The position numbers and the translations under genes were made by a program. DNA of 52,760 bases from Desulfatibacillum sp. (GTDB taxonomy: Bacteria > Desulfobacterota > Desulfobacteria > Desulfobacterales > SpSt-501): positions 1 to 52,760 of the forward strand of contig DYEU01000031.1 in assembly GCA_020725555.1 (NCBI GenBank), in the 5' to 3' direction. Numbering within the stretch: position 1 is the first letter of the stretch; each line of letters opens with the position of its first letter. The notes beneath the pieces were generated by a model. That model saw only the letters and a list, made by a program, of their open reading frames with translations, had not been told where the DNA came from and did no database searches. Positions 1 through 52,760 of this stretch are shown here, piece after piece.

Positions 1-1
1 G

Positions 2-202
2 GCGCTGGCGGGGGGGAAGGGCGCAGGAAAGCAGGAGGAGGCGGCGGCTTTGCGGCCGCAGCCCAAGCCCAGGAAGGCGGCGGCGGCGCTTTCGCGGGCC
101 GCAGGCCGGCTCAAGGCCAAGGTCGAGGGCCGCAAGAAGGCGGACAAGCCCGCCCCCGAAGCGGTCATCCCCTTGGGCGAAAAAGAGTTCGCCGACTTCT
201 GA
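2..202 (+). CDS. C-terminal fragment of an unidentified protein, possibly a methyl-accepting chemotaxis protein
   Basis: The window opens inside a frame that stops with TGA at 200-202. The 66 visible residues are rich in Ala, Lys and Arg, with no recognisable domain, and end in EAVIPLGEKEFADF. A basic, flexible stretch followed by an acidic/aromatic tail with IPL and DF resembles the extreme C-terminus of chemoreceptors as I remember them from Deltaproteobacteria-like genomes. That resemblance is the only hint of function. The gene converges on trpA, whose stop lies 33 bases away. The N-terminal part is outside the window, so the identity is unproven. Confidence 0.4.
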   Translation, partial: ALAGGKGAGKQEEAAALRPQPKPRKAAAALSRAAGRLKAKVEGRKKADKPAPEAVIPLGEKEFADF

Positions 203-235
203 GGCGAGCTTCCGCTCCCCCCGGGCGGATTGTCC

Positions 236-1039
236 TCATTGCTTGCGGGGAAGGGCCCCCTTGAGCCGCTCGGCCTGGCGGCGGACCCGTTCGGCCAGGC
301 CCGGGTCGTCGGCCGCTTCCGCGATCGTCTGCACGAAGGCGCTGCCCACGACGACCCCGTCGGCCAGACGCCCCACGGCGGCGGCTTCCTCGGGTTGCGC
401 GATCCCGAAGCCCACGCAGACCGGAAGCGTGCTGACCGCGCGCAGCGCGGCGACCTGCCGCTCGATCCCGGTGAGGTCCGGTCCCCGGCCGCCCGTCACC
501 CCCAGCCGGGAGACGTGGTAGATGAAGCCCGAGGCCGAGGCGGCGATGGCGCGCATGCGCCCCGGCGGGGTCGTGGGGGTCGTGAGGCGGATGAGCGCGA
601 GCCGGCGGTCGGGCCAGCGGGAGGTGAGCTCGGCGGACTCCTCGGGCGGCAGATCGACGATCAGGACCCCGTCGGCGCCCGCCTCCAGGGCGTCGCGGTG
701 GAAGGCCTCGGCGCCGTAGGCCAGGATGGGGTTGTAGTAGCTGAAGAGCACGATCGGGACGGAGTGCCCCGCGCGCAGCCGCCGCGCCATGTGCAGGACG
801 GCGGCGAGGTCCGTCCCCGCGGCCAGGGCCCGCGCCGCGGCGCGCTGGATCACCGGGCCGTCCGCCGTGGGGTCCGAGAAGGGGACCCCGAGCTCGAGCA
901 CGTCCACCCCGCCCGCGCAGAGCGCGGCGCACACGGCCAGGGAGCGCTCCGCGTCGGGGTCGCCCGCGGTGACGAACCCCACGAGCGCCGTTTCCCCGGC
1001 TGCGGAAAGCCGCCGGAAGGTCTCCTCGATACGGTTCAT
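236..1039 (-). CDS. trpA: Tryptophan synthase alpha subunit
   Basis: TrpA cleaves indole-3-glycerol phosphate to indole and glyceraldehyde 3-phosphate; the indole is channelled to TrpB. The 267-residue length is normal for the family. The phosphate-barrel start GFVTAGDP is followed by [15 protein letters not shown], which puts the catalytic Glu at residue 49 and Asp at residue 60, the same numbering as the well-studied Salmonella enzyme. The middle strand VGFGI and loop GVVVGSA also fit. The ATG overlaps the trpB stop in an ATGA, so translation is probably coupled. It is the last gene of the trp operon. I see no convincing T-tract terminator between its stop and the convergent gene fragment at the window edge. 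Confidence 0.97.
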
Positions 1040-2265
1040 GCCGTCTTCTCCTCCTGCATCCCCGCTTCGGGCCCGGCGACGATCGCGAGATCCTTGTCCC
1101 CGCGGCCCGACAGGTTGACGATCACGATCGCCTCCGCGGGCCGCGCCGCCGCTTCCCGGAGCGCCCAGGCGACCGCGTGCGCGCTCTCGAGGGCGGGCAG
1201 GATCCCCTCGAGGCGGCAGAGCAGCCGGAAGGCCGCGAGCGCCTCGGCGTCGGTCACGGCCACGTAGCGGGCGCGGCCGGTCTCCTTGAGCCAGGCGTGC
1301 TCGGGGCCGACGCCGGGGTAATCGAGACCCGCCGAGACCGAGTGCGCCTCGCGGATCTGGCCCGCGGGGGTCTGCAGCACGAAGGACTTGGAGCCGTGCA
1401 GCACCCCGACGGTGCCCCGGCCCAGGGTGGCGGCGTGGCGGCCGCTGTCCACCCCCTCGCCCGCGGCCTCGACGCCGATCAACGCGACGCCGTCTTCGAG
1501 AAAGGGGTGGAAGAGGCCGATCGCGTTGCTTCCCCCCCCGACGCAGGCGATCAACGCATCGGGCAGCCGGCCGGCCGCGGCGAGGATCTGCGCGCGCGCC
1601 TCGCGGCCGATGACCGTCTGGAACTCGCGCACCATGAGGGGGTAGGGGTGGGGGCCCGCCACCGAGCCGATCACGTAGAAGGTGTCGTCCACGGTGTCCA
1701 CCCAGGCGCGCATCGCCTCGTTCATGGCGTCCTTGAGCGTCCCGCCGCCCGCGGCCACGGGGACGACCTCGGCGCCGAGAAGGCGCATGCGCTGGACGTT
1801 CGTGGCCTGGCGCCGGATGTCCTCGACGCCCATGAAGATGCGGCAGGACAGGCCGAAGCGCGCCGCGGCCGTCGCCGTCGCCACCCCGTGCTGGCCCGCG
1901 CCCGTCTCGGCGATGACCTTGCGCTTGCCCATCCTGCGGGCGAGCAGCACCTGGCCCAGGGTGTTGTTGATCTTGTGCGCGCCGGTGTGGGCGAGGTCCT
2001 CGCGCTTGAGGAAGATCGCCGCGCCCCCGGCGTGGGCGCTCAGGCGCTCGGCGAAGAGCAGGGGGGTGGGGCGGCCGGCGAAGTCGGCCAGCAGCCCGGC
2101 GAGCTCGCGGGCGAATGCGGGGTCGGCGGAAAAACGGCGGAAGGCCCCCTCGAGCTCGAGCAGGGCGGGCATGAGCGTCTCGGCGACGTAGCGGCCGCCG
2201 AAGGGGCCGAAGTGGCCGCGGTCGTCCGGAAGCGCCGCCGGGGCGGGTGCGGGGGAAGGCCTCAT
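1036..2265 (-). CDS. trpB: Tryptophan synthase beta subunit
   Basis: TrpB condenses indole with serine using pyridoxal phosphate and forms the alpha2-beta2 complex with TrpA. From the ATG at 2263-2265 the protein has 409 residues, as expected for TrpB1. [15 protein letters not shown] is the canonical beginning, HTGAHKINN holds the cofactor lysine (residue 98), and GGGSNAIG is the phosphate-binding loop. The start is chosen over longer in-frame extensions because a strong AAGGAGGA lies six bases upstream and because the conserved N-terminus begins just after it. The start overlaps the trpF stop (ATGA) and the stop overlaps the trpA start, so trpF, trpB and trpA are chained by 4-base overlaps. 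Confidence 0.97.
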
Positions 2266-2948
2266 GGGAAGATCCTCCTTCGGGCGCGGCCGCAACCCGC
2301 GGCCGCGATCAGTCGCCTCACGCGGGCGATGTCCTTTTCGCCCGGCCGGCGCTCGACCCCGGAGCTCACATCGAGGGCGTCGGGCCGGGCGGCGCTCAGG
2401 GCGAAGGCCGCGTTTTCGGGGGTGATCCCGCCGGCCAGGATCACGGGAAAGCGTTCGGCGAGGGCCCGGGCGGCGCCCCAGTCCCAGGCGCGGGCGTTTC
2501 CGCCCGGCTGCGGGCCGCGGCCGCACTCGAGCAGAAAGGCCGAGACGGGGTAGCCCGCGGCGCGGGCGAAGGACGGCTCGCGCGCGGCGAAGAGGGCCTT
2601 GACGACGAAGAGCCCCTCCGCGCGGAGCCGGGCGGCGTCCCCGGGGGGTTCGTGGCCGTGGAGCTGGACGGCGTCGAGGCCGGCCGCGGACGCCGCCCGC
2701 AGGATGCCCTCGACCGGCTCGTCGACGAAGACCCCCACGAGGCGGACCCCGGCGGGCAGCGCGCGGCGGACGGCCGCCGCTTGGGCGGGGCTCACGCGGC
2801 GCGGGCTTCGGGGGTAAAAGACGCAGCCCACGGCGGTTGCGCCGGCCGCGGCACAGGCGGCGGCCTCCTCCGGCCGGGTGAGGCCGCAGATCTTCACCTG
2901 CACGGGCAGGGGGGAGACCGCGGCGGCGGGAATTTCATCGCGGCCCAT
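2262..2948 (-). CDS. trpF: Phosphoribosylanthranilate isomerase
   Basis: TrpF carries out the Amadori rearrangement of phosphoribosylanthranilate to CdRP, the fourth step of tryptophan synthesis. KICGLT carries the catalytic Cys (residue 21), and the later DVSSGVE carries the catalytic Asp and phosphate-binding turn. Length is 228 residues, close to the usual 200-230. The N-terminus has about 15 residues before the first strand, so a slightly later start is possible, but the ATG used here sits in a 14-base overlap with trpC, typical for this operon. The last codons contain the ribosome-binding site of trpB. Confidence 0.94.
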
Positions 2949-3744
2949 CGTCGCCCTCCCCCCGCAGGGCCCGCAACCGGCGCACGGGGTCCGCGGCCGT
3001 GACCAGGCTCTCCCCGATCAGGAAATTGAAGACGCCGCGGGCGAGGTAGCGCTCGACGTCGGCCCGCGTGCGGATGCCGCTTGCGGCGAGCGGCACCTGT
3101 CCCGGCCGCAGGCCGGGGAGCAGCTCGAGGGTGCGCTCCGGGTCCACGGCGAAGGTGGCGAGGTTGCGGTTGTTGATGCCGATCAGCCGGGCCCCGGCCG
3201 CGGCGGCGGCCTCGAGGTCCGCCGGGCTGAAGACCTCGACCAGGGCGGCCAGGCCCAGCTCGCCGGCGAGCCGGACGAGGCCGGCCAGCACCGGCGGCTC
3301 CACGATGCGGGCGATCAGCAAGACGGCGTCCGCGCCCAGGGCCGCGGACTCGAAGAGCTGCCATTCGCAGAAGAGGAAGTCCTTGCGCAGCACGGGCAGA
3401 TCGGTCGCCTCCCGCGCCGCGACCAGGTCCCGGGTCGATCCCTGGAAGAAGCGCTCCTCGGTCAAGACCGAGAGGGCGGCCGCCCCGCCCGCGGCGTAGG
3501 CGCGAGCCAGGCGGGCGGGGTCGAGGTCCGGCCGCAGGGGCCCCCGCGAGGGGGAGGCGCGCTTGATCTCGGCCACGCAATTCACGCCGGAAGGCCCGGG
3601 CCGGGAGAGGGCCTCGGCGAAGGGCCGCGGCGCGGGCCGCGCCGCGGCCAGCCGCTCGAGGCGGGAAAGCGGCAGGCGGCGCCGGGCTTCCGCCACCGCG
3701 GCCCGCCGGGACGCCGTGATGCGCTCGAGGAGGTCACCGGCCAT
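2935..3744 (-). CDS. trpC: Indole-3-glycerol phosphate synthase
   Basis: TrpC closes the indole ring, converting CdRP to indole-3-glycerol phosphate. The 269-residue single-domain protein has the family signatures in order: AEIKRASPSRG (catalytic Lys), VLTEERFFQGS, VLRKDF (second catalytic Lys), GINNRNL and ASGIRTRADVE. It is not fused to TrpF, which is encoded just downstream with a 14-base overlap. Its ATG overlaps the end of trpD by 11 bases. Confidence 0.96.
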   Translation of the reverse strand: MAGDLLERITASRRAAVAEARRRLPLSRLERLAAARPAPRPFAEALSRPGPSGVNCVAEIKRASPSRGPLRPDLDPARLARAYAAGGAAALSVLTEERFFQGSTRDLVAAREATDLPVLRKDFLFCEWQLFESAALGADAVLLIARIVEPPVLAGLVRLAGELGLAALVEVFSPADLEAAAAAGARLIGINNRNLATFAVDPERTLELLPGLRPGQVPLAASGIRTRADVERYLARGVFNFLIGESLVTAADPVRRLRALRGEGDDGPR

Positions 3745-4780
3745 GGGCGGCCTCCGTCGCGTCCCGGGCCTCCGGGGCCGTGTGGCGCACCAGGGCGGCG
3801 AGCTTTTCGGCCGCGGCCCCGGAGTCGATCGCCTCCGCGGCGAGCCGCATCCCTTCCTCCCAGCCGCCGGCGCGGCCGGCCGCCTGCAGCGCGGCCGCGG
3901 CGTTCAGGAGCACGACGTCGCGGCGCGGCCCACGCTCGCCGCCGAGCACGGCGCGGGTGATCGCCGCGTTCTCCGCGGGGCCGCCGCCGGCGATCTCCTC
4001 GGGTGCGGCGAGGCGGCCGAAGAAGGGTGCGGGGTCCAACTCGTAGGTGCGGATGGCGCCGCCGTCGAGCTCGGTGATGCGCGTGCGCGCGCAGACGCTG
4101 ATTTCGTCTAAGCCGTCGTGGCCGTGGACGACGAAGGCCCGGCGCGAGCCCAGCCGCCGCAGGGCCTCGGCGAAGAGCTCGGTCAGCCGCGGGGCGTTCA
4201 CGCCGAGGAGCTGGCAGTCCGCCCCCGCCGGGTTGGTGAGGGGGCCGAGCAGGTTGAAGAGGGTGGGGATCCCCAGCGCGCGCCGCACGGGGGCGGCGTG
4301 CTTCATCGCGCCGTGGTGGCGGGGGGCGAAGAGAAAGCCGATCCCGATCGCGGCGAGGGCCTCCTCGACGACCTCGAGGGGCGCCTCGAGACGGACGCCG
4401 AGCGCCTCCACGAGGTCGGCGCTGCCGCAGCGGCCGGTGACGGAGCGGTTGCCGTGTTTGGCGACGGTGACCCCGCAGCCGGCGACGACGAAGGCCGTCG
4501 TGGTGGAGATGTTGAAGGTGCCGCGGCCGTCGCCGCCCGTCCCGCAGGTGTCCACGACCGCGGGGGCCGTCACCTGGATGCGCGCGGCGTGCCGCCGCAT
4601 GGCGCGCGCGGCCCCGGCGAGCTCCTCGACGGTCTCCCCCTTGGCCGCGAGCGCGGCGAGAAACGCACCCGTCAGGGCCTCGGGCACGGTCCCGGAGAAG
4701 ATCTCGCCGACCGCCTCGGCCGCCTCCCGTTCGCTCAGGTTCTCGCGCCGCACGAGGCGCCGCAAAGCCTCCTGGATCAT
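3734..4780 (-). CDS. trpD: Anthranilate phosphoribosyltransferase
   Basis: TrpD joins anthranilate and PRPP. Length is 348 residues. The PRPP/Mg loop reads CGTGGDGRGTFNIST, followed by AKHGNRSVTGRCGSAD and LFAPRHHGAMKH, all diagnostic of the AnPRT family. It is a free-standing enzyme, not fused to the TrpG glutaminase. The gene starts 16 bases after trpG, and the spacer contains a good AAGGAGG ribosome-binding site. It overlaps trpC by 11 bases at its 3' end. Confidence 0.96.
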   Translation of the reverse strand: MIQEALRRLVRRENLSEREAAEAVGEIFSGTVPEALTGAFLAALAAKGETVEELAGAARAMRRHAARIQVTAPAVVDTCGTGGDGRGTFNISTTTAFVVAGCGVTVAKHGNRSVTGRCGSADLVEALGVRLEAPLEVVEEALAAIGIGFLFAPRHHGAMKHAAPVRRALGIPTLFNLLGPLTNPAGADCQLLGVNAPRLTELFAEALRRLGSRRAFVVHGHDGLDEISVCARTRITELDGGAIRTYELDPAPFFGRLAAPEEIAGGGPAENAAITRAVLGGERGPRRDVVLLNAAAALQAAGRAGGWEEGMRLAAEAIDSGAAAEKLAALVRHTAPEARDATEAAHGR

Positions 4781-4796
4781 CGCCGCCTCCTTTTCC

Positions 4797-5381
4797 TCAG
4801 GCGAGGGCCACCCGGTGGGTGAGTTTGAGGAAATTGCGCAGCAGGCGTTTGCCGACCGCGGTCATGATGGACTCGGGGTGGAACTGCAGCCCCTCGGTGG
4901 GGTGGCCGCGGTGGCGCAGCCCCATGATTTCGCCCTCCTCGTCCTCGGCCGTGACCTCGAGGCAGTCGGGCAGCGAGGCGCGCTCGACGGCGAGCGAGTG
5001 GTAGCGCATGGCCGTAAAGGGGCTCGGCACCCCTTCGAAGAGGCCCCGGCCGTCGGCCCGGACGGTGGAGGTCTTGCCGTGCATGAGCCGGCGCGCGGGC
5101 ACGACCCGGCCCCCGAAGGCCTGCGCGATCGCCTGGTGGCCGAGGCAGACGCCGAGGATCGGGATGCGGCCGGAGAAGCGCTCGATGGCGGCGAGCGTGA
5201 TCCCGGCCTCCTCGGGGCGGCCGGGGCCGGGGGAGATGACGAGCCCGCGCGGTTCGAGGGCCTCGAGCTCGGCGAGGCCGAGGCTGCGGTTGCGCACGAC
5301 CCGGACCTCGGCCCCGAGCTGCATGAGGTACTGGTAGAGGTTGTAGGTGAAGGAGTCGACGTTGTCGATCATCACGAGCAT
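4797..5381 (-). CDS. trpG: Anthranilate synthase component II, glutamine amidotransferase
   Basis: A class I glutaminase of 194 residues that supplies ammonia to TrpE. Visible motifs are [11 protein letters not shown] at the N-terminus, the nucleophile elbow GVCLGHQ, and the His-Glu dyad in LQFHPES. Many bacteria share one PabA/TrpG between folate and tryptophan synthesis, but its position directly after trpE makes the tryptophan role primary. The ATG at 5379-5381 (MLVMID) lies inside the end of trpE with a 10-base overlap; a second in-frame ATG three codons later is possible. Confidence 0.95.
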
Positions 5382-6871
5382 GGCGGGCCTCCCGCGGGGT
5401 GCGCCCCGGCGGCGATCCAGCGCAGGGCGTTTTCGAAGGCTTTCGCCTTGTGCAGGGTCTCCAGACGCTCGCGCTCCGGGTCGGAGTCGGCGACGATCCC
5501 CGCCCCGGCCTGGACCGAAAGCCGGCCGCCCGCGAGGCAGGCGGTGCGGATGGTGATCGCGAGATCCAGGTTGCCGCCGAAGGAGAGGTAGCCGACCGCC
5601 CCGCCGTAGGGCCCCCGCGGCGTCTCCTCGAGCTCGGCGATGATCTCCATCGCCCGCACCTTGGGGGCGCCGGTGAGGGTGCCTGCGGGAAAGGCGGCGG
5701 CGAGCAGGTCCCAGGCGTCGAGCCCGGCCTTGAGGTCGCAGCGGATGTTGGAGACCAGATGCATCACGTGCGAGTAGCGCTCGACGACCATGAGGTCGGT
5801 GACCTGCACCGAGCCGATTTCGGCCACCCGGCCGAGATCGTTTCTGCCGAGGTCGACCAGCATGAGGTGCTCGGCGCGTTCCTTTTCGTCCTGCAGGAGT
5901 TCGTCGGCGAGCGCGCGGTCCTCCTGCTCGGTTTCCCCCCGCGGCCGGGTGCCCGCGATGGGCCGCAGGGTGGCGACCCCGTTTTCCAGCCGCACCATGG
6001 TCTCGGGCGAGGAGCCGACGAGGCGCAGGTCCTCGAGATGCAGGAAGAAGAGGTACGGCGAGGGATTGATGTGGCGCACGGCCCGGTAGAGCAGCCAGGG
6101 GTCGGGGAGGCGGTCGCTCACGAAGGGCTGCGAAATCACCGCCTGGATGATGTCGCCGGCGCGGATGCGGCTCTGAACGGCGGCGACCCGGCGGCGGAAC
6201 TCCTCCTCGGGGACGATCGCCTCGAGGGTGACCGGCCCGGCGCCGTCCGTCCCGCGCCGCGGGGCGGGGCCTTCGATCGCGGCGAGCAGCCCCTCCAGCC
6301 GCTCGCCCGCCTCCCGCCAGTTCTCCTCGGGGTGTTCGCCCGGGAAGGTGAGGGCGACGAGCAGCAGGCTGTGGCGCGCGTTGTCGAAGATGAGCACGGT
6401 TTCCGGGATGACGAAGCCGGCGAGAGGGCGCTCCTGCGGCCAGCGGTGCGGGATCGCCTCGAGGAAGGAGACCATCTCGTAGTTGAGGTACCCCACCAGC
6501 CCCCCCCAGAAGCGCGGCAGCCCGAAGAGGTCCGCCGGCCGGTAGGGGGCGAGGAAGGCGCGCAGCACGCGGAACGGGTCGCCCCCGTGGGCGGTGCGCG
6601 CGAGGCTTCCGTTGCGCTCGATCTCGACGCGGTCGGCGAAGACGCGGACGATGGCGTGGCTGCCCAAGCCGAGGAAGCTGTAGCGCCCCCAGCGCTCGCC
6701 GCCCTCGACGCTCTCGAGGAGAAAGCCGGGCCCGCGGCCGTCGTAGAAGCGGCCGAGCAGCGACACCGGCGTCCAGGTGTCGGCGAGGACCTGCAGGCAC
6801 ACGGGGACGACCCGGTAGCTGCGGGCGAGCCGCAGGTAGGAGGAGCGTTCGGGAAAGCGGGCAAGGATCAT
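5372..6871 (-). CDS. trpE: Anthranilate synthase component I
   Basis: TrpE makes anthranilate from chorismate. The 499 residues cover the complete two-part fold. LLES at residues 51-54 and RYSF shortly after form the tryptophan feedback site, so the enzyme is probably Trp-inhibited. The C-terminal chorismate-binding half has [29 protein letters not shown] and YGGAVGY, all intact. It is the first structural gene of the operon and is preceded by an attenuator. A modest purine-rich site (AGGGAG) precedes the ATG. Confidence 0.97.
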
Positions 6872-6904
6872 GGCGAGCTCCCTGGGTCAGAGGGTTCCGA
6901 AAAC

Positions 6905-6942
6905 GAACGCGGCCGCGGGCGGTTTCGCCCGCGGCCGCGTTC
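6905..6942 (-). other. Second strong hairpin between the trp attenuator and trpE
   Basis: A perfect 17-bp inverted repeat (arms 6905-6921 and 6926-6942) encloses a four-base loop. It lies downstream of the attenuator terminator and about 34 bases before the trpE ATG. Read on the minus strand it is followed only by GTTTTCGG, a poor U-tract. It could be a backup terminator or a 5' stabilising structure on the read-through trpEGDCFBA message. I see no alternative pairing with the leader as clear as that of the attenuator itself. Confidence 0.6.
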
Positions 6943-6948
6943 AGCCGC

Positions 6949-6984
6949 AAAAAAACCGCGGGCGCCCGGGGGCGCCCGCGGTTT
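6949..6984 (-). terminator. trp operon attenuator terminator
   Basis: On the minus strand a perfect 14-bp stem (arms 6971-6984 and 6953-6966, loop 6967-6970) runs into seven T residues (6949-6955). This is a textbook intrinsic terminator lying between the Trp-rich leader peptide and trpE. Its 5' arm contains CGCGGGC, which can instead pair with GCCCGCG at 7011-7017, giving a mutually exclusive antiterminator. Confidence 0.92.
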
Positions 6985-7024
6985 CGAATCGGATTCGTGC
7001 TCTCCGGTCGCGCGGGCTGCCCCC

Positions 7025-7087
7025 TCAGCGGGCCCGCCACCACCAGCGACACGGAGAACCGGAAACCGACAAACCGTTTCGTTCCAT
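7025..7087 (-). CDS. trpL: trp operon leader peptide
   Basis: A 20-codon frame, ATG at 7085-7087 and TGA at 7025-7027, encodes a peptide ending [10 protein letters not shown]. Three consecutive Trp codons just before the stop are essentially diagnostic of a tryptophan attenuation leader. AGGAAG lies about seven bases upstream and could be its ribosome-binding site, though the same bases also form the best -10 element (see the promoter at 7095-7123). It encodes no enzyme; its translation rate senses charged tRNA-Trp. Confidence 0.9.
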
Positions 7088-7094
7088 GGACCGC

Positions 7095-7123
7095 TTCCTA
7101 CGCCGGGGAGTTCTTCCTGTCAA
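7095..7123 (-). promoter_or_regulatory. Candidate trp promoter
   Basis: A perfect TTGACA (7118-7123, minus strand) is followed after 17 bases by TAGGAA (7095-7100). The -10 match is poor, and transcription would begin next to the trpL ATG, making the leader mRNA leaderless. The -35 is convincing in this GC-rich context; the -10 is not settled. Confidence 0.5.
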
Positions 7124-7210
7124 GAGGTTTTTTGCACGGCCGCCGTCCGACCCGGGGCGGGGGGGAGCCCCGGCCGCGAGGGGGGCGCCGCGGGCCGTCC
7201 CGGATTTCCA

Positions 7211-7240
7211 TTGACAGCGGTCGTTTCTTGAGGCCATGAT
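7211..7240 (+). promoter_or_regulatory. Promoter for the superoxide dismutase gene
   Basis: TTGACA at 7211-7216, an 18-base spacer and CATGAT at 7235-7240 (4 of 6 matches to TATAAT). It lies 45 bases before the SOD ATG and points away from the trp promoter, so the two units are divergently transcribed. Confidence 0.6.
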
Positions 7241-7285
7241 CCCCCGGTCCGTGGTTTCATCCCCCGGTGCAGAAGGAGTGCCGCC

Positions 7286-8002
7286 ATGACCCCCACGAGC
7301 CCGCAGCCCCCCCCGACGGCGATGACCCGCCGCGCCTTTCTCGGCGCCGCCGCGGCCCTCGGCCTCGGCCTGGCCCTTTCGCCCTCCGGCCTCGGTGCGG
7401 CCGGGGCCGAAATCCGCCTCCCGCCGCTCCCCTGGCCCGAGGATGCGCTCGAGCCGGTCATTTCCGCGCGCACGATCGGCTTCCATTACGGCAAGCACCA
7501 CGCGGGCTACGTGGAAACCACGCGGCGCCTGATCGCCGGCACGCCCTACGCGCAGATGCCCCTGGAGCAAATCATCCGCGAGACGGCCGGCCGGGCCGGG
7601 CAGGAGGCGATCTTCAACAACGCCGCCCAGGTGTGGAACCACACCTTCTACTGGCATAGCCTTTCGCCGCGCGGCGGGGGAAGGCCGCCCGCCCGGCTTC
7701 TCGCGCGCATCGAGGCCTCCTTCGGCTCCCTCGAGTCCTGCCTGCAGGAACTCGCCCGCGCGGCGGTCTCCCAGTTCGCCAGCGGCTGGGCCTGGCTCGT
7801 CGAGGAGCAGGGCCGCCTGCGCGCGGTCAACACGCCCAACGCCGAAACCCCCCTCACCCGCGGCCAGCGGCCGCTGCTCACGATCGACGTCTGGGAGCAC
7901 GCCTACTACCTCGACTACCAGAACCGCCGCGCGGACCATGTCGCCGCCGTCCTGGACAAGCTCATCCACTGGGAGTTCGCCGCCGCGAACCTCGAGGGCT
8001 GA
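7286..8002 (+). CDS. sodB: Iron superoxide dismutase with Tat-type signal peptide
   Basis: The enzyme dismutates superoxide. Metal ligands align with E. coli SodB: His67 (FHYGKHH), His119 (WNHTFYW), Asp201 and His205 (DVWEHAYY). Gln115 in FNNAAQVW sits at the position typical of Fe-type rather than Mn-type enzymes. Unlike the cytoplasmic E. coli protein it begins with about 41 extra residues containing TRRAFLG followed by a hydrophobic Ala/Leu stretch and a likely AGA cleavage region, i.e. a twin-arginine signal. Export already folded with metal is therefore inferred. AAGGAG lies ten bases before the ATG. The next gene begins 24 bases downstream and may be cotranscribed. Confidence 0.92.
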
Positions 8003-8026
8003 GCGCACGGGGCCCGTGCCGCGGCC

Positions 8027-9157
8027 ATGGACATCGTCTTCTACACGCCCTTCAAGCCGCTGTCGCACCCCGACCCCTCGGGCGACGCCGTGACCGCGGC
8101 CGGCATCCGCGACTTTCTCGCCGCGCGCGGCCACCGCCTCCTGCCCGCCAGCGACCTGCGCTGCCGCTGGATCTTCTGGAAACCCTGGCTGTGGCCGCGG
8201 GCGGCCGCCGAGCGCCGGCGGTTGATCCGGCGCCTGCGGGGAGGAACCCCCGACCTCTGGTTCAGCTACCACTCCTACTACAAGGCCCCCGACATCCTCG
8301 GCCCCGGCGTCGCCGGGGCGCTCGCGGTGCCCTACGTCCTCTTCCAGGGGATCTACTCGACCCGGCGCCGCCGGTCGCTGCGCACGCTGCCGGGATACCT
8401 CCTCAACCGCAGGGCGCTCCGGGCGGCGCGGCAGGTCTTCACCAACAAGCGGGTGGACTGGATCAACCTCCGGCGGCTGCTCCCCGAGGGGCGCATCACC
8501 TACATCGCCCCCGGGATCCGGGTGCGCGATTTCTCGTTCCGGCCCGCAGAACGCGCCCGGCTGCGGCGCGCCTGGGAGGCGGGCGACGCCCCCGTGGTCC
8601 TGGCGGTCGCCATGTGCCGCCGGGGCGTCAAGGCCGAGGGCCTGGCGCGGGTCATCCGCGCCTGCGGAACGCTCCGGCGCCGCGGGGTGCCGCTCCAGCT
8701 GGTGATCGCGGGCGACGGCCCCGAGCGCAGGCGCCTCGAGCGCCTCGCCGCCGTCGAAGCCCCGGGGGCCGCGCGCTTCCTCGGCCGCGTGCCGCGGGAA
8801 GAGCTCCCCGCCTGCTACAGCGCGGCCGACCTCTTCGCCTTCCCCGGGATCCGCGAGGCGCTGGGGCTCGTCTACCTCGAGGCCCAGGCCTGCGGCCTGC
8901 CGGTCGTGGCCTTCGACAACGCCGGGACGCCCGAGGCCGTGCGCCACGGGGAAACGGGGATCCTGGTCCCCTTCGGCGACGACGCGGCCTTCGCGGGCGC
9001 GATCGAGCAGCTGCTTCAGGATGCCGCGCTGCGCCGCCGCCTCGGACGCAACGCCGCTGCCTGGGTGCGCGAGGAACGCGACCTCGAAAAGAACTACCGC
9101 CGGATGGAGGAAGTCCTGCGGGCGGTCGCCGGCGGGGCACCGCGGGGGGCCGCGTGA
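8027..9157 (+). CDS. GT4-family glycosyltransferase
   Basis: A 376-residue GT-B fold glycosyltransferase. The N-terminal half contains DPSGDAVTAAGIRDFL, and the C-terminal half holds the donor-site signature GIREALGLVYLEAQACGLPVVAF, with the paired Glu residues typical of GT4 enzymes, then GETGILVPFGD. Donor and acceptor cannot be read from sequence. It is the first of four genes linked by 4-base stop/start overlaps (GTGA here), so it probably works in one glycan pathway with the phosphatase, deacetylase and second glycosyltransferase that follow. No signal peptide is visible, so it is likely cytoplasmic or membrane-peripheral. Confidence 0.88.
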   Translation: MDIVFYTPFKPLSHPDPSGDAVTAAGIRDFLAARGHRLLPASDLRCRWIFWKPWLWPRAAAERRRLIRRLRGGTPDLWFSYHSYYKAPDILGPGVAGALAVPYVLFQGIYSTRRRRSLRTLPGYLLNRRALRAARQVFTNKRVDWINLRRLLPEGRITYIAPGIRVRDFSFRPAERARLRRAWEAGDAPVVLAVAMCRRGVKAEGLARVIRACGTLRRRGVPLQLVIAGDGPERRRLERLAAVEAPGAARFLGRVPREELPACYSAADLFAFPGIREALGLVYLEAQACGLPVVAFDNAGTPEAVRHGETGILVPFGDDAAFAGAIEQLLQDAALRRRLGRNAAAWVREERDLEKNYRRMEEVLRAVAGGAPRGAA

Positions 9158-9792
9158 CGCGCTTCGGCCTCATCCGCCATGCGGAGACCCTCTGGAACCG
9201 GCAGCGGCGCATCCAGGGGCGGGGCGACTCGCCCCTCACCCCGGAGGGCAAGCGCATGGCCGCGTTCTGGGGCCGACTTCTCGCCGGGCTGCCCTGGGAC
9301 CGCATCCTCGCGAGCGACACCGGCCGCGCGCTCGCCACCGCGCGCCGCATCCAGGCCCGCCTCGGCCGGCCGCTGGCGCTTGAGCCGCGGTTGCGCGAGC
9401 TCGATTGGGGCGCCTGGACGGGGCGCACCCTCGAGGAGATCGCCGCCGTCGAGGCCGAGAGGCTTGCCCGGCAGGCGGCCGCCGGCTGGGAGTTCCGGCC
9501 GCCCGGGGGCGAGTCGCGCCGCGAGCTGCTGGCGCGGGTGCGCGCGGCGCTCGCGGCGGCCGCCCGCCGCCACCCCGGCGAGCGGGTGCTCGTCGTGACC
9601 CACGGCGGGGTGCTGCGCGCCCTGGAGCTCTCCCTCTCGGGCGAGGGGCCGCCCGCGGCCGAGGCGCCGGATCCCCGGGGCTACCGCATCCTCTGGGTCC
9701 GCGGCGGGCCGGAGGGCCGGCTGGAGCTCGAGGGCGTCTGTCCCCTCGGAGGGGCGGGGGCCGCCCGGGCGCGGCGGGAGGCGGCGTCGTGA
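9154..9792 (+). CDS. Histidine phosphatase (phosphoglycerate mutase-like) family protein
   Basis: A 212-residue member of the histidine phosphatase superfamily. The nucleophilic His is in LIRHAET, followed by GRGDSPLTPEG; the second catalytic His is in VVTHGGVLRAL. The GTG start is chosen because it overlaps the previous stop (GTGA) and because the conserved strand begins at the third residue. The family includes cobalamin and sugar-phosphate phosphatases. Sandwiched between glycosyltransferases and a deacetylase, a sugar-phosphate substrate is the natural guess, but nothing in the sequence proves it. The last 30 residues are Ala/Gly/Arg-rich and probably disordered. Confidence 0.85.
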   Translation: MTRFGLIRHAETLWNRQRRIQGRGDSPLTPEGKRMAAFWGRLLAGLPWDRILASDTGRALATARRIQARLGRPLALEPRLRELDWGAWTGRTLEEIAAVEAERLARQAAAGWEFRPPGGESRRELLARVRAALAAAARRHPGERVLVVTHGGVLRALELSLSGEGPPAAEAPDPRGYRILWVRGGPEGRLELEGVCPLGGAGAARARREAAS

Positions 9793-10601
9793 AGCGCCTG
9801 ATGATCCACGACCTGCGGCCGGAATACTTCGACCTTCCGCTCGGCGACTACGTGCTGACCTTCGACGACGGGCTCTTTTCCCACTACTACTACCTCCCCC
9901 TGCTCCGTCGCTGCGGCAGCCCGCTTTTGTTTTTCCTCGCCACCGCGCTGGTGGGGGAGGGCCCCGCGCGCCCCCCCTTCGCGGGGCGTCCCCTCCCGTA
10001 CCGCACCCCCGCCGAGTACGCCCGCGCGGCCTTTCTCGCCGGGGACCGCCGCGACTTTCTCACCGTGGAGGAGGCGCGCATCCTCGCCCGGGAGAAGGGC
10101 GTCCGGCTGGGTGCGCACAGCCATTTCCACGCCGTCGGCTTGACCGACGTCGCCCCGCGGCGGCCGCGCCCCGTGAGCCCCTGGAGGGTCGAGCTGTTCG
10201 CCGGGATCCCGGAGGAGCTGCGCCGGGGCCTGAGCATCCGCTCGCGGCTCGCCTTCGCCGGCTTCGTCTTCGAGAACGGCCGGCTGCGGCCGCGACGCGA
10301 GGCCGAGTGGCGCGCGGACATCCGCCGGGACACGGAGTGCTGCCTCGAGTGGTTCGAGCGCCGCCTCGGGGTGCGGCCCGACGCCTACGCCTTTCCTTTC
10401 AACGAGTACTCCCCCGTATTGATCGAGGAGCTCGAGCGCTACGGCTTCCGCGAGTTCTACGGCCCCCCCCGGCCGAAGGACCCCCGCGTTCTCGCCCGCA
10501 TCGACATCGAGGAACTCCTGCCCCCGGGGCGGCCGGGGGCGGAGGCGGCGGAGCGGGGGCGGGGCGGGCCGGGGGGCGGGGATCCCGCCGGGGTGCGATG
10601 A
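9789..10601 (+). CDS. Polysaccharide deacetylase (NodB homology) family protein
   Basis: A 270-residue NodB-fold protein, family carbohydrate esterase 4. VLTFDDGLFSHYYY supplies the catalytic and metal-binding Asp pair, and HSHFH gives the H(S/T)xxH metal motif, so the site looks active. The later AYAFPFNEYSP matches the strand that normally carries an Arg or Pro of motif 3. The start is GTG in a GTGA overlap with the phosphatase gene; the ATG four codons later is an alternative. No signal peptide is seen, so it may act on a cytoplasmic lipid-linked or nucleotide sugar. The C-terminus is Gly/Arg-rich. Confidence 0.85.
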   Translation: MKRLMIHDLRPEYFDLPLGDYVLTFDDGLFSHYYYLPLLRRCGSPLLFFLATALVGEGPARPPFAGRPLPYRTPAEYARAAFLAGDRRDFLTVEEARILAREKGVRLGAHSHFHAVGLTDVAPRRPRPVSPWRVELFAGIPEELRRGLSIRSRLAFAGFVFENGRLRPRREAEWRADIRRDTECCLEWFERRLGVRPDAYAFPFNEYSPVLIEELERYGFREFYGPPRPKDPRVLARIDIEELLPPGRPGAEAAERGRGGPGGGDPAGVR

Positions 10602-11782
10602 CGGTCGCCGTCTACTGCCAGCACGTTCTCGGGGTCGGCCATTTTTTCCGCAGCCTCGAGATCTGCCGCGCGCTCGCCCCCCGGCCCGTGGTCCTGATCA
10701 CGGGAGGGCCGCCGGTCGCGGCCGACCTGCCCGGTCACGTGCGCGAGGTCCGCCTGCCCCCGCTGGTGATGGACGAGCGCTTCTCGGAACTGCGGCCCGC
10801 GGAGCCGGGGGCGGACCTGGAGGCCGTCCGGCGGGAACGCCGCCGCCTCCTGGCCGAGCTCTTCGCCGCGGTCGCCCCCGAGGCCTTCGTGGTCGAGCTC
10901 TACCCCTTCGGGCGCAAGGCCTTCGCCTTCGAGCTCGAGCCCCTGCTTGCGGGCTACGGCCGCCGCGCCGGGGGCCGGGGGCTCGCCGTCTGCAGCGTGC
11001 GCGACGTCCTGGTGGAGAAGCGCTCGGTTGCGGCCCACGAGGAACGCGTGGTCGCCGCCCTCAACCGCGGCTTCGACGGCGTCCTCGTCCATGCCGATCC
11101 CCGCGTGATCCGGCTCGAGGAGACCTTCGGCCGCGTCCGCGACATCGCCCCGCCGGTCGTCTACACGGGCTTCGTGACGCCCCGGCCGCCACCCGGCGCC
11201 CGGGAGCGGGTCCGCGCCGCCCTCGGCCTCGGCGCGGCCGACCGCCTCGTGGTCGCCAGCGCGGGCGGCGGCAGCGTCGGCGGAAGCCTCCTCGAGGCCG
11301 TCCTGGCCGCCTGCGGCCGCCTGCCGCGGCCCCCGCGCGTCGTGCTCCGGGTGTTCACCGGCCCTTTCCTGCCGGAGGAGGACTTCCGGCGGCTTGAGCG
11401 CGCGGCGGTTCTTCTGGAGGCGCAGGTCGAGCGCTTTCGCCGCGATTTCCTCTCCTGGCTCGCGGCGGCCGACCTCTCCGTCAGCCTGGGGGGGTACAAC
11501 ACGACGATGAACCTGCTCGCCGCCGGGGTGCCGGCCCTCATCTGGCCCTTTCCCCAGAACCGCGAGCAGCGGCTGCGCGGCGAGCGGCTGCAGGCGCTCG
11601 GGGCCCTGCGGGTGCTCGCGGACGGCGATCTCGACCCCGCGCGGCTGGCGGCGGCGATGGCCTCGATGCTGGCGAAGCCCCCCGCGCCCCCCGCGGCGCG
11701 CGTCGATCTGGAGGGCGCGCGGGCGACGGCGGCGTGGATCGAGGAGCGCCTGCGCGGCCGCCCCGGCCGGCGCGGGTCCTGA
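10598..11782 (+). CDS. MurG-like glycosyltransferase (GT28 C-terminal fold, COG4671-type)
   Basis: A 394-residue GT-B protein. HVLGVGHFFRSLEICRAL at the N-terminus and SVSLGGYNTTMNLLAAGVP followed by WPFPQNREQ near the C-terminus match the GT28/MurG-like pattern of uncharacterised COG4671 proteins. The donor-binding half begins at VVASAGGGSVGG (residues about 210-225). The ATG overlaps the deacetylase stop (ATGA). It closes the four-gene glycan cassette. MurG itself is unlikely, because the gene lies outside a division/cell-wall cluster and the family usually found with deacetylases is different. Confidence 0.82.
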   Translation: MTVAVYCQHVLGVGHFFRSLEICRALAPRPVVLITGGPPVAADLPGHVREVRLPPLVMDERFSELRPAEPGADLEAVRRERRRLLAELFAAVAPEAFVVELYPFGRKAFAFELEPLLAGYGRRAGGRGLAVCSVRDVLVEKRSVAAHEERVVAALNRGFDGVLVHADPRVIRLEETFGRVRDIAPPVVYTGFVTPRPPPGARERVRAALGLGAADRLVVASAGGGSVGGSLLEAVLAACGRLPRPPRVVLRVFTGPFLPEEDFRRLERAAVLLEAQVERFRRDFLSWLAAADLSVSLGGYNTTMNLLAAGVPALIWPFPQNREQRLRGERLQALGALRVLADGDLDPARLAAAMASMLAKPPAPPAARVDLEGARATAAWIEERLRGRPGRRGS

Positions 11783-11877
11783 GCGTCCCCCGCGCGGCTT
11801 TACTTGGGTAGCTCCCTGTGGTATCGCATCGTTCATCTCCGGATCGTTTCCTCCCGCGGCAGAGGTGAATCCGCCCC

Positions 11878-12573
11878 ATGGCGACCCCCGCATGGTTTTC
11901 CCCCTCCCGGAACTCCCGGCGGATCGGGCGGCAGATCGTGCTGCCCTTCGGCAAGTCCGTCGAGATCGCCTACAAGAGCCTCCGGGTGCGGTTTTTCCGC
12001 TCCCTGATCACGACCCTCAGCCTCGTGCTGGCGGTCTCCTTTTTCAGCTACACCGCCGTCGGCAACGACATCGCCGACGGCCTGCTCGCCTCGGGCCGCC
12101 CCGAGTACCGCCAGCGGCTCCTCCGGGCCGGCTACGATCTCGAGGCCGACGGCACCCGCGTGGCGCGGGGCGCCAAGCAACGCTGGATCCTGATGCTCTC
12201 GCTCCTCGTCTGCACGGTGGGGATCCTCAACGCGCAGCTCATGGCGGTCACCGAGCGGTTCCGGGAGATCGGCACGATGAAGTGCCTCGGGGCGCTCGAC
12301 CGCTTCGTGCTGCGGCTTTTTCTGCTGGAGGCGGCCATGCAGGGGCTGGCCGGCGCGACGGCCGGCGCCGGGATCGGGGCCCTCTTCGCCCTCGCCGCCG
12401 GGGTGCTGCGCTTTGGCCCCCCGGCCCTCTCCTGCTTGCCGGCCGGGGCGGCGGCGCTCTCCCTGCTCGCCGCCGTAGGGGTCGGCGTGGGGCTCAGCCT
12501 TCTCGGGGTTCTCTACCCCGCCTGGGTCGCGGCCCGGATGCAGCCCGTCGAGGCCATGCGGGTGGAAGCATGA
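11878..12573 (+). CDS. Minimal FtsX/MacB-type ABC transporter permease
   Basis: A 231-residue permease with the FtsX architecture but a much-reduced extracytoplasmic part. TM1 lies at residues 40-60 after RVRFFRSLITTL. The segment before TM2 is only about 45 residues, against roughly 200 in MacB or LolC. FREIGTMKCLGAL is the conserved cytoplasmic coupling motif after TM2, and TM3-TM4 follow, ending PAWVAARMQPVEAMR as in MacB-type proteins. The ATPase gene overlaps its stop (ATGA), so this is the permease of that ATPase. The giant FtsX protein two genes on probably forms the other half of the channel. Confidence 0.85.
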   Translation: MATPAWFSPSRNSRRIGRQIVLPFGKSVEIAYKSLRVRFFRSLITTLSLVLAVSFFSYTAVGNDIADGLLASGRPEYRQRLLRAGYDLEADGTRVARGAKQRWILMLSLLVCTVGILNAQLMAVTERFREIGTMKCLGALDRFVLRLFLLEAAMQGLAGATAGAGIGALFALAAGVLRFGPPALSCLPAGAAALSLLAAVGVGVGLSLLGVLYPAWVAARMQPVEAMRVEA

Positions 12574-13331
12574 GCCCGGCGCCCGAGACCGCCCCTTCCG
12601 AAAGCGCGCACGTCGTGCGCGTCTCCAACGTCACCAAGGTCTTCCGCCTGGGGCGGATGGAGGTCCAGGCCCTCAAGGGGATCGACCTGCGCATCCGCCG
12701 CGGCGAATACCTCTCGATCATGGGGCCCTCGGGGTCGGGCAAGAGCACGCTGTTCAACATGATCGGGGGGCTGGACAAGCCGAGCTCGGGCAAGGTCTTC
12801 ATCGACGAGGTGGACATCGCCCAGCTCGACGCCTACGAGCTCGCCTGGCTGCGCTGCCGCAAGATCGGCTACATCTTCCAGACCTTCAACATCATCCCGG
12901 TCATGACCGCGCTCGAGAACGTGACCCTGCCCATGATTTTCGCCGGCATGGACTCCGAGGCCGCCGTCCAGAAGGGCCTGCGGCTGCTCGAGCAGGTGGG
13001 CCTCGGCGACCGGCACAGCCACAAGCCCTCGGAGCTCTCCGGGGGCCAGCAGCAGCGCGTCGCCATCGCGCGGGCCCTGGCCAACGACCCCGCCATCGTC
13101 CTCGCCGACGAGCCCACGGGGAACCTCGACCTCACCACGGGCGAGGAGATCATCCAGCTGCTCAAGCGGCTGAGCGCCGAGCGCCGGGTCACGGTCATCT
13201 CGGCCACCCACGATTTCAAGATGCTCAACGTCTCCGACCGCGTCGTCTGGATCCGCGACGGCCGGATCGACCGCGTCGAGGACCGCGAGCAGCTCTCGAT
13301 CACGATCGGCCGGATCGGTACGCGGGCGTGA
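12570..13331 (+). CDS. ABC transporter ATP-binding protein, MacB/LolD type
   Basis: A complete 253-residue nucleotide-binding subunit: Walker A GPSGSGKST, Q-loop FQTFNIIP, signature LSGGQQQR, Walker B IVLADEPTGNLD and His switch SATHD. The LADEPTGNLD form is typical of MacB/LolD/FtsE-like ATPases that drive mechanotransmission rather than substrate transport through the membrane. It overlaps the small FtsX permease upstream and the giant FtsX fusion downstream (TGATG), which strongly suggests one heteromeric transporter. Confidence 0.95.
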   Translation: MSPAPETAPSESAHVVRVSNVTKVFRLGRMEVQALKGIDLRIRRGEYLSIMGPSGSGKSTLFNMIGGLDKPSSGKVFIDEVDIAQLDAYELAWLRCRKIGYIFQTFNIIPVMTALENVTLPMIFAGMDSEAAVQKGLRLLEQVGLGDRHSHKPSELSGGQQQRVAIARALANDPAIVLADEPTGNLDLTTGEEIIQLLKRLSAERRVTVISATHDFKMLNVSDRVVWIRDGRIDRVEDREQLSITIGRIGTRA

Positions 13332-16300
13332 TGGGCAGGGCGATCCACCCCCGGCGCGGACGCCGGATCCTCTGGGCGGGGCTGCTGGCGGCGCTTCTGG
13401 CGCAGGCCCCGGCCGCGGCCGCCGCCGGGGCGGAGTTCGACGCCGCCCTGCAGGCGCTCGCCTCCCTGGGCGACCGCAGCCCGGGAACGCCGGGGGCGGC
13501 CCGGGCGGCGGCGTTCCTGCGCCGGGAACTCGAGGGGCTCGGCCTGGGCGAGGTCCACCTCCACCGCTTCCACGTCCCGGTGCCGCAGGCGGAGGGGGCG
13601 GTGCTCCGCCTGCCCGGGCGGGCCGAGCCGGTGCGGCTTGCGGCGCTGGCCGGAAACGCCGTCACCCCCCCGGCGATGGAGGAGCCGGAAAGGCTCCGCG
13701 AGGTGGTCTACGTCGGCGACGGGGACCCCGCCTTTTTCTCCGGCCGGCCGGTCGAGGGGGCGATCGTCCTCATGGAGTTCGACTCCGGCCGCAACTGGCT
13801 CCTGGCCGCCGATCTCGGGGCCCGTGCGCTCGTTTACGTGGACCGCGGGGGGTCCCCGCGCATGCGCTTCGAGGAGAAGTTCGAGCTCTCGCCGGTCGAC
13901 TTCCCGCGCTTCTGGGCGCCGCTCGAGACCCTGCGCGCGGCCTTCGGCGACTTCGAGCAGGCCCCCGAGGGGCGGCTCGGCCGGGCCGAGCTGAGCGCCC
14001 GCGCCGGCTGGCGGCGGGCGGCCGCCGACAATCTCGCCCTGCTCGTGCGCGGAACCTCGCCCGCGCGGAGCCGCGAGCTCCTCGTCGTGGAGACCTTCTA
14101 CGACGGCGCGGCCTGGGTTCCCGGCCGCGCGCCCGGCGCCGACGAGGCCGTCGGCGCGGCGACCCTCCTCGCCCTCGCCCGCCACCTGAAGGAACACCCG
14201 CCGGAGCGCCCGGTGCTGCTGCTGGCGACCGCCGGCCGCGCCCAGGCCCACGCCGGGCTGCGCGAGTGGGTCTGGTGCCTCACGGCGCGCGCCCGGGAAC
14301 TGCGCGAGGCCCGCAACGACATGCAGCGCCTCGCCGAACGCACCGGCCGCACGCTCCGCGGTCTCGAGCGGCTGCTGGCCGAGGGGCCCGCGGCGATCGG
14401 CGCCGAGGCCGGGGAGGAGGCCGGGCTCGTCCGCGGCGCTCTCCAGGAGCGGCTGAAAACCGAGGCCGACCGCGTCTCGCGCCGCCTCATGGCCCTGCGG
14501 CTCGCGGGCGGGCGGGACCCCCAGGAGATCCGGCGGCTCAGCGCCGAGCGGCAGCTCCTGCGGCGCCTGACCTGGCGGGCCGACGGGGTGGAGCTCTCGC
14601 CGGAGGAGGCGCGCCTGCTCCGGGCCGCGGCCGGCGAGGCCCTTCGCGACCAGCAGGCCGTGCTCGACGACGCGCGCGCGCAGCGGGAAGTCTACGAGAG
14701 CGCGGCCCGGATGCGCAGCCTGCTCCAGGAGTTCGAGATCGCCGGTGTCGTGTCGCTTCATCTCTCCAGCCGCGGCGACGGGGTCGGCGCCTTCCACTCC
14801 GGGTGGTTCTACCCGCTGCGGCCCCGGATCCACCGCACGCCGGCCTACAGCCGGCTCGACCGCACCCTGCAGGAGGCCGCCCCCCGGGCGGCCGAGGCCT
14901 CGGGGATCCCCGACTTCCTCAAGGACTCCCTGCGGCCGAGCCGCCGCAAGCCCTGGCAGAGCTTTCTGCCCGACCGCCCGGCCCTCGGCGGGGAGGTGAG
15001 CGCGCTCGCCGGCCTGCTCGGCGTGACGCTCGCCACGACCCACGACCTGCGGGCCTTCTGGGGGACCCCCGAAGACACCCTGGAGCGGGTCGATGCCGAC
15101 TACGCCCGGCGCCAGGCCGCGGGCGTCTGCGCGCTGCTTTCGGCGCTCGCCGCCGCACCCGCCCTGCAGGAGGGGGAGGTGCTGCCGAACGGCTTTTCCA
15201 CCCTGAGCGGCCGGGCGCGCTTCCTGCGGCACGGGGAGCTCTTCGCCGACCAGCCCGCCCCGGGCACCGTGCTCCTGTGCTACCAGGGGAGCTCGCGCTT
15301 CTACGCCTGGGTCGACACGCGGGGCCGTTTCCGCCTGAGCGGCGTCGCCGACAAGACCCACAGCCTGCACAAGGTCGTGATCGAGGCCTACCGCTTCGAC
15401 CCCGAAAGCGGCCGCATCGTCGGCACGATCGACAAGAAGGCGACCGGCAAGGAGGCCTACCGCGTGCGGATGAACCGGCGGCAGATGGAGACCGATCTCG
15501 TCCTCTTCGCCGGGGAGGGGATCAGCCTCTACCGGCTGCTCGAGCCGCGCTCCTTCCGCTACCTGAGCCGGGCCGAGGTGATCGACGGGCGGCGCGAGGC
15601 CGAGCCCCTGCGCTGGTTCATGAGCCGGCTGGACACCTGGGCCTCGACGATCACCACGGTGTTTCTCGAAGCCGGGACCCCCTTGAAGATGACCCTCTCG
15701 GACACGCCGCTCAGGCGCAAAGGGGTGCTGCTGAACGCCAGCCCCGAGCACCCCACCGGCACCGGCTACGAGCCCGAGGCCTACCCCCGGCTGCACCGCA
15801 CGGCCTACCGTGCGGCGCGCGACCTGTGGATGCTGATTTCGCCGCGGGTCGCCGAGCTGGAGCGCTGCGGGATCGTCAACGAGCGCATCCGCGGCCTCCA
15901 GGCCGAGGGGCTCGCCGCCCTCGCCGGCGCCGAGGCGGCGCTCGCCGAGCGGCGCTACGACCGGTTCTTCGAGGACGCCGGCCGCGCCTGGGCGCTGGCG
16001 ACGCGGGTCTACGACGACGTCGACCGGACGCAGAAGGACGTGCTCTACGGGGTCCTCTTCTACATCGCCCTCTTTGTCCCCTTCGCCTTCTGCCTGGAGC
16101 GTCTGCTCTTCGCCTGCGTCAACATCTACCGGCGGATCCTCGCCTTTCTGGGCGTCCTGGTCGCCCTGATCGCGGTGATCTACCAGGTGCACCCGGCCTT
16201 CCGCCTGGCCTACAGCCCGATCGTGGTCGTCCTCGCCTTTCTGATCGTCGGGCTGGCCGCCGCCGTGACGCTGATTCTCTACGCCCGCTTCGAACGCGAG

Positions 16301-18193
16301 ATGGCCGCGCTGCAGGTGCGCGCCCAGGTCCTCAAAAGCACCGAGATCGGCCGGTGGAAGGCCTTCACGGCGGCCTTCCTCCTGGGGGTGAGCAACCTGC
16401 GGCGCCGCCCGGTGCGCACGGCGCTCACCTGCACGACGCTCGTGATCCTCACCTTCACGCTGATGAGCTTCACGGCCGTCAAGTCGGTCCGCCGCCACAC
16501 GCGGATCCTCTTCGAGCCCGCGCCGCCCTACCACGGGGTCCTGCTCAAGAACCCCAACTGGCGCAGCCTCCCCCCCGAGGCCGCCGGCGAGATCGCCCGG
16601 GCGTTCGCCCCCGGCACGGCCCTCGCCCCGCGCGCCTGGATCGAGGAGGAGGACCCCACACGCCTTGCCGCCGTGCCGCTTGCGGCCAACGGCCGCCGTG
16701 CGGAAGCCCACGGCCTCCTCGGGCTCTCCGCCGCGGAGGCGCGGGTCTCGGGGATCGACCGGGCGCTGGTCGCCGGCCGCTGGTTCCGCGAGGAGGAGCG
16801 CGAGGCGGTCCTGCTGCCGGAGAGGCTGGCGGCCGCCCTGGGGATCGACCCCGCGCGGCTCGAGGAGGCCCGCGTCCGGATCGGGGGGGTGGAGTTCGCC
16901 GTGGTGGGGATCTTTTCGGGCCGGGAGTTCGAGCAGCGGCGCGATCTCGACGGGGAGCCCCTCACGCCGGTCTTCTTCGTCCAGGAACAGGCGGCCGAAC
17001 TGGGCGAGGAGGAGCTGGAGGCGCTCGAAAGCGGCGACGACGTGCGCGAGCTGCAGAGCCGCTACCAGCACGTGGCCGGCGATGCGACCGTCGTGCTGCC
17101 CCTGCCGTGGGTCATGGCCGCCGGCGGCAGCCTCAAGGCGGTCGCCGTGCAGGCCGGCGCCTCCTCGCCGCGCGAAGCCGCCGAGGCCCTCGTCGACCGC
17201 TTCGGGCTCACCCTCTACAGCGGCGAGCCCTCCGGCACCTTTCTCCACTACGCGAGCGACGCCCTGAGCTACAGCGGCGTCCCCAACCTCCTTGTGCCGA
17301 TCGCGATCTCCGTCTTCATCGTCCTGAACACCATGATCGGGGCCGTCTACGAGCGCAAGCGCGAAATCGCCGTCTACACCTCGGTCGGCCTCGCCCCCTC
17401 GCACGTCGCCTTCCTCTTCGTCGCCGAGGCGCTGGCCTTCGCCGTGCTGAGCGCGGTGTTCGGCTACCTGCTCGCGCAGACCGCGGCGCGGCTCTTCGCC
17501 GGCTCCGCCCTCTGGTCCGGGATCACGGTCAACTACTCCTCGCTCGCCGGCGTGGGCGCGATGGCGCTGGTGATCGGCGTCGTGCTGCTCTCGGTGATCT
17601 ACCCCGCGCGGGTCGCCTCCCGGATCGCCATCCCGGACGTGAACCGCTCCTGGACGCTTCCCCCGGCCCAGGGCCACCGGCTGGAGGTGACGCTGCCCTT
17701 CCTGCTGACCTACCGCGAGCACCGCAGCCTCGGCGGGTTCCTCTACGAGTTCTTCGAGGGGCACCGCGACGTCACCCACGGGGAGTTTTCCACCTCGCAG
17801 GTCGCGGTCGACTTCGCCTGCGAGGAGGCGCCGCGGCTGGACGCGGCCGCGGAGGACTGCCCCGAGGCCGCCTGCGAGGAGCCGCGCTGCCTGGCGCTGC
17901 AAATCCGGCTGTGGCTCGCCCCCTTCGACTTCGGCATCCAGCAGCGGGCGGCGATCCATTTCCGGCCGGCCCCGGGCGAGGCGGGGTTCCTCGAAGTCCG
18001 CGTCGTGCTCGAGCGCGAAACCGGCGAGGCGAACGCCTGGCACCGCATCAACAAGCGCTTTCTCGACATCGTGCGCCGCCGGCTGCTCCTCTGGCGCTCG
18101 CTCGACGACGAGGCCAAACGCCTCTGCGAAGCGGCGCTCGACCGCGCGGCGGCGGCCGCGGAAGCCGACCGATCGGGAGGCCCCCCGCCGTGA
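13331..18193 (+). CDS. Giant M28 peptidase-like / FtsX permease fusion protein
   Basis: A 1620-residue protein. Residues 10-35 form a signal peptide or signal anchor. Residues about 35-310 resemble an M28 aminopeptidase with an inserted PA-like segment, but the zinc ligands look lost: the usual HxD is TFYDG near 255, and the EE motif is absent from ATAGRAQAH near 298. A long helical region and a carboxypeptidase-regulatory-like beta segment follow. Two or three TM segments occur near 905-990; TM, a MacB-like periplasmic domain and the FtsX core (ERKREIAVYTSVGL) occupy about 1030-1440. A soluble C-terminal domain of about 180 residues ends the protein. A GTG one codon upstream is an alternative start. 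It is very likely the second permease of the ATPase encoded just before it. Confidence 0.8.
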   Translation: MGRAIHPRRGRRILWAGLLAALLAQAPAAAAAGAEFDAALQALASLGDRSPGTPGAARAAAFLRRELEGLGLGEVHLHRFHVPVPQAEGAVLRLPGRAEPVRLAALAGNAVTPPAMEEPERLREVVYVGDGDPAFFSGRPVEGAIVLMEFDSGRNWLLAADLGARALVYVDRGGSPRMRFEEKFELSPVDFPRFWAPLETLRAAFGDFEQAPEGRLGRAELSARAGWRRAAADNLALLVRGTSPARSRELLVVETFYDGAAWVPGRAPGADEAVGAATLLALARHLKEHPPERPVLLLATAGRAQAHAGLREWVWCLTARARELREARNDMQRLAERTGRTLRGLERLLAEGPAAIGAEAGEEAGLVRGALQERLKTEADRVSRRLMALRLAGGRDPQEIRRLSAERQLLRRLTWRADGVELSPEEARLLRAAAGEALRDQQAVLDDARAQREVYESAARMRSLLQEFEIAGVVSLHLSSRGDGVGAFHSGWFYPLRPRIHRTPAYSRLDRTLQEAAPRAAEASGIPDFLKDSLRPSRRKPWQSFLPDRPALGGEVSALAGLLGVTLATTHDLRAFWGTPEDTLERVDADYARRQAAGVCALLSALAAAPALQEGEVLPNGFSTLSGRARFLRHGELFADQPAPGTVLLCYQGSSRFYAWVDTRGRFRLSGVADKTHSLHKVVIEAYRFDPESGRIVGTIDKKATGKEAYRVRMNRRQMETDLVLFAGEGISLYRLLEPRSFRYLSRAEVIDGRREAEPLRWFMSRLDTWASTITTVFLEAGTPLKMTLSDTPLRRKGVLLNASPEHPTGTGYEPEAYPRLHRTAYRAARDLWMLISPRVAELERCGIVNERIRGLQAEGLAALAGAEAALAERRYDRFFEDAGRAWALATRVYDDVDRTQKDVLYGVLFYIALFVPFAFCLERLLFACVNIYRRILAFLGVLVALIAVIYQVHPAFRLAYSPIVVVLAFLIVGLAAAVTLILYARFEREMAALQVRAQVLKSTEIGRWKAFTAAFLLGVSNLRRRPVRTALTCTTLVILTFTLMSFTAVKSVRRHTRILFEPAPPYHGVLLKNPNWRSLPPEAAGEIARAFAPGTALAPRAWIEEEDPTRLAAVPLAANGRRAEAHGLLGLSAAEARVSGIDRALVAGRWFREEEREAVLLPERLAAALGIDPARLEEARVRIGGVEFAVVGIFSGREFEQRRDLDGEPLTPVFFVQEQAAELGEEELEALESGDDVRELQSRYQHVAGDATVVLPLPWVMAAGGSLKAVAVQAGASSPREAAEALVDRFGLTLYSGEPSGTFLHYASDALSYSGVPNLLVPIAISVFIVLNTMIGAVYERKREIAVYTSVGLAPSHVAFLFVAEALAFAVLSAVFGYLLAQTAARLFAGSALWSGITVNYSSLAGVGAMALVIGVVLLSVIYPARVASRIAIPDVNRSWTLPPAQGHRLEVTLPFLLTYREHRSLGGFLYEFFEGHRDVTHGEFSTSQVAVDFACEEAPRLDAAAEDCPEAACEEPRCLALQIRLWLAPFDFGIQQRAAIHFRPAPGEAGFLEVRVVLERETGEANAWHRINKRFLDIVRRRLLLWRSLDDEAKRLCEAALDRAAAAAEADRSGGPPP

Positions 18194-20217
18194 ACACCCC
18201 CTCCTGCGAAGCCCCGCCCCCGGCCGCCGCGGAACCCGCGGGGGAGGTGCGCATCCGCCTGCGGGCCGTCGCCCTGGGGCTGCTCCTGGGCCTGGCCATC
18301 TGCGTGCTCACCCCCTTCCAGAACGCTCACCGCATGGGCACGCCGCTCGGCGGCGGCCAGTTCCCCCTGGCGCCGTTTTACCTCCTGCTCTGGGCGATGG
18401 CGGCGACCGGGATGTTGCGGGCGGTCTTCCGCGGCCGGCGCTTCCTCACCGGCCGCGAGCTCCTGCTCGCCTGGGCGCTCATGGTCCTGATGACGGGGAT
18501 CGCCTGGACGGGGCTCGCCCGGGGCTTCTTCATCACCCTCACGGCGCCGGCCCATTTCGCGACGGCGGAGAACCGCTGGGAGGAGGTCCTGCTGCCGCTG
18601 TTGCCCGCCTCGTGGATGCCGCAGGGCCGCGCGGCGATCGAGAGCCTCTACAACGGCCTCCCCGGCGGCCGGGAGATGGGCTGGCTGGAGGTGCTCGGCG
18701 CCGTCCCCTGGGGCGCCTGGCTCGCCCCGCTCGCGGAATGGGGCCTCTTCATCGGCCTCGCCTGGGGCCTCATGGTCTGCATCGTGAGCCTCCTCAGCCG
18801 GCAGCCGCTCTACAACGAGCGCATGAACTTCCCGCTGCTGCGCGTCCCCTTTCTCCTGGAGGAGGCGCTCGACGGGGACCGCCTGGGGGCGCTCCTCCGG
18901 CACCGCTACTTCCTCGCCGGCCTGCTCGTGCCGGTCCTGCTGCACACGATCAACGGCCTGAGCTTCTACCACCCCTCGGTCCCCGCGATCCCCACGGTGC
19001 TGCTCGCGGGCAAGTACTTCCCCAAGACCGGGCTCTTCTCCGGCTTCGTCAAGCTCAAGCTCTATGTCTACCCGGCCTTCATCGGCTTCGCCTTCCTCAC
19101 GGCGAAGCCCGTCTCCTTCTCGCTCTGGTTCTTCTTTCTCGCCGGCGGGCTGCTCGGCGGGCTTTTGCCCGTGCTGGGGATCCAGGTCCCGGCGGCGGCG
19201 CTCGGGACCACCTTCGGCCCCACCCTCGCGCGCGCCGAGGAAATGCAGGTCGTCGGGGCGACGGCCGTCTTTTTCGTCTTTCTCGCCTGGCTGGCCCGCT
19301 TCCACCTGCTCGATCTCCTGCGCCGGGCCTTCGGCCGGGCCTCCGACGCGGGCGCGGAGGGCGACTGGATCGCCACGCGGCCGGCCTTCTGGGGGGCCGT
19401 CGCCTGCGGGGCGGGGATGACGGTGTGGCTCACCCGCGCGGGCCTGCCGCTCGGGCCCGCGCTCCTCGTGCTCGCCGCCTGCCTGCTGTTTCTCCTCGTC
19501 GCCGTGCGCGTCGTCTGCCAGGGCGGCATCACCTACTTCACCCTGACGGCGGCCCCGCTCGACGGGCTGACCGCCTTTTTCGGCTCCCGCCCCTTCACCG
19601 CCGCCGGCCTCGCCGTCGCCGCCGTGGTCCAGAAGGTGCTGTTTCTCGACCTGCGCGAGGCCCTCATGCCGGCCCTGCTGCACGCCCGCAAGGTGAGCGA
19701 CGGCGTGCGGCACCCGCGCCGCGTGGCCGCCGCCGTCGCCCTCTGCCTCGTCCTCGGCGCGGCGGCCTCGTTGGCGGCGATGCTGGCGGTCGCCTACAAA
19801 TACGGGATCCGCGATCTCTCGATGGACTGGGCGCTCCGGACCAACCTCTCCCTGTACGAGGACGTCATCCGCCTCGTCGAGTCCCCCGCCGAGCCCGGCC
19901 GCTGGGTGCTCTCCTTCGTCGCCGCCGGCGCGGCGGTCATGCTGGCCCTCGTGCTCGGCTACCACCGCTTCTACTGGTGGCCGATCCACCCGATCGGCTA
20001 CCTGACCGCCTACAGCTCGGCGATGGCCATTTTGTGGTTCAGCTTTTTCATCGGCTGGCTGGCGAACGCCGTCTGCCTGCGCTACGCCGGGCTGAGCGGC
20101 TACCGCGACGTGCGGCTGTTTTTCGTCGGCCTGATCGTGGGCGATTTCTTCATGGCCGGCAACTGGGCCCTCTACGGCCTCTTCAGCCACGCCAGCTACC
20201 TCGTGCTGCCGGAGTAG
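18190..20217 (+). CDS. Polytopic membrane protein, DUF6785/DUF6784-like
   Basis: A 675-residue integral membrane protein with roughly 12 hydrophobic segments. The start GTG overlaps the preceding stop (GTGA). After a short Pro/Ala tail come RAVALGLLLGLAICVLTP and MGTPLGGGQFPLAPFYLLL, which I recognise as the beginning of large uncharacterised proteins annotated DUF6785. A loop RMNFPLLRVPFLLEEAL in the first half and the motif CQGGITYFT in the second are probably functional. Oligopeptide-transporter-like ancestry is possible. The next gene encodes a similar protein. No function is established, but the tight coupling to the FtsX/ABC genes implies a shared envelope process. Confidence 0.75.
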   Translation: MNTPSCEAPPPAAAEPAGEVRIRLRAVALGLLLGLAICVLTPFQNAHRMGTPLGGGQFPLAPFYLLLWAMAATGMLRAVFRGRRFLTGRELLLAWALMVLMTGIAWTGLARGFFITLTAPAHFATAENRWEEVLLPLLPASWMPQGRAAIESLYNGLPGGREMGWLEVLGAVPWGAWLAPLAEWGLFIGLAWGLMVCIVSLLSRQPLYNERMNFPLLRVPFLLEEALDGDRLGALLRHRYFLAGLLVPVLLHTINGLSFYHPSVPAIPTVLLAGKYFPKTGLFSGFVKLKLYVYPAFIGFAFLTAKPVSFSLWFFFLAGGLLGGLLPVLGIQVPAAALGTTFGPTLARAEEMQVVGATAVFFVFLAWLARFHLLDLLRRAFGRASDAGAEGDWIATRPAFWGAVACGAGMTVWLTRAGLPLGPALLVLAACLLFLLVAVRVVCQGGITYFTLTAAPLDGLTAFFGSRPFTAAGLAVAAVVQKVLFLDLREALMPALLHARKVSDGVRHPRRVAAAVALCLVLGAAASLAAMLAVAYKYGIRDLSMDWALRTNLSLYEDVIRLVESPAEPGRWVLSFVAAGAAVMLALVLGYHRFYWWPIHPIGYLTAYSSAMAILWFSFFIGWLANAVCLRYAGLSGYRDVRLFFVGLIVGDFFMAGNWALYGLFSHASYLVLPE

Positions 20218-20245
20218 CCCCGGCGGGGTGCGGACCTCGAGGACG

Positions 20246-22207
20246 ATGCGGGAAGACCGAGAACTCCAGGAATACCGGGACCTGCTGCAGGCCCCGTCCG
20301 CCTTCGAGGAGGGCTTCGACTGGAAGACGGTCGTGGGCGCCGTCTTCATCGGCTTCCTCATGATGCCCGGGAGCATGTACCTGCAGCTCGTCATCGGCAC
20401 GGGGATCGGGCCCGCCGCGCGCTGGGTGACGATCATCCTCTTCGCCGAGCTCGCCAAGCGGGCCTACAGCGAGCTCAAGCAGCAGGAGATTTTCCTCCTC
20501 TACTACATGGCCGGCGCGGCGCTGCACACGCCGTTCCAGGGGCTGCTCTGGAACCAGTACCTCGTGCAGTCGGACGCGGCGCGGATGCTCGGGCTGGTCG
20601 AGCTCATCCCCGCCTGGGTGGCCCCGCCGCTCGACTCCCCCGCGCTCCTCGAGCGCAGCCTCTTCCACCGCGACTGGCTGGTTCCGATTCTGCTGCTCAT
20701 CGGCACGCAGATCATCACCCGCATCGACCAGTTCGGGCTGGGCTACGCGCTCTACCGCATCACCTCGGACGTGGAAAAGCTGCCCTTTCCCATGGCGCCG
20801 GTCGCGGCCCTGGGGACCATGGCCCTCGCGGAGTCGCGCGAGGAGCGCGAGACGGGCTGGAAATGGCGCGTCTTCGCGATCGGCGGCATGATCGGGCTCC
20901 TCTTCGGCGGGGTCTACGTGCTCCTGCCCGCCCTGTCGGGCCTGATCTTCACCGAGCCCGTGCGGCTGATCCCCATCCCCTGGGTGGAGCTCTCGCAGCA
21001 CACCGAGGCCTGGCTGCCCGCGGTCGCCACCGGCATCCAGCTCGACCTGGGCCTCCTCTTCGTCGGCATGGTGCTGCCCTTCTGGGCGGTGATGGGCGGG
21101 CTGGGGGGGCTCCTCATCACCCTGATCGCCAACCCGATCCTCCACCGCCACGGCATCCTGCAGCGCTGGCACCCGGGGATGCGCACCGTGGAGACCGTGT
21201 TCGCGAACAATTTCGACTTCTACCTCAGCTTCGGCATCGGCCTCGGCCTGGCGATCGGACTGATCGGGTTCTGGCACGTGGCGAAATCCTTCCGCGGCGG
21301 CGGCGCGGGGTCCCGCGGGAGGCTGCAGGACCTCTTCCGCCCCCCCCCGGGGCGCGGGGACATCCCCTTCTGGATCTCGATTGCGATCTACCTGTTCTCG
21401 ACCGTCTCCTACATCCTGCTCTGCGTGTGGCTGGTCCCGGGGTTCCCGGTGATCTTCTTTCTCCTCTACGGGTTTCTCTACACGCCGATCCTCTCCTACA
21501 TCACGGCGCGGATGGAGGGGATCGCCGGGCAGTTCGTGAGCCTGCCGCTCGTGCGCGAGGCGAGCTTCATCGCCGGGGCGAAGTATTTCGGCTACCAGGG
21601 CATCGAGATCTGGTACGCCCCGATCCCCATCCACAACTACGGCGGGGCGACGGTCGGCTTCCGCGAGATCGAGCTCACCGGGACGAGCATCCGCGGCATC
21701 ATCAAGTCGGAGATCGTGGTCTTCCCGGTGGTCATGGTCGCCAGCCTCCTCTTTTCGCAGTTCCTTTGGCAGCTCGCCCCGATCCCCTCGGCCGCCTACC
21801 CCTTCGCGCAGGAGCTCTGGCACCTGCAGGCGCTCAACCAGCTGCTCATGCAGACCTCGACGCTCGAGGGCGACTCCCCCTTCTTCCAGGCGCTGAACTG
21901 GGCCTTCGTCGGCGCCGGCACCGTGCTCGGGGTCGCGACCTACGGGGTCCTGAGCCTCTTCGGGCTGCCCGTCATGCTGGTCTACGGGCTGGTGCGCGGG
22001 TTGGGGCAGAGCACGCCCCACGGGCTGCTCCTCGAGGTGGCCGGCGCGTTGCTCGGGCGCTTCCTCTTCCTGCGGCGCTACGGGGCGCGCTGGCGCCAGT
22101 ACGCCCCGGTGCTGCTGGCCGGCTTCTCCTGCGGGATGGGCCTGACGGGGATGTTCGCCATGGGGGTGACCCTCATCCACAAGTCGCTCTCCCGGCTGGC
22201 GTACTGA
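20246..22207 (+). CDS. Second polytopic membrane protein, distantly similar to the preceding one
   Basis: A 653-residue protein with about 12 membrane spans. The order of features mirrors the preceding protein: FLMMPGSMYLQLVIG, a short loop with AWVAPPLDSPALLERS, a span ending RITSDVEKLPFPMAPVAAL, then a second half with FFLLYGFLYTPILSYITARMEG. FPMAPV corresponds to FPLLRVP in the neighbour, so the pair look like divergent paralogues related to OPT-like transporters. The ATG is preferred to a GTG at 20228 because GAGG lies just before it, but the choice is uncertain. It may form a heterodimer with its neighbour. Confidence 0.72.
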   Translation: MREDRELQEYRDLLQAPSAFEEGFDWKTVVGAVFIGFLMMPGSMYLQLVIGTGIGPAARWVTIILFAELAKRAYSELKQQEIFLLYYMAGAALHTPFQGLLWNQYLVQSDAARMLGLVELIPAWVAPPLDSPALLERSLFHRDWLVPILLLIGTQIITRIDQFGLGYALYRITSDVEKLPFPMAPVAALGTMALAESREERETGWKWRVFAIGGMIGLLFGGVYVLLPALSGLIFTEPVRLIPIPWVELSQHTEAWLPAVATGIQLDLGLLFVGMVLPFWAVMGGLGGLLITLIANPILHRHGILQRWHPGMRTVETVFANNFDFYLSFGIGLGLAIGLIGFWHVAKSFRGGGAGSRGRLQDLFRPPPGRGDIPFWISIAIYLFSTVSYILLCVWLVPGFPVIFFLLYGFLYTPILSYITARMEGIAGQFVSLPLVREASFIAGAKYFGYQGIEIWYAPIPIHNYGGATVGFREIELTGTSIRGIIKSEIVVFPVVMVASLLFSQFLWQLAPIPSAAYPFAQELWHLQALNQLLMQTSTLEGDSPFFQALNWAFVGAGTVLGVATYGVLSLFGLPVMLVYGLVRGLGQSTPHGLLLEVAGALLGRFLFLRRYGARWRQYAPVLLAGFSCGMGLTGMFAMGVTLIHKSLSRLAY

Positions 22208-22231
22208 GGGCGGCGGGGTGCGGGAGGGGGC

Positions 22232-23113
22232 ATGCCGTCGGGGCCGTGGCAGCGGGTGGCCTGGGACGAGGTGAGCCTCGAGATCCCGGCCCACTGGTCG
22301 CCGGTGCGCGTCGAGGAGCGGGAGCTCGCCTTCGAGGAGGGCGGGGAGGCGGCGCTCGAGCTCGGCTGGCGGGAGGTCGGGGCGGCCTTTTCCTTCGACC
22401 GGCCGCTCGGCGACCTGCGGCGCAAGGCCCGCCGGCGGGGGGCCTTCTTCGTGGAGCGCCCGCTGCCCGGCGGCCCGCCCGCGGGCCTGGAGGGCCGCGG
22501 CTTCGAGTGGCGTGAGCCGGGTCGCGCCGCGCTGGGGGCGATCCTCTTCTGCCGCGCCTGCCGCAAGGCGAGCCTGCTGCAGTTCCCCGGCGGGGCCGCC
22601 GCCGCGGAGGCCGAGGGCCGGGCGGCGCGCGTGCTGTCCTCCTTCCGCGACCACCGCGCGGACGGGCGGCGCGCCTGGCGGCTGTTCGACGCCGAGGCCG
22701 TCCTCCCCGCGCGCTGGCGCCTGCGGCGGCCGCGCTTCGAGGCCGGCCGCTACGCCCTCGAGTTCGCCTCCCGCGGCGAGGCGCTCGCCCTGCTGCGCTG
22801 GGCGCCCGCGGCCGTCCTGCTGGAGGAGCATCCGCTCGCCGAGTTCGCCGCGCGCTTCGCCGGCGGGCAAGGGCTGGAATTCCGCGCCTGCCCCCTCGGC
22901 GGGGAGGAGGGGGTCGAGGCCGTGGAGCGGGCGCCCGCCGCGGGGCTGCCGCGGCTCCTCGCCCGGCTCACGCGCCGCTTTCGCCGCATCCGCCTTTGGC
23001 ACGACGCGGCGCGGAACCGGATTCTCGGCGTGCGCTTCGAGGCCCGCCGGGAGATCGGCGACGAGGAGATGGAGGCGCTCTGCCGCGGCTGGAGGAGCCA
23101 TGATTCGACGTAA
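22232..23113 (+). CDS. Unknown protein with two tandem copies of one domain
   Basis: A 293-residue soluble protein without signal peptide; I do not recognise the family. Residues about 9-140 and 155-290 look like copies of the same fold. Each begins with a Pro-x-x-Trp turn (IPAHWSPV; LPARWRLR), continues with LAFEEGGEAALELGW or LEFASRGEALALLRW, and ends in a Cys- or His-containing strand. The last 14 bases overlap the PqqD-like gene, so the two products are probably made together. A GGAGGGGG stretch just before the ATG serves as ribosome-binding site. Function unknown; a partner or client of the PqqD-like protein is a reasonable guess. Confidence 0.7.
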   Translation: MPSGPWQRVAWDEVSLEIPAHWSPVRVEERELAFEEGGEAALELGWREVGAAFSFDRPLGDLRRKARRRGAFFVERPLPGGPPAGLEGRGFEWREPGRAALGAILFCRACRKASLLQFPGGAAAAEAEGRAARVLSSFRDHRADGRRAWRLFDAEAVLPARWRLRRPRFEAGRYALEFASRGEALALLRWAPAAVLLEEHPLAEFAARFAGGQGLEFRACPLGGEEGVEAVERAPAAGLPRLLARLTRRFRRIRLWHDAARNRILGVRFEARREIGDEEMEALCRGWRSHDST

Positions 23114-23474
23114 GCGCCGCCCGGCGCTTGCCCGTGCGGAGGCGCTCGGCTGCATCCCCGTGCGCAACCGCGCGGTGGTCGAGGAACGGCTGGAGAACGG
23201 CACGCTCCGGCTTTCCGTGCCGGTCGGCGTGCACCCGTGGATCGCGCGCCTCTCCGCCTGGCTGGGCGCACCCCCGCCGGAGCCCCCGCGGCGGCGGATC
23301 GAGCTCGACCGGCTCGGCACCGCGGTCTGGGAGCGCCTGGACGGGGTGGCGACGCTGGGGGAAATCGCCGCGGCCTTCGCCAGGGAGCACCGCCTGCCGG
23401 CGCGGGAGGCGGAGGCGGCGGTCGGCCGCTTCGTGCGCGAGCTGGGACGGCGCGGGCTGGTGGGGCTGCGCTGA
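23100..23474 (+). CDS. PqqD-like protein
   Basis: A 124-residue protein whose C-terminal 60 residues match the PqqD fold: IELDRLGTAVWERLDG, then TLGEIAAAFAREH and a final helix VRELGRRGLVGL. PqqD proteins normally bind a precursor peptide and present it to a radical SAM enzyme. No radical SAM gene or short precursor gene is seen nearby. The N-terminal half is basic and Arg-rich, with no recognised domain. The start overlaps the preceding gene by 14 bases, and GGAGGAG lies directly upstream. It is the last gene of the seven-gene cluster. Confidence 0.8.
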   Translation: MIRRKRRPALARAEALGCIPVRNRAVVEERLENGTLRLSVPVGVHPWIARLSAWLGAPPPEPPRRRIELDRLGTAVWERLDGVATLGEIAAAFAREHRLPAREAEAAVGRFVRELGRRGLVGLR

Positions 23475-23494
23475 GCGGGAGGGCGCGCCGGGGG

Positions 23495-23827
23495 TCAGAT
23501 CTCGCGCAGGGCGTCTTCCGGGCTGGGGAGGATCGGCAGGAAGGAATCGAAGCCTGCGATTTCGAAGACCTCCTTCACGTAGTCCTGCATGCAGCAGAGC
23601 AGGAGCTTGCCGTTATCCCGCTTCAGGGCTTTGGCGGTCTTCAGAATGACCCGCAGGCCGGCGCTCGAAATGTAGTCCAGATGTTTGAAATCGATCACGA
23701 CCCCGCGGGTGCCGTTGCTCAGGGCCTCGGCCAGGCGCTGCTCCAGGGCGGGCGAGGTGTTCGAGTCCAGCCTTCCCTGGAGGCGGAAGAGCCTTGCGTT
23801 CCCGCGGGTTTCCTCGGTGATCTCCAT
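23495..23827 (-). CDS. STAS-domain anti-sigma factor antagonist
   Basis: A 110-residue single STAS domain. DFKHLDYISSAGLRV contains the Ser that the partner kinase phosphorylates in SpoIIAA/RsbV proteins, and MEITEETRG is a standard beginning. I use the ATG at 23827 because GGGAGG lies six bases upstream; an ATG six codons earlier (23845) overlaps the preceding stop as ATGA and is a real alternative. It is the last gene of the exporter operon, immediately after its predicted kinase. Its dephosphorylation by the SpoIIE-type phosphatase at 28295-29755 is inferred. Confidence 0.9.
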   Translation of the reverse strand: MEITEETRGNARLFRLQGRLDSNTSPALEQRLAEALSNGTRGVVIDFKHLDYISSAGLRVILKTAKALKRDNGKLLLCCMQDYVKEVFEIAGFDSFLPILPSPEDALREI

Positions 23828-23841
23828 GTCGGCCTCCCGGT

Positions 23842-24294
23842 TCATCCCGCCTCGCAGGCGGGGGGTTCCTGCCGCTCGATCCGCTTGCGGAGCGTGAGCA
23901 CGTTTTTCCCCTGCGTGCGGCGGTAGCTCATCTCGTCCATCAGGTTGCGCACAAGGTGCAGCCCGAGGCCGCCGACCCGGCGCTCCTCGAGCGGGCAGGG
24001 CGCTTCGACGGGCGCACAGGCCACGGGGTCGAAGGGCACGCCTTCGTCCTCGATGACGATCGTCAACCGCCGGGGGTCCGCCCGCAGATGGAAGCGGATG
24101 CGGTGTTCCCCCCCCTGCGGAAAGCCGTAGGTGATGATGTTGGTGAAGAGCTCGTCGAGGGCGAGGTTGACCTCGAGCAGGGTGCGGGCGGGGATCCCGG
24201 CCCGGCGGCCGAGCGCCTCCACATGACGGCTGAGCGCCGCGAGCTCGCGGATGTCGTTTTTCAGCTCGAAGACGAGGCAGCCTTGGGCGTTCAT
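23842..24294 (-). CDS. RsbW-like anti-sigma factor / serine kinase ATPase
   Basis: A 150-residue GHKL ATPase of the SpoIIAB/RsbW type. The N-box is LALDELFTNII, the G1 box VIEDEGVPFDP and the G2 box GGLGLHLVRNLMD. Such proteins phosphorylate a STAS antagonist and hold a sigma factor or another effector. The STAS gene follows with only an ATGA-type junction. No sigma factor gene is present in the window, so the true output may be another target, possibly the exporter itself. Confidence 0.9.
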   Translation of the reverse strand: MNAQGCLVFELKNDIRELAALSRHVEALGRRAGIPARTLLEVNLALDELFTNIITYGFPQGGEHRIRFHLRADPRRLTIVIEDEGVPFDPVACAPVEAPCPLEERRVGGLGLHLVRNLMDEMSYRRTQGKNVLTLRKRIERQEPPACEAG

Positions 24295-24335
24295 GCCGTG
24301 CGGGTTCCTTCGGGGCGGTACGCAGGGCCGCTCCC

Positions 24336-24866
24336 TCAGAGCAGGCTGACCCCCAGCCGCGGGAGGCATCGCCCGCAGGCTTCGGTCATCTCGGTTAAAA
24401 AGTCCTCCTCCCAGCGGATGATGGACTGGACGACCGTCTGCAGCAGACGCGGGATCTGGGCGGGGAATTGTTCGAGGGCCTTGGCGAATTTTTCCTGGTC
24501 CAGCACGAAGCAGACGGTCCTCTCCTCGGCGCGCAGGCTGTAAAGCCGCCGGCACTCGCACAGCAGGCTCAGGCCGCCGATGAAATCGCCCGGCCCGTAA
24601 AAACGGATCGTCTGCGGCGGGCCGTCGCTTTGCCGCTCCAGCCGCAGGCGCCCCCCGATCACGGCGAAGGCCGAGGCGTCCTCCTCGCCCTGCTCGAACA
24701 GGAACTCCCCCGCCCGAAACCGCCGGCGGCTGCCAAGATAGGCGAAAACCTTGAGGGATTCAAGGGGAAACCCCGAGAAGAAGTCGATCTGGCGCAGGAT
24801 CTCCAGGTTTTCCTCGTACTCGCTGCTTTCGCCGCCCACGGGGTCATCGCTTGCCGGCGAGTTCAT
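24336..24866 (-). CDS. Cyclic nucleotide-binding-like domain protein without DNA-binding domain
   Basis: A 176-residue protein with one cNMP-binding beta-roll: FRAGEFLFEQGEEDASAFAVIGGRLRL, then GPGDFIGGLSLL. The phosphate-binding cassette normally contains Gly-Glu and Arg-Ser/Thr-Ala; here it reads GDFIGGLS with CECRRLYSLRA, so classical cAMP binding is doubtful. The C-terminus has amphipathic helices but no helix-turn-helix, so it is not a CRP-type transcription factor. Its ATG lies 23 bases inside the end of the exporter gene, which points to a role as a sensor or regulatory subunit of that exporter. Confidence 0.85.
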   Translation of the reverse strand: MNSPASDDPVGGESSEYEENLEILRQIDFFSGFPLESLKVFAYLGSRRRFRAGEFLFEQGEEDASAFAVIGGRLRLERQSDGPPQTIRFYGPGDFIGGLSLLCECRRLYSLRAEERTVCFVLDQEKFAKALEQFPAQIPRLLQTVVQSIIRWEEDFLTEMTEACGRCLPRLGVSLL

Positions 24867-27345
24867 AGAGGGCTCCTTTCCGCTCCATCAGCTCCTGCCA
24901 GGAGCCGATTTCGACGATCTTGCCCGCCTTCATCACGGCGATGCGGTCGTAGTGGCGGACGATGTCCAGCCGGTGCACCACGGCCACGACCGTGCAGCGC
25001 CCTTTCCAGCGCGTCTCGAGCAGATTCTGGATCCGCGCCTGGGAGCGGTTGTCGAGGGCCGAGGTGGCCTCGTCGAGGATCAGGATGCGCGGGGACTTGA
25101 GCAGCACCCGGGCGATGGCCAGTTTCTGCTGCTGCCCGCCGGAGAGCTTCTCCCCGTGGCTGCCGACGTTGGCCTCCAGGCCGATGCCCACGATCGCCTC
25201 GAGGAGATCCTTCTCGATGAGCAGCTGGATGACGGTCTGCAGCATCTCCTCCTGGACCTTGGGCGGGGCGGGCGGCGTGTTGCCGAAGAGGATGTTCTTC
25301 AGGATCGGCTGGAAGGGCAGCACGGCCTCGGCGTCGTGGAAGGCCACCGCCTGGGGCTGCTCCGCGGCCAAGGCGCGCCGCAGGTTGGCCCGGGCGGTGA
25401 GCAGCCGGCCGCGGAGTTCCTCGCCCAGCTCGAGCGTCTTGTGCACGCCCGGCGTGAAGCGCAGGGCGAGCTCGAGCAGCGCCAGGGTTTCCTCCCGCGA
25501 GGGCGGCTCCTCCGGGCTGCGGCGGCGCAGCCGCTCGAGCGTGCGCCGGAAGCGGGGCAGCTCTTCGGGCGACATCGGGCTCTGGGCGAAGAAGACCCGC
25601 TCGGCGGGGAGGTTGCCCAGGATGTCGACCGTCTGGCGGGCGAGCCGGATGCCGATGTTCACCAGGCGGTGGAGCAGGCCTTCGCGGTTCAGGAAATCGA
25701 GCATCCAGTCGTTTGCGGCGAGCCGGGCCGGCTCGAACTCCGGCCGCTGGGCGGTTCCGAAGAGCAGGTTCTCGGCGATGCTCGAGTGCTCGAGGTAGGC
25801 GGAGGCGTCGAAGAACTCCACGACCTCGGCGAAGCGGGCGCCGTATTTTTCCTGAAATTTGCGGCGCACCCGGATCAGCCCCGGGCCGATGGCCGCGTGG
25901 CGCCGGGGATCGAGCGGGGTGTTCAGCCCGAACTGGAGGACGTCGGCGAAGAGCCCCGTCTGGTGCAGGACGGCGATCACGTCGTCCAGGCTCGGCCGCG
26001 GCGCCGCCGCTTCCAGCGCCTCGCAGGCATAGAGCAGGTTGTCGCGCAGGGTGCCCTCGAAGAGAAAAGGGTGTTGCGAGACCAAGCCGAGGTTGGCCGC
26101 GATGTCGCGCTTGCTCAACCGGGCGATGTCGTGCCCGCCGAGGAAGATCCGGCCCTCGGCGACCGCGTGCAGCTGGGCGAGGCACAAGGCGAGCGTGCTT
26201 TTGCCGCTGCCGGAGAAGCCGACGAGGGCGAGGTGCTCCCCCGGCCGGAGCGACAGCCGGATGTCCTGGAGCAGCCGGAGTCCCGTCTCGGTGAGGAAGT
26301 CCAGGTGGCGCACCTCGAGGCGGCCGTCGAGCTGCAGGGGGGGGCGGTCGGGGGGGGCGGCCGCGACCGGGGCTTCGACGTCGAAGAACTCCATGGTGCG
26401 GCGGTAGGTGACCTTGCCGTCCTGGTAGACCTGGTAAAATTCGATCAGCTCCTTCCAGGGGTCGTAGAGCTTCTCCTGGGCCGACAGGAAGGCGACCAGC
26501 GCCCCGAGCTCGAGCTGGCCGCGGATCGTGAGCCAGCCCCCCAGCAGGAAGACGACGAAGGGGCCGAGGCTGGTGAAGAAGTTGTTGGCCGATTTCACCC
26601 CGTAGCGGAAGAGGCCCCAGACGATGCGCACCTTGCGCAGGCGTTCGATCAGGTCCTCGAACCGCTTCTGCTCGACCCCGAAGGCGGCGTGGCCGTGGAT
26701 TTCATGGATGCCGGTGAAGGCCTCGGCGATCCGCCCGGCGAAGGTGCGCGAGAGGTCGACCCGCTTCTGGTTGGCGCGGTTGGCCCCCCGCTGCAGCAGG
26801 GGCAGCACGATCATGGCGAGGGGGTAGGTGGCGAGCGAGATCACGGCGAGCAGCGGGTTCAGCCACAACAGATAGCCGGCGAAGGCGAGCAGGGTGAGCA
26901 GATTGGAGAGGGGGGTCGAGACCGCCGCGCCGACGAAGTTCGAGGGCACGGCGAGCTCGTTGACGACGGCGTTCACCACGCTTCCCGGCGGGTTTTCGCG
27001 GAAGAAGCTCAAGGGCAGGCGGAGGGCGTGTTCCAGCAGGGCCCGGCGCATGCGCGCGAGGGTGCGCTGCGCGATCAGGGTCTCGATCACCTGGATCCCG
27101 TACTTGCAGGCGCTGGCGAGCACGACGGCCGCGAGGTAGGTTCCGCAGTAGACGAGCAGAAGGTCCACCTCGCGCCGGCCGATCGCCTCGTTCACGATGC
27201 GCTTCTGCATCTCGAGGGGCAGGACCCGGGTGGCGATGAACAGGCCGATGACGGCGAGGAGGAGCCCCTGCCAGGGGAGGTTGCCGTCGAGGATCCAGGA
27301 GCCGAGGGAACGCTTGACGACGGGGATGCGGCGGGCATGCGGCAT
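24844..27345 (-). CDS. ABC exporter (fused membrane and ATPase domains) with a large insertion in the ATPase
   Basis: From the ATG at 27345 the protein has 833 residues; a GTG 22 codons upstream is an alternative. Residues 20-315 form a six-helix ABC exporter domain. The ATPase has Walker A GFSGSGKST (376-384), Q-loop Gln424, signature LSGGQQQ (734-740), Walker B ILILDEA (754-760) and His791. The Q-loop to signature distance is about 310 residues rather than the usual 55-60. The insertion contains two further sequences like the segment after the Q-loop: TLRDNLLY (432), SIAENLLFG (522) and ILKNILFG (681). Substrate is unknown. It heads an operon with a cNMP-like sensor and partner-switching proteins. 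Confidence 0.92.
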   Translation of the reverse strand: MPHARRIPVVKRSLGSWILDGNLPWQGLLLAVIGLFIATRVLPLEMQKRIVNEAIGRREVDLLLVYCGTYLAAVVLASACKYGIQVIETLIAQRTLARMRRALLEHALRLPLSFFRENPPGSVVNAVVNELAVPSNFVGAAVSTPLSNLLTLLAFAGYLLWLNPLLAVISLATYPLAMIVLPLLQRGANRANQKRVDLSRTFAGRIAEAFTGIHEIHGHAAFGVEQKRFEDLIERLRKVRIVWGLFRYGVKSANNFFTSLGPFVVFLLGGWLTIRGQLELGALVAFLSAQEKLYDPWKELIEFYQVYQDGKVTYRRTMEFFDVEAPVAAAPPDRPPLQLDGRLEVRHLDFLTETGLRLLQDIRLSLRPGEHLALVGFSGSGKSTLALCLAQLHAVAEGRIFLGGHDIARLSKRDIAANLGLVSQHPFLFEGTLRDNLLYACEALEAAAPRPSLDDVIAVLHQTGLFADVLQFGLNTPLDPRRHAAIGPGLIRVRRKFQEKYGARFAEVVEFFDASAYLEHSSIAENLLFGTAQRPEFEPARLAANDWMLDFLNREGLLHRLVNIGIRLARQTVDILGNLPAERVFFAQSPMSPEELPRFRRTLERLRRRSPEEPPSREETLALLELALRFTPGVHKTLELGEELRGRLLTARANLRRALAAEQPQAVAFHDAEAVLPFQPILKNILFGNTPPAPPKVQEEMLQTVIQLLIEKDLLEAIVGIGLEANVGSHGEKLSGGQQQKLAIARVLLKSPRILILDEATSALDNRSQARIQNLLETRWKGRCTVVAVVHRLDIVRHYDRIAVMKAGKIVEIGSWQELMERKGALYELAGKR

Positions 27346-27455
27346 GGACGGTCTCGCGGGCGGCGGGTTCTCCGGGCGGCCGGGCTTCCGGCTCTTTATC
27401 CCGCTTTTCACCGCGGCGCAAGGAGGCCGGGCCCCCGCGGCCGCCCGGGCGGCGC

Positions 27456-27484
27456 TTGACGCGGCCCCCGGAGTCGCCTAGGAA
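27456..27484 (+). promoter_or_regulatory. Candidate promoter of the racemase gene
   Basis: TTGACG (27456-27461), a 17-base spacer and TAGGAA (27479-27484). The -10 is the same sequence at the same spacing as in the candidate trp promoter, which lends weight to both. It lies about 70 bases before the racemase ATG. Confidence 0.4.
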
Positions 27485-27550
27485 GGGGGAGTCCGGGAAG
27501 GTGCGCCCGGCCGGGGGGCCTCTTCGGGCCCGGGGCGGAAGGAGGCGGCG

Positions 27551-28276
27551 ATGGCGGAACGGGTCATCGGGGTGCTGGGGGGCATGGGGCCCGAGGCGAC
27601 GCTGGCGTTCTTTTCCTGGATCCTCAAGCTCACCCCGGCCGCGCGCGACCAGGATCACCTGCGGGTCGTGATCGACTCCAACCCGAAGATCCCCGACCGC
27701 ACCGCGGCCCTGCTGCACGGCGGGCCTTCCCCGGTTCCCGCCCTGCGGCAGGGGATCGCCGGCCTGCGCCGCGCGGGAGCCGACTTCGTGGTCATCCCCT
27801 GCGTCTCGGCGCACGCCTTCCTCGAGGAGCTGCGCGAGGGGGCGGCGCTTCCCATCCTCTCTCTCTTCGACGTCACCGCCGAGGCGGTCCGCGCCCGCCA
27901 CCCGGCCGTCCGCCGGGTGGGGCTGCTTGCGACCACCGGGACGATCCGCGTCGGCCGCTTTCAGGAGCGGCTTGCGCGCGAGGGGCTGGAAACCCTCACC
28001 CCGGCAGGCGAGGACCAGGAACTCGTGATGCGCACGATCTACGGCGTCAAGGCCGCGGCCGGCGAGGCCGACCGCCGCCCCTTGCGGGAGAATGCGCGCG
28101 GCGTGGCCGGACGCCTGGTCGCCGCCGGGGCCGAGGCGGTGATCGCCGGCTGCACCGAGATCCCCCTGGTCCTTAGCCCGGAGGACCTCCCCGTGCCCCT
28201 CTTCGACACCCTGCGGCTGCTTGCCGAGGCGGCCGTCGCCACGGCCGGCCGGACCCCCCGGGCGGGGGTTCCGTGA
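27551..28276 (+). CDS. Aspartate/glutamate racemase family protein
   Basis: A 241-residue cofactor-independent two-Cys racemase. GVLGGMGPEAT is the family start. The first catalytic Cys is in VIPCVSAHAF (the usual form is CNTAH) and the second in IAGCTEIPL. Both cysteines are present, so catalysis is likely; the altered residues beside the first may shift substrate preference. AAGGAGG precedes the ATG by six bases. It stands alone between two minus-strand units. Substrates could be aspartate, glutamate or another amino acid; sequence alone does not decide. Confidence 0.88.
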   Translation: MAERVIGVLGGMGPEATLAFFSWILKLTPAARDQDHLRVVIDSNPKIPDRTAALLHGGPSPVPALRQGIAGLRRAGADFVVIPCVSAHAFLEELREGAALPILSLFDVTAEAVRARHPAVRRVGLLATTGTIRVGRFQERLAREGLETLTPAGEDQELVMRTIYGVKAAAGEADRRPLRENARGVAGRLVAAGAEAVIAGCTEIPLVLSPEDLPVPLFDTLRLLAEAAVATAGRTPRAGVP

Positions 28277-28294
28277 GGCCGGCCGCCGGTCCGC

Positions 28295-29755
28295 TCAGGC
28301 GAGCTTCGCCACGACCAGGGTGACGTCGTCCTCCTGGCGCGCCGCGCCGCGGAATTCCTCCACCTGCGCGATCAGCCGATCGCGCAGCGCCGCCGCCGGG
28401 AGCCCCGCTTCGGCGCGGATCGCCGCCTGCAGCCGTTCCTCGCCGAAGAACTCCCCTTGCGGGCTGCGGCTTTCGACGAGCCCGTCGGTGGCGAGCACGA
28501 TGACCGCCCCGGGCTCCCAGCCCGCGTGCTCGTATTCCGGGAACTGGGTCTCCTCGCTCACGCCGAGGGCCGTGCCCCGGCCGTCGAGCTCGCGGAAGCG
28601 GCCGCTGGCCGGCTCGTAGAGCCAGCCCGGCAGGTGGCCGGCCCGGATCCAGCGCAGGCGCCTCTCGGCCGGCCGGATCTCGAGGAAGAAGAGGCTGATG
28701 AAGCGGCCGGTCGCCCCGCTGTCGCGGGTGATGTAGCGGTTGACGACGCGCAGGAGCCGGGAGCCGCCCCGGAAACGCTGCGCCTGGGAGAGAAGAAAGG
28801 AGCGGGCCGAGGCCATGAAGAGGGCGGCGTCGACGCCGTGCCCCGAGACGTCGGCGACGACCACGGCCACGGCGCCCTCGGGCAGGGGGATGTAATCGTA
28901 GTAGTCCCCGCCGATCTCCTCGCAATAGCGGCTCGCCCCCGCCAGCTCGACGCCCGGGATGTCGGGCGGCCTGGCGGGGAGGAGGTTCGCCTGGACCTCC
29001 TCGGCGAGCTTGAGGGCCGAGAGCAGCCGGATGCGGTGCCGCAGCGCCTCGATCATGGCGTTCGTGTAGGCCGCGATGAGGCCGAACTCGTCCCGGGTCG
29101 CCACCGGCACCATGCGGCTGAGGTCGCCCTGGGTCACCCGCTCGAGGACCTCGGTCTCGTTGCGGAAAAGAAGCCTCAGGTTGCGCGAGAAGGAAAGGAT
29201 CAGGTTGACGGTCAGCCCCAGCAGCACGGCGAGGATGAAGAGAACCTCGAGCGTCACCGCACGGATCGCCTGCGCCACGGCCTGCGGCTCCGAGCCCACG
29301 GTCGTGAGCCAGGAGATGTCGCGCGTGAGGACCGAGAGGTTGACGAGCGAGACGCCGAGAACGGCGGCCACGGTGAAGCCGGTGAAGCGGCGGGTCATCG
29401 AGTGCAAGCGGCCGGAGGGGGGGAGGGGACGGGATTCGGCGCGCGCCCGGAGGATGATCCGCCGCTCGCGATCCAGCGCCGCGTCCATGGCGATGAAGAA
29501 ACCGTAGAGGACCACCCCGTAGATGAGCCCCAGGGTGCTGAGCGGCGGGAAACCCTGGATCACCACGTTCTGGGCGGCGGCCGCGAGCGCGGCGACCCCC
29601 CCCATCGCGAAATCGAGGGCGAACTGCCGCCGGGGCTGCCGCTCCTCGGGCGCGGCCGCGACGAGGCGGCGCTCGAGGAGCCGGCGCCCGGCGAAGGCGG
29701 CGGCGAAGGCGGCGGCGATCTGGGCCCCCAGGACCCCCGGGGGCAGCCCTTCCAT
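28295..29755 (-). CDS. Membrane SpoIIE-type PP2C phosphatase with HAMP domain
   Basis: A 486-residue protein from this ATG. About five membrane segments cover residues 5-200, then a HAMP domain (about 195-250) and the PP2C domain, with metal sites EIGGDYYD, VADVSGHG, LATDGLVE and EDDVTL. It is the RsbU/SpoIIE class that dephosphorylates STAS antagonists, so the STAS protein at 23495-23827 is the obvious substrate. The upstream region is open in the same frame for another 24 codons except for one TGA at 29762-29764. That upstream part encodes a missing first membrane helix, so the true protein may start at 29827 (see the next entry). Confidence 0.92.
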   Translation of the reverse strand: MEGLPPGVLGAQIAAAFAAAFAGRRLLERRLVAAAPEERQPRRQFALDFAMGGVAALAAAAQNVVIQGFPPLSTLGLIYGVVLYGFFIAMDAALDRERRIILRARAESRPLPPSGRLHSMTRRFTGFTVAAVLGVSLVNLSVLTRDISWLTTVGSEPQAVAQAIRAVTLEVLFILAVLLGLTVNLILSFSRNLRLLFRNETEVLERVTQGDLSRMVPVATRDEFGLIAAYTNAMIEALRHRIRLLSALKLAEEVQANLLPARPPDIPGVELAGASRYCEEIGGDYYDYIPLPEGAVAVVVADVSGHGVDAALFMASARSFLLSQAQRFRGGSRLLRVVNRYITRDSGATGRFISLFFLEIRPAERRLRWIRAGHLPGWLYEPASGRFRELDGRGTALGVSEETQFPEYEHAGWEPGAVIVLATDGLVESRSPQGEFFGEERLQAAIRAEAGLPAAALRDRLIAQVEEFRGAARQEDDVTLVVAKLA

Positions 29756-29761
29756 GAAGGG

Positions 29762-29827
29762 TCAGATCTGCCCGCCGTAGAGCGTGAGCAAAACGGCCGC
29801 GACGGCATAGTGAATCGCGATGCGCAT
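29762..29827 (-). CDS. 21-codon hydrophobic frame in phase with the phosphatase, ended by TGA
   Basis: ATG at 29825-29827 with GGAAG four bases upstream encodes a 21-residue peptide with one membrane segment (IAIHYAVAAVLLTLYGG), ending at a TGA. It is exactly in frame with the phosphatase ATG two codons after the stop. With it, the phosphatase would have six membrane helices, and the Arg-rich loops would all face the cytoplasm with a cytoplasmic N-terminus. It may be the true N-terminus interrupted by a nonsense change or sequencing error, or a coupled leader peptide. Confidence 0.6.
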   Translation of the reverse strand: MRIAIHYAVAAVLLTLYGGQI

Positions 29828-29889
29828 CGGCTTCCTTTCCCGGAAACGGCCGGCGGGGGCACCGCCTCCCGCGCGCGGGGTTCCAAAGG

Positions 29890-29918
29890 AACATAGAGAC
29901 GCCCCCGCACCCTGTCAA
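29890..29918 (-). promoter_or_regulatory. Promoter of the phosphatase gene
   Basis: On the minus strand TTGACA (29913-29918), 17 bases, then TATGTT (29890-29895). The spacing is ideal and the -10 matches at 4 of 6 positions. Transcription would start about 55 bases before the ATG at 29827. Confidence 0.7.
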
Positions 29919-29939
29919 ACCGCCCCGGCCGCGCCCGTT

Positions 29940-29969
29940 TTGACAGGACTCGCCGCTCGAGGGTATAAG
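29940..29969 (+). promoter_or_regulatory. Promoter of the DUF2065-queA-tgt operon
   Basis: TTGACA (29940-29945), 18 bases, then TATAAG (29964-29969): the best sigma-70 match in the window. It is divergent from the phosphatase promoter, with the two -35 boxes only 21 bases apart. The first downstream ATG is at 30038. Confidence 0.8.
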
Positions 29970-30037
29970 CGCTTTTCCAACCCTTCGAAACACTCCGGCG
30001 GAGCCCGGAACCCCCGGGGGCGTCCGCCGCCGCCGCG

Positions 30038-30226
30038 ATGAAGGATTTTCTTTGCGTTCTCGGCATGGTGCTGGTCGTGGAGGGGCTGCCCTATTTCGCC
30101 TCCCCCGCGGCCATGAAGCGCTGGCTGGCCCGTCTTCTCGACGTCCCCGACGAGCGGCTGCGGTGGCTGGGGCTCGCCCTGATGGCCGCGGGGGTGGCGC
30201 TCGTCGGCTGGGGGCGCACGGGATGA
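30038..30226 (+). CDS. DUF2065 small membrane protein
   Basis: A 62-residue protein with two membrane helices: one at residues 2-22 containing the family-typical EGLPYFASPAAMKRW, and one at 44-58. It matches DUF2065, a small family of unknown function often encoded near hflC or queA-type genes in Proteobacteria. Its stop overlaps the queA ATG (ATGA). The ribosome-binding site is weak, but a strong promoter lies just upstream. Confidence 0.85.
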   Translation: MKDFLCVLGMVLVVEGLPYFASPAAMKRWLARLLDVPDERLRWLGLALMAAGVALVGWGRTG

Positions 30227-31311
30227 CCCCGCCGGCCGCAACGGCTCCGCCGGAAGAGGCGGCCCACCGCCTTTCCGCCTACGACTACGAGCTGCCCGCC
30301 GACCGCATCGCCCGGCGGCCGGCCGCGCCGCGCGACCGCTCGCGCCTGCTCGTCCTCGAGTGCGGCTCCGGCCGGGTGGAGCACCGCCGCTTCCGCGAGA
30401 TCGGCGCCTTTCTGCGGCCGGGCGATCTGCTCGTGCTCAACGACACCGCCGTGATCCCCGCCCGCCTCTTCGGCCGCAAGGAGACCGGCGGCCGCGTCGA
30501 ACTGCTGCTCCTCGACCCCGGGGGCGGGGAGCGCTCCGGGGACGGCCGCCGCTGGAGCGGGCCCTGTCTTGTGCGCTGCGCCAAGCCCGTGCGCCCCGGG
30601 ATGCGGCTCGACTTCGAGGGGGGGCTGCGCGGCCGGGTGCTGGAGGTCTCCGGTGCCACCGTCCGCGTCGCCCTGGAGGCCGGGGAGGACGTCTTCGCCG
30701 CGCTCGACCGCGTGGGGCACGTCCCGCTGCCGCCCTACCTGGGGCGTCCCGACGACGAGGCGGACCGCCGCGCCTACCAGACGGTGTACGCCGCCCGCCC
30801 CGGGGCGGTCGCCGCGCCCACCGCGGGGCTCCATTTCACCCGGCGGCTGCTCGCGTCGCTCCGCGCGGCGGGGGTGGAGACCGCCTTTCTCACCCTGCAC
30901 GTGGGCTACGGGACCTTCCAGCCGGTGCGCGAGGCCGATGTGCGCCGCCATCGCCTGCACGACGAGGGCTACCGCCTTCCGCCGGAGACGGCCGCGGCGG
31001 TCGCCCGCGCGCGGGCCCGCGGCGGGCGCGTCGTGGCCGTGGGGACGACCGTCGTCCGGGTCCTCGAGTTCGCCGCCGACGGTGAGGGAGGGGTGCGGGC
31101 CGGGAGCGGCCGCTGCGATCTCTTCATCCTCCCGGGCCACCGGTTCCGGGCGGTCGACGCGATCGTGACCAACTTTCACCTGCCGCGATCGAGCCTGCTC
31201 CTGCTGGTGTGCGCCTTCGGAGGCCGGGAGGCCGTGCTCGCAGCCTACCGCACCGCCGTGCGCGAGGGCTACCGCTTCTACAGCTACGGGGACGCGATGC
31301 TGCTGCTCTAA
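30223..31311 (+). CDS. queA: S-adenosylmethionine:tRNA ribosyltransferase-isomerase
   Basis: QueA transfers and isomerises the ribosyl part of SAM onto preQ1-modified tRNA, giving epoxyqueuosine. Length is 362 residues. Diagnostic segments are [51 protein letters not shown] and [19 protein letters not shown]. The ATG overlaps the DUF2065 stop, and tgt, the preceding pathway enzyme, follows 24 bases later. This is the usual queA-tgt pairing. Confidence 0.97.
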
Positions 31312-31335
31312 ACCGGGAAGGCGGGGAGGAAGGCC

Positions 31336-32454
31336 GTGTTTCGATTCGAGCGCATCGCCTGCGACGCGGCCTCGAAGGCCCGCGCCGGCCGCATGGCGAC
31401 GGCCCACGGGGTCGTCGCGACCCCGGCCTTCATGCCGGTGGGGACCCAGGGGACGGTCAAGTCGCTCTCCCCCGACGAGCTCGAGGGCTGCGGGGTCCAG
31501 ATCCTCCTCGGCAACACCTACCACCTGTTCCTCAGGCCGGGCGAGGAACTCATCCGGCGCCTGGGGGGGCTGCATCGCTTCATGCACTGGCCGCGCCCCA
31601 TCCTGACCGACAGCGGCGGGTTCCAGGTCGTTTCGCTCGCCCGGCTCGCCACCGTCACCGAAGAGGGAGTCCGCTTTCGCTCGCACATCGACGGCGCGGA
31701 ACACCGGCTGAGCCCGGAGAGGGCCGTGGAGATCCAGCTCGCGCTCGGCTCCGACATCCTCATGTGCCTCGACCGCCCGGTGGGGTGGCCCGCCCCGCGG
31801 GCGGAGATCGAGGCCGCCGAGCGCCTGACGCTTCGCTGGGCGGAGCGCTGCCGCCGGCGCTGGGAGGACTCCGGCCTGGCCGGGTCCCGGGCGCTCTTCG
31901 GGATCGTCCAGGGCGGGGTGGACGCCGCGCTGCGGCGCCGCTCGGCGGCGGACCTCGCGGCCCTCGACTTCAGCGGCTACGCCCTGGGCGGCCTGAGCGT
32001 CGGGGAGCCGCTCGAGCTCATGCTCCAGACGGCGGCCGGGACCCTGCCGCTTCTCCCCGAGGACAAGCCGCGCTACGTCATGGGCGTCGGACGGCCCGAG
32101 GACCTCCTCGACCTGATCTGCCTCGGCGCCGATCTCTTCGACTGCGTGCTGCCGACGCGCAACGCGCGCCACGGCCAGCTCTTCACCTCCCGCGGGACGA
32201 TCCAGCTCACCCACGCCGCCTGGCGCGAGGAGGCGGGCCCCCCCGACCCCGAGTGCGGCTGCAGCACCTGCCGCCGCTACTCGCTCGCCTACCTGCGGCA
32301 CCTCTTCCTCTCCCGGGAGCTGCTCGCCTACCGGCTGACCACGCTCCACAACGTCCATTACTACGTCGACCTCGTCCGCCGCGCGCGCGAGGCGATCCTG
32401 CGGGGGGAGTTCGCGGAGTTTCGAAACCGCTTTTATCGCCGGCGCGAGATCTGA
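31336..32454 (+). CDS. tgt: tRNA-guanine transglycosylase (queuine tRNA-ribosyltransferase)
   Basis: Tgt exchanges guanine-34 for preQ1 in tRNAs with GUN anticodons. The 372-residue enzyme has [12 protein letters not shown] (with the active-site Asp), [19 protein letters not shown] carrying the nucleophilic Asp, and the zinc site CGCSTC followed by the distal Cys/His region. The start is GTG, with GGAGGAAGG directly upstream; no ATG would give the conserved N-terminus. It is cotranscribed with queA. Confidence 0.97.
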
Positions 32455-32519
32455 TATATGCCCAGGGGGGAGGCCGCGGTCTCCCTTGCGCCGCAAACCG
32501 CCAAGCCGAGGATGACGCC

Positions 32520-32747
32520 ATGGAAGAGGCCGTGAAAGCCGCGCTGGAGAAGATCCGCCCCATGCTGCAGCGGGACGGGGGCGACGTCGAGCTCGTCGAC
32601 GTCCGGGACGGCATCGTCACCGTGCGCCTGCGGGGGGCCTGCCGGGGCTGCCCGATGTCGCAGATGACCCTCAAGAACGGGATCGAAAAACTCTTGAAAC
32701 GCGAAGTGCCGGAGGTCGTGGCCGTGCAGGCGGCCGCCGCCGAGTGA
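32520..32747 (+). CDS. NifU C-terminal-domain (Nfu-type) Fe-S scaffold/carrier
   Basis: A 75-residue protein equal to the C-terminal domain of NifU, with the cluster-binding CxxC at Cys41 and Cys44 ([11 protein letters not shown]). Proteins of this kind dimerise to carry a [4Fe-4S] cluster to targets. A full three-domain NifU is encoded at 42893-43723, so this is a separate carrier. It follows tgt by 65 bases and precedes the methylmalonyl-CoA epimerase gene; an obvious local Fe-S client is not visible. Confidence 0.92.
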
Positions 32748-32779
32748 GCGGCCGGTTGCGGCGCGGGGGAGGAGGAGGC

Positions 32780-33190
32780 ATGAAGATCCTGGGCATCGAT
32801 CACCTGGGGATCGCGGTGAAGAGCATCGAGGAGGGCCGCGCCTTCTGGAACGGGGTCCTGGGGCTTGCCTTCGCGGGCGCCGAGACCGTGGCCGAGCAGA
32901 AGGTGACGACCGCCTTTTTCCCCGTCGGGGAAAGCGAGGTCGAGCTGCTCGAGTCGACCGCGCCCGACGGACCCGTCGCCCGCTTCATCGAGAAGAAGGG
33001 CGAGGGGATCCAGCACATCGCCTTCCGCGTCGAGGACCTGGACGCGGCGCTCGCGGAACTGAAAGACCGCGGCGTGGCCTTGATCGACGCCACACCGCGT
33101 CGCGGGGCGGGCGGCGCCCGCATCGCCTTCCTGCACCCGAAGGCGACCGGCGGGGTGCTGGTCGAGCTCTGCGAGCGCCCCGGCCGCTGA
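32780..33190 (+). CDS. mce: Methylmalonyl-CoA epimerase
   Basis: Interconverts the (S) and (R) forms of methylmalonyl-CoA. The 136-residue protein belongs to the VOC fold: IDHLGIAV near the start (metal His), ESEVELLE (metal Glu) and GIQHIAFRV with a second metal His, ending [22 protein letters not shown] precedes the ATG; a longer GTG start at 32744 lacks family support. It opens the methylmalonyl-CoA gene block, with the mutase 70 bases downstream. Confidence 0.95.
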
Positions 33191-33260
33191 ACCGATCCCC
33201 GCCGGGGCGCCCCCCCGGCGGCCCACGACCCGGCGACCGACCGAGGGAGGAGACCGAGCC

Positions 33261-35390
<2,130 letters not shown>

Positions 35391-35397
35391 GGCCGCG

Positions 35398-36396
35398 ATG
35401 CGGTCCCCGGACCCGCAGGCCCTGATCGACGGCGTTCTCTCCGGCGATCGGCGCCTGCTCTCCCGGTGCATCACGCTGGTCGAAAGCTCGCTTGCCGCCC
35501 ACCAGGAGGCCGCCCGCCGCATCCTGGGCGCGCTGCTGCCCCACACGGGGGGGGCCGTGCGGCTGGGGATCACCGGGGTCCCCGGCGTGGGCAAGAGCAC
35601 CTTCATCGAGGCCCTGGGCCTGCTTCTCGTCGCCCAAGGCCGCCGGGTCGCCGTCCTCGCCGTGGACCCCACGAGCGTGCGGAGCGGCGGCAGCGTCATG
35701 GCCGACAAGACGCGCATGGAGCGGCTCTCGCGCGAGGCGAACGCCTTCATCCGGCCCTCGCCCTCGGGCGGCACCCTCGGCGGGGTGGCGCGCAAGACGC
35801 GGGAGACGATGCTCGTGTGCGAGGCCGCGGGGTTCGACGTCGTCCTCGTCGAAACCGTCGGCGTCGGGCAATCCGAGACGGCCGTCGCCGCGATGGTCGA
35901 TTTCTTCCTCGTGCTCCTGCTTGCCGGCGCGGGCGACGAGATCCAGGGCATCAAGAGGGGGGTGCTCGAGCTGGCCGACGCGCTCGCCGTCACCAAGGCC
36001 GACGGTGAAAACCGGGCCCGCGCCGAGCACGCCGCGCGGGTCTACGCCTCGGCCCTGCGGCTTCTGCAGCCGAGTTCCCCCTCCTGGGAGCCGCCCGTCC
36101 TGCTCTGCAGCGCTCTCGAGGGTGGCGGCATCGCCGAGATCTGGCAGACCGTGCAGCGCCACCGCGAGATCTTCACGGCCACGGGCGAGCTCGCCCAGAA
36201 ACGGCGGCGGCAGGCCGTGGACTGGATGTGGGCCCTGATCGAGGAGGGACTTCGGGAGCGCTTCCGGCGCCACCCCGCCGTCCGGGGCCGCCTCGAGCGC
36301 ACGCTGCGCGATGTGGAGGCCGGCCGGATGCCGCCGACGACGGCGGCGGAGGCGCTCCTTTTTTTGCTTGACAAGCCGACCCAAACAGAGAATTAA
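35398..36396 (+). CDS. meaB: MeaB/ArgK-family GTPase, mutase chaperone
   Basis: A G3E-type P-loop GTPase of 332 residues that protects and reloads adenosylcobalamin on methylmalonyl-CoA mutase. Walker A is GVPGVGKST (about residues 60-68), switch region VDPTSVRSGGSVMADKTRM, and ETVGVGQSE gives the Walker B/switch II region. The adjacency to the mutase, seven bases, confirms the role. Its final codons contain a probable promoter for the next gene. Confidence 0.95.
   Translation: MRSPDPQALIDGVLSGDRRLLSRCITLVESSLAAHQEAARRILGALLPHTGGAVRLGITGVPGVGKSTFIEALGLLLVAQGRRVAVLAVDPTSVRSGGSVMADKTRMERLSREANAFIRPSPSGGTLGGVARKTRETMLVCEAAGFDVVLVETVGVGQSETAVAAMVDFFLVLLLAGAGDEIQGIKRGVLELADALAVTKADGENRARAEHAARVYASALRLLQPSSPSWEPPVLLCSALEGGGIAEIWQTVQRHREIFTATGELAQKRRRQAVDWMWALIEEGLRERFRRHPAVRGRLERTLRDVEAGRMPPTTAAEALLFLLDKPTQTEN
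36368..36396 (+). promoter_or_regulatory. Candidate internal promoter before the carboxyltransferase gene
   Basis: TTGACA (36368-36373) with AATTAA 17 bases later (36391-36396) inside an AT-rich island at the end of meaB. The -10 is weak (3 of 6). The following 87-base spacer also holds a perfect 14-bp palindrome at 36425-36438. It could uncouple the downstream biotin/sucCD/hypAB genes from the mutase genes. Confidence 0.5.
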
Positions 36397-36483
36397 ACTC
36401 ACTTTTCTGAACAGGACTACCTCCCCGGCCGCGGCCGGAGGCGGTCGCCGAGACCAACCGCCGCAACAAGGAGAGCGACGCCG

Positions 36484-38493
36484 ATGCTGAACGAAAACGC
36501 CGTCACGCTGGCCCCGATGAATTACGACCCCAAGCGCCCCAAGGCCGAAAACCCCCTCAAGATCGAGGACCTGTCCCTGCGCGACGGCCACCAGTCGCTC
36601 TTCGCCACGCGCGGCCGCACCGAGGACATGATCCCCGTCGCCGAGATGATGGACGAGGTGGGCTTCTGGGCCATGGAGGTCTGGGGCGGGGCGACCTTCG
36701 ACACGATGCACCGCTTTCTCAACGAGGACCCCTGGCAGCGGCTGCGCACGCTCAAGAAATACATCCGCAAGACGCCCTTTTCCATGCTGCTGCGGGGCCA
36801 GAACCTGGTCGGCTACCGCAACTACGCCGACGACGTGGCCAAGGTGTTCGTCGAGCGCGCCGCGGTGAACGGGGTCGACATCTTCCGCACCTTCGACGCC
36901 TTGAACGACTACCGCAACTTCGAGATCGTCGTCCCGGCGATCAAGGCCGCGGGCAAGCATTTCCAGGGCTGCATCTGCTACAGCCTCACCGAGCCGCGCA
37001 TGGGCGGGGACGTCTACACGATCGACTACTACATCGCCAAGGCCAAGGAGCTCGAGGCGATGGGCGCGGACTCGATCTGCATCAAGGACATGGCCGGCCT
37101 GATCGCCCCCTACGACGCCTACCAGCTCGTGCGCGCGCTCAAGCGGTCCGTGAAGCCCCCCATCCACCTGCACAGCCATTTCACCTCGGGCATGTCGCCG
37201 CTCTCCATGCTCAAGGCGATCGAGGCCGGCGTCGACATCATCGACACGGTGCTCGCCCCCTACGCCTACCGCACCTCGCACGCGGCCCTCGAGCCCTTCG
37301 TCATGGCCCTCCTCGGGACCAACCGCGACACGGGCTTCGACATCCGGCTGCTCGGCCGCATCGACGAGGTCCTGGAAAAGGAGGTGATGCCCAAGTACCG
37401 GCATCTGCTCGACGACACCAAGATGTCGATCATCGACATCAACGTGCTCCTCCACCAGACCCCGGGCGGCATGCTCTCCAACCTGGTGAACCAGCTCAAG
37501 CAGATGGACGCCCTCGACCGGCTCGACGATGTCTTCCGCGAGCTGCCCCGCGTGCGCAAGGACCTCGGCCAGATCCCGCTCGTCACCCCGACCAGCCAGA
37601 TCGTGGGCGTGCAGACGGTGAACAATGTGCTCTTCGACACGCCCGAGGAGCGCTACCGCATGATCACCGACCAGGTGAAGGACCTCTGCTACGGGCTCTA
37701 CGGCCGCACGGCCGCGCCCATCAACCCCGAGGTCCAGAAAAAGGCGCTCAAGGGCTACCCGCGCGGGGAGACGCCGATCACGGTCCGGGCGGCCTCGGTG
37801 CTCGAGCCCGAGCTCGAAAAGGCCAAGGAGGCGACGAAGGGGATCGCCAAGGACATCGACGACGTCCTGATCTACGCCCTCTACCCGGTGACCGGCCTGC
37901 GCTTCCTCAAATGGAAGTACGGCCTCGAGACCCCGCCGGAGGAAACCCGGCCGATCACCCTCGAGGAGGTCCGGCGCCAGGAGGAGCTCGTCGCCAAGGC
38001 GAAGAAGGGGTTGCTCGTCGAGAAGCCGCAGAAGCCGGCCCCGGCCCCGAGCCCGAACCTGCGCAAGTTCAACGTCTTCGTCGACGGCGAGGTCTTCGAG
38101 GTGGGGGTGGACCCCCTCGACGCGGCTCTGCCGGTCCAGGCGATCCGGCCCGTCGCCGCCCCGGCGGCCCCGGCCCCGGCCCCGGCCCCGGCCCCGGCAA
38201 CGGCCCCCGCCGCGGCGCCGCAGCCGGCCCCCGCCCCGCAGCCCGCGGCTCCGGCCGCGGCTGCCGCCGCCCCCGTCGCGGGAACGCCCCTCAAGGCGCC
38301 CATGCCCGGCATGGTGGTGCGCTACCTCAAGCAGGAGGGCGACAGCGTGCAGGAGGGGGAGACCCTCGTGGTGCTCGAGGCCATGAAGATGGAAAACGCG
38401 CTCCCCGCCCCCAAGGGCGGGACGGTCCGCGCCATCGCCTTCAAGAGCGGGGACTCGGTGAAGAAGGGCGACGTGCTCGCCCTCATCGGCTGA
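36484..38493 (+). CDS. Biotin-carrying carboxyltransferase (pyruvate carboxylase subunit B / transcarboxylase 5S type)
   Basis: A 669-residue protein. Residues about 25-500 form the pyruvate/oxaloacetate carboxyltransferase barrel, with LRDGHQSLFATR, the metal-site Lys in ICIKDMAGL and HSH in LHSHFTSG. A long Ala/Pro linker (about 555-600) leads to a biotinyl domain with EAMKMEN, biotin on Lys635. The combination corresponds to fused 5S and 1.3S parts of transcarboxylase, to oxaloacetate decarboxylase alpha, or to pyruvate carboxylase subunit B. Between the mutase and succinyl-CoA synthetase genes, transfer of carboxyl groups between pyruvate/oxaloacetate and the methylmalonyl-CoA pathway is likely. 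No biotin carboxylase or 12S partner is in the window. AAGGAG precedes the ATG. Confidence 0.9.
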   Translation: MLNENAVTLAPMNYDPKRPKAENPLKIEDLSLRDGHQSLFATRGRTEDMIPVAEMMDEVGFWAMEVWGGATFDTMHRFLNEDPWQRLRTLKKYIRKTPFSMLLRGQNLVGYRNYADDVAKVFVERAAVNGVDIFRTFDALNDYRNFEIVVPAIKAAGKHFQGCICYSLTEPRMGGDVYTIDYYIAKAKELEAMGADSICIKDMAGLIAPYDAYQLVRALKRSVKPPIHLHSHFTSGMSPLSMLKAIEAGVDIIDTVLAPYAYRTSHAALEPFVMALLGTNRDTGFDIRLLGRIDEVLEKEVMPKYRHLLDDTKMSIIDINVLLHQTPGGMLSNLVNQLKQMDALDRLDDVFRELPRVRKDLGQIPLVTPTSQIVGVQTVNNVLFDTPEERYRMITDQVKDLCYGLYGRTAAPINPEVQKKALKGYPRGETPITVRAASVLEPELEKAKEATKGIAKDIDDVLIYALYPVTGLRFLKWKYGLETPPEETRPITLEEVRRQEELVAKAKKGLLVEKPQKPAPAPSPNLRKFNVFVDGEVFEVGVDPLDAALPVQAIRPVAAPAAPAPAPAPAPATAPAAAPQPAPAPQPAAPAAAAAAPVAGTPLKAPMPGMVVRYLKQEGDSVQEGETLVVLEAMKMENALPAPKGGTVRAIAFKSGDSVKKGDVLALIG

Positions 38494-38509
38494 GCGCGGG
38501 GGAGGCGCG

Positions 38510-39670
38510 ATGAAAATCCACGAGTACCAGGCGAAGGAGCTCTTCCGCCGCTACGGCATCCCGATTCCCGCCGGCGAGGCCGCCTTCGGGGTCGAGGAGG
38601 CCGTGCAGGCGGCCGAGCGCATCGGCCGCTTCCCGGTCGTGGTGAAGGCCCAGATCCACGCGGGCGGCCGCGGCAAGGGCGGCGGGGTGAAACTCGCCCG
38701 CTCCGCCGAGGAGGTGCGGCAGGCCGCGGCCGCCATCCTCGGCATGACGCTCGTCACCCCCCAGACCGGGCCGGAGGGCCGGCGCGTGGGCAAGGTGCTC
38801 GTCGAGGAAGGGCTCGACATCCGCAAGGAGCTCTACCTCGGTCTTGTGCCCGACCGCGCCTCGGCCCAGATCGTCCTCATGGCGAGCGAGGCGGGGGGGA
38901 TGGAGATCGAAGAGGTCGCCGCGGCCGACCCCGAAAAGATCCTGCGCGTTGCGGTGAACCCGCTGCTCGGCCTTCAGGGCCACCACGGCCGCCGCCTCGC
39001 CTACGGGCTGGGCCTCCCGCCCGCGGCCGTGAAGGAGTTCCTGGCCCTCGTCCAGAACCTCTACCGCCTCTTCGTCGAGACCGACGCCGCGCTCCTTGAG
39101 ATCAACCCCCTCGTCCTCACGGCGGGGGACCGCCTGCTCGCGCTCGACGCCAAGGTCGCCTTCGACGACAACGCGCTCTTCCGGCACCCGGAGCTCGCCC
39201 GCCTGCGCGACCCCGAGGAGGAACACCCCCTCGAGGTGGAGGCCTCCAAGCACCGCCTCAACTACATCGCCCTCTCGGGCAACATCGGCAACATGGTGAA
39301 CGGCGCGGGCCTGGCCATGGCCACGATGGACCTCATCCAGCAGGCCGGCGCCCGGCCGGCCAATTTCCTGGACGTGGGCGGCGGGGCGAGCGCCGAGATG
39401 GTGGAACACGGCTTCCGCATCATCCTCTCCGACCCCAGCGTGAAGGGGATCCTGATCAACATCTTCGGCGGCATCCTGCGCTGCGACACGCTCGCCCGCG
39501 GGGTGGTCGAGGCCGCGCGCAAGACGGGGATCCAGGTCCCCGTCGTGGTGCGCATGGAGGGGACCAACGTCGAGGAGGGCCGGCGCATCCTCGCGGAGTC
39601 GGGGCTCAACCTGATCACCGCGGTCGACCTGCGCGACGCGGCGCGCAAGGTGGCCGAGCTGGTGCGCTGA
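38510..39670 (+). CDS. sucC: Succinyl-CoA synthetase beta subunit
   Basis: The ATP-grasp subunit of succinyl-CoA synthetase, 386 residues. [18 protein letters not shown] is the classic start, [16 protein letters not shown] the nucleotide loop, [10 protein letters not shown] the metal site and [11 protein letters not shown] the CoA-ligase core near the C-terminus. It converts succinyl-CoA from the mutase to succinate with ATP formation. It starts 16 bases after the carboxyltransferase and is followed by sucD. Confidence 0.97.
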
Positions 39671-39705
39671 ACCGCGCCGATTTCGGGATCGGAAGGAGAA
39701 CCGCC

Positions 39706-40578
39706 GTGGGCATCTTCGTCAACTGCGACACCCGGGTCGTCGTCCAGGGGATCACCGGAAAAGAGGGCCAGTTCCACACGCGGCAGTGCGTCGCCTACGG
39801 CACCCGCGTCGTGGCCGGGGTCACCCCCGGCAAGGGCGGCCAGGAGATGGACGGCATCCCCGTCTTCCACACCGTCGAGGAGGCCGTGCGCCGGACCGGC
39901 GCCGATTGCAGCCTCATCTTCGTCCCCCCGGCCTTCGCCGCGGAGGCGATCTGCGAGGCGGCCGACGCGGGGGTGCGGCTGATCGTCGCCATCACCGAGG
40001 GGATCCCGGTGCTCGACATGATGCGCGTCAAGAACTACCTCGCCGGCAAGCCCGTGCGCCTGATCGGGCCCAACTGCCCGGGGATCATCACGCCGGGGGA
40101 GGCGAAGATCGGCATCATGCCCGGCGCGATCCACAAGCCCGGCGGGCCGATCGGGGTCGTCTCGCGCTCCGGCACCCTGACCTACGAGGTGGTGCACCAG
40201 CTGACGCGGGTGGGCCTCGGCCAGACGACCTGCGTCGGGATCGGCGGCGACCCGGTGAACGGCACCAGCTTCGTCGATTGCCTCGCCGCCTTCGAAGAGG
40301 ACCCGCAGACGCGGGGGGTCGTCCTCGTGGGGGAAATCGGCGGGCAGGCGGAGGAGACGGCCGCGGCCTTCGTCCGCAGCCGCATGCGCAAGCCGGTGGT
40401 CGGGTTCATCGCCGGCCTCACGGCCCCGCCGGGCCGGCGCATGGGGCACGCCGGGGCGATCATCAGCGGCGGCTCCGGGACGGCGAAGGCCAAGATCGAG
40501 GCCCTGCGGGAGGCGGGGATCCGGGTCTGCGAGAACCTGGGGGACTTGGGCGAGTTCTGCCGCGACGTTTTCCGCTGA
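39706..40578 (+). CDS. sucD: Succinyl-CoA synthetase alpha subunit
   Basis: A 290-residue CoA-binding subunit. [14 protein letters not shown] starts the Rossmann domain, [10 protein letters not shown] lies near the CoA site, and the phospho-His is in [10 protein letters not shown] (about residue 248). The start is GTG, with GGAAGGAG nine bases upstream. It forms the functional synthetase with SucC. hypA follows 24 bases later. Confidence 0.97.
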
Positions 40579-40602
40579 AGCCTCCCGGGCGGGGTTTCCG
40601 CC

Positions 40603-40971
40603 ATGCACGAAATGGGCATCGCCCTGCAGATCCTCGAGATCGCCCAGGCCTCGATCCCCGCGGACTTGGCCGGCGCCCGCGTCGCACGGGTCAACCTGCG
40701 CGTGGGGCGGCTGACCGCCGTCGTGGCCGACAGCCTGCGCTTCTGCTTCGAGATCGCCGCGCGCGAAACCCCGCTCGCCGGCGCGGAGCTCGCGATCGAG
40801 GAGGTCCCCGTCACCGCCCGCTGCGGGAGCTGCGGGGAGCGCTGGACGATCACCGAGCCTGTCTTCCTCTGCCGCTCCTGCGGCGGGGGGGGCCTCGAGA
40901 TCCTCTCGGGCCGGGAGCTCGACATCGTGTCGATCGAGGTGATCGACGCCACCGGGGGGCAGGATGGCTGA
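40603..40971 (+). CDS. hypA: Hydrogenase maturation nickel metallochaperone HypA
   Basis: HypA delivers nickel to [NiFe]-hydrogenase precursors together with HypB. The 122-residue protein starts MHEMGIA, so the nickel-binding His2 is present, and the zinc site is Cys74, Cys77, Cys90 and Cys93 in two CxxC pairs. Its last codons overlap hypB by 8 bases. No hydrogenase subunits or hypC-F are in the window. Confidence 0.96.
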   Translation: MHEMGIALQILEIAQASIPADLAGARVARVNLRVGRLTAVVADSLRFCFEIAARETPLAGAELAIEEVPVTARCGSCGERWTITEPVFLCRSCGGGGLEILSGRELDIVSIEVIDATGGQDG

Positions 40972-41662
40972 GAAGGCGCCGCTCAGGGAAGTCCGCGTGG
41001 TCGGCCGCGTGCTCGCCGTGAACGAGCGCATGGCCGAGGAGAACCGCCGCCGTTTCGCCGCGCGCGGGGTGTTCGTGGTCAACGTGATGAGCTCCCCCGG
41101 CTCCGGCAAGACGAGTCTGCTGCAGAAAACGCTCGCCGCGCTCGCACCGCGGGTCTCGGCCGCCGTCATCGTGGGCGACGTCGCGACCACCCACGACGCC
41201 GAGCGCCTGGCCGTGACCGGCGTGCCCGTGGTCCAGGTCAACACCGACGCCTTCGGCGGCGACTGTCACCTCGCGGCCCACGTGATCGAGCGGGCCGCGG
41301 AGGACCTCGACCTCGGGGCGATCGACCTGCTCTTCGTCGAAAACGTGGGCAACCTCGTCTGCCCGGCCGAGTTCGACATCGGCGAGGACGCGCGCGTCGT
41401 GGTGCTGAGCGTCACCGAGGGCGAGGACAAGCCGGTCAAGTACCCGGCGATGTTCCGCACCTGCCATGCGGCGCTCCTGAACAAGATCGATCTCCTGCCG
41501 CACCTGGACTACGACAAGGCCCGGGCGCTCGCCTACATCCGCCAGGTCCACCCCGGAATGCCGGTCTTCGAGACCTCCGCGCGCACGGGGGAGGGGCTCG
41601 CGGCCTGGGTCGACTGGCTGCTCGCGGGCCTGGAGCGCAAGCGCGCCGCGGCCGGCCGCTGA
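40964..41662 (+). CDS. hypB: Hydrogenase maturation GTPase HypB
   Basis: A 232-residue GTPase that drives nickel insertion. Walker A is SSPGSGKTSLL, followed by VIVGDVATTHDAERL, the G-domain metal site GGDCHLAAHVI, FVENVGNLVCPAEFD and the guanine motif NKIDLL. It lacks both the N-terminal CxxCGC nickel site of E. coli HypB and the His-rich tail found in some others, so it is a compact version. It overlaps hypA by 8 bases and ends the long plus-strand run. Confidence 0.96.
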   Translation: MAEKAPLREVRVVGRVLAVNERMAEENRRRFAARGVFVVNVMSSPGSGKTSLLQKTLAALAPRVSAAVIVGDVATTHDAERLAVTGVPVVQVNTDAFGGDCHLAAHVIERAAEDLDLGAIDLLFVENVGNLVCPAEFDIGEDARVVVLSVTEGEDKPVKYPAMFRTCHAALLNKIDLLPHLDYDKARALAYIRQVHPGMPVFETSARTGEGLAAWVDWLLAGLERKRAAAGR

Positions 41663-41686
41663 AGTCCCCGCGCGGGCCGCCTTTTT
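41648..41686 (+). terminator. Intrinsic terminator after hypB
   Basis: GCGGCC (41648-41653) and GGCCGC (41675-41680) can pair, with additional GC-rich pairing inside, followed by CTTTTT at 41681-41686. The position, directly at the hypB stop and before the convergent nifS gene, fits an intrinsic terminator. The stem is short with a large loop, so strength is uncertain. Confidence 0.55.
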
Positions 41687-41696
41687 CCTCTTCCCC

Positions 41697-42896
41697 TCAC
41701 ACCGGCTGGAACTCGCGGCTGCAGGCCGGGGCCTCCTTCTTCCAGAAGGGGGAGAGCTCCCGCAGGCGGGCGATGATCGGGGGCAGCACCTCGAGCACGC
41801 GGTCGATCTCCTGGTCCGTCGTGAAGCGGCTGAGGCTGAAGCGGATCGAGCCGTGCGCCGCGGTGAAGGGCACCCCCATGGCCCGGAGCACGTGGCTGGG
41901 CTCGAGCGAGCCCGAGGTGCAGGCCGAGCCCGAGGAGGCGCAGATGCCGTGCTCGTTGAGCATGAGCAGGATCGCTTCCCCTTCCACGTATTCGAAGGAG
42001 ACGTTCAGCGTGTTCGGCAGGCGCGCGGCGGGGTCGCCGTTCACGAGCACGTTGGGGATGCGCTCGCGGATCCCCTGCTCGAGCCGGTCCCGCAGGAGGC
42101 GCACGCGGTCGTAGGCCCCGGAGGCCAGTTCCTCCCGCGCCAGCTCGGCCGCCCGCCCCAGGCCGACGATCGCCGCCGTGTTCTCGGTTCCGGCCCGCCG
42201 GCCGCGCTCCTGGTGGCCGCCGACGATCAGCGGGGCGAAGCTCGTCCCGCGGCGGACGTAGAGCACGCCGACCCCCTTGGGGCCGTGGATCTTGTGCCCG
42301 GAGAGGGAGAGGAAATCGACCCCGGCGCGTTCGACGTCGACGGGGATCTTGCCCACGGCCTGCACCGCGTCGGTGTGGAAGAGGATGCCGCGGCTGCGGA
42401 CCAGCGGGGCGATCTCCTCGATGGGGAAGATGACCCCGGTTTCGTTGTTGGCCCACATCAGGCTGACCAGGGCCGTGTCGGGACCGAGCTGGCCGAGAAG
42501 GACGTCGCGGTCGAGCCGGCCGCGGCCGTCGACGGGGACGAAGGTCACCCGGTAGCCCTTGCGGGCGAGCCGCTCGTAGACGTTCTTGACCGCGGGGTGC
42601 TCCACGCGGGAGGTGACGAGGTGGCGGCGGCCCGGGAAGGCCTCGATCGCCGCGTGGACGGCGGTGTTGTTGCTCTCGGTGCCTCCGCTCGTGAAGACGA
42701 TCTCCTCGGGGGAGGCGCCGATCAGGCGCGCCACCGCCTCCCGGGCCCGGCGCAGGTCGGCCGCCACCGAACCGCCGAAGGCATGCATGCTCGAGGGGTT
42801 GCCGTAGCGCTCGACGAAAAAGGGCCGCATGGCCTCGAACACGGCGGGGTCGACCCGGGTGGTCGCGTTGTTGTCGAGGTAGACGACGGGGTTCAT
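41697..42896 (-). CDS. nifS: Cysteine desulfurase, NifS type
   Basis: A PLP enzyme that takes sulfur from cysteine for Fe-S cluster assembly. At 399 residues it starts VYLDNNATT; the PLP Lys is in SGHKIHGPKG (about residue 202) and the persulfide Cys in SSGSACTSG (about residue 326). It overlaps the nifU stop by 4 bases (ATGA). The NifS/NifU pair is the general Fe-S machinery in many anaerobes, so it need not mean nitrogen fixation; no nitrogenase genes are here. Confidence 0.95.
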   Translation of the reverse strand: MNPVVYLDNNATTRVDPAVFEAMRPFFVERYGNPSSMHAFGGSVAADLRRAREAVARLIGASPEEIVFTSGGTESNNTAVHAAIEAFPGRRHLVTSRVEHPAVKNVYERLARKGYRVTFVPVDGRGRLDRDVLLGQLGPDTALVSLMWANNETGVIFPIEEIAPLVRSRGILFHTDAVQAVGKIPVDVERAGVDFLSLSGHKIHGPKGVGVLYVRRGTSFAPLIVGGHQERGRRAGTENTAAIVGLGRAAELAREELASGAYDRVRLLRDRLEQGIRERIPNVLVNGDPAARLPNTLNVSFEYVEGEAILLMLNEHGICASSGSACTSGSLEPSHVLRAMGVPFTAAHGSIRFSLSRFTTDQEIDRVLEVLPPIIARLRELSPFWKKEAPACSREFQPV

Positions 42897-43723
42897 CCCT
42901 GCACCTCCTCGACCGTGAGCTCCGGGCTGACCACCTCCCGCAGCCGGGTTTCGACGTAGTGCTTGAGGGTCACGTGGGATTTCACGCAGCCCGCGCAGGA
43001 GCCGCCGAGGCGGACAAGCACGCGGTCGCCCTCCACGTCCACGAGCTCCAGGCGGCCCGCGTCCTGCTTGAGGGTGGGGTTGATCTCGCGCTCGATGCAT
43101 TGCTCGATGCGCTTGATCTTCTCGAGCGTGGTCAGCCGCTTGGGCCGCTCCGGCGCCTGCGGCGCCGCGCCGAGCACCCGGTCGAGGATCGCCTGGATGC
43201 GCTCGTGGCACTTCCCGCAGCCGCCCCCCGCCTTGGTGTAGTCGGTCACGTCCGCGATCGTGCGCAGGCCGTTTTCGCGCGCCACGCGCTCGATCTCGCG
43301 GTCGGTGACCCCGAAACACTCGCAGACGATCTCGCCCTCGAGCTGGCGGCCGGCCTCCCCGCGGTAGCAGGCGATCGCCTTTTCGAGCGCCTCGCGGCCC
43401 ATGACCGAGCAGTGCATCTTTTCCTTGGGCAGGCCGCCCAGGTAGTTGGCGATGTCCTCGTTGGTGATGCGCGCGGCCTCGTCCAGCGTCTTGCCGATCA
43501 CCATCTCGGTCAGGGCGGAGGAGGAGGCGATGGCGCTCGCGCAGCCGAAGGTCTGGAACTTCGCCTCCCGGATGCGCCCCTGCTCGTCGAGCTTGAAGTA
43601 GAAGGTGAGGGCATCGCCGCAGGCGATGGAGCCCACCTCCCCCACGCCGTCGGCGTCCTCGATGACCCCCACGTTGCGCGGGTGGAGAAAATGGTCCTTG
43701 ACCTTGTCGGAATACTCCCACAT
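42893..43723 (-). CDS. nifU: Fe-S scaffold protein NifU (three-domain form)
   Basis: A 276-residue scaffold with all three NifU domains: an IscU-like N-terminus with Cys35, Cys61 and Cys105; a central ferredoxin-like [2Fe-2S] domain with Cys134, Cys136, Cys169 and Cys172; and a C-terminal Nfu domain with Cys243 and Cys246. The ATG at 43721-43723 begins the usual MWEYSDKVKDHF; a longer start would add an Ala/Arg-rich tail without family support. GGGGGGAAGGG precedes it. It receives sulfur from the NifS encoded immediately downstream. Confidence 0.96.
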   Translation of the reverse strand: MWEYSDKVKDHFLHPRNVGVIEDADGVGEVGSIACGDALTFYFKLDEQGRIREAKFQTFGCASAIASSSALTEMVIGKTLDEAARITNEDIANYLGGLPKEKMHCSVMGREALEKAIACYRGEAGRQLEGEIVCECFGVTDREIERVARENGLRTIADVTDYTKAGGGCGKCHERIQAILDRVLGAAPQAPERPKRLTTLEKIKRIEQCIEREINPTLKQDAGRLELVDVEGDRVLVRLGGSCAGCVKSHVTLKHYVETRLREVVSPELTVEEVQG

Positions 43724-43807
43724 CGGCCCTTCCCCCCTTGAGCGGAAAAATCGCACGGCGGGGGCGGCGCGGCTCGGGGAAGACGTCGCCATCCCGCCCC
43801 CGGGTAT

Positions 43808-43841
43808 GTTATAGCGTAACCACGCTGCGAGCGGTTTTCAA
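43808..43841 (-). promoter_or_regulatory. Possible nifU promoter/operator region
   Basis: An inverted repeat AGCGTaaccACGCT (43813-43826) lies in the only AT-containing part of the nifU upstream region. On the minus strand TTGAAA (43836-43841) with TACGCT 17 bases later could be a promoter overlapping the repeat, and TATAAC (43808-43813) sits just beyond. No element is a strong match. An Fe-S-responsive regulator binding here is only a possibility. Confidence 0.3.
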
Positions 43842-43911
43842 ATCGCGGCCGCGTCCCCGGCGCGCCCGCCCGCCCGAAGGCCCGCGCCGGCGCCCGGCCA
43901 GGAGGTGACCC

Positions 43912-44778
43912 ATGGGCAAGGCCGTCCGACCCGCCGCGTTCGCGGGAAGCTGGTACCCGGCCCGTGCCGCCGATTGCGCACGGGACATCCGCCGGTTTCT
44001 CGCCGGCGCCGAACCCCCGGAGACCCAACGCGAAGCGACCCTCGTCGGCGGCATCGTCCCCCACGCCGGGTGGGCCTACTCCGGTGCGCTCGCCTGCCGG
44101 GTGATCGCCCGCCTGCGGCGGGGCGCCGACCCTGTGCCGGAGGCGATCGTGCTCTTCGGCGGTCACCTGCCGCCCTCCGCGCCGAACGTGATGATGCCCG
44201 CCGGCGCCTGGGAGACGCCCTTCGGGGAGATCCCCGTGGCCGAGGAGCTGGCGGCGGAGATCGCCCCGCGGTTTCCCTTCCGCCTCGAAAGCCCGGAGCG
44301 CGGGCTGCCCGACAACACGATCGAGCTGCAGCTGCCCTTCCTCAAGCACTTCTACCCCGAGGCGCGCCTGTTGGCGATCGCGGTGCCGCCCACGGAGGCG
44401 ACGCTCGTGCTCGCGGCGGAGGTGGTGGCGGCCGCCCGCCGGCTGGGGATCCCCCTCCAGGTGCTCGGCTCGACCGACCTCACCCACTACGGGCCGAACT
44501 ACGGCCGGCTCGATCACGGGCGCGGCGCCGAGGCCCTCGCCTGGGTGACGGGGGAGAACGACCGCCGCATCCTGGAGGCGATGGCCGCGCTCGACCCGCG
44601 GCGGGTGATCGCCGAGGCGCTCGCCCACGAAAACGCCTGCTGCCCCGGCGCGGCCGCGGCGGCGATCGCGGCCGGCCTCCGCTTGGGCGCCCGCAAGGCC
44701 GAGGTCGTCGGCTACACCACGAGCCATGAGCGGCATCCCGCCGACAGCTTCGTCGGCTACGGCGGGGTGGTCTTTTGA
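43912..44778 (+). CDS. MEMO1-family protein (AmmeMemoRadiSam system protein B type)
   Basis: A 288-residue MEMO1-like protein. RPAAFAGSWYP at the start, GIVPHAGWAYSG in the first third, ELQLPFLKHF in the middle and STDLTHYGPNYG with later His residues match the family, which is related to class III extradiol dioxygenases and aromatic amidases. In bacteria it is usually encoded with an AMMECR1-like protein and a radical SAM enzyme; neither is adjacent here. AGGAGGTGA precedes the ATG. Function in bacteria is unknown. Confidence 0.92.
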   Translation: MGKAVRPAAFAGSWYPARAADCARDIRRFLAGAEPPETQREATLVGGIVPHAGWAYSGALACRVIARLRRGADPVPEAIVLFGGHLPPSAPNVMMPAGAWETPFGEIPVAEELAAEIAPRFPFRLESPERGLPDNTIELQLPFLKHFYPEARLLAIAVPPTEATLVLAAEVVAAARRLGIPLQVLGSTDLTHYGPNYGRLDHGRGAEALAWVTGENDRRILEAMAALDPRRVIAEALAHENACCPGAAAAAIAAGLRLGARKAEVVGYTTSHERHPADSFVGYGGVVF

Positions 44779-45159
44779 AGCAGGCGGGGGTGCGGGGCGG
44801 GAGGGGGGCAAGGCCACCGGGGGCGGCCGGTCCGGTCGGCTCCCTCTCCCGCGGGCGTGAGAGAACCGGTCGTCGGCCGCAGCGGCAGAAGCTGTCGGCC
44901 TTTCCGGAACCGAGATCGGTGCGGGATGCGGGGAAAACACCCCTTTGAGCCGGCTTCTGTTCTCCTCCACGGCGAGGCGGGCGGGCCGCGCGTCTTCCGA
45001 CCCGCGGCCCGGCGCCCCGCCCGATGTGGACCGATGCCCCCCGCGTTTCCGCGGCGCGGAGACGGACGGGGAGCCGGTGTTTTCCCCCGGGCGTCCGGTC
45101 GCCTTGGGCGTTCGGCCGCCCCCGGTGTGCCCCTGTTTTCCCGGATTGCGGGGGCGAAA
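44779..45159 (+). other. Intergenic region without a recognised gene
   Basis: These 381 bases lie between the convergent ends of the MEMO1-family gene and the UDP-glucose dehydrogenase gene. They are GC-rich and contain a small GGGG-AAAACA-CCCC-TTT hairpin at about 44931-44947 that might end transcription of the MEMO1 gene. A 92-codon open frame beginning at 44945 runs into the dehydrogenase gene and has no recognisable content. I see no RNA gene or repeat here. Confidence 0.5.
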
Positions 45160-46527
45160 TCAAGAAAAAAATCGGTTCGCCGCCTGCCCGGGAACCGACG
45201 CCGGCCGGCCGATGCTGACGTAATGGAAGCCCTCGGCGGCGACCGCCGCCGGGTCGTAGAGGTTGCGGCCGTCGAAGATCAGCGGGGTGTGCATCAGGCT
45301 GCGCATGCGCGCGAAGTCGGGGTTGCGGAACTGGTTCCAGTCGGTCGCGATCGCCAGGGCCTCGGCGCCCTCGAGCGCCTCGTACTGGTCCTCGCAGATC
45401 TCGACGCCCGTCCCCGGGCCGAAGCGCGCGGCCGCCTTGCGGCCGGCGGCGGGGTCGAAGGCGCGGATTTGCATCCCCGCCGCGGTCAGCTCCGCGATCA
45501 GGGCGAGCGCCGAGGACTCGCGCAGGTCGTCGGTGTTCGCCTTGAAGGCGAGCCCCCACAGGGCGATCCGGCGGCCGGCGGCGCCGCCGCGCTCGTTGAA
45601 GTGGCGCAGGATCTTCCCGGGCAGCACGACGCGCTGGCGGGCGTTCACCGCGTCCACCGCGGCGATGAGCTCGGGCTCGTAGCCCGCCTGCCGGGCGGCG
45701 GCGACCATCGCTTTCACGTCCTTCGGGAAGCAGGAGCCGCCGTAGCCCATGCCGGGGTAGATGAAGTGGTAGCCGATGCGCGGGTCGGCGCCGATGCCGC
45801 GGCGCACGGCGCCGACGTCGGCCCCCAGGCGCTCGCAGAGGTTGGCGATCTCGTTGATGAAGGAGATCTTGGTGGCGAGCATGCAGTTGGCCGCATACTT
45901 GGTGAGCTCCGCGCTGCGGACATCCATGACGATCAACTTGTCCCGGCTGCGGGCGAAGGGGGCGTAGAGCGCGGCGAGGAGCTTCGCCGTGCGCACGTTG
46001 TCGGTGCCGACGATGATGCGGTCGGGTTTCATGAAATCGTTGACCGCGTCGCCCTCCTTCAGAAACTCGGGGTTGGCGACGACGTCGAACTCGAGCGCAA
46101 GGCCCCGCGCCGAGAGCCGCTCGGCGATGATGGCCCGCATCTCCTCGGCGGTGCCCACCGGGACCGTGGATTTGTTGACGATGATCTTGTACTCGGCCAT
46201 CCGGTCGCCGATGTCCCGGGCGACCCGCCGCACCTGGCCGAGGTCGCAGGAGCCGTCCTCGCGCGGCGGGGTGCCGACGCAGTTGAAGAGGAAATCGGAA
46301 GGCTCCATCCCCTCCTGGAGGTCGGTCGTGAAGGAGAGCCGCCCCTCGGCGAGGTTGCGCTGGAGGAGCGGCTCGAGGCCGGGCTCGTAGATGGGGACGC
46401 GCCCCTGCCGCAGCGCGGCGACGATGGCCTCGTCGCTGTCGACGCAGACCACGCGGTTGCCCGTCTCGGCGAGGCAGGCCGCCGAGACGAGCCCCACGTA
46501 CCCGGTGCCCACGATGCACACGTTCAT
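45160..46527 (-). CDS. UDP-glucose 6-dehydrogenase
   Basis: Oxidises UDP-glucose to UDP-glucuronate for capsule or envelope polysaccharides. The 455 residues show the NAD site CIVGTGYVGLVSAACLA, then VNKSTVPVGT, NPEFLKEGDAV, the catalytic Cys in YGGSCFPKDV, and LWGLAFKANTDDLRES in the UDP-binding domain. AAGGAG precedes the ATG by six bases. It is transcribed alone, divergent from the YdcF-like gene. It could feed UDP-glucuronate to glycosyltransferases such as those at 8027-11782, but that link is speculative. Confidence 0.96.
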   Translation of the reverse strand: MNVCIVGTGYVGLVSAACLAETGNRVVCVDSDEAIVAALRQGRVPIYEPGLEPLLQRNLAEGRLSFTTDLQEGMEPSDFLFNCVGTPPREDGSCDLGQVRRVARDIGDRMAEYKIIVNKSTVPVGTAEEMRAIIAERLSARGLALEFDVVANPEFLKEGDAVNDFMKPDRIIVGTDNVRTAKLLAALYAPFARSRDKLIVMDVRSAELTKYAANCMLATKISFINEIANLCERLGADVGAVRRGIGADPRIGYHFIYPGMGYGGSCFPKDVKAMVAAARQAGYEPELIAAVDAVNARQRVVLPGKILRHFNERGGAAGRRIALWGLAFKANTDDLRESSALALIAELTAAGMQIRAFDPAAGRKAAARFGPGTGVEICEDQYEALEGAEALAIATDWNQFRNPDFARMRSLMHTPLIFDGRNLYDPAAVAAEGFHYVSIGRPASVPGQAANRFFS

Positions 46528-46643
46528 CGGATCGCTCCTTTCACCGCCCGGCCGCCCGGCCCCGCCGGCGCCGTTGCCCGGGCGGCGGGGCCGTGGTACC
46601 CTGGCGCACCTCCCGGAGGCACGCCCGGGGAAGGGGGATCGCA

Positions 46644-47255
46644 ATGGCCGGCCGCATCGCCGCAGGGATCATCGCCAGCGGGCTGGTTCTCTTTCTCGGC
46701 TGGGGGCATGACTTTCTCGCCTCCGTGCCGGACCCCGACCCCGGCCCGGCCGATGCGGCCGTCGTGCTCGCCGGCCCCCCGGCCGAGGACCGCGAACGGC
46801 TGCGGGCCGCGGTCGCCTGCGTCCAGGCCGGCCGGGCGCAATGGCTTCTCATGCCCTTCCGGCACCGCGCCCTCGGCTGGGAGTGGTTCCTGCGCACCTA
46901 CCGCATCGACCCGCCGCTCGCCGAGGCCAAGGTGATCATCGGCCGCGAGGTCCCCTCCCCGGTGGGGACGGGCCCCGACCCCGGCGGCACCTTCGCCGAG
47001 GCGCGCGCCACCCTCGAGCTGATGCGCCGGCACGGGCTGCGGACCGCGATCGTCTTCAGCTCCGCTTACCACATGCGCCGGGCCCGGCTCGCCTTCCGGC
47101 GCGCCGACCCCGGAGGGGAGTTCGGGTTCCGCTTTTTCCCGGTCCCCCTGCGCGAGGGGGGGGAGCCCCGGCCGTGGTGGCGGGACCCGGGGCTGGTCGC
47201 ACGCGTCGCCGGCGAGTACGTGAAACTCGCCGGCAGCGTGCTCTTCTACCGCTGA
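46644..47255 (+). CDS. YdcF/SanA-like DUF218 membrane-anchored protein
   Basis: A 203-residue protein with an N-terminal membrane anchor (residues 5-22) followed by a periplasmic DUF218 domain. [17 protein letters not shown] replaces the usual Gly-rich first motif, [14 protein letters not shown] matches the central motif, and [14 protein letters not shown] the conserved C-terminal motif. The family (SanA, ElyC, YdcF) is linked to envelope integrity; ElyC affects peptidoglycan precursors. Its stop lies inside the convergent end of glnS (10 bases shared). Confidence 0.85.
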
Positions 47256-48976
47256 GGGGGAGCTCCACCCCGGGCCTCGATTTTGGCCCAGGTGTCCCGG
47301 AGCGTCGCCGTGCGGTTGAAGACGGGGGTTCCCGGGCGGTGGTCCTTCAGGTCGGCGCAGAAGTAGCCCAAGCGCTCGAACTGGTAGCGGTCCCCCGGCG
47401 CGGCCGCGCCGAGCGCGGGCTCGAGGCGGCAGCCGCGGAGCACCTCGAGCGAGCCCGGGTTCAGCGCCTCGGTGAAGGATTTCCCCTCCTCGACCTCCGC
47501 GGGGTTTTCCTTGAGAAACAGGTGGTCGTAGAGGCGCACCTCGGCCTCGAGCGCATGGGGTGCCGAGACCCAGTGCAGCGTGGCCTTCACCTTGCGCCCG
47601 TCGGGGGCCTCCCCGCCGCGGCTCTCGGGGTCGTAGGTGCAGCGCAGCTCGCTCACCGCGCCGGTCGCCGCCTCGCGCACGACCTCGACGCAGCGGATGA
47701 GGTAGGCGTAGCGCAGCCGCACCTCCCGCCCCGGGGCGAGGCGGTAGAACTTCGGCGGCGGGTCCTCGCGGAAGTCGTCGCGCTCGATCCAGAGCTCACG
47801 CGAGAAGGGCACGGTGCGGCTTCCGGCGGCGGGGTCCTCCGGGTGGTTCCGGGCGGGGAGTTCCTCGACCCGGTCGGCCGGGTAGTTCACGATCGTCACC
47901 TTGAGCGGCCGGAGGACGGCCATCGCGCGGGGCGCGCGGCGGTTGAGGTCCTCCCGCAGGCAGTGCTCGAGCAGGGCGATGTCCACGCGGTTGTCCGCCC
48001 GGGCGACCCCGATGCGCTCGCAGAAATCGCGGATCGCCTCCGGGGTGTAGCCGCGGCGCCTGAGGCCGGAGAGGGTCGGCATGCGGGGGTCGTCCCAGCC
48101 GCTGACGTGCCCGCCCTCGACGAGCTCGATCAGCCGCCGCTTGGAGAGGACGGTGCGGCTCAGGTTGAGCCGGGCGAACTCGATCTGCCGCGGCCGGTGG
48201 GGGGTGTCGAGCGCCGCGAGGACCCAGTCGTAGAGCTCGCGGTTGTTTTCGAACTCGAGCGTGCACAGCGAGTGGGTGATCCCCTCGATCATGTCGGAGA
48301 GGCAGTGGGCGAAGTCGTACATGGGGTAGATGCACCAGTCGGTCCCGGTGCGGTAGTGGGGGGTGCGCCGGATGCGGTAGAGGGTGGGATCGCGCATCAC
48401 GAGGTTGGGGGAGGCCATGTCGATCTTGGCGCGCAGCACGCACTCGCCGTCGCGGAATTCGCCGGCGCGCATGCGGCGGAAGAGATCGAGGTTCTCCGCC
48501 GCCGGCCGGTCGCGGTAGGGGCTGTTGCGGCCGGGCCGGGTGAGGGTCCCGCGGTACTCGCGGATCTCCTCGGCGCTCAGGTGGTCGACGTAGGCCTTGC
48601 CGGCGCGGATGAGCTGCTCGGCGTACCCGTAGAGCCGCTCGAAGTAGTCGGAGGCGAAGAAGAGCTTGTCCTTCCAGTCGAACCCCAGCCAGCGCACGTC
48701 CCGCTGGATGGCCTCGACGTACTCGAGGCTCTCCTTGCTCGGGTCGGTGTCGTCGAAGCGCAGGTGGGTCACCCCGCCGAACTCCGCGGCCACCCCGAAG
48801 TTGAGGCAGATCGACTTCGCATGGCCGATGTGCAGGTAGCCGTTGGGCTCCGGGGGGAAGCGGGTGACGACCCGGCCGCCGTGTTTGCCGGCGGCGACGT
48901 CGGCGGCGATGATCTGGCGGATGAAATGGGACGGGGCGCCGCCGGGGACCGGTGCGGATTCGCGGGTGTCGGGCAT
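47246..48976 (-). CDS. glnS: Glutaminyl-tRNA synthetase
   Basis: A class I synthetase of 576 residues that charges tRNA-Gln directly. The HIGH motif is in [14 protein letters not shown] and the KMSKS loop is TVLSKRRL, with [13 protein letters not shown] and the anticodon-binding beta-barrels in the C-terminal half. GlnS is of eukaryote-like ancestry and is found in Gammaproteobacteria, some Deltaproteobacteria-type lineages and a few others. A GGGAGG ribosome-binding site lies nine bases before the ATG, partly inside a long hairpin. The gene follows its own substrate tRNA. Confidence 0.97.
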
Positions 48977-48989
48977 GGGGTCGAGCCTC

Positions 48990-49033
48990 CCAACAAAAAT
49001 GGCCTACGGGGGCCCGTAAGCCATTCTTGTTGG
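48990..49033 (-). promoter_or_regulatory. Long hairpin between tRNA-Gln and glnS
   Basis: Arms 49013-49033 and 48990-49010 form 21 pairs in minus-strand RNA, two of them G-U wobbles, with almost no loop before fraying. The 5' arm begins with the CCA end of the tRNA, and the 3' arm ends in the first two Gs of the glnS Shine-Dalgarno. The 3' arm includes a U-run but no clean terminal U-tract follows. It may punctuate tRNA processing, terminate part of the transcripts or control glnS translation. Confidence 0.7.
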
Positions 49034-49104
49034 CTGAGGGACTAGGATTCGAACCTAGGTTAACGGGGCCAGAACCCGTCGTCCTGCCACTAGACGATCC
49101 CTCA
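49031..49104 (-). tRNA. tRNA-Gln (anticodon CTG)
   Basis: A 74-base tRNA with encoded CCA (49031-49033). The acceptor stem TGAGGGA/TCCCTCA pairs perfectly with discriminator G. The D-arm contains CTAGTGGCAGGAC; the anticodon arm is ACGGG-TTCTGGC-CCCGT, giving anticodon CTG for CAG codons; the T-arm is CTAGG-TTCGAAT-CCTAG. It lies between gltX and glnS on the same strand, so its own synthetase gene follows it directly. Confidence 0.97.
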
Positions 49105-49108
49105 GCAA

Positions 49109-49138
49109 ACAAGGCCAATGTAACCGGACGGGCCTTGT
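49109..49138 (-). other. Hairpin between gltX and tRNA-Gln
   Basis: ACAAGGCC and GGCCTTGT (49131-49138 and 49109-49116) form a perfect 8-bp stem with a 14-base loop, just after the gltX stop and ending four bases before the tRNA 5' end. On the minus strand only TT follows, so as a terminator it is weak. It may be a processing signal for gltX read-through transcripts. It overlaps the predicted tRNA promoter. Confidence 0.5.
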
Positions 49139-49145
49139 GCGTCAA
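49117..49145 (-). promoter_or_regulatory. Promoter of tRNA-Gln-glnS
   Basis: On the minus strand TTGACG (49140-49145), exactly 17 bases, then TACATT (49117-49122; 4 of 6). The TGA within TTGACG is the gltX stop codon. Transcription would start about 49110, leaving a leader of about six bases before the mature tRNA. Confidence 0.65.
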
Positions 49146-50590
49146 GTCCTTTTCGGCGAAGGGGGCGCTTCCCCGGCGCCGCTCGAGGACCGGCTGCGGC
49201 CGATGAAGGCGATCGCCCGCTCAAGGCGCCGCAGGGTGGCCTCCTTGCCGAGAATGGCGATGATCTCGAAAATCCCGGGGCTCGCCGCCCGGCCGCTCAG
49301 GGCGACGCGCACGGGCTGGGCGATTTTGCCGAGCTTGAGCCCCGTTTCGGCCATCACGGCGCGGAAGGCCTCCTCGAGGGCGCTTTCGCCGAAATCCTCG
49401 AGCGCCTTCAGCCGCGCGGCGACGGCGGCGAGCGCGGGCAGGGCCTCGGCCGTGAGATGCGCCCGGGCGGCCGCCTCCTCATAGGCGACCTCGTCCTCGA
49501 AGTAGAAGCGGGCCTGGCGGGCGAGGTCCGCGAGCGTCTTGCTGCGCGGGGCCAGGCCGGCGATGATCTTTTCCGTCCGCGGCCCGCCCTCGAGCTCGAT
49601 CCCCAGCTCGCGGAAAAAGGGGCGCAGCGGCTCGACCAGCGCCGCCGGGGGGGTTGCCCGGAGGTGCTCGGCGTTCAGGGCGAGGAGCTTCTCGGGGTCG
49701 AAGACGCCCGCCGAGCGCCCCAGGTTCTCCAGGTCGAAGTGGGCGATGAGCTCGGCCCGGGTGAAGAATTCCTGGTCGCCGTGCGACCACCCCAGCCGCA
49801 CGAGGTAGTTGAGGACGGCGTCGGGCAGGAACCCCTGGTCGCGGTACTCGGTGACCGAGGCCGCCCCGTGGCGCTTGCTCAGCCGGGTGCGGTCGGGGCC
49901 GAGCACCATGGGGACGTGGGCGAAGACCGGCAGCGGGGCCCCCAGGGCCTCGTAGAGCTGGATCTGCTTGGGCGTGTTCATCACGTGGTCGTCGCCGCGG
50001 ATGATCGTGTTGACGCCCATGGTGATGTCGTCGACCACCACCGCGAAATTGTAGGTGGGTGTGCCGTCGCTGCGGCAGACGATGAAGTCGTCGAACTCAC
50101 CGTTGTCGAAAGCGATCGGCCCCTTGACGACGTCGCGGAGGACCGTCGTGCCGGACTGCGGGGCCTTGAAGCGGACGGCCGCGCCGGGCACCGGGCCCAG
50201 GCCGCGGTTGCGGCAGGTGCCGTCGTAGCGGGGTTTGCCCCCGCGGGCCATGGCCTCGCGGCGCATCGCCTCCAGCCGCTCGGGGGGGCAGGTGCAGTAG
50301 TAGGCGCGCCCCGCCGCCAGCAGCCGCGCGAGATAATCACGGTAGACGTCGAGGCGCCGGCTCTGGAAATGCGGCCCCTCGTCCCAATCGATGCCGAGCC
50401 AGTGCAGGGCCTCGAGGATGGCCTCGACGAAGCGGGGCGAGGAGCGCTCGGTGTCGGTGTCCTCGAAGCGCAGCACGAAACGGCCCCGGCAATGCCGGGC
50501 GTAGAGCCAGTTGAACACGGCGGTGCGGGCCCCCCCGAGGTGCAAAAACCCGGTGGGGCTGGGGGGAAAGCGGGTGACGACCTGGGACAT
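49142..50590 (-). CDS. gltX: Glutamyl-tRNA synthetase
   Basis: A class I synthetase of 482 residues. HIGH-type motif PPSPTGFLHLGGARTA, then FEDTDTERSS, GVNTIIRGDDHVMNTPKQ and KMSKS-type RLSKRHGAASV. The C-terminal all-helical half matches the bacterial GluRS form, distinct from GlnS. The ATG at 50588-50590 gives the standard MSQVVTRFPPSPTG start and has GGAGG upstream. Because GlnS is also present, this enzyme is probably discriminating (tRNA-Glu only), but that cannot be read directly. Confidence 0.97.
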   Translation of the reverse strand: MSQVVTRFPPSPTGFLHLGGARTAVFNWLYARHCRGRFVLRFEDTDTERSSPRFVEAILEALHWLGIDWDEGPHFQSRRLDVYRDYLARLLAAGRAYYCTCPPERLEAMRREAMARGGKPRYDGTCRNRGLGPVPGAAVRFKAPQSGTTVLRDVVKGPIAFDNGEFDDFIVCRSDGTPTYNFAVVVDDITMGVNTIIRGDDHVMNTPKQIQLYEALGAPLPVFAHVPMVLGPDRTRLSKRHGAASVTEYRDQGFLPDAVLNYLVRLGWSHGDQEFFTRAELIAHFDLENLGRSAGVFDPEKLLALNAEHLRATPPAALVEPLRPFFRELGIELEGGPRTEKIIAGLAPRSKTLADLARQARFYFEDEVAYEEAAARAHLTAEALPALAAVAARLKALEDFGESALEEAFRAVMAETGLKLGKIAQPVRVALSGRAASPGIFEIIAILGKEATLRRLERAIAFIGRSRSSSGAGEAPPSPKRT

Positions 50591-50993
50591 GAACCCCTCC
50601 GCTGCGGACGCGGGGGCGCGCACCCGGGGATGCCGCCTGCGGCCGGAAGAACTGTTCTTTTTGCTTCTTTTTTTCTTCTAATAAAGCAAACCCGCGGCCC
50701 CCGCGGCGCTCCCGCCGGCCGGGCCGCTGGGGCCCCCGCCCGCGGCCGATGCCGGCCGCGGCGTGGGGGCCGGGGTGCCCCTCCGGGTTTTAATCTCGCG
50801 ATTTTTCATAAAATCGAACGGGCCTTGGGTCTTTCCGGCCCCTCTGATAGCACAGAGCCGGGGGCGGCTCAAGGCCCCGGCGGAAATAAGGCTTGACAGG
50901 GGCCGCAAATTCAATTACTTAGGCCGGGTCTTTTCGGGCTAGATCAATCGAGTTTTTAATTCATTCAATTTCAGACACTTAGGAGAATAACTC
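50591..50993 (+). promoter_or_regulatory. Divergent gltX/rpmF intergenic region with rpmF promoter
   Basis: A 403-base region unusually rich in A/T blocks for this genome. TTGACA at 50893-50898 is followed 17 bases on by TACTTA, a poor -10, in an AT-rich stretch; this is the best promoter for rpmF. A perfect AT-rich inverted repeat CGATTTT-TCAT-AAAATCG lies at 50799-50816 and could be an operator. A pyrimidine/purine run at 50652-50690 probably belongs to the gltX promoter region. No coding content is evident. Confidence 0.5.
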
Positions 50994-51176
50994 ATGGGAC
51001 TTCCCAAACGGAGAGTGTCCAAGGCCCGCCGCGACAAGCGCCGCACCGGGAAACGGCTTGCGGCGCCGGCCCTCACCACCTGTTCCGAATGCGGTGAGCC
51101 CGCGTTGCCCCACCGCGCCTGCCCGAGCTGCGGCGCCTACAAGGGACGCACGGTGACGCCGGCGGAGAAGGAATAA
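50994..51176 (+). CDS. rpmF: 50S ribosomal protein L32
   Basis: A 60-residue zinc-ribbon ribosomal protein. [17 protein letters not shown] is the canonical basic start, and the zinc ligands are Cys30, Cys33, Cys43 and Cys46 (CSEC and CPSC). TAGGAG lies before the ATG. L32 genes usually sit between yceD and plsX/fabH; here neither is adjacent, and an acyl-CoA dehydrogenase follows after 24 bases. Confidence 0.96.
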
Positions 51177-51200
51177 CCCTGAGCAAAGGACCTGCTGCCC

Positions 51201-52760
51201 ATGGACACGCCCTCTGCCGCCGGCGCCCGTGAACCGGCGGGGCTCGACCCCGAATCCCGCCGCATGATCCTCGACACCGTGGCCCAGCTCCGCAAGCGGC
51301 TGCTCACCCCGGAGCGCATCCGCGACTTCGACCGCCGGGAGGTCTTCCCCGAGGAGGTCATCCGCGAGATGCTCGGCCCCGAGATCGGCCTGCAGCTGCT
51401 CATGATCCCGGAGCCCTACGGCGGGCTCGGCGGCGGCGCGCGCGACAGCTGCGCGGTGACCCGGGAGATGGCCAAGATCTGCCTGGGGATCACGACCGCC
51501 TTCTTCGCCATCCAGCTCGGCGCCGACCCCATCCTGGTCGGCGGGACCGAGGAGCAGAAACGCCTCTGGCTGGGCAAGATCGCCGCGGGCGAGGCGCTGG
51601 TCGCCTATGCCGTCACCGAGCCCGACGCGGGCAGCAACGTGGCGGCGATCAAGACCAAGGCCGACCCCGTGATGGACGACGCCGGCCGGGTCGTCGGCTA
51701 CCGCATCAACGGCACCAAGCAGTTCATCTCGACGGGCGGCTACGCCGATTTCCTCACCGTGCTCGCCAACACCCCGGAGGGGCCGAGCTTTTTCATCGTG
51801 GAGAAGAACACCCCCGGGTTCCAGGCCGGCAAGGGCGAGGAAAAGCACGGCATCCGCGCCTCGAACACCTCGCCGCTCACCTTCACCGACGTCTTCGTGC
51901 CGGCGGACCGCCTCGTGGGCGGCGTGCCGGGGCAGGGCCTGAAGCAGGCGAACCAGGTCTTCGGCTACACGCGGCTCATGGTGGCGGCGATGGGCCTCGG
52001 GGCCGGCGAGGCGGCGATGGACATCGCCGTCGCCTACGCCAAGGAGCGCGTGCAGTTCAAGACGACGCTCTCCGAGAAACAGGGCTACACCCACAAGCTC
52101 ATCATCCCCAATGTCGTGCGCCTCGGCGCCGTCGAGGCCTACATCGAGGAGATCGCCGGCCGCCTCGACGCCGGCGAGACCGACCTCGAGGTCGAGGGGT
52201 CGATCGCCAAGTGGTTCGCCACCGAGGCGGGCAACCGGGCCGCCGAGGACGGCATCCAGGCCCTCGGCGGCTACGGCTACATCGCCGAGTACGGTGTGGA
52301 GAAGATCAAGCGGGACGTGCGCATCACCACGATCTACGAGGGGACGAGCGAGATCCAGCAGAACATCATCAGCACCTTCCGCTGGAAGAAGACCCGCAAG
52401 AGCCGGGGCGCCTTCTACGGCGACCTTGCCGCGGCGATGGAGGACCTCGAGCGGCGGCACCCCGGCCTCGGCGCCGAAACCGTCGCGCTCGGCGCCCGGG
52501 CCCTCAACCGCCTGATCGCCGAGGTCGACGCCCGGCGGCTCACCCGCGAGCAGATCGTGATGTTCGACCTCGCCGAGCTCATGGCCCGCACCGAGATCGG
52601 GGCGGCCGCGGTGCGGCGGGCGGCCCGGCTCGCGGAAGAAGGCGACGGCCGGGCCGGGCGGGCCGCGGGCATCGCCCGGCTCTTCGCCCTCGAGACCGCC
52701 GAGCGTTTCGAACGCAACAGCCTGCGGATCCTGCACGGGACCGGGGAGATCGCCCCCGCC
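51201..52760 (+). CDS. Acyl-CoA dehydrogenase (truncated by the window end)
   Basis: A flavoprotein of the acyl-CoA dehydrogenase family; 520 codons are visible and no stop is reached. YAVTEPDAGSNVAAIKTKA is the FAD/substrate loop, NGTKQFIS the next conserved strand, ALGGYGYIAEYGVEK and IYEGTSEIQQNII the C-terminal signature with the catalytic Glu position. About 135 residues continue beyond the normal end of the dehydrogenase fold, so it belongs to a longer subfamily with a C-terminal helical extension. The substrate is unknown. It starts 24 bases after rpmF; AAAGGA lies about 11 bases before the ATG. Confidence 0.93.
   Translation, partial: MDTPSAAGAREPAGLDPESRRMILDTVAQLRKRLLTPERIRDFDRREVFPEEVIREMLGPEIGLQLLMIPEPYGGLGGGARDSCAVTREMAKICLGITTAFFAIQLGADPILVGGTEEQKRLWLGKIAAGEALVAYAVTEPDAGSNVAAIKTKADPVMDDAGRVVGYRINGTKQFISTGGYADFLTVLANTPEGPSFFIVEKNTPGFQAGKGEEKHGIRASNTSPLTFTDVFVPADRLVGGVPGQGLKQANQVFGYTRLMVAAMGLGAGEAAMDIAVAYAKERVQFKTTLSEKQGYTHKLIIPNVVRLGAVEAYIEEIAGRLDAGETDLEVEGSIAKWFATEAGNRAAEDGIQALGGYGYIAEYGVEKIKRDVRITTIYEGTSEIQQNIISTFRWKKTRKSRGAFYGDLAAAMEDLERRHPGLGAETVALGARALNRLIAEVDARRLTREQIVMFDLAELMARTEIGAAAVRRAARLAEEGDGRAGRAAGIARLFALETAERFERNSLRILHGTGEIAPA

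Follow-up and report, generated by a model that had tools for sequence, protein, structure and literature searches.

A co-occurring envelope gene set in sulphate-reducer relatives brings together type VII-like ABC transporter genes and a probable OPT/YSL-fold membrane pair

ABC systems of the type VII architecture, exemplified by MacB, LolCDE and FtsEX, combine FtsX-type permease halves with a separate ATPase. PMC5985334 assigns this architecture to cell division in FtsEX and to antibiotic sensing in BceAB. A second point of reference is the barley transporter HvYS1, which PMC9691689 presents as a homodimer and for which it proposes an elevator mechanism coupled to protons. Characterised members of the OPT family import metal chelates or peptides. 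Here we describe a locus in a 52,760-nucleotide stretch of DNA (the window) where proteins resembling both, in the second case by predicted fold, are encoded side by side (Table 1). A search of the literature, in which top-ranked results were judged by the starts of their abstracts, returned no description of such a system, no mention of DUF6785 or DUF6784, and no work combining OPT, FtsX and Desulfobacterota.

The seven plus-strand genes g1–g7, which the first-pass annotation had called tightly coupled, are all present, with overlaps at four of their six junctions and short gaps at two. Specifically, 4 bases are shared by g1 and g2 (12570–12573) and by g3 and g4 (18190–18193), 14 by g6 and g7, and either 1 (ATG start at 13331) or 4 (GTG start at 13328) by g2 and g3. 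The gap between g4 and g5 measures 10 or 28 bases (g5 start at 20228 or 20246), and that between g5 and g6 measures 24. Long open reading frames also cross the locus on the opposite strand (e.g. 12869–18043, minus). Since homologues of the plus-strand genes keep this order elsewhere, we interpret the minus-strand frames as mere shadows that arise in GC-rich DNA.

Table 1 Genes of the locus, with positions in the window
Feature	Position	Strand	Product and remarks
GTa	8027..9157	+	GT4 glycosyltransferase (PF00534); opens operon-like upstream run
Histidine phosphatase	9154..9792	+	PF00300; 4-base overlap with GTa
Polysaccharide-deacetylase-like protein	9789..10601	+	PF01522, 26.2 bits (cut-off 23.1)
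GTb	10598..11782	+	Glycosyltransferase, GT28 (MurG-type) C-terminal domain, PF04101 2.7e-10; directly upstream of g1
g1	11878..12573	+	231 aa; minimal FtsX-type permease, four predicted TM, nearly without periplasmic domain
g2	12570..13331	+	253 aa; LolD/MacB-type ABC ATPase
g3	13331..18193	+	~1620 aa; FtsX/M28-like fusion; alternative GTG start 13328
g4	18190..20217	+	675 aa; DUF6785+DUF6784 membrane protein; predicted OPT/YSL transporter fold
g5	20246..22207	+	653 aa; polytopic membrane protein; alternative GTG start 20228
g6	22232..23113	+	293 aa; soluble protein, family unassigned; possible two-domain repeat
g7	23100..23474	+	124 aa; PqqD-fold protein; conserved N-terminal extension
STAS-domain protein (anti-sigma antagonist type)	23495..23845	-	PF01740 1.4e-23; accessory
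RsbW-like HATPase_c_2 protein	23842..24294	-	PF13581; accessory
Cyclic-nucleotide-binding-domain protein	24336..24866	-	PF00027; accessory
dABC	24844..27411	-	855 aa; MsbA-like ABC exporter, PF00664+PF00005

The first three genes resemble a type VII (MacB-like) ABC transporter in having an FtsX permease domain in both halves and an ATPase of the LolD/MacB type. The minimal FtsX permease and MacB/LolD-type ATPase proposed earlier are confirmed by Pfam, with PF02687 above cut-off (9.6e-16) and four hydrophobic segments in g1, and PF00005 in g2. The third protein consists of a signal, an M28-like domain, a further periplasmic region, three transmembrane segments (TM), an FtsX/MacB-type permease with a periplasmic core, and a C-terminal domain that found no match. 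PF02687 is above cut-off in g3 too; the MacB-type core, located between permease TM1 and TM2, falls below it (MacB_PCD, 1.3e-4 to 5.6e-5, 22.7–24 bits versus 27) and has no Pfam match in g1. The trio nevertheless departs from MacB, LolCDE and FtsEX in the scant periplasmic part of g1, and in g3, which has in addition the M28-like domain, a lengthy further periplasmic stretch, three more TM and the C-terminal domain. It also lies outside the LolCDE lipoprotein releasing system as modelled by NCBIfam: g2 reaches 231.9 bits with LolD (cut-off 307.75), and the LolCE score is 52.1 bits against a cut-off of 362.45, which g1 does not attain.

The M28 match of g3 is below the Pfam cut-off, and profile positions 35–319 align to the M28 aminopeptidase of PDB 2ek8 at 1.2e-10. 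At the positions that we take to be the metal-binding and catalytic motifs of M28 (HxD, D, EE), read off this alignment, each of the 16 aligned members has FxD instead of HxD and lacks EE. Because the catalytic motifs are lost, a binding rather than a cutting role is expected. The giant M28-like/FtsX fusion of the first-pass annotation is thus upheld in its FtsX part and its M28 fold, but not as a catalytic peptidase.

The next two genes encode polytopic membrane proteins that had been called DUF6785-like and OPT-like. In g4, PF20581 (1.1e-145, 486.4 bits) and PF20580 (3.6e-33, 114.2 bits) both exceed their cut-offs, in agreement with DUF6785 and DUF6784. An AF2 model of g4 (pLDDT 86.5) matches HvYS1 (PDB 7wsr/7wst) in Foldseek at E 3e-7 and can be superposed on HvYS1 over nearly its full length (VIA Z 22.4, rmsd 4.0, 548/600 residues; next unrelated match 5.2). 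By comparison with this solved structure, g4 is predicted to have the OPT/YSL transporter fold. The earlier label OPT-like is probably correct, and DUF6785 is predicted to share this fold. No Pfam or NCBIfam family recognises g5, which is highly conserved, with pairwise identities of 65–96% versus 38–88% for g4 across 20 genomes. A search of the g5 profile against solved-structure sequences gave nothing meaningful. Its low-confidence model (pLDDT 48.8) has HvYS1 as the sole significant PDB match (E 1.5e-5; Z 10.0 over 451 residues, next match 6.4 over 95), so the OPT fold of g5 is moderately supported and g5 is probably a divergent OPT-fold partner of g4.

Both proteins also differ from HvYS1. 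Identity is 11–12%, and the OPT model PF03169 has no match above cut-off in g4 or g5 or in any of 28 genomes; a sub-threshold match of 18.7 bits lies inside the g5 ortholog of one genome (G166). HvYS1 is a homodimer, whereas g4 and g5 are encoded as unlike partners beside a putative ABC complex. As hhalign of narrow and wider alignments detected no sequence relation between g4 and g5, the relatedness claimed for the two proteins would be one of fold.

The distribution of these genes was surveyed in 297 genomes of Desulfobacterota, the phylum of the source DNA. Full-length g3, g4 and g5 occur in an identical set of 20 genomes (g3 among the matches listed), hereafter the core genomes. In all 20, g2 adjoins g3 and g1 has an ortholog-level match (at least 148 bits), compared with at most 53.8 bits in eight chosen negatives. 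Genes g1–g5 form a strict unit, and on the question of co-occurrence raised by the first-pass annotation they pass strikingly. Negative genomes were hand-picked from the 277 without the core (8 for g1 and g7, 16 for GTb and dABC) and per-genome scoring was limited to the best candidates (2 for g3, 4 for g5, 8 for g6 and 26 for dABC); absences could therefore hide weak relatives. Three families (f67, f86 and f111) each include carriers and non-carriers, and the tested parts differ together in G072/G361, G181/G109 and G301+G363/G134, save for a weak GTb match in G109. For g3, g4 and g5, the correlation between tree distances is 0.94–0.96, to which shared descent also contributes. The genes are separable: G050 and G381 have g3 and g4 on separate contigs, G198 has them at a distance of 12 kb, and in G166 g5 is separated from g4.

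A scan for exact matches to short peptide patterns, all taken from a single protein, retrieved 26 loci from titled genome records, all ascribed by record title to Desulfobacterales, Desulfobulbaceae, Desulfosarcinaceae, Desulfococcus, Desulfofustis, Desulfopila or Deltaproteobacteria. The order g1-g2-g3-g4-g5 on one strand is kept in 18 of them (in L034, g5 reaches the contig end), seven are broken by contig ends ahead of at least one gene, and one (L039) is a decayed second copy. PF20581 had no match in 14 control genomes, nor did g4 in a plasmid collection. That ABC-type proteins, two transporter-like proteins and sugar-transferring enzymes occur together across the genomes surveyed suggests a single machine for assembling or transporting some component of the cell envelope.

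The border drawn around seven genes encloses a real cluster and is too narrow, because a GT28-type glycosyltransferase (GTb) and an MsbA-like exporter (dABC) also track the core, each being found in 20/20 core genomes. GTb shares 38–56% identity with its counterparts in the 19 other core genomes and has one weak match in 16 chosen negatives (97 bits, 30%, G109); every core genome also holds a second GTb-like protein (25–30%). dABC has no match at E 1e-100 in 16 chosen negatives. Both are often unlinked to g1–g5; in 7/20 core genomes, GTb lies on a contig other than that of g1 or more than 15 kb away from it. Like MsbA-type exporters, dABC joins ABC_membrane to ABC_tran, and MsbA is its best NCBIfam model; however, the score is half of the cut-off (304.4 versus 602 bits), which leaves it outside MsbA proper, and its nucleotide-binding domain carries an insertion of ~250 residues with three copies of an N-L/I-L/I-F/Y motif (residues 458, 548 and 706). 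Across-genome profiling of neighbours covered GTb and dABC; GTa lies near g1, and the phosphatase and deacetylase near the cluster, in part of the relatives. In one relative (L046), a YfhO-type membrane protein is encoded between g6 and g5b, a secreted protein. The YfhO family is tied to glycan modification, which counts in favour of the glycan reading given below.

Genes g6 and g7 behave as an accessory pair. g6 occurs in 10/297 genomes, all inside the core 20, and g7, searched in 28 genomes, in exactly the same 10, which agrees with the earlier grouping of the pair with this system. The claim that seven genes make up one machine accordingly survives as a co-occurring g1–g5 core with accessory g6/g7, not as a fixed seven-gene set, the pair being missing in 10/20 core genomes. 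Of the 10 genomes that bear it, 6 have g6 at a great distance from g4/g5 or on a different contig. No Pfam family matched g6 at E 0.1, with weak scattered matches only among 18 relatives, and its profile found nothing meaningful among solved-structure sequences. The duplication reported within g6 is weakly supported by alignment of its two halves (hhalign P 0.029, probability 1.7%). The PqqD-like nature of g7 is confirmed by PF05402 (42.5 bits, gathering cut-off 23.4), which places it in the PqqD fold superfamily, and its profile weakly matches lasso-peptide PqqD chaperones among solved-structure sequences. It differs from PqqD peptide chaperones in an N-terminal extension of ~60 residues, in its constant partner g6, and in falling below the listed NCBIfam PqqD cut-offs, including that for PqqD of PQQ synthesis (TIGR03859, 20.8 versus 46 bits). 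In 15/18 titled loci holding g6 and g7, a STAS gene on the other strand follows g7.

We favour, with a probability of roughly 40%, a reading in which an ATP-driven type VII ABC complex and an OPT-fold pair, both encoded by g1–g5, act together on an envelope glycoconjugate. The small permease half g1 would pair with the giant half g3 and, with g2, form an asymmetric complex of the MacB/LolCDE/FtsEX kind, whose periplasmic M28-like domain could bind a substrate without cutting it. g4 and g5 would form an OPT/YSL-fold transporter pair, probably a heterodimer, as HvYS1 forms a homodimer. Two GT28 (MurG)-type transferases may build the glycoconjugate in the cytoplasm, and dABC may export it through the inner membrane. 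In the periplasm, g1-g2-g3 movements powered by ATP would then free it, pass it on or propel it in concert with g4/g5. g6, g7, g5b and the STAS, RsbW-like and cyclic-nucleotide-binding proteins would be accessory or regulatory. It is doubtful that the system amounts to a new class of envelope machine, with type VII mechanotransmission coupled to a heterodimeric OPT/YSL-fold transporter as an ATP-driven conduit for an envelope glycoconjugate.

The glycan reading is weakened because other characterised OPT-family proteins import peptides or metal chelates. Its main rival is a system in which the OPT-fold pair moves an oligopeptide or metallophore, in or out, with the M28-like domain as a periplasmic binding platform and g7 as a peptide chaperone. 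The fold of g4, and probably of g5, speaks for it, as do the aminopeptidase fold of M28 and the Pfam score of g7. In two relatives, moreover, a radical-SAM protein sits within the cluster (a radical-SAM/SPASM protein directly upstream of g1 in L033, a B12-binding one between g5 and g5b in L055); beside a PqqD protein, these hint at peptide modification. However, radical-SAM proteins were recognised in only 2/26 titled loci among the neighbours scanned, half of the core genomes do without g6/g7, and peptide uptake needs neither of the two GT28-type transferases nor the MsbA-like exporter that track the core. We consider this rival unlikely, if still a serious contender.

That g1–g3, g4–g5 and g6–g7 are two or three independent systems, brought together through common niche or descent only, is quite improbable: the separations noted above, including that of g6, favour it, but g3, g4 and g5 share their 20 genomes despite this separability, and there are families whose members have either all of the parts or none. 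Similarly small is the chance that g1-g2-g3 works as an FtsEX-like regulator, relaying force generated with ATP to cell-wall enzymes in the periplasm or to a sensor, with g4/g5 providing a signal or a recycled piece of cell wall. Such roles are known for the architecture in FtsEX and BceAB, and MurG-type transferases hint at cell-wall-like sugars; yet the annotated neighbours include neither a recognised hydrolase nor an adaptor for one, and the system is absent from 277/297 genomes, unlike core division machinery. An anti-phage function is highly improbable. It was suggested by the relation of g3 to the CARF-LolE_TM fusions of PADLOC (PDLC01991, 1.3e-50, 16/16 members), and was rejected because the match is confined to the permease module (profile ~167–593 of 810); other pieces of g3 have no PADLOC match, and Pfam finds no CARF domain.

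In conclusion, sulphate-reducer relatives, among them Desulfopila aestuarii DSM 18488 and Desulfopila sp. IMCC35008, carry an apparently undescribed multi-gene envelope system in which seven or more proteins co-occur, accessory ones aside. DUF6785 and DUF6784 gain a genomic context as well as a predicted fold, and the highly conserved membrane family of g5 gains a context and a probable fold. If the ABC complex does drive the OPT-fold pair, this would be a new way to energise the OPT transporter class.

Genes g1 to g7 lie where the first-pass annotation had placed them, in a window that corresponds to contig C27 of a 3.59 Mb genome. Joins by 1–14 base overlaps, also claimed there, are present at four of the six junctions; the other two are gaps, one of 10 or 28 bases depending on the choice of start and one of 24 bases. 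The best titled relatives of the window come from Desulfobacterales, Desulfobulbaceae, and Desulfopila, in metagenome-assembled genomes and a few isolates.

Coordinates of features in the window and in related loci (L) or genomes (G)
Location	Strand	Feature
Window 236–6871	-	Apparent trp operon adjoining the cluster; Pfam identifies anthranilate synthase component I, the other genes are assigned by eye
Window 7286–8002	+	Iron/manganese superoxide dismutase; N-terminal extension resembles an export signal (by eye)
Window 11878–23474	+	Cluster g1–g7
Window 13331–18193	+	g3, M28-like/FtsX fusion
Window 24844–27411	-	dABC, MsbA-like exporter
L033 2494–3390		Radical SAM+SPASM protein directly before g1
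L055 12019–13515		B12-binding radical SAM protein between g5 and g5b
L046 5131–7584		YfhO-type membrane protein, 817 residues, between g5b and g6
L051 14161–15479 (Desulfobulbaceae)		Sigma-70-type factor, then a protein without Pfam match, between g5 and dABC
G016:C1:3996047–3997216		Match to the glycosyltransferase GTb with one in-frame TGA; copy may be broken or misassembled

Five of the seven genes form a core that occurs as a unit. Full-length g3, the membrane protein g4 (PF20581 over the cut-off), and the polytopic membrane protein g5 each occur in 20 of 297 Desulfobacterota genomes, and the 20 carriers are identical, spanning 12 family labels. This count includes the g3 of G226, which is split across two contigs, and that of G320, whose match crosses two in-frame TGA codons but is covered by an open frame of 1638 residues. 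The g3 profile also matched in a further 124 of the 297 genomes, among the matches listed as short stretches of the FtsX or M28 region at no more than 49 bits, and G096 contains a PF20581 fragment below the cut-off. The FtsX permease g1 has an ortholog of at least 148 bits in each of the core 20, compared with at most 53.8 bits in eight hand-picked core-negative genomes; an FtsX match of some kind exists in all 28. The ATPase gene g2 adjoins g3 in all 20 core genomes and g1 in 18 (in G050 and G381, g1 is on a separate contig). Likewise, g4 borders g5 in 19 (all but G166) and g3 in 15, counting G226. The remaining g3–g4 pairs are 2.8 kb (G016) or ~12 kb (G198) apart, on different contigs (G050, G381), or at contig ends (G301).

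Under random placement, which ignores descent, two 20-of-297 sets would coincide with a chance of 1.6e-31. Common descent alone is insufficient as an explanation, because families f67, f86, and f111 mix members with and without the system and the tested parts switch together, except for a weak GTb match in G109. Tree distances correlate at 0.94–0.96 among g3, g4, and g5 and at 0.78–0.83 for g2, values that partly reflect common descent; some of the sequences used begin where the match does and not at the gene start, and the g3 of G226 is partial. Closer to the window, g5 is found in 33 of 96 relatives (the window's genome counted); its genus contributes six further genomes, one of them without g5. 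A decayed second copy of the cluster in L039 (CP070652.1) retains g4, only a C-terminal portion of g3, and residues 1–100 of g5; G071 has a listed g5 fragment of 101 residues similar to it.

Of the single seven-gene system proposed initially, co-occurrence thus supports the g1–g5 part, with g6 and g7 in only 10 of the 20 core genomes. The soluble protein g6 was found in 10 of 297 genomes, all within the core 20 (up to eight candidates scored per genome), and g7, which matches PqqD above the Pfam cut-off, in exactly these 10 among 28 genomes searched with every candidate scored. The two genes are neighbors in eight of the 10; in G121 they sit at opposite ends of the core, and in G050 on separate contigs. 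Six of the 10 genomes have g6 at a long distance from g4/g5 or on a contig without them. They are a constant pair, optionally tied to the core. Both lie downstream of g5 in 17 of 17 uncut titled loci, sometimes with other genes intervening, in a sample found via short exact peptide patterns that leans to close relatives. Most of these relatives have a secreted-looking protein of ~207 residues, g5b, between g5 and g6. The search of 297 genomes detected g5b in 16, all within the core 20, and not in the window's genome; G301 and G363 have three g5b-like matches each and the other 14 genomes one.

The ABC part consists of g1, an FtsX half of 231 residues with four hydrophobic segments, the LolD/MacB-type ATPase g2, and g3, which matches FtsX above and MacB_PCD and M28 below the Pfam cut-off. 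The M28-like part of g3 aligns with aminopeptidase 2ek8 at 1.2e-10. At what we take to be the motif positions, as read off this alignment, HxD has become FxD and the EE motif is absent in 16 of 16 aligned members, and we therefore read this part from its sequence as a putative binding domain without catalysis. In the permease module, the PADLOC model CARF-LolE_TM scores best among those tried, matching all 16 members and fitting far better than Pfam FtsX. The match is confined to this module and is therefore uninformative on a role in defence; PADLOC-style annotation could mislabel g3-type genes as defence genes. At a contig edge in L162 (G226:C41), the g3 frame contains a short-peptide tandem repeat, probably an assembly artefact.

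An OPT/YSL fold is well supported for g4 by its predicted structure and likely for g5. The AlphaFold2 model of g4 (DUF6785+DUF6784; 36 aligned orthologs) has a pLDDT of 86.5 and a pTM of 0.87, and in the PDB only the two listed barley YS1 structures match it with an E value no higher than 0.001 (Foldseek E 3e-7, TM 0.59/0.65). VIA-align superimposes g4 on barley YS1 with Z 22.4 and an rmsd of 4.0 over 548 residues, the next unrelated chain scoring 5.2. No Pfam or NCBIfam family matched g5 or g6, and the g5 model is poor (pLDDT 48.8, 40 orthologs), probably owing to the high similarity of its orthologs. With the same E limit of 0.001, this low-confidence model too matches nothing in the PDB but barley YS1 (E 1.5e-5; Z 10.0 across 451 residues, against 6.4 across 95 for the next chain). 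PF03169 gave a single sub-threshold match in 28 genomes, 18.7 bits, inside the g5 of G166. Hhalign detects no sequence relation between g4 and g5, contrary to their earlier description as related proteins. HvYS1 is a homodimer for which an elevator-like, proton-coupled mechanism is proposed (PMC9691689); g4 and g5 may form a heterodimer.

Upstream of g1 lie genes for a GT4 transferase, a histidine phosphatase, a deacetylase-like protein, and GTb, which has a GT28-type C-terminal domain; downstream, on the opposite strand, are genes for STAS, RsbW-like, and cNMP-binding proteins and dABC, whose one nucleotide-binding domain contains three copies of an N-L/I-L/I-F/Y motif and an unusual insertion of ~250 residues. 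Both GTb and dABC were profiled in the core 20 and 16 chosen negatives. GTb is present in 20 of 20 core genomes, at 38–56% identity outside the window and each time with a second relative at 25–30%, and gave one match among the negatives (97 bits, G109). At E 1e-100, with no more than 26 candidates scored per genome, dABC is present in all 20 core genomes and in none of the 16 negatives. Thirteen core genomes have GTb no farther than 15 kb from g1, and six have dABC close to the core or to g6/g5b, so the two co-occur with the core even where they are unlinked to it. Desulfopila aestuarii has dABC and a cNMP-type gene between g5 and g5b.

The main rival reading is a peptide or metal-chelate system. 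OPT, M28, and PqqD folds handle peptides in other systems, and the radical-SAM genes of L033 and L055 speak for peptide modification; the YfhO gene of L046 speaks for glycans. Every single part belongs to a known kind, and the combination was not found in one open-licence library, among the best-ranked results where listings were long. In MacB-type type VII complexes, ATP drives periplasmic work and not inner-membrane transport (PMC5985334). The analysis demonstrates that the genes are present and co-occur, that g4 has a predicted OPT/YSL fold, and that the M28 motifs are lost. In the glycan reading, which we propose as the main one, we infer complex formation, energy coupling, substrate, and direction: g1–g2–g3 would perform ATP-coupled periplasmic work on a substrate held by the M28-like domain, jointly with the g4/g5 OPT-fold pair, and this substrate may be an envelope glycoconjugate that the co-occurring transferases synthesize and dABC transports.
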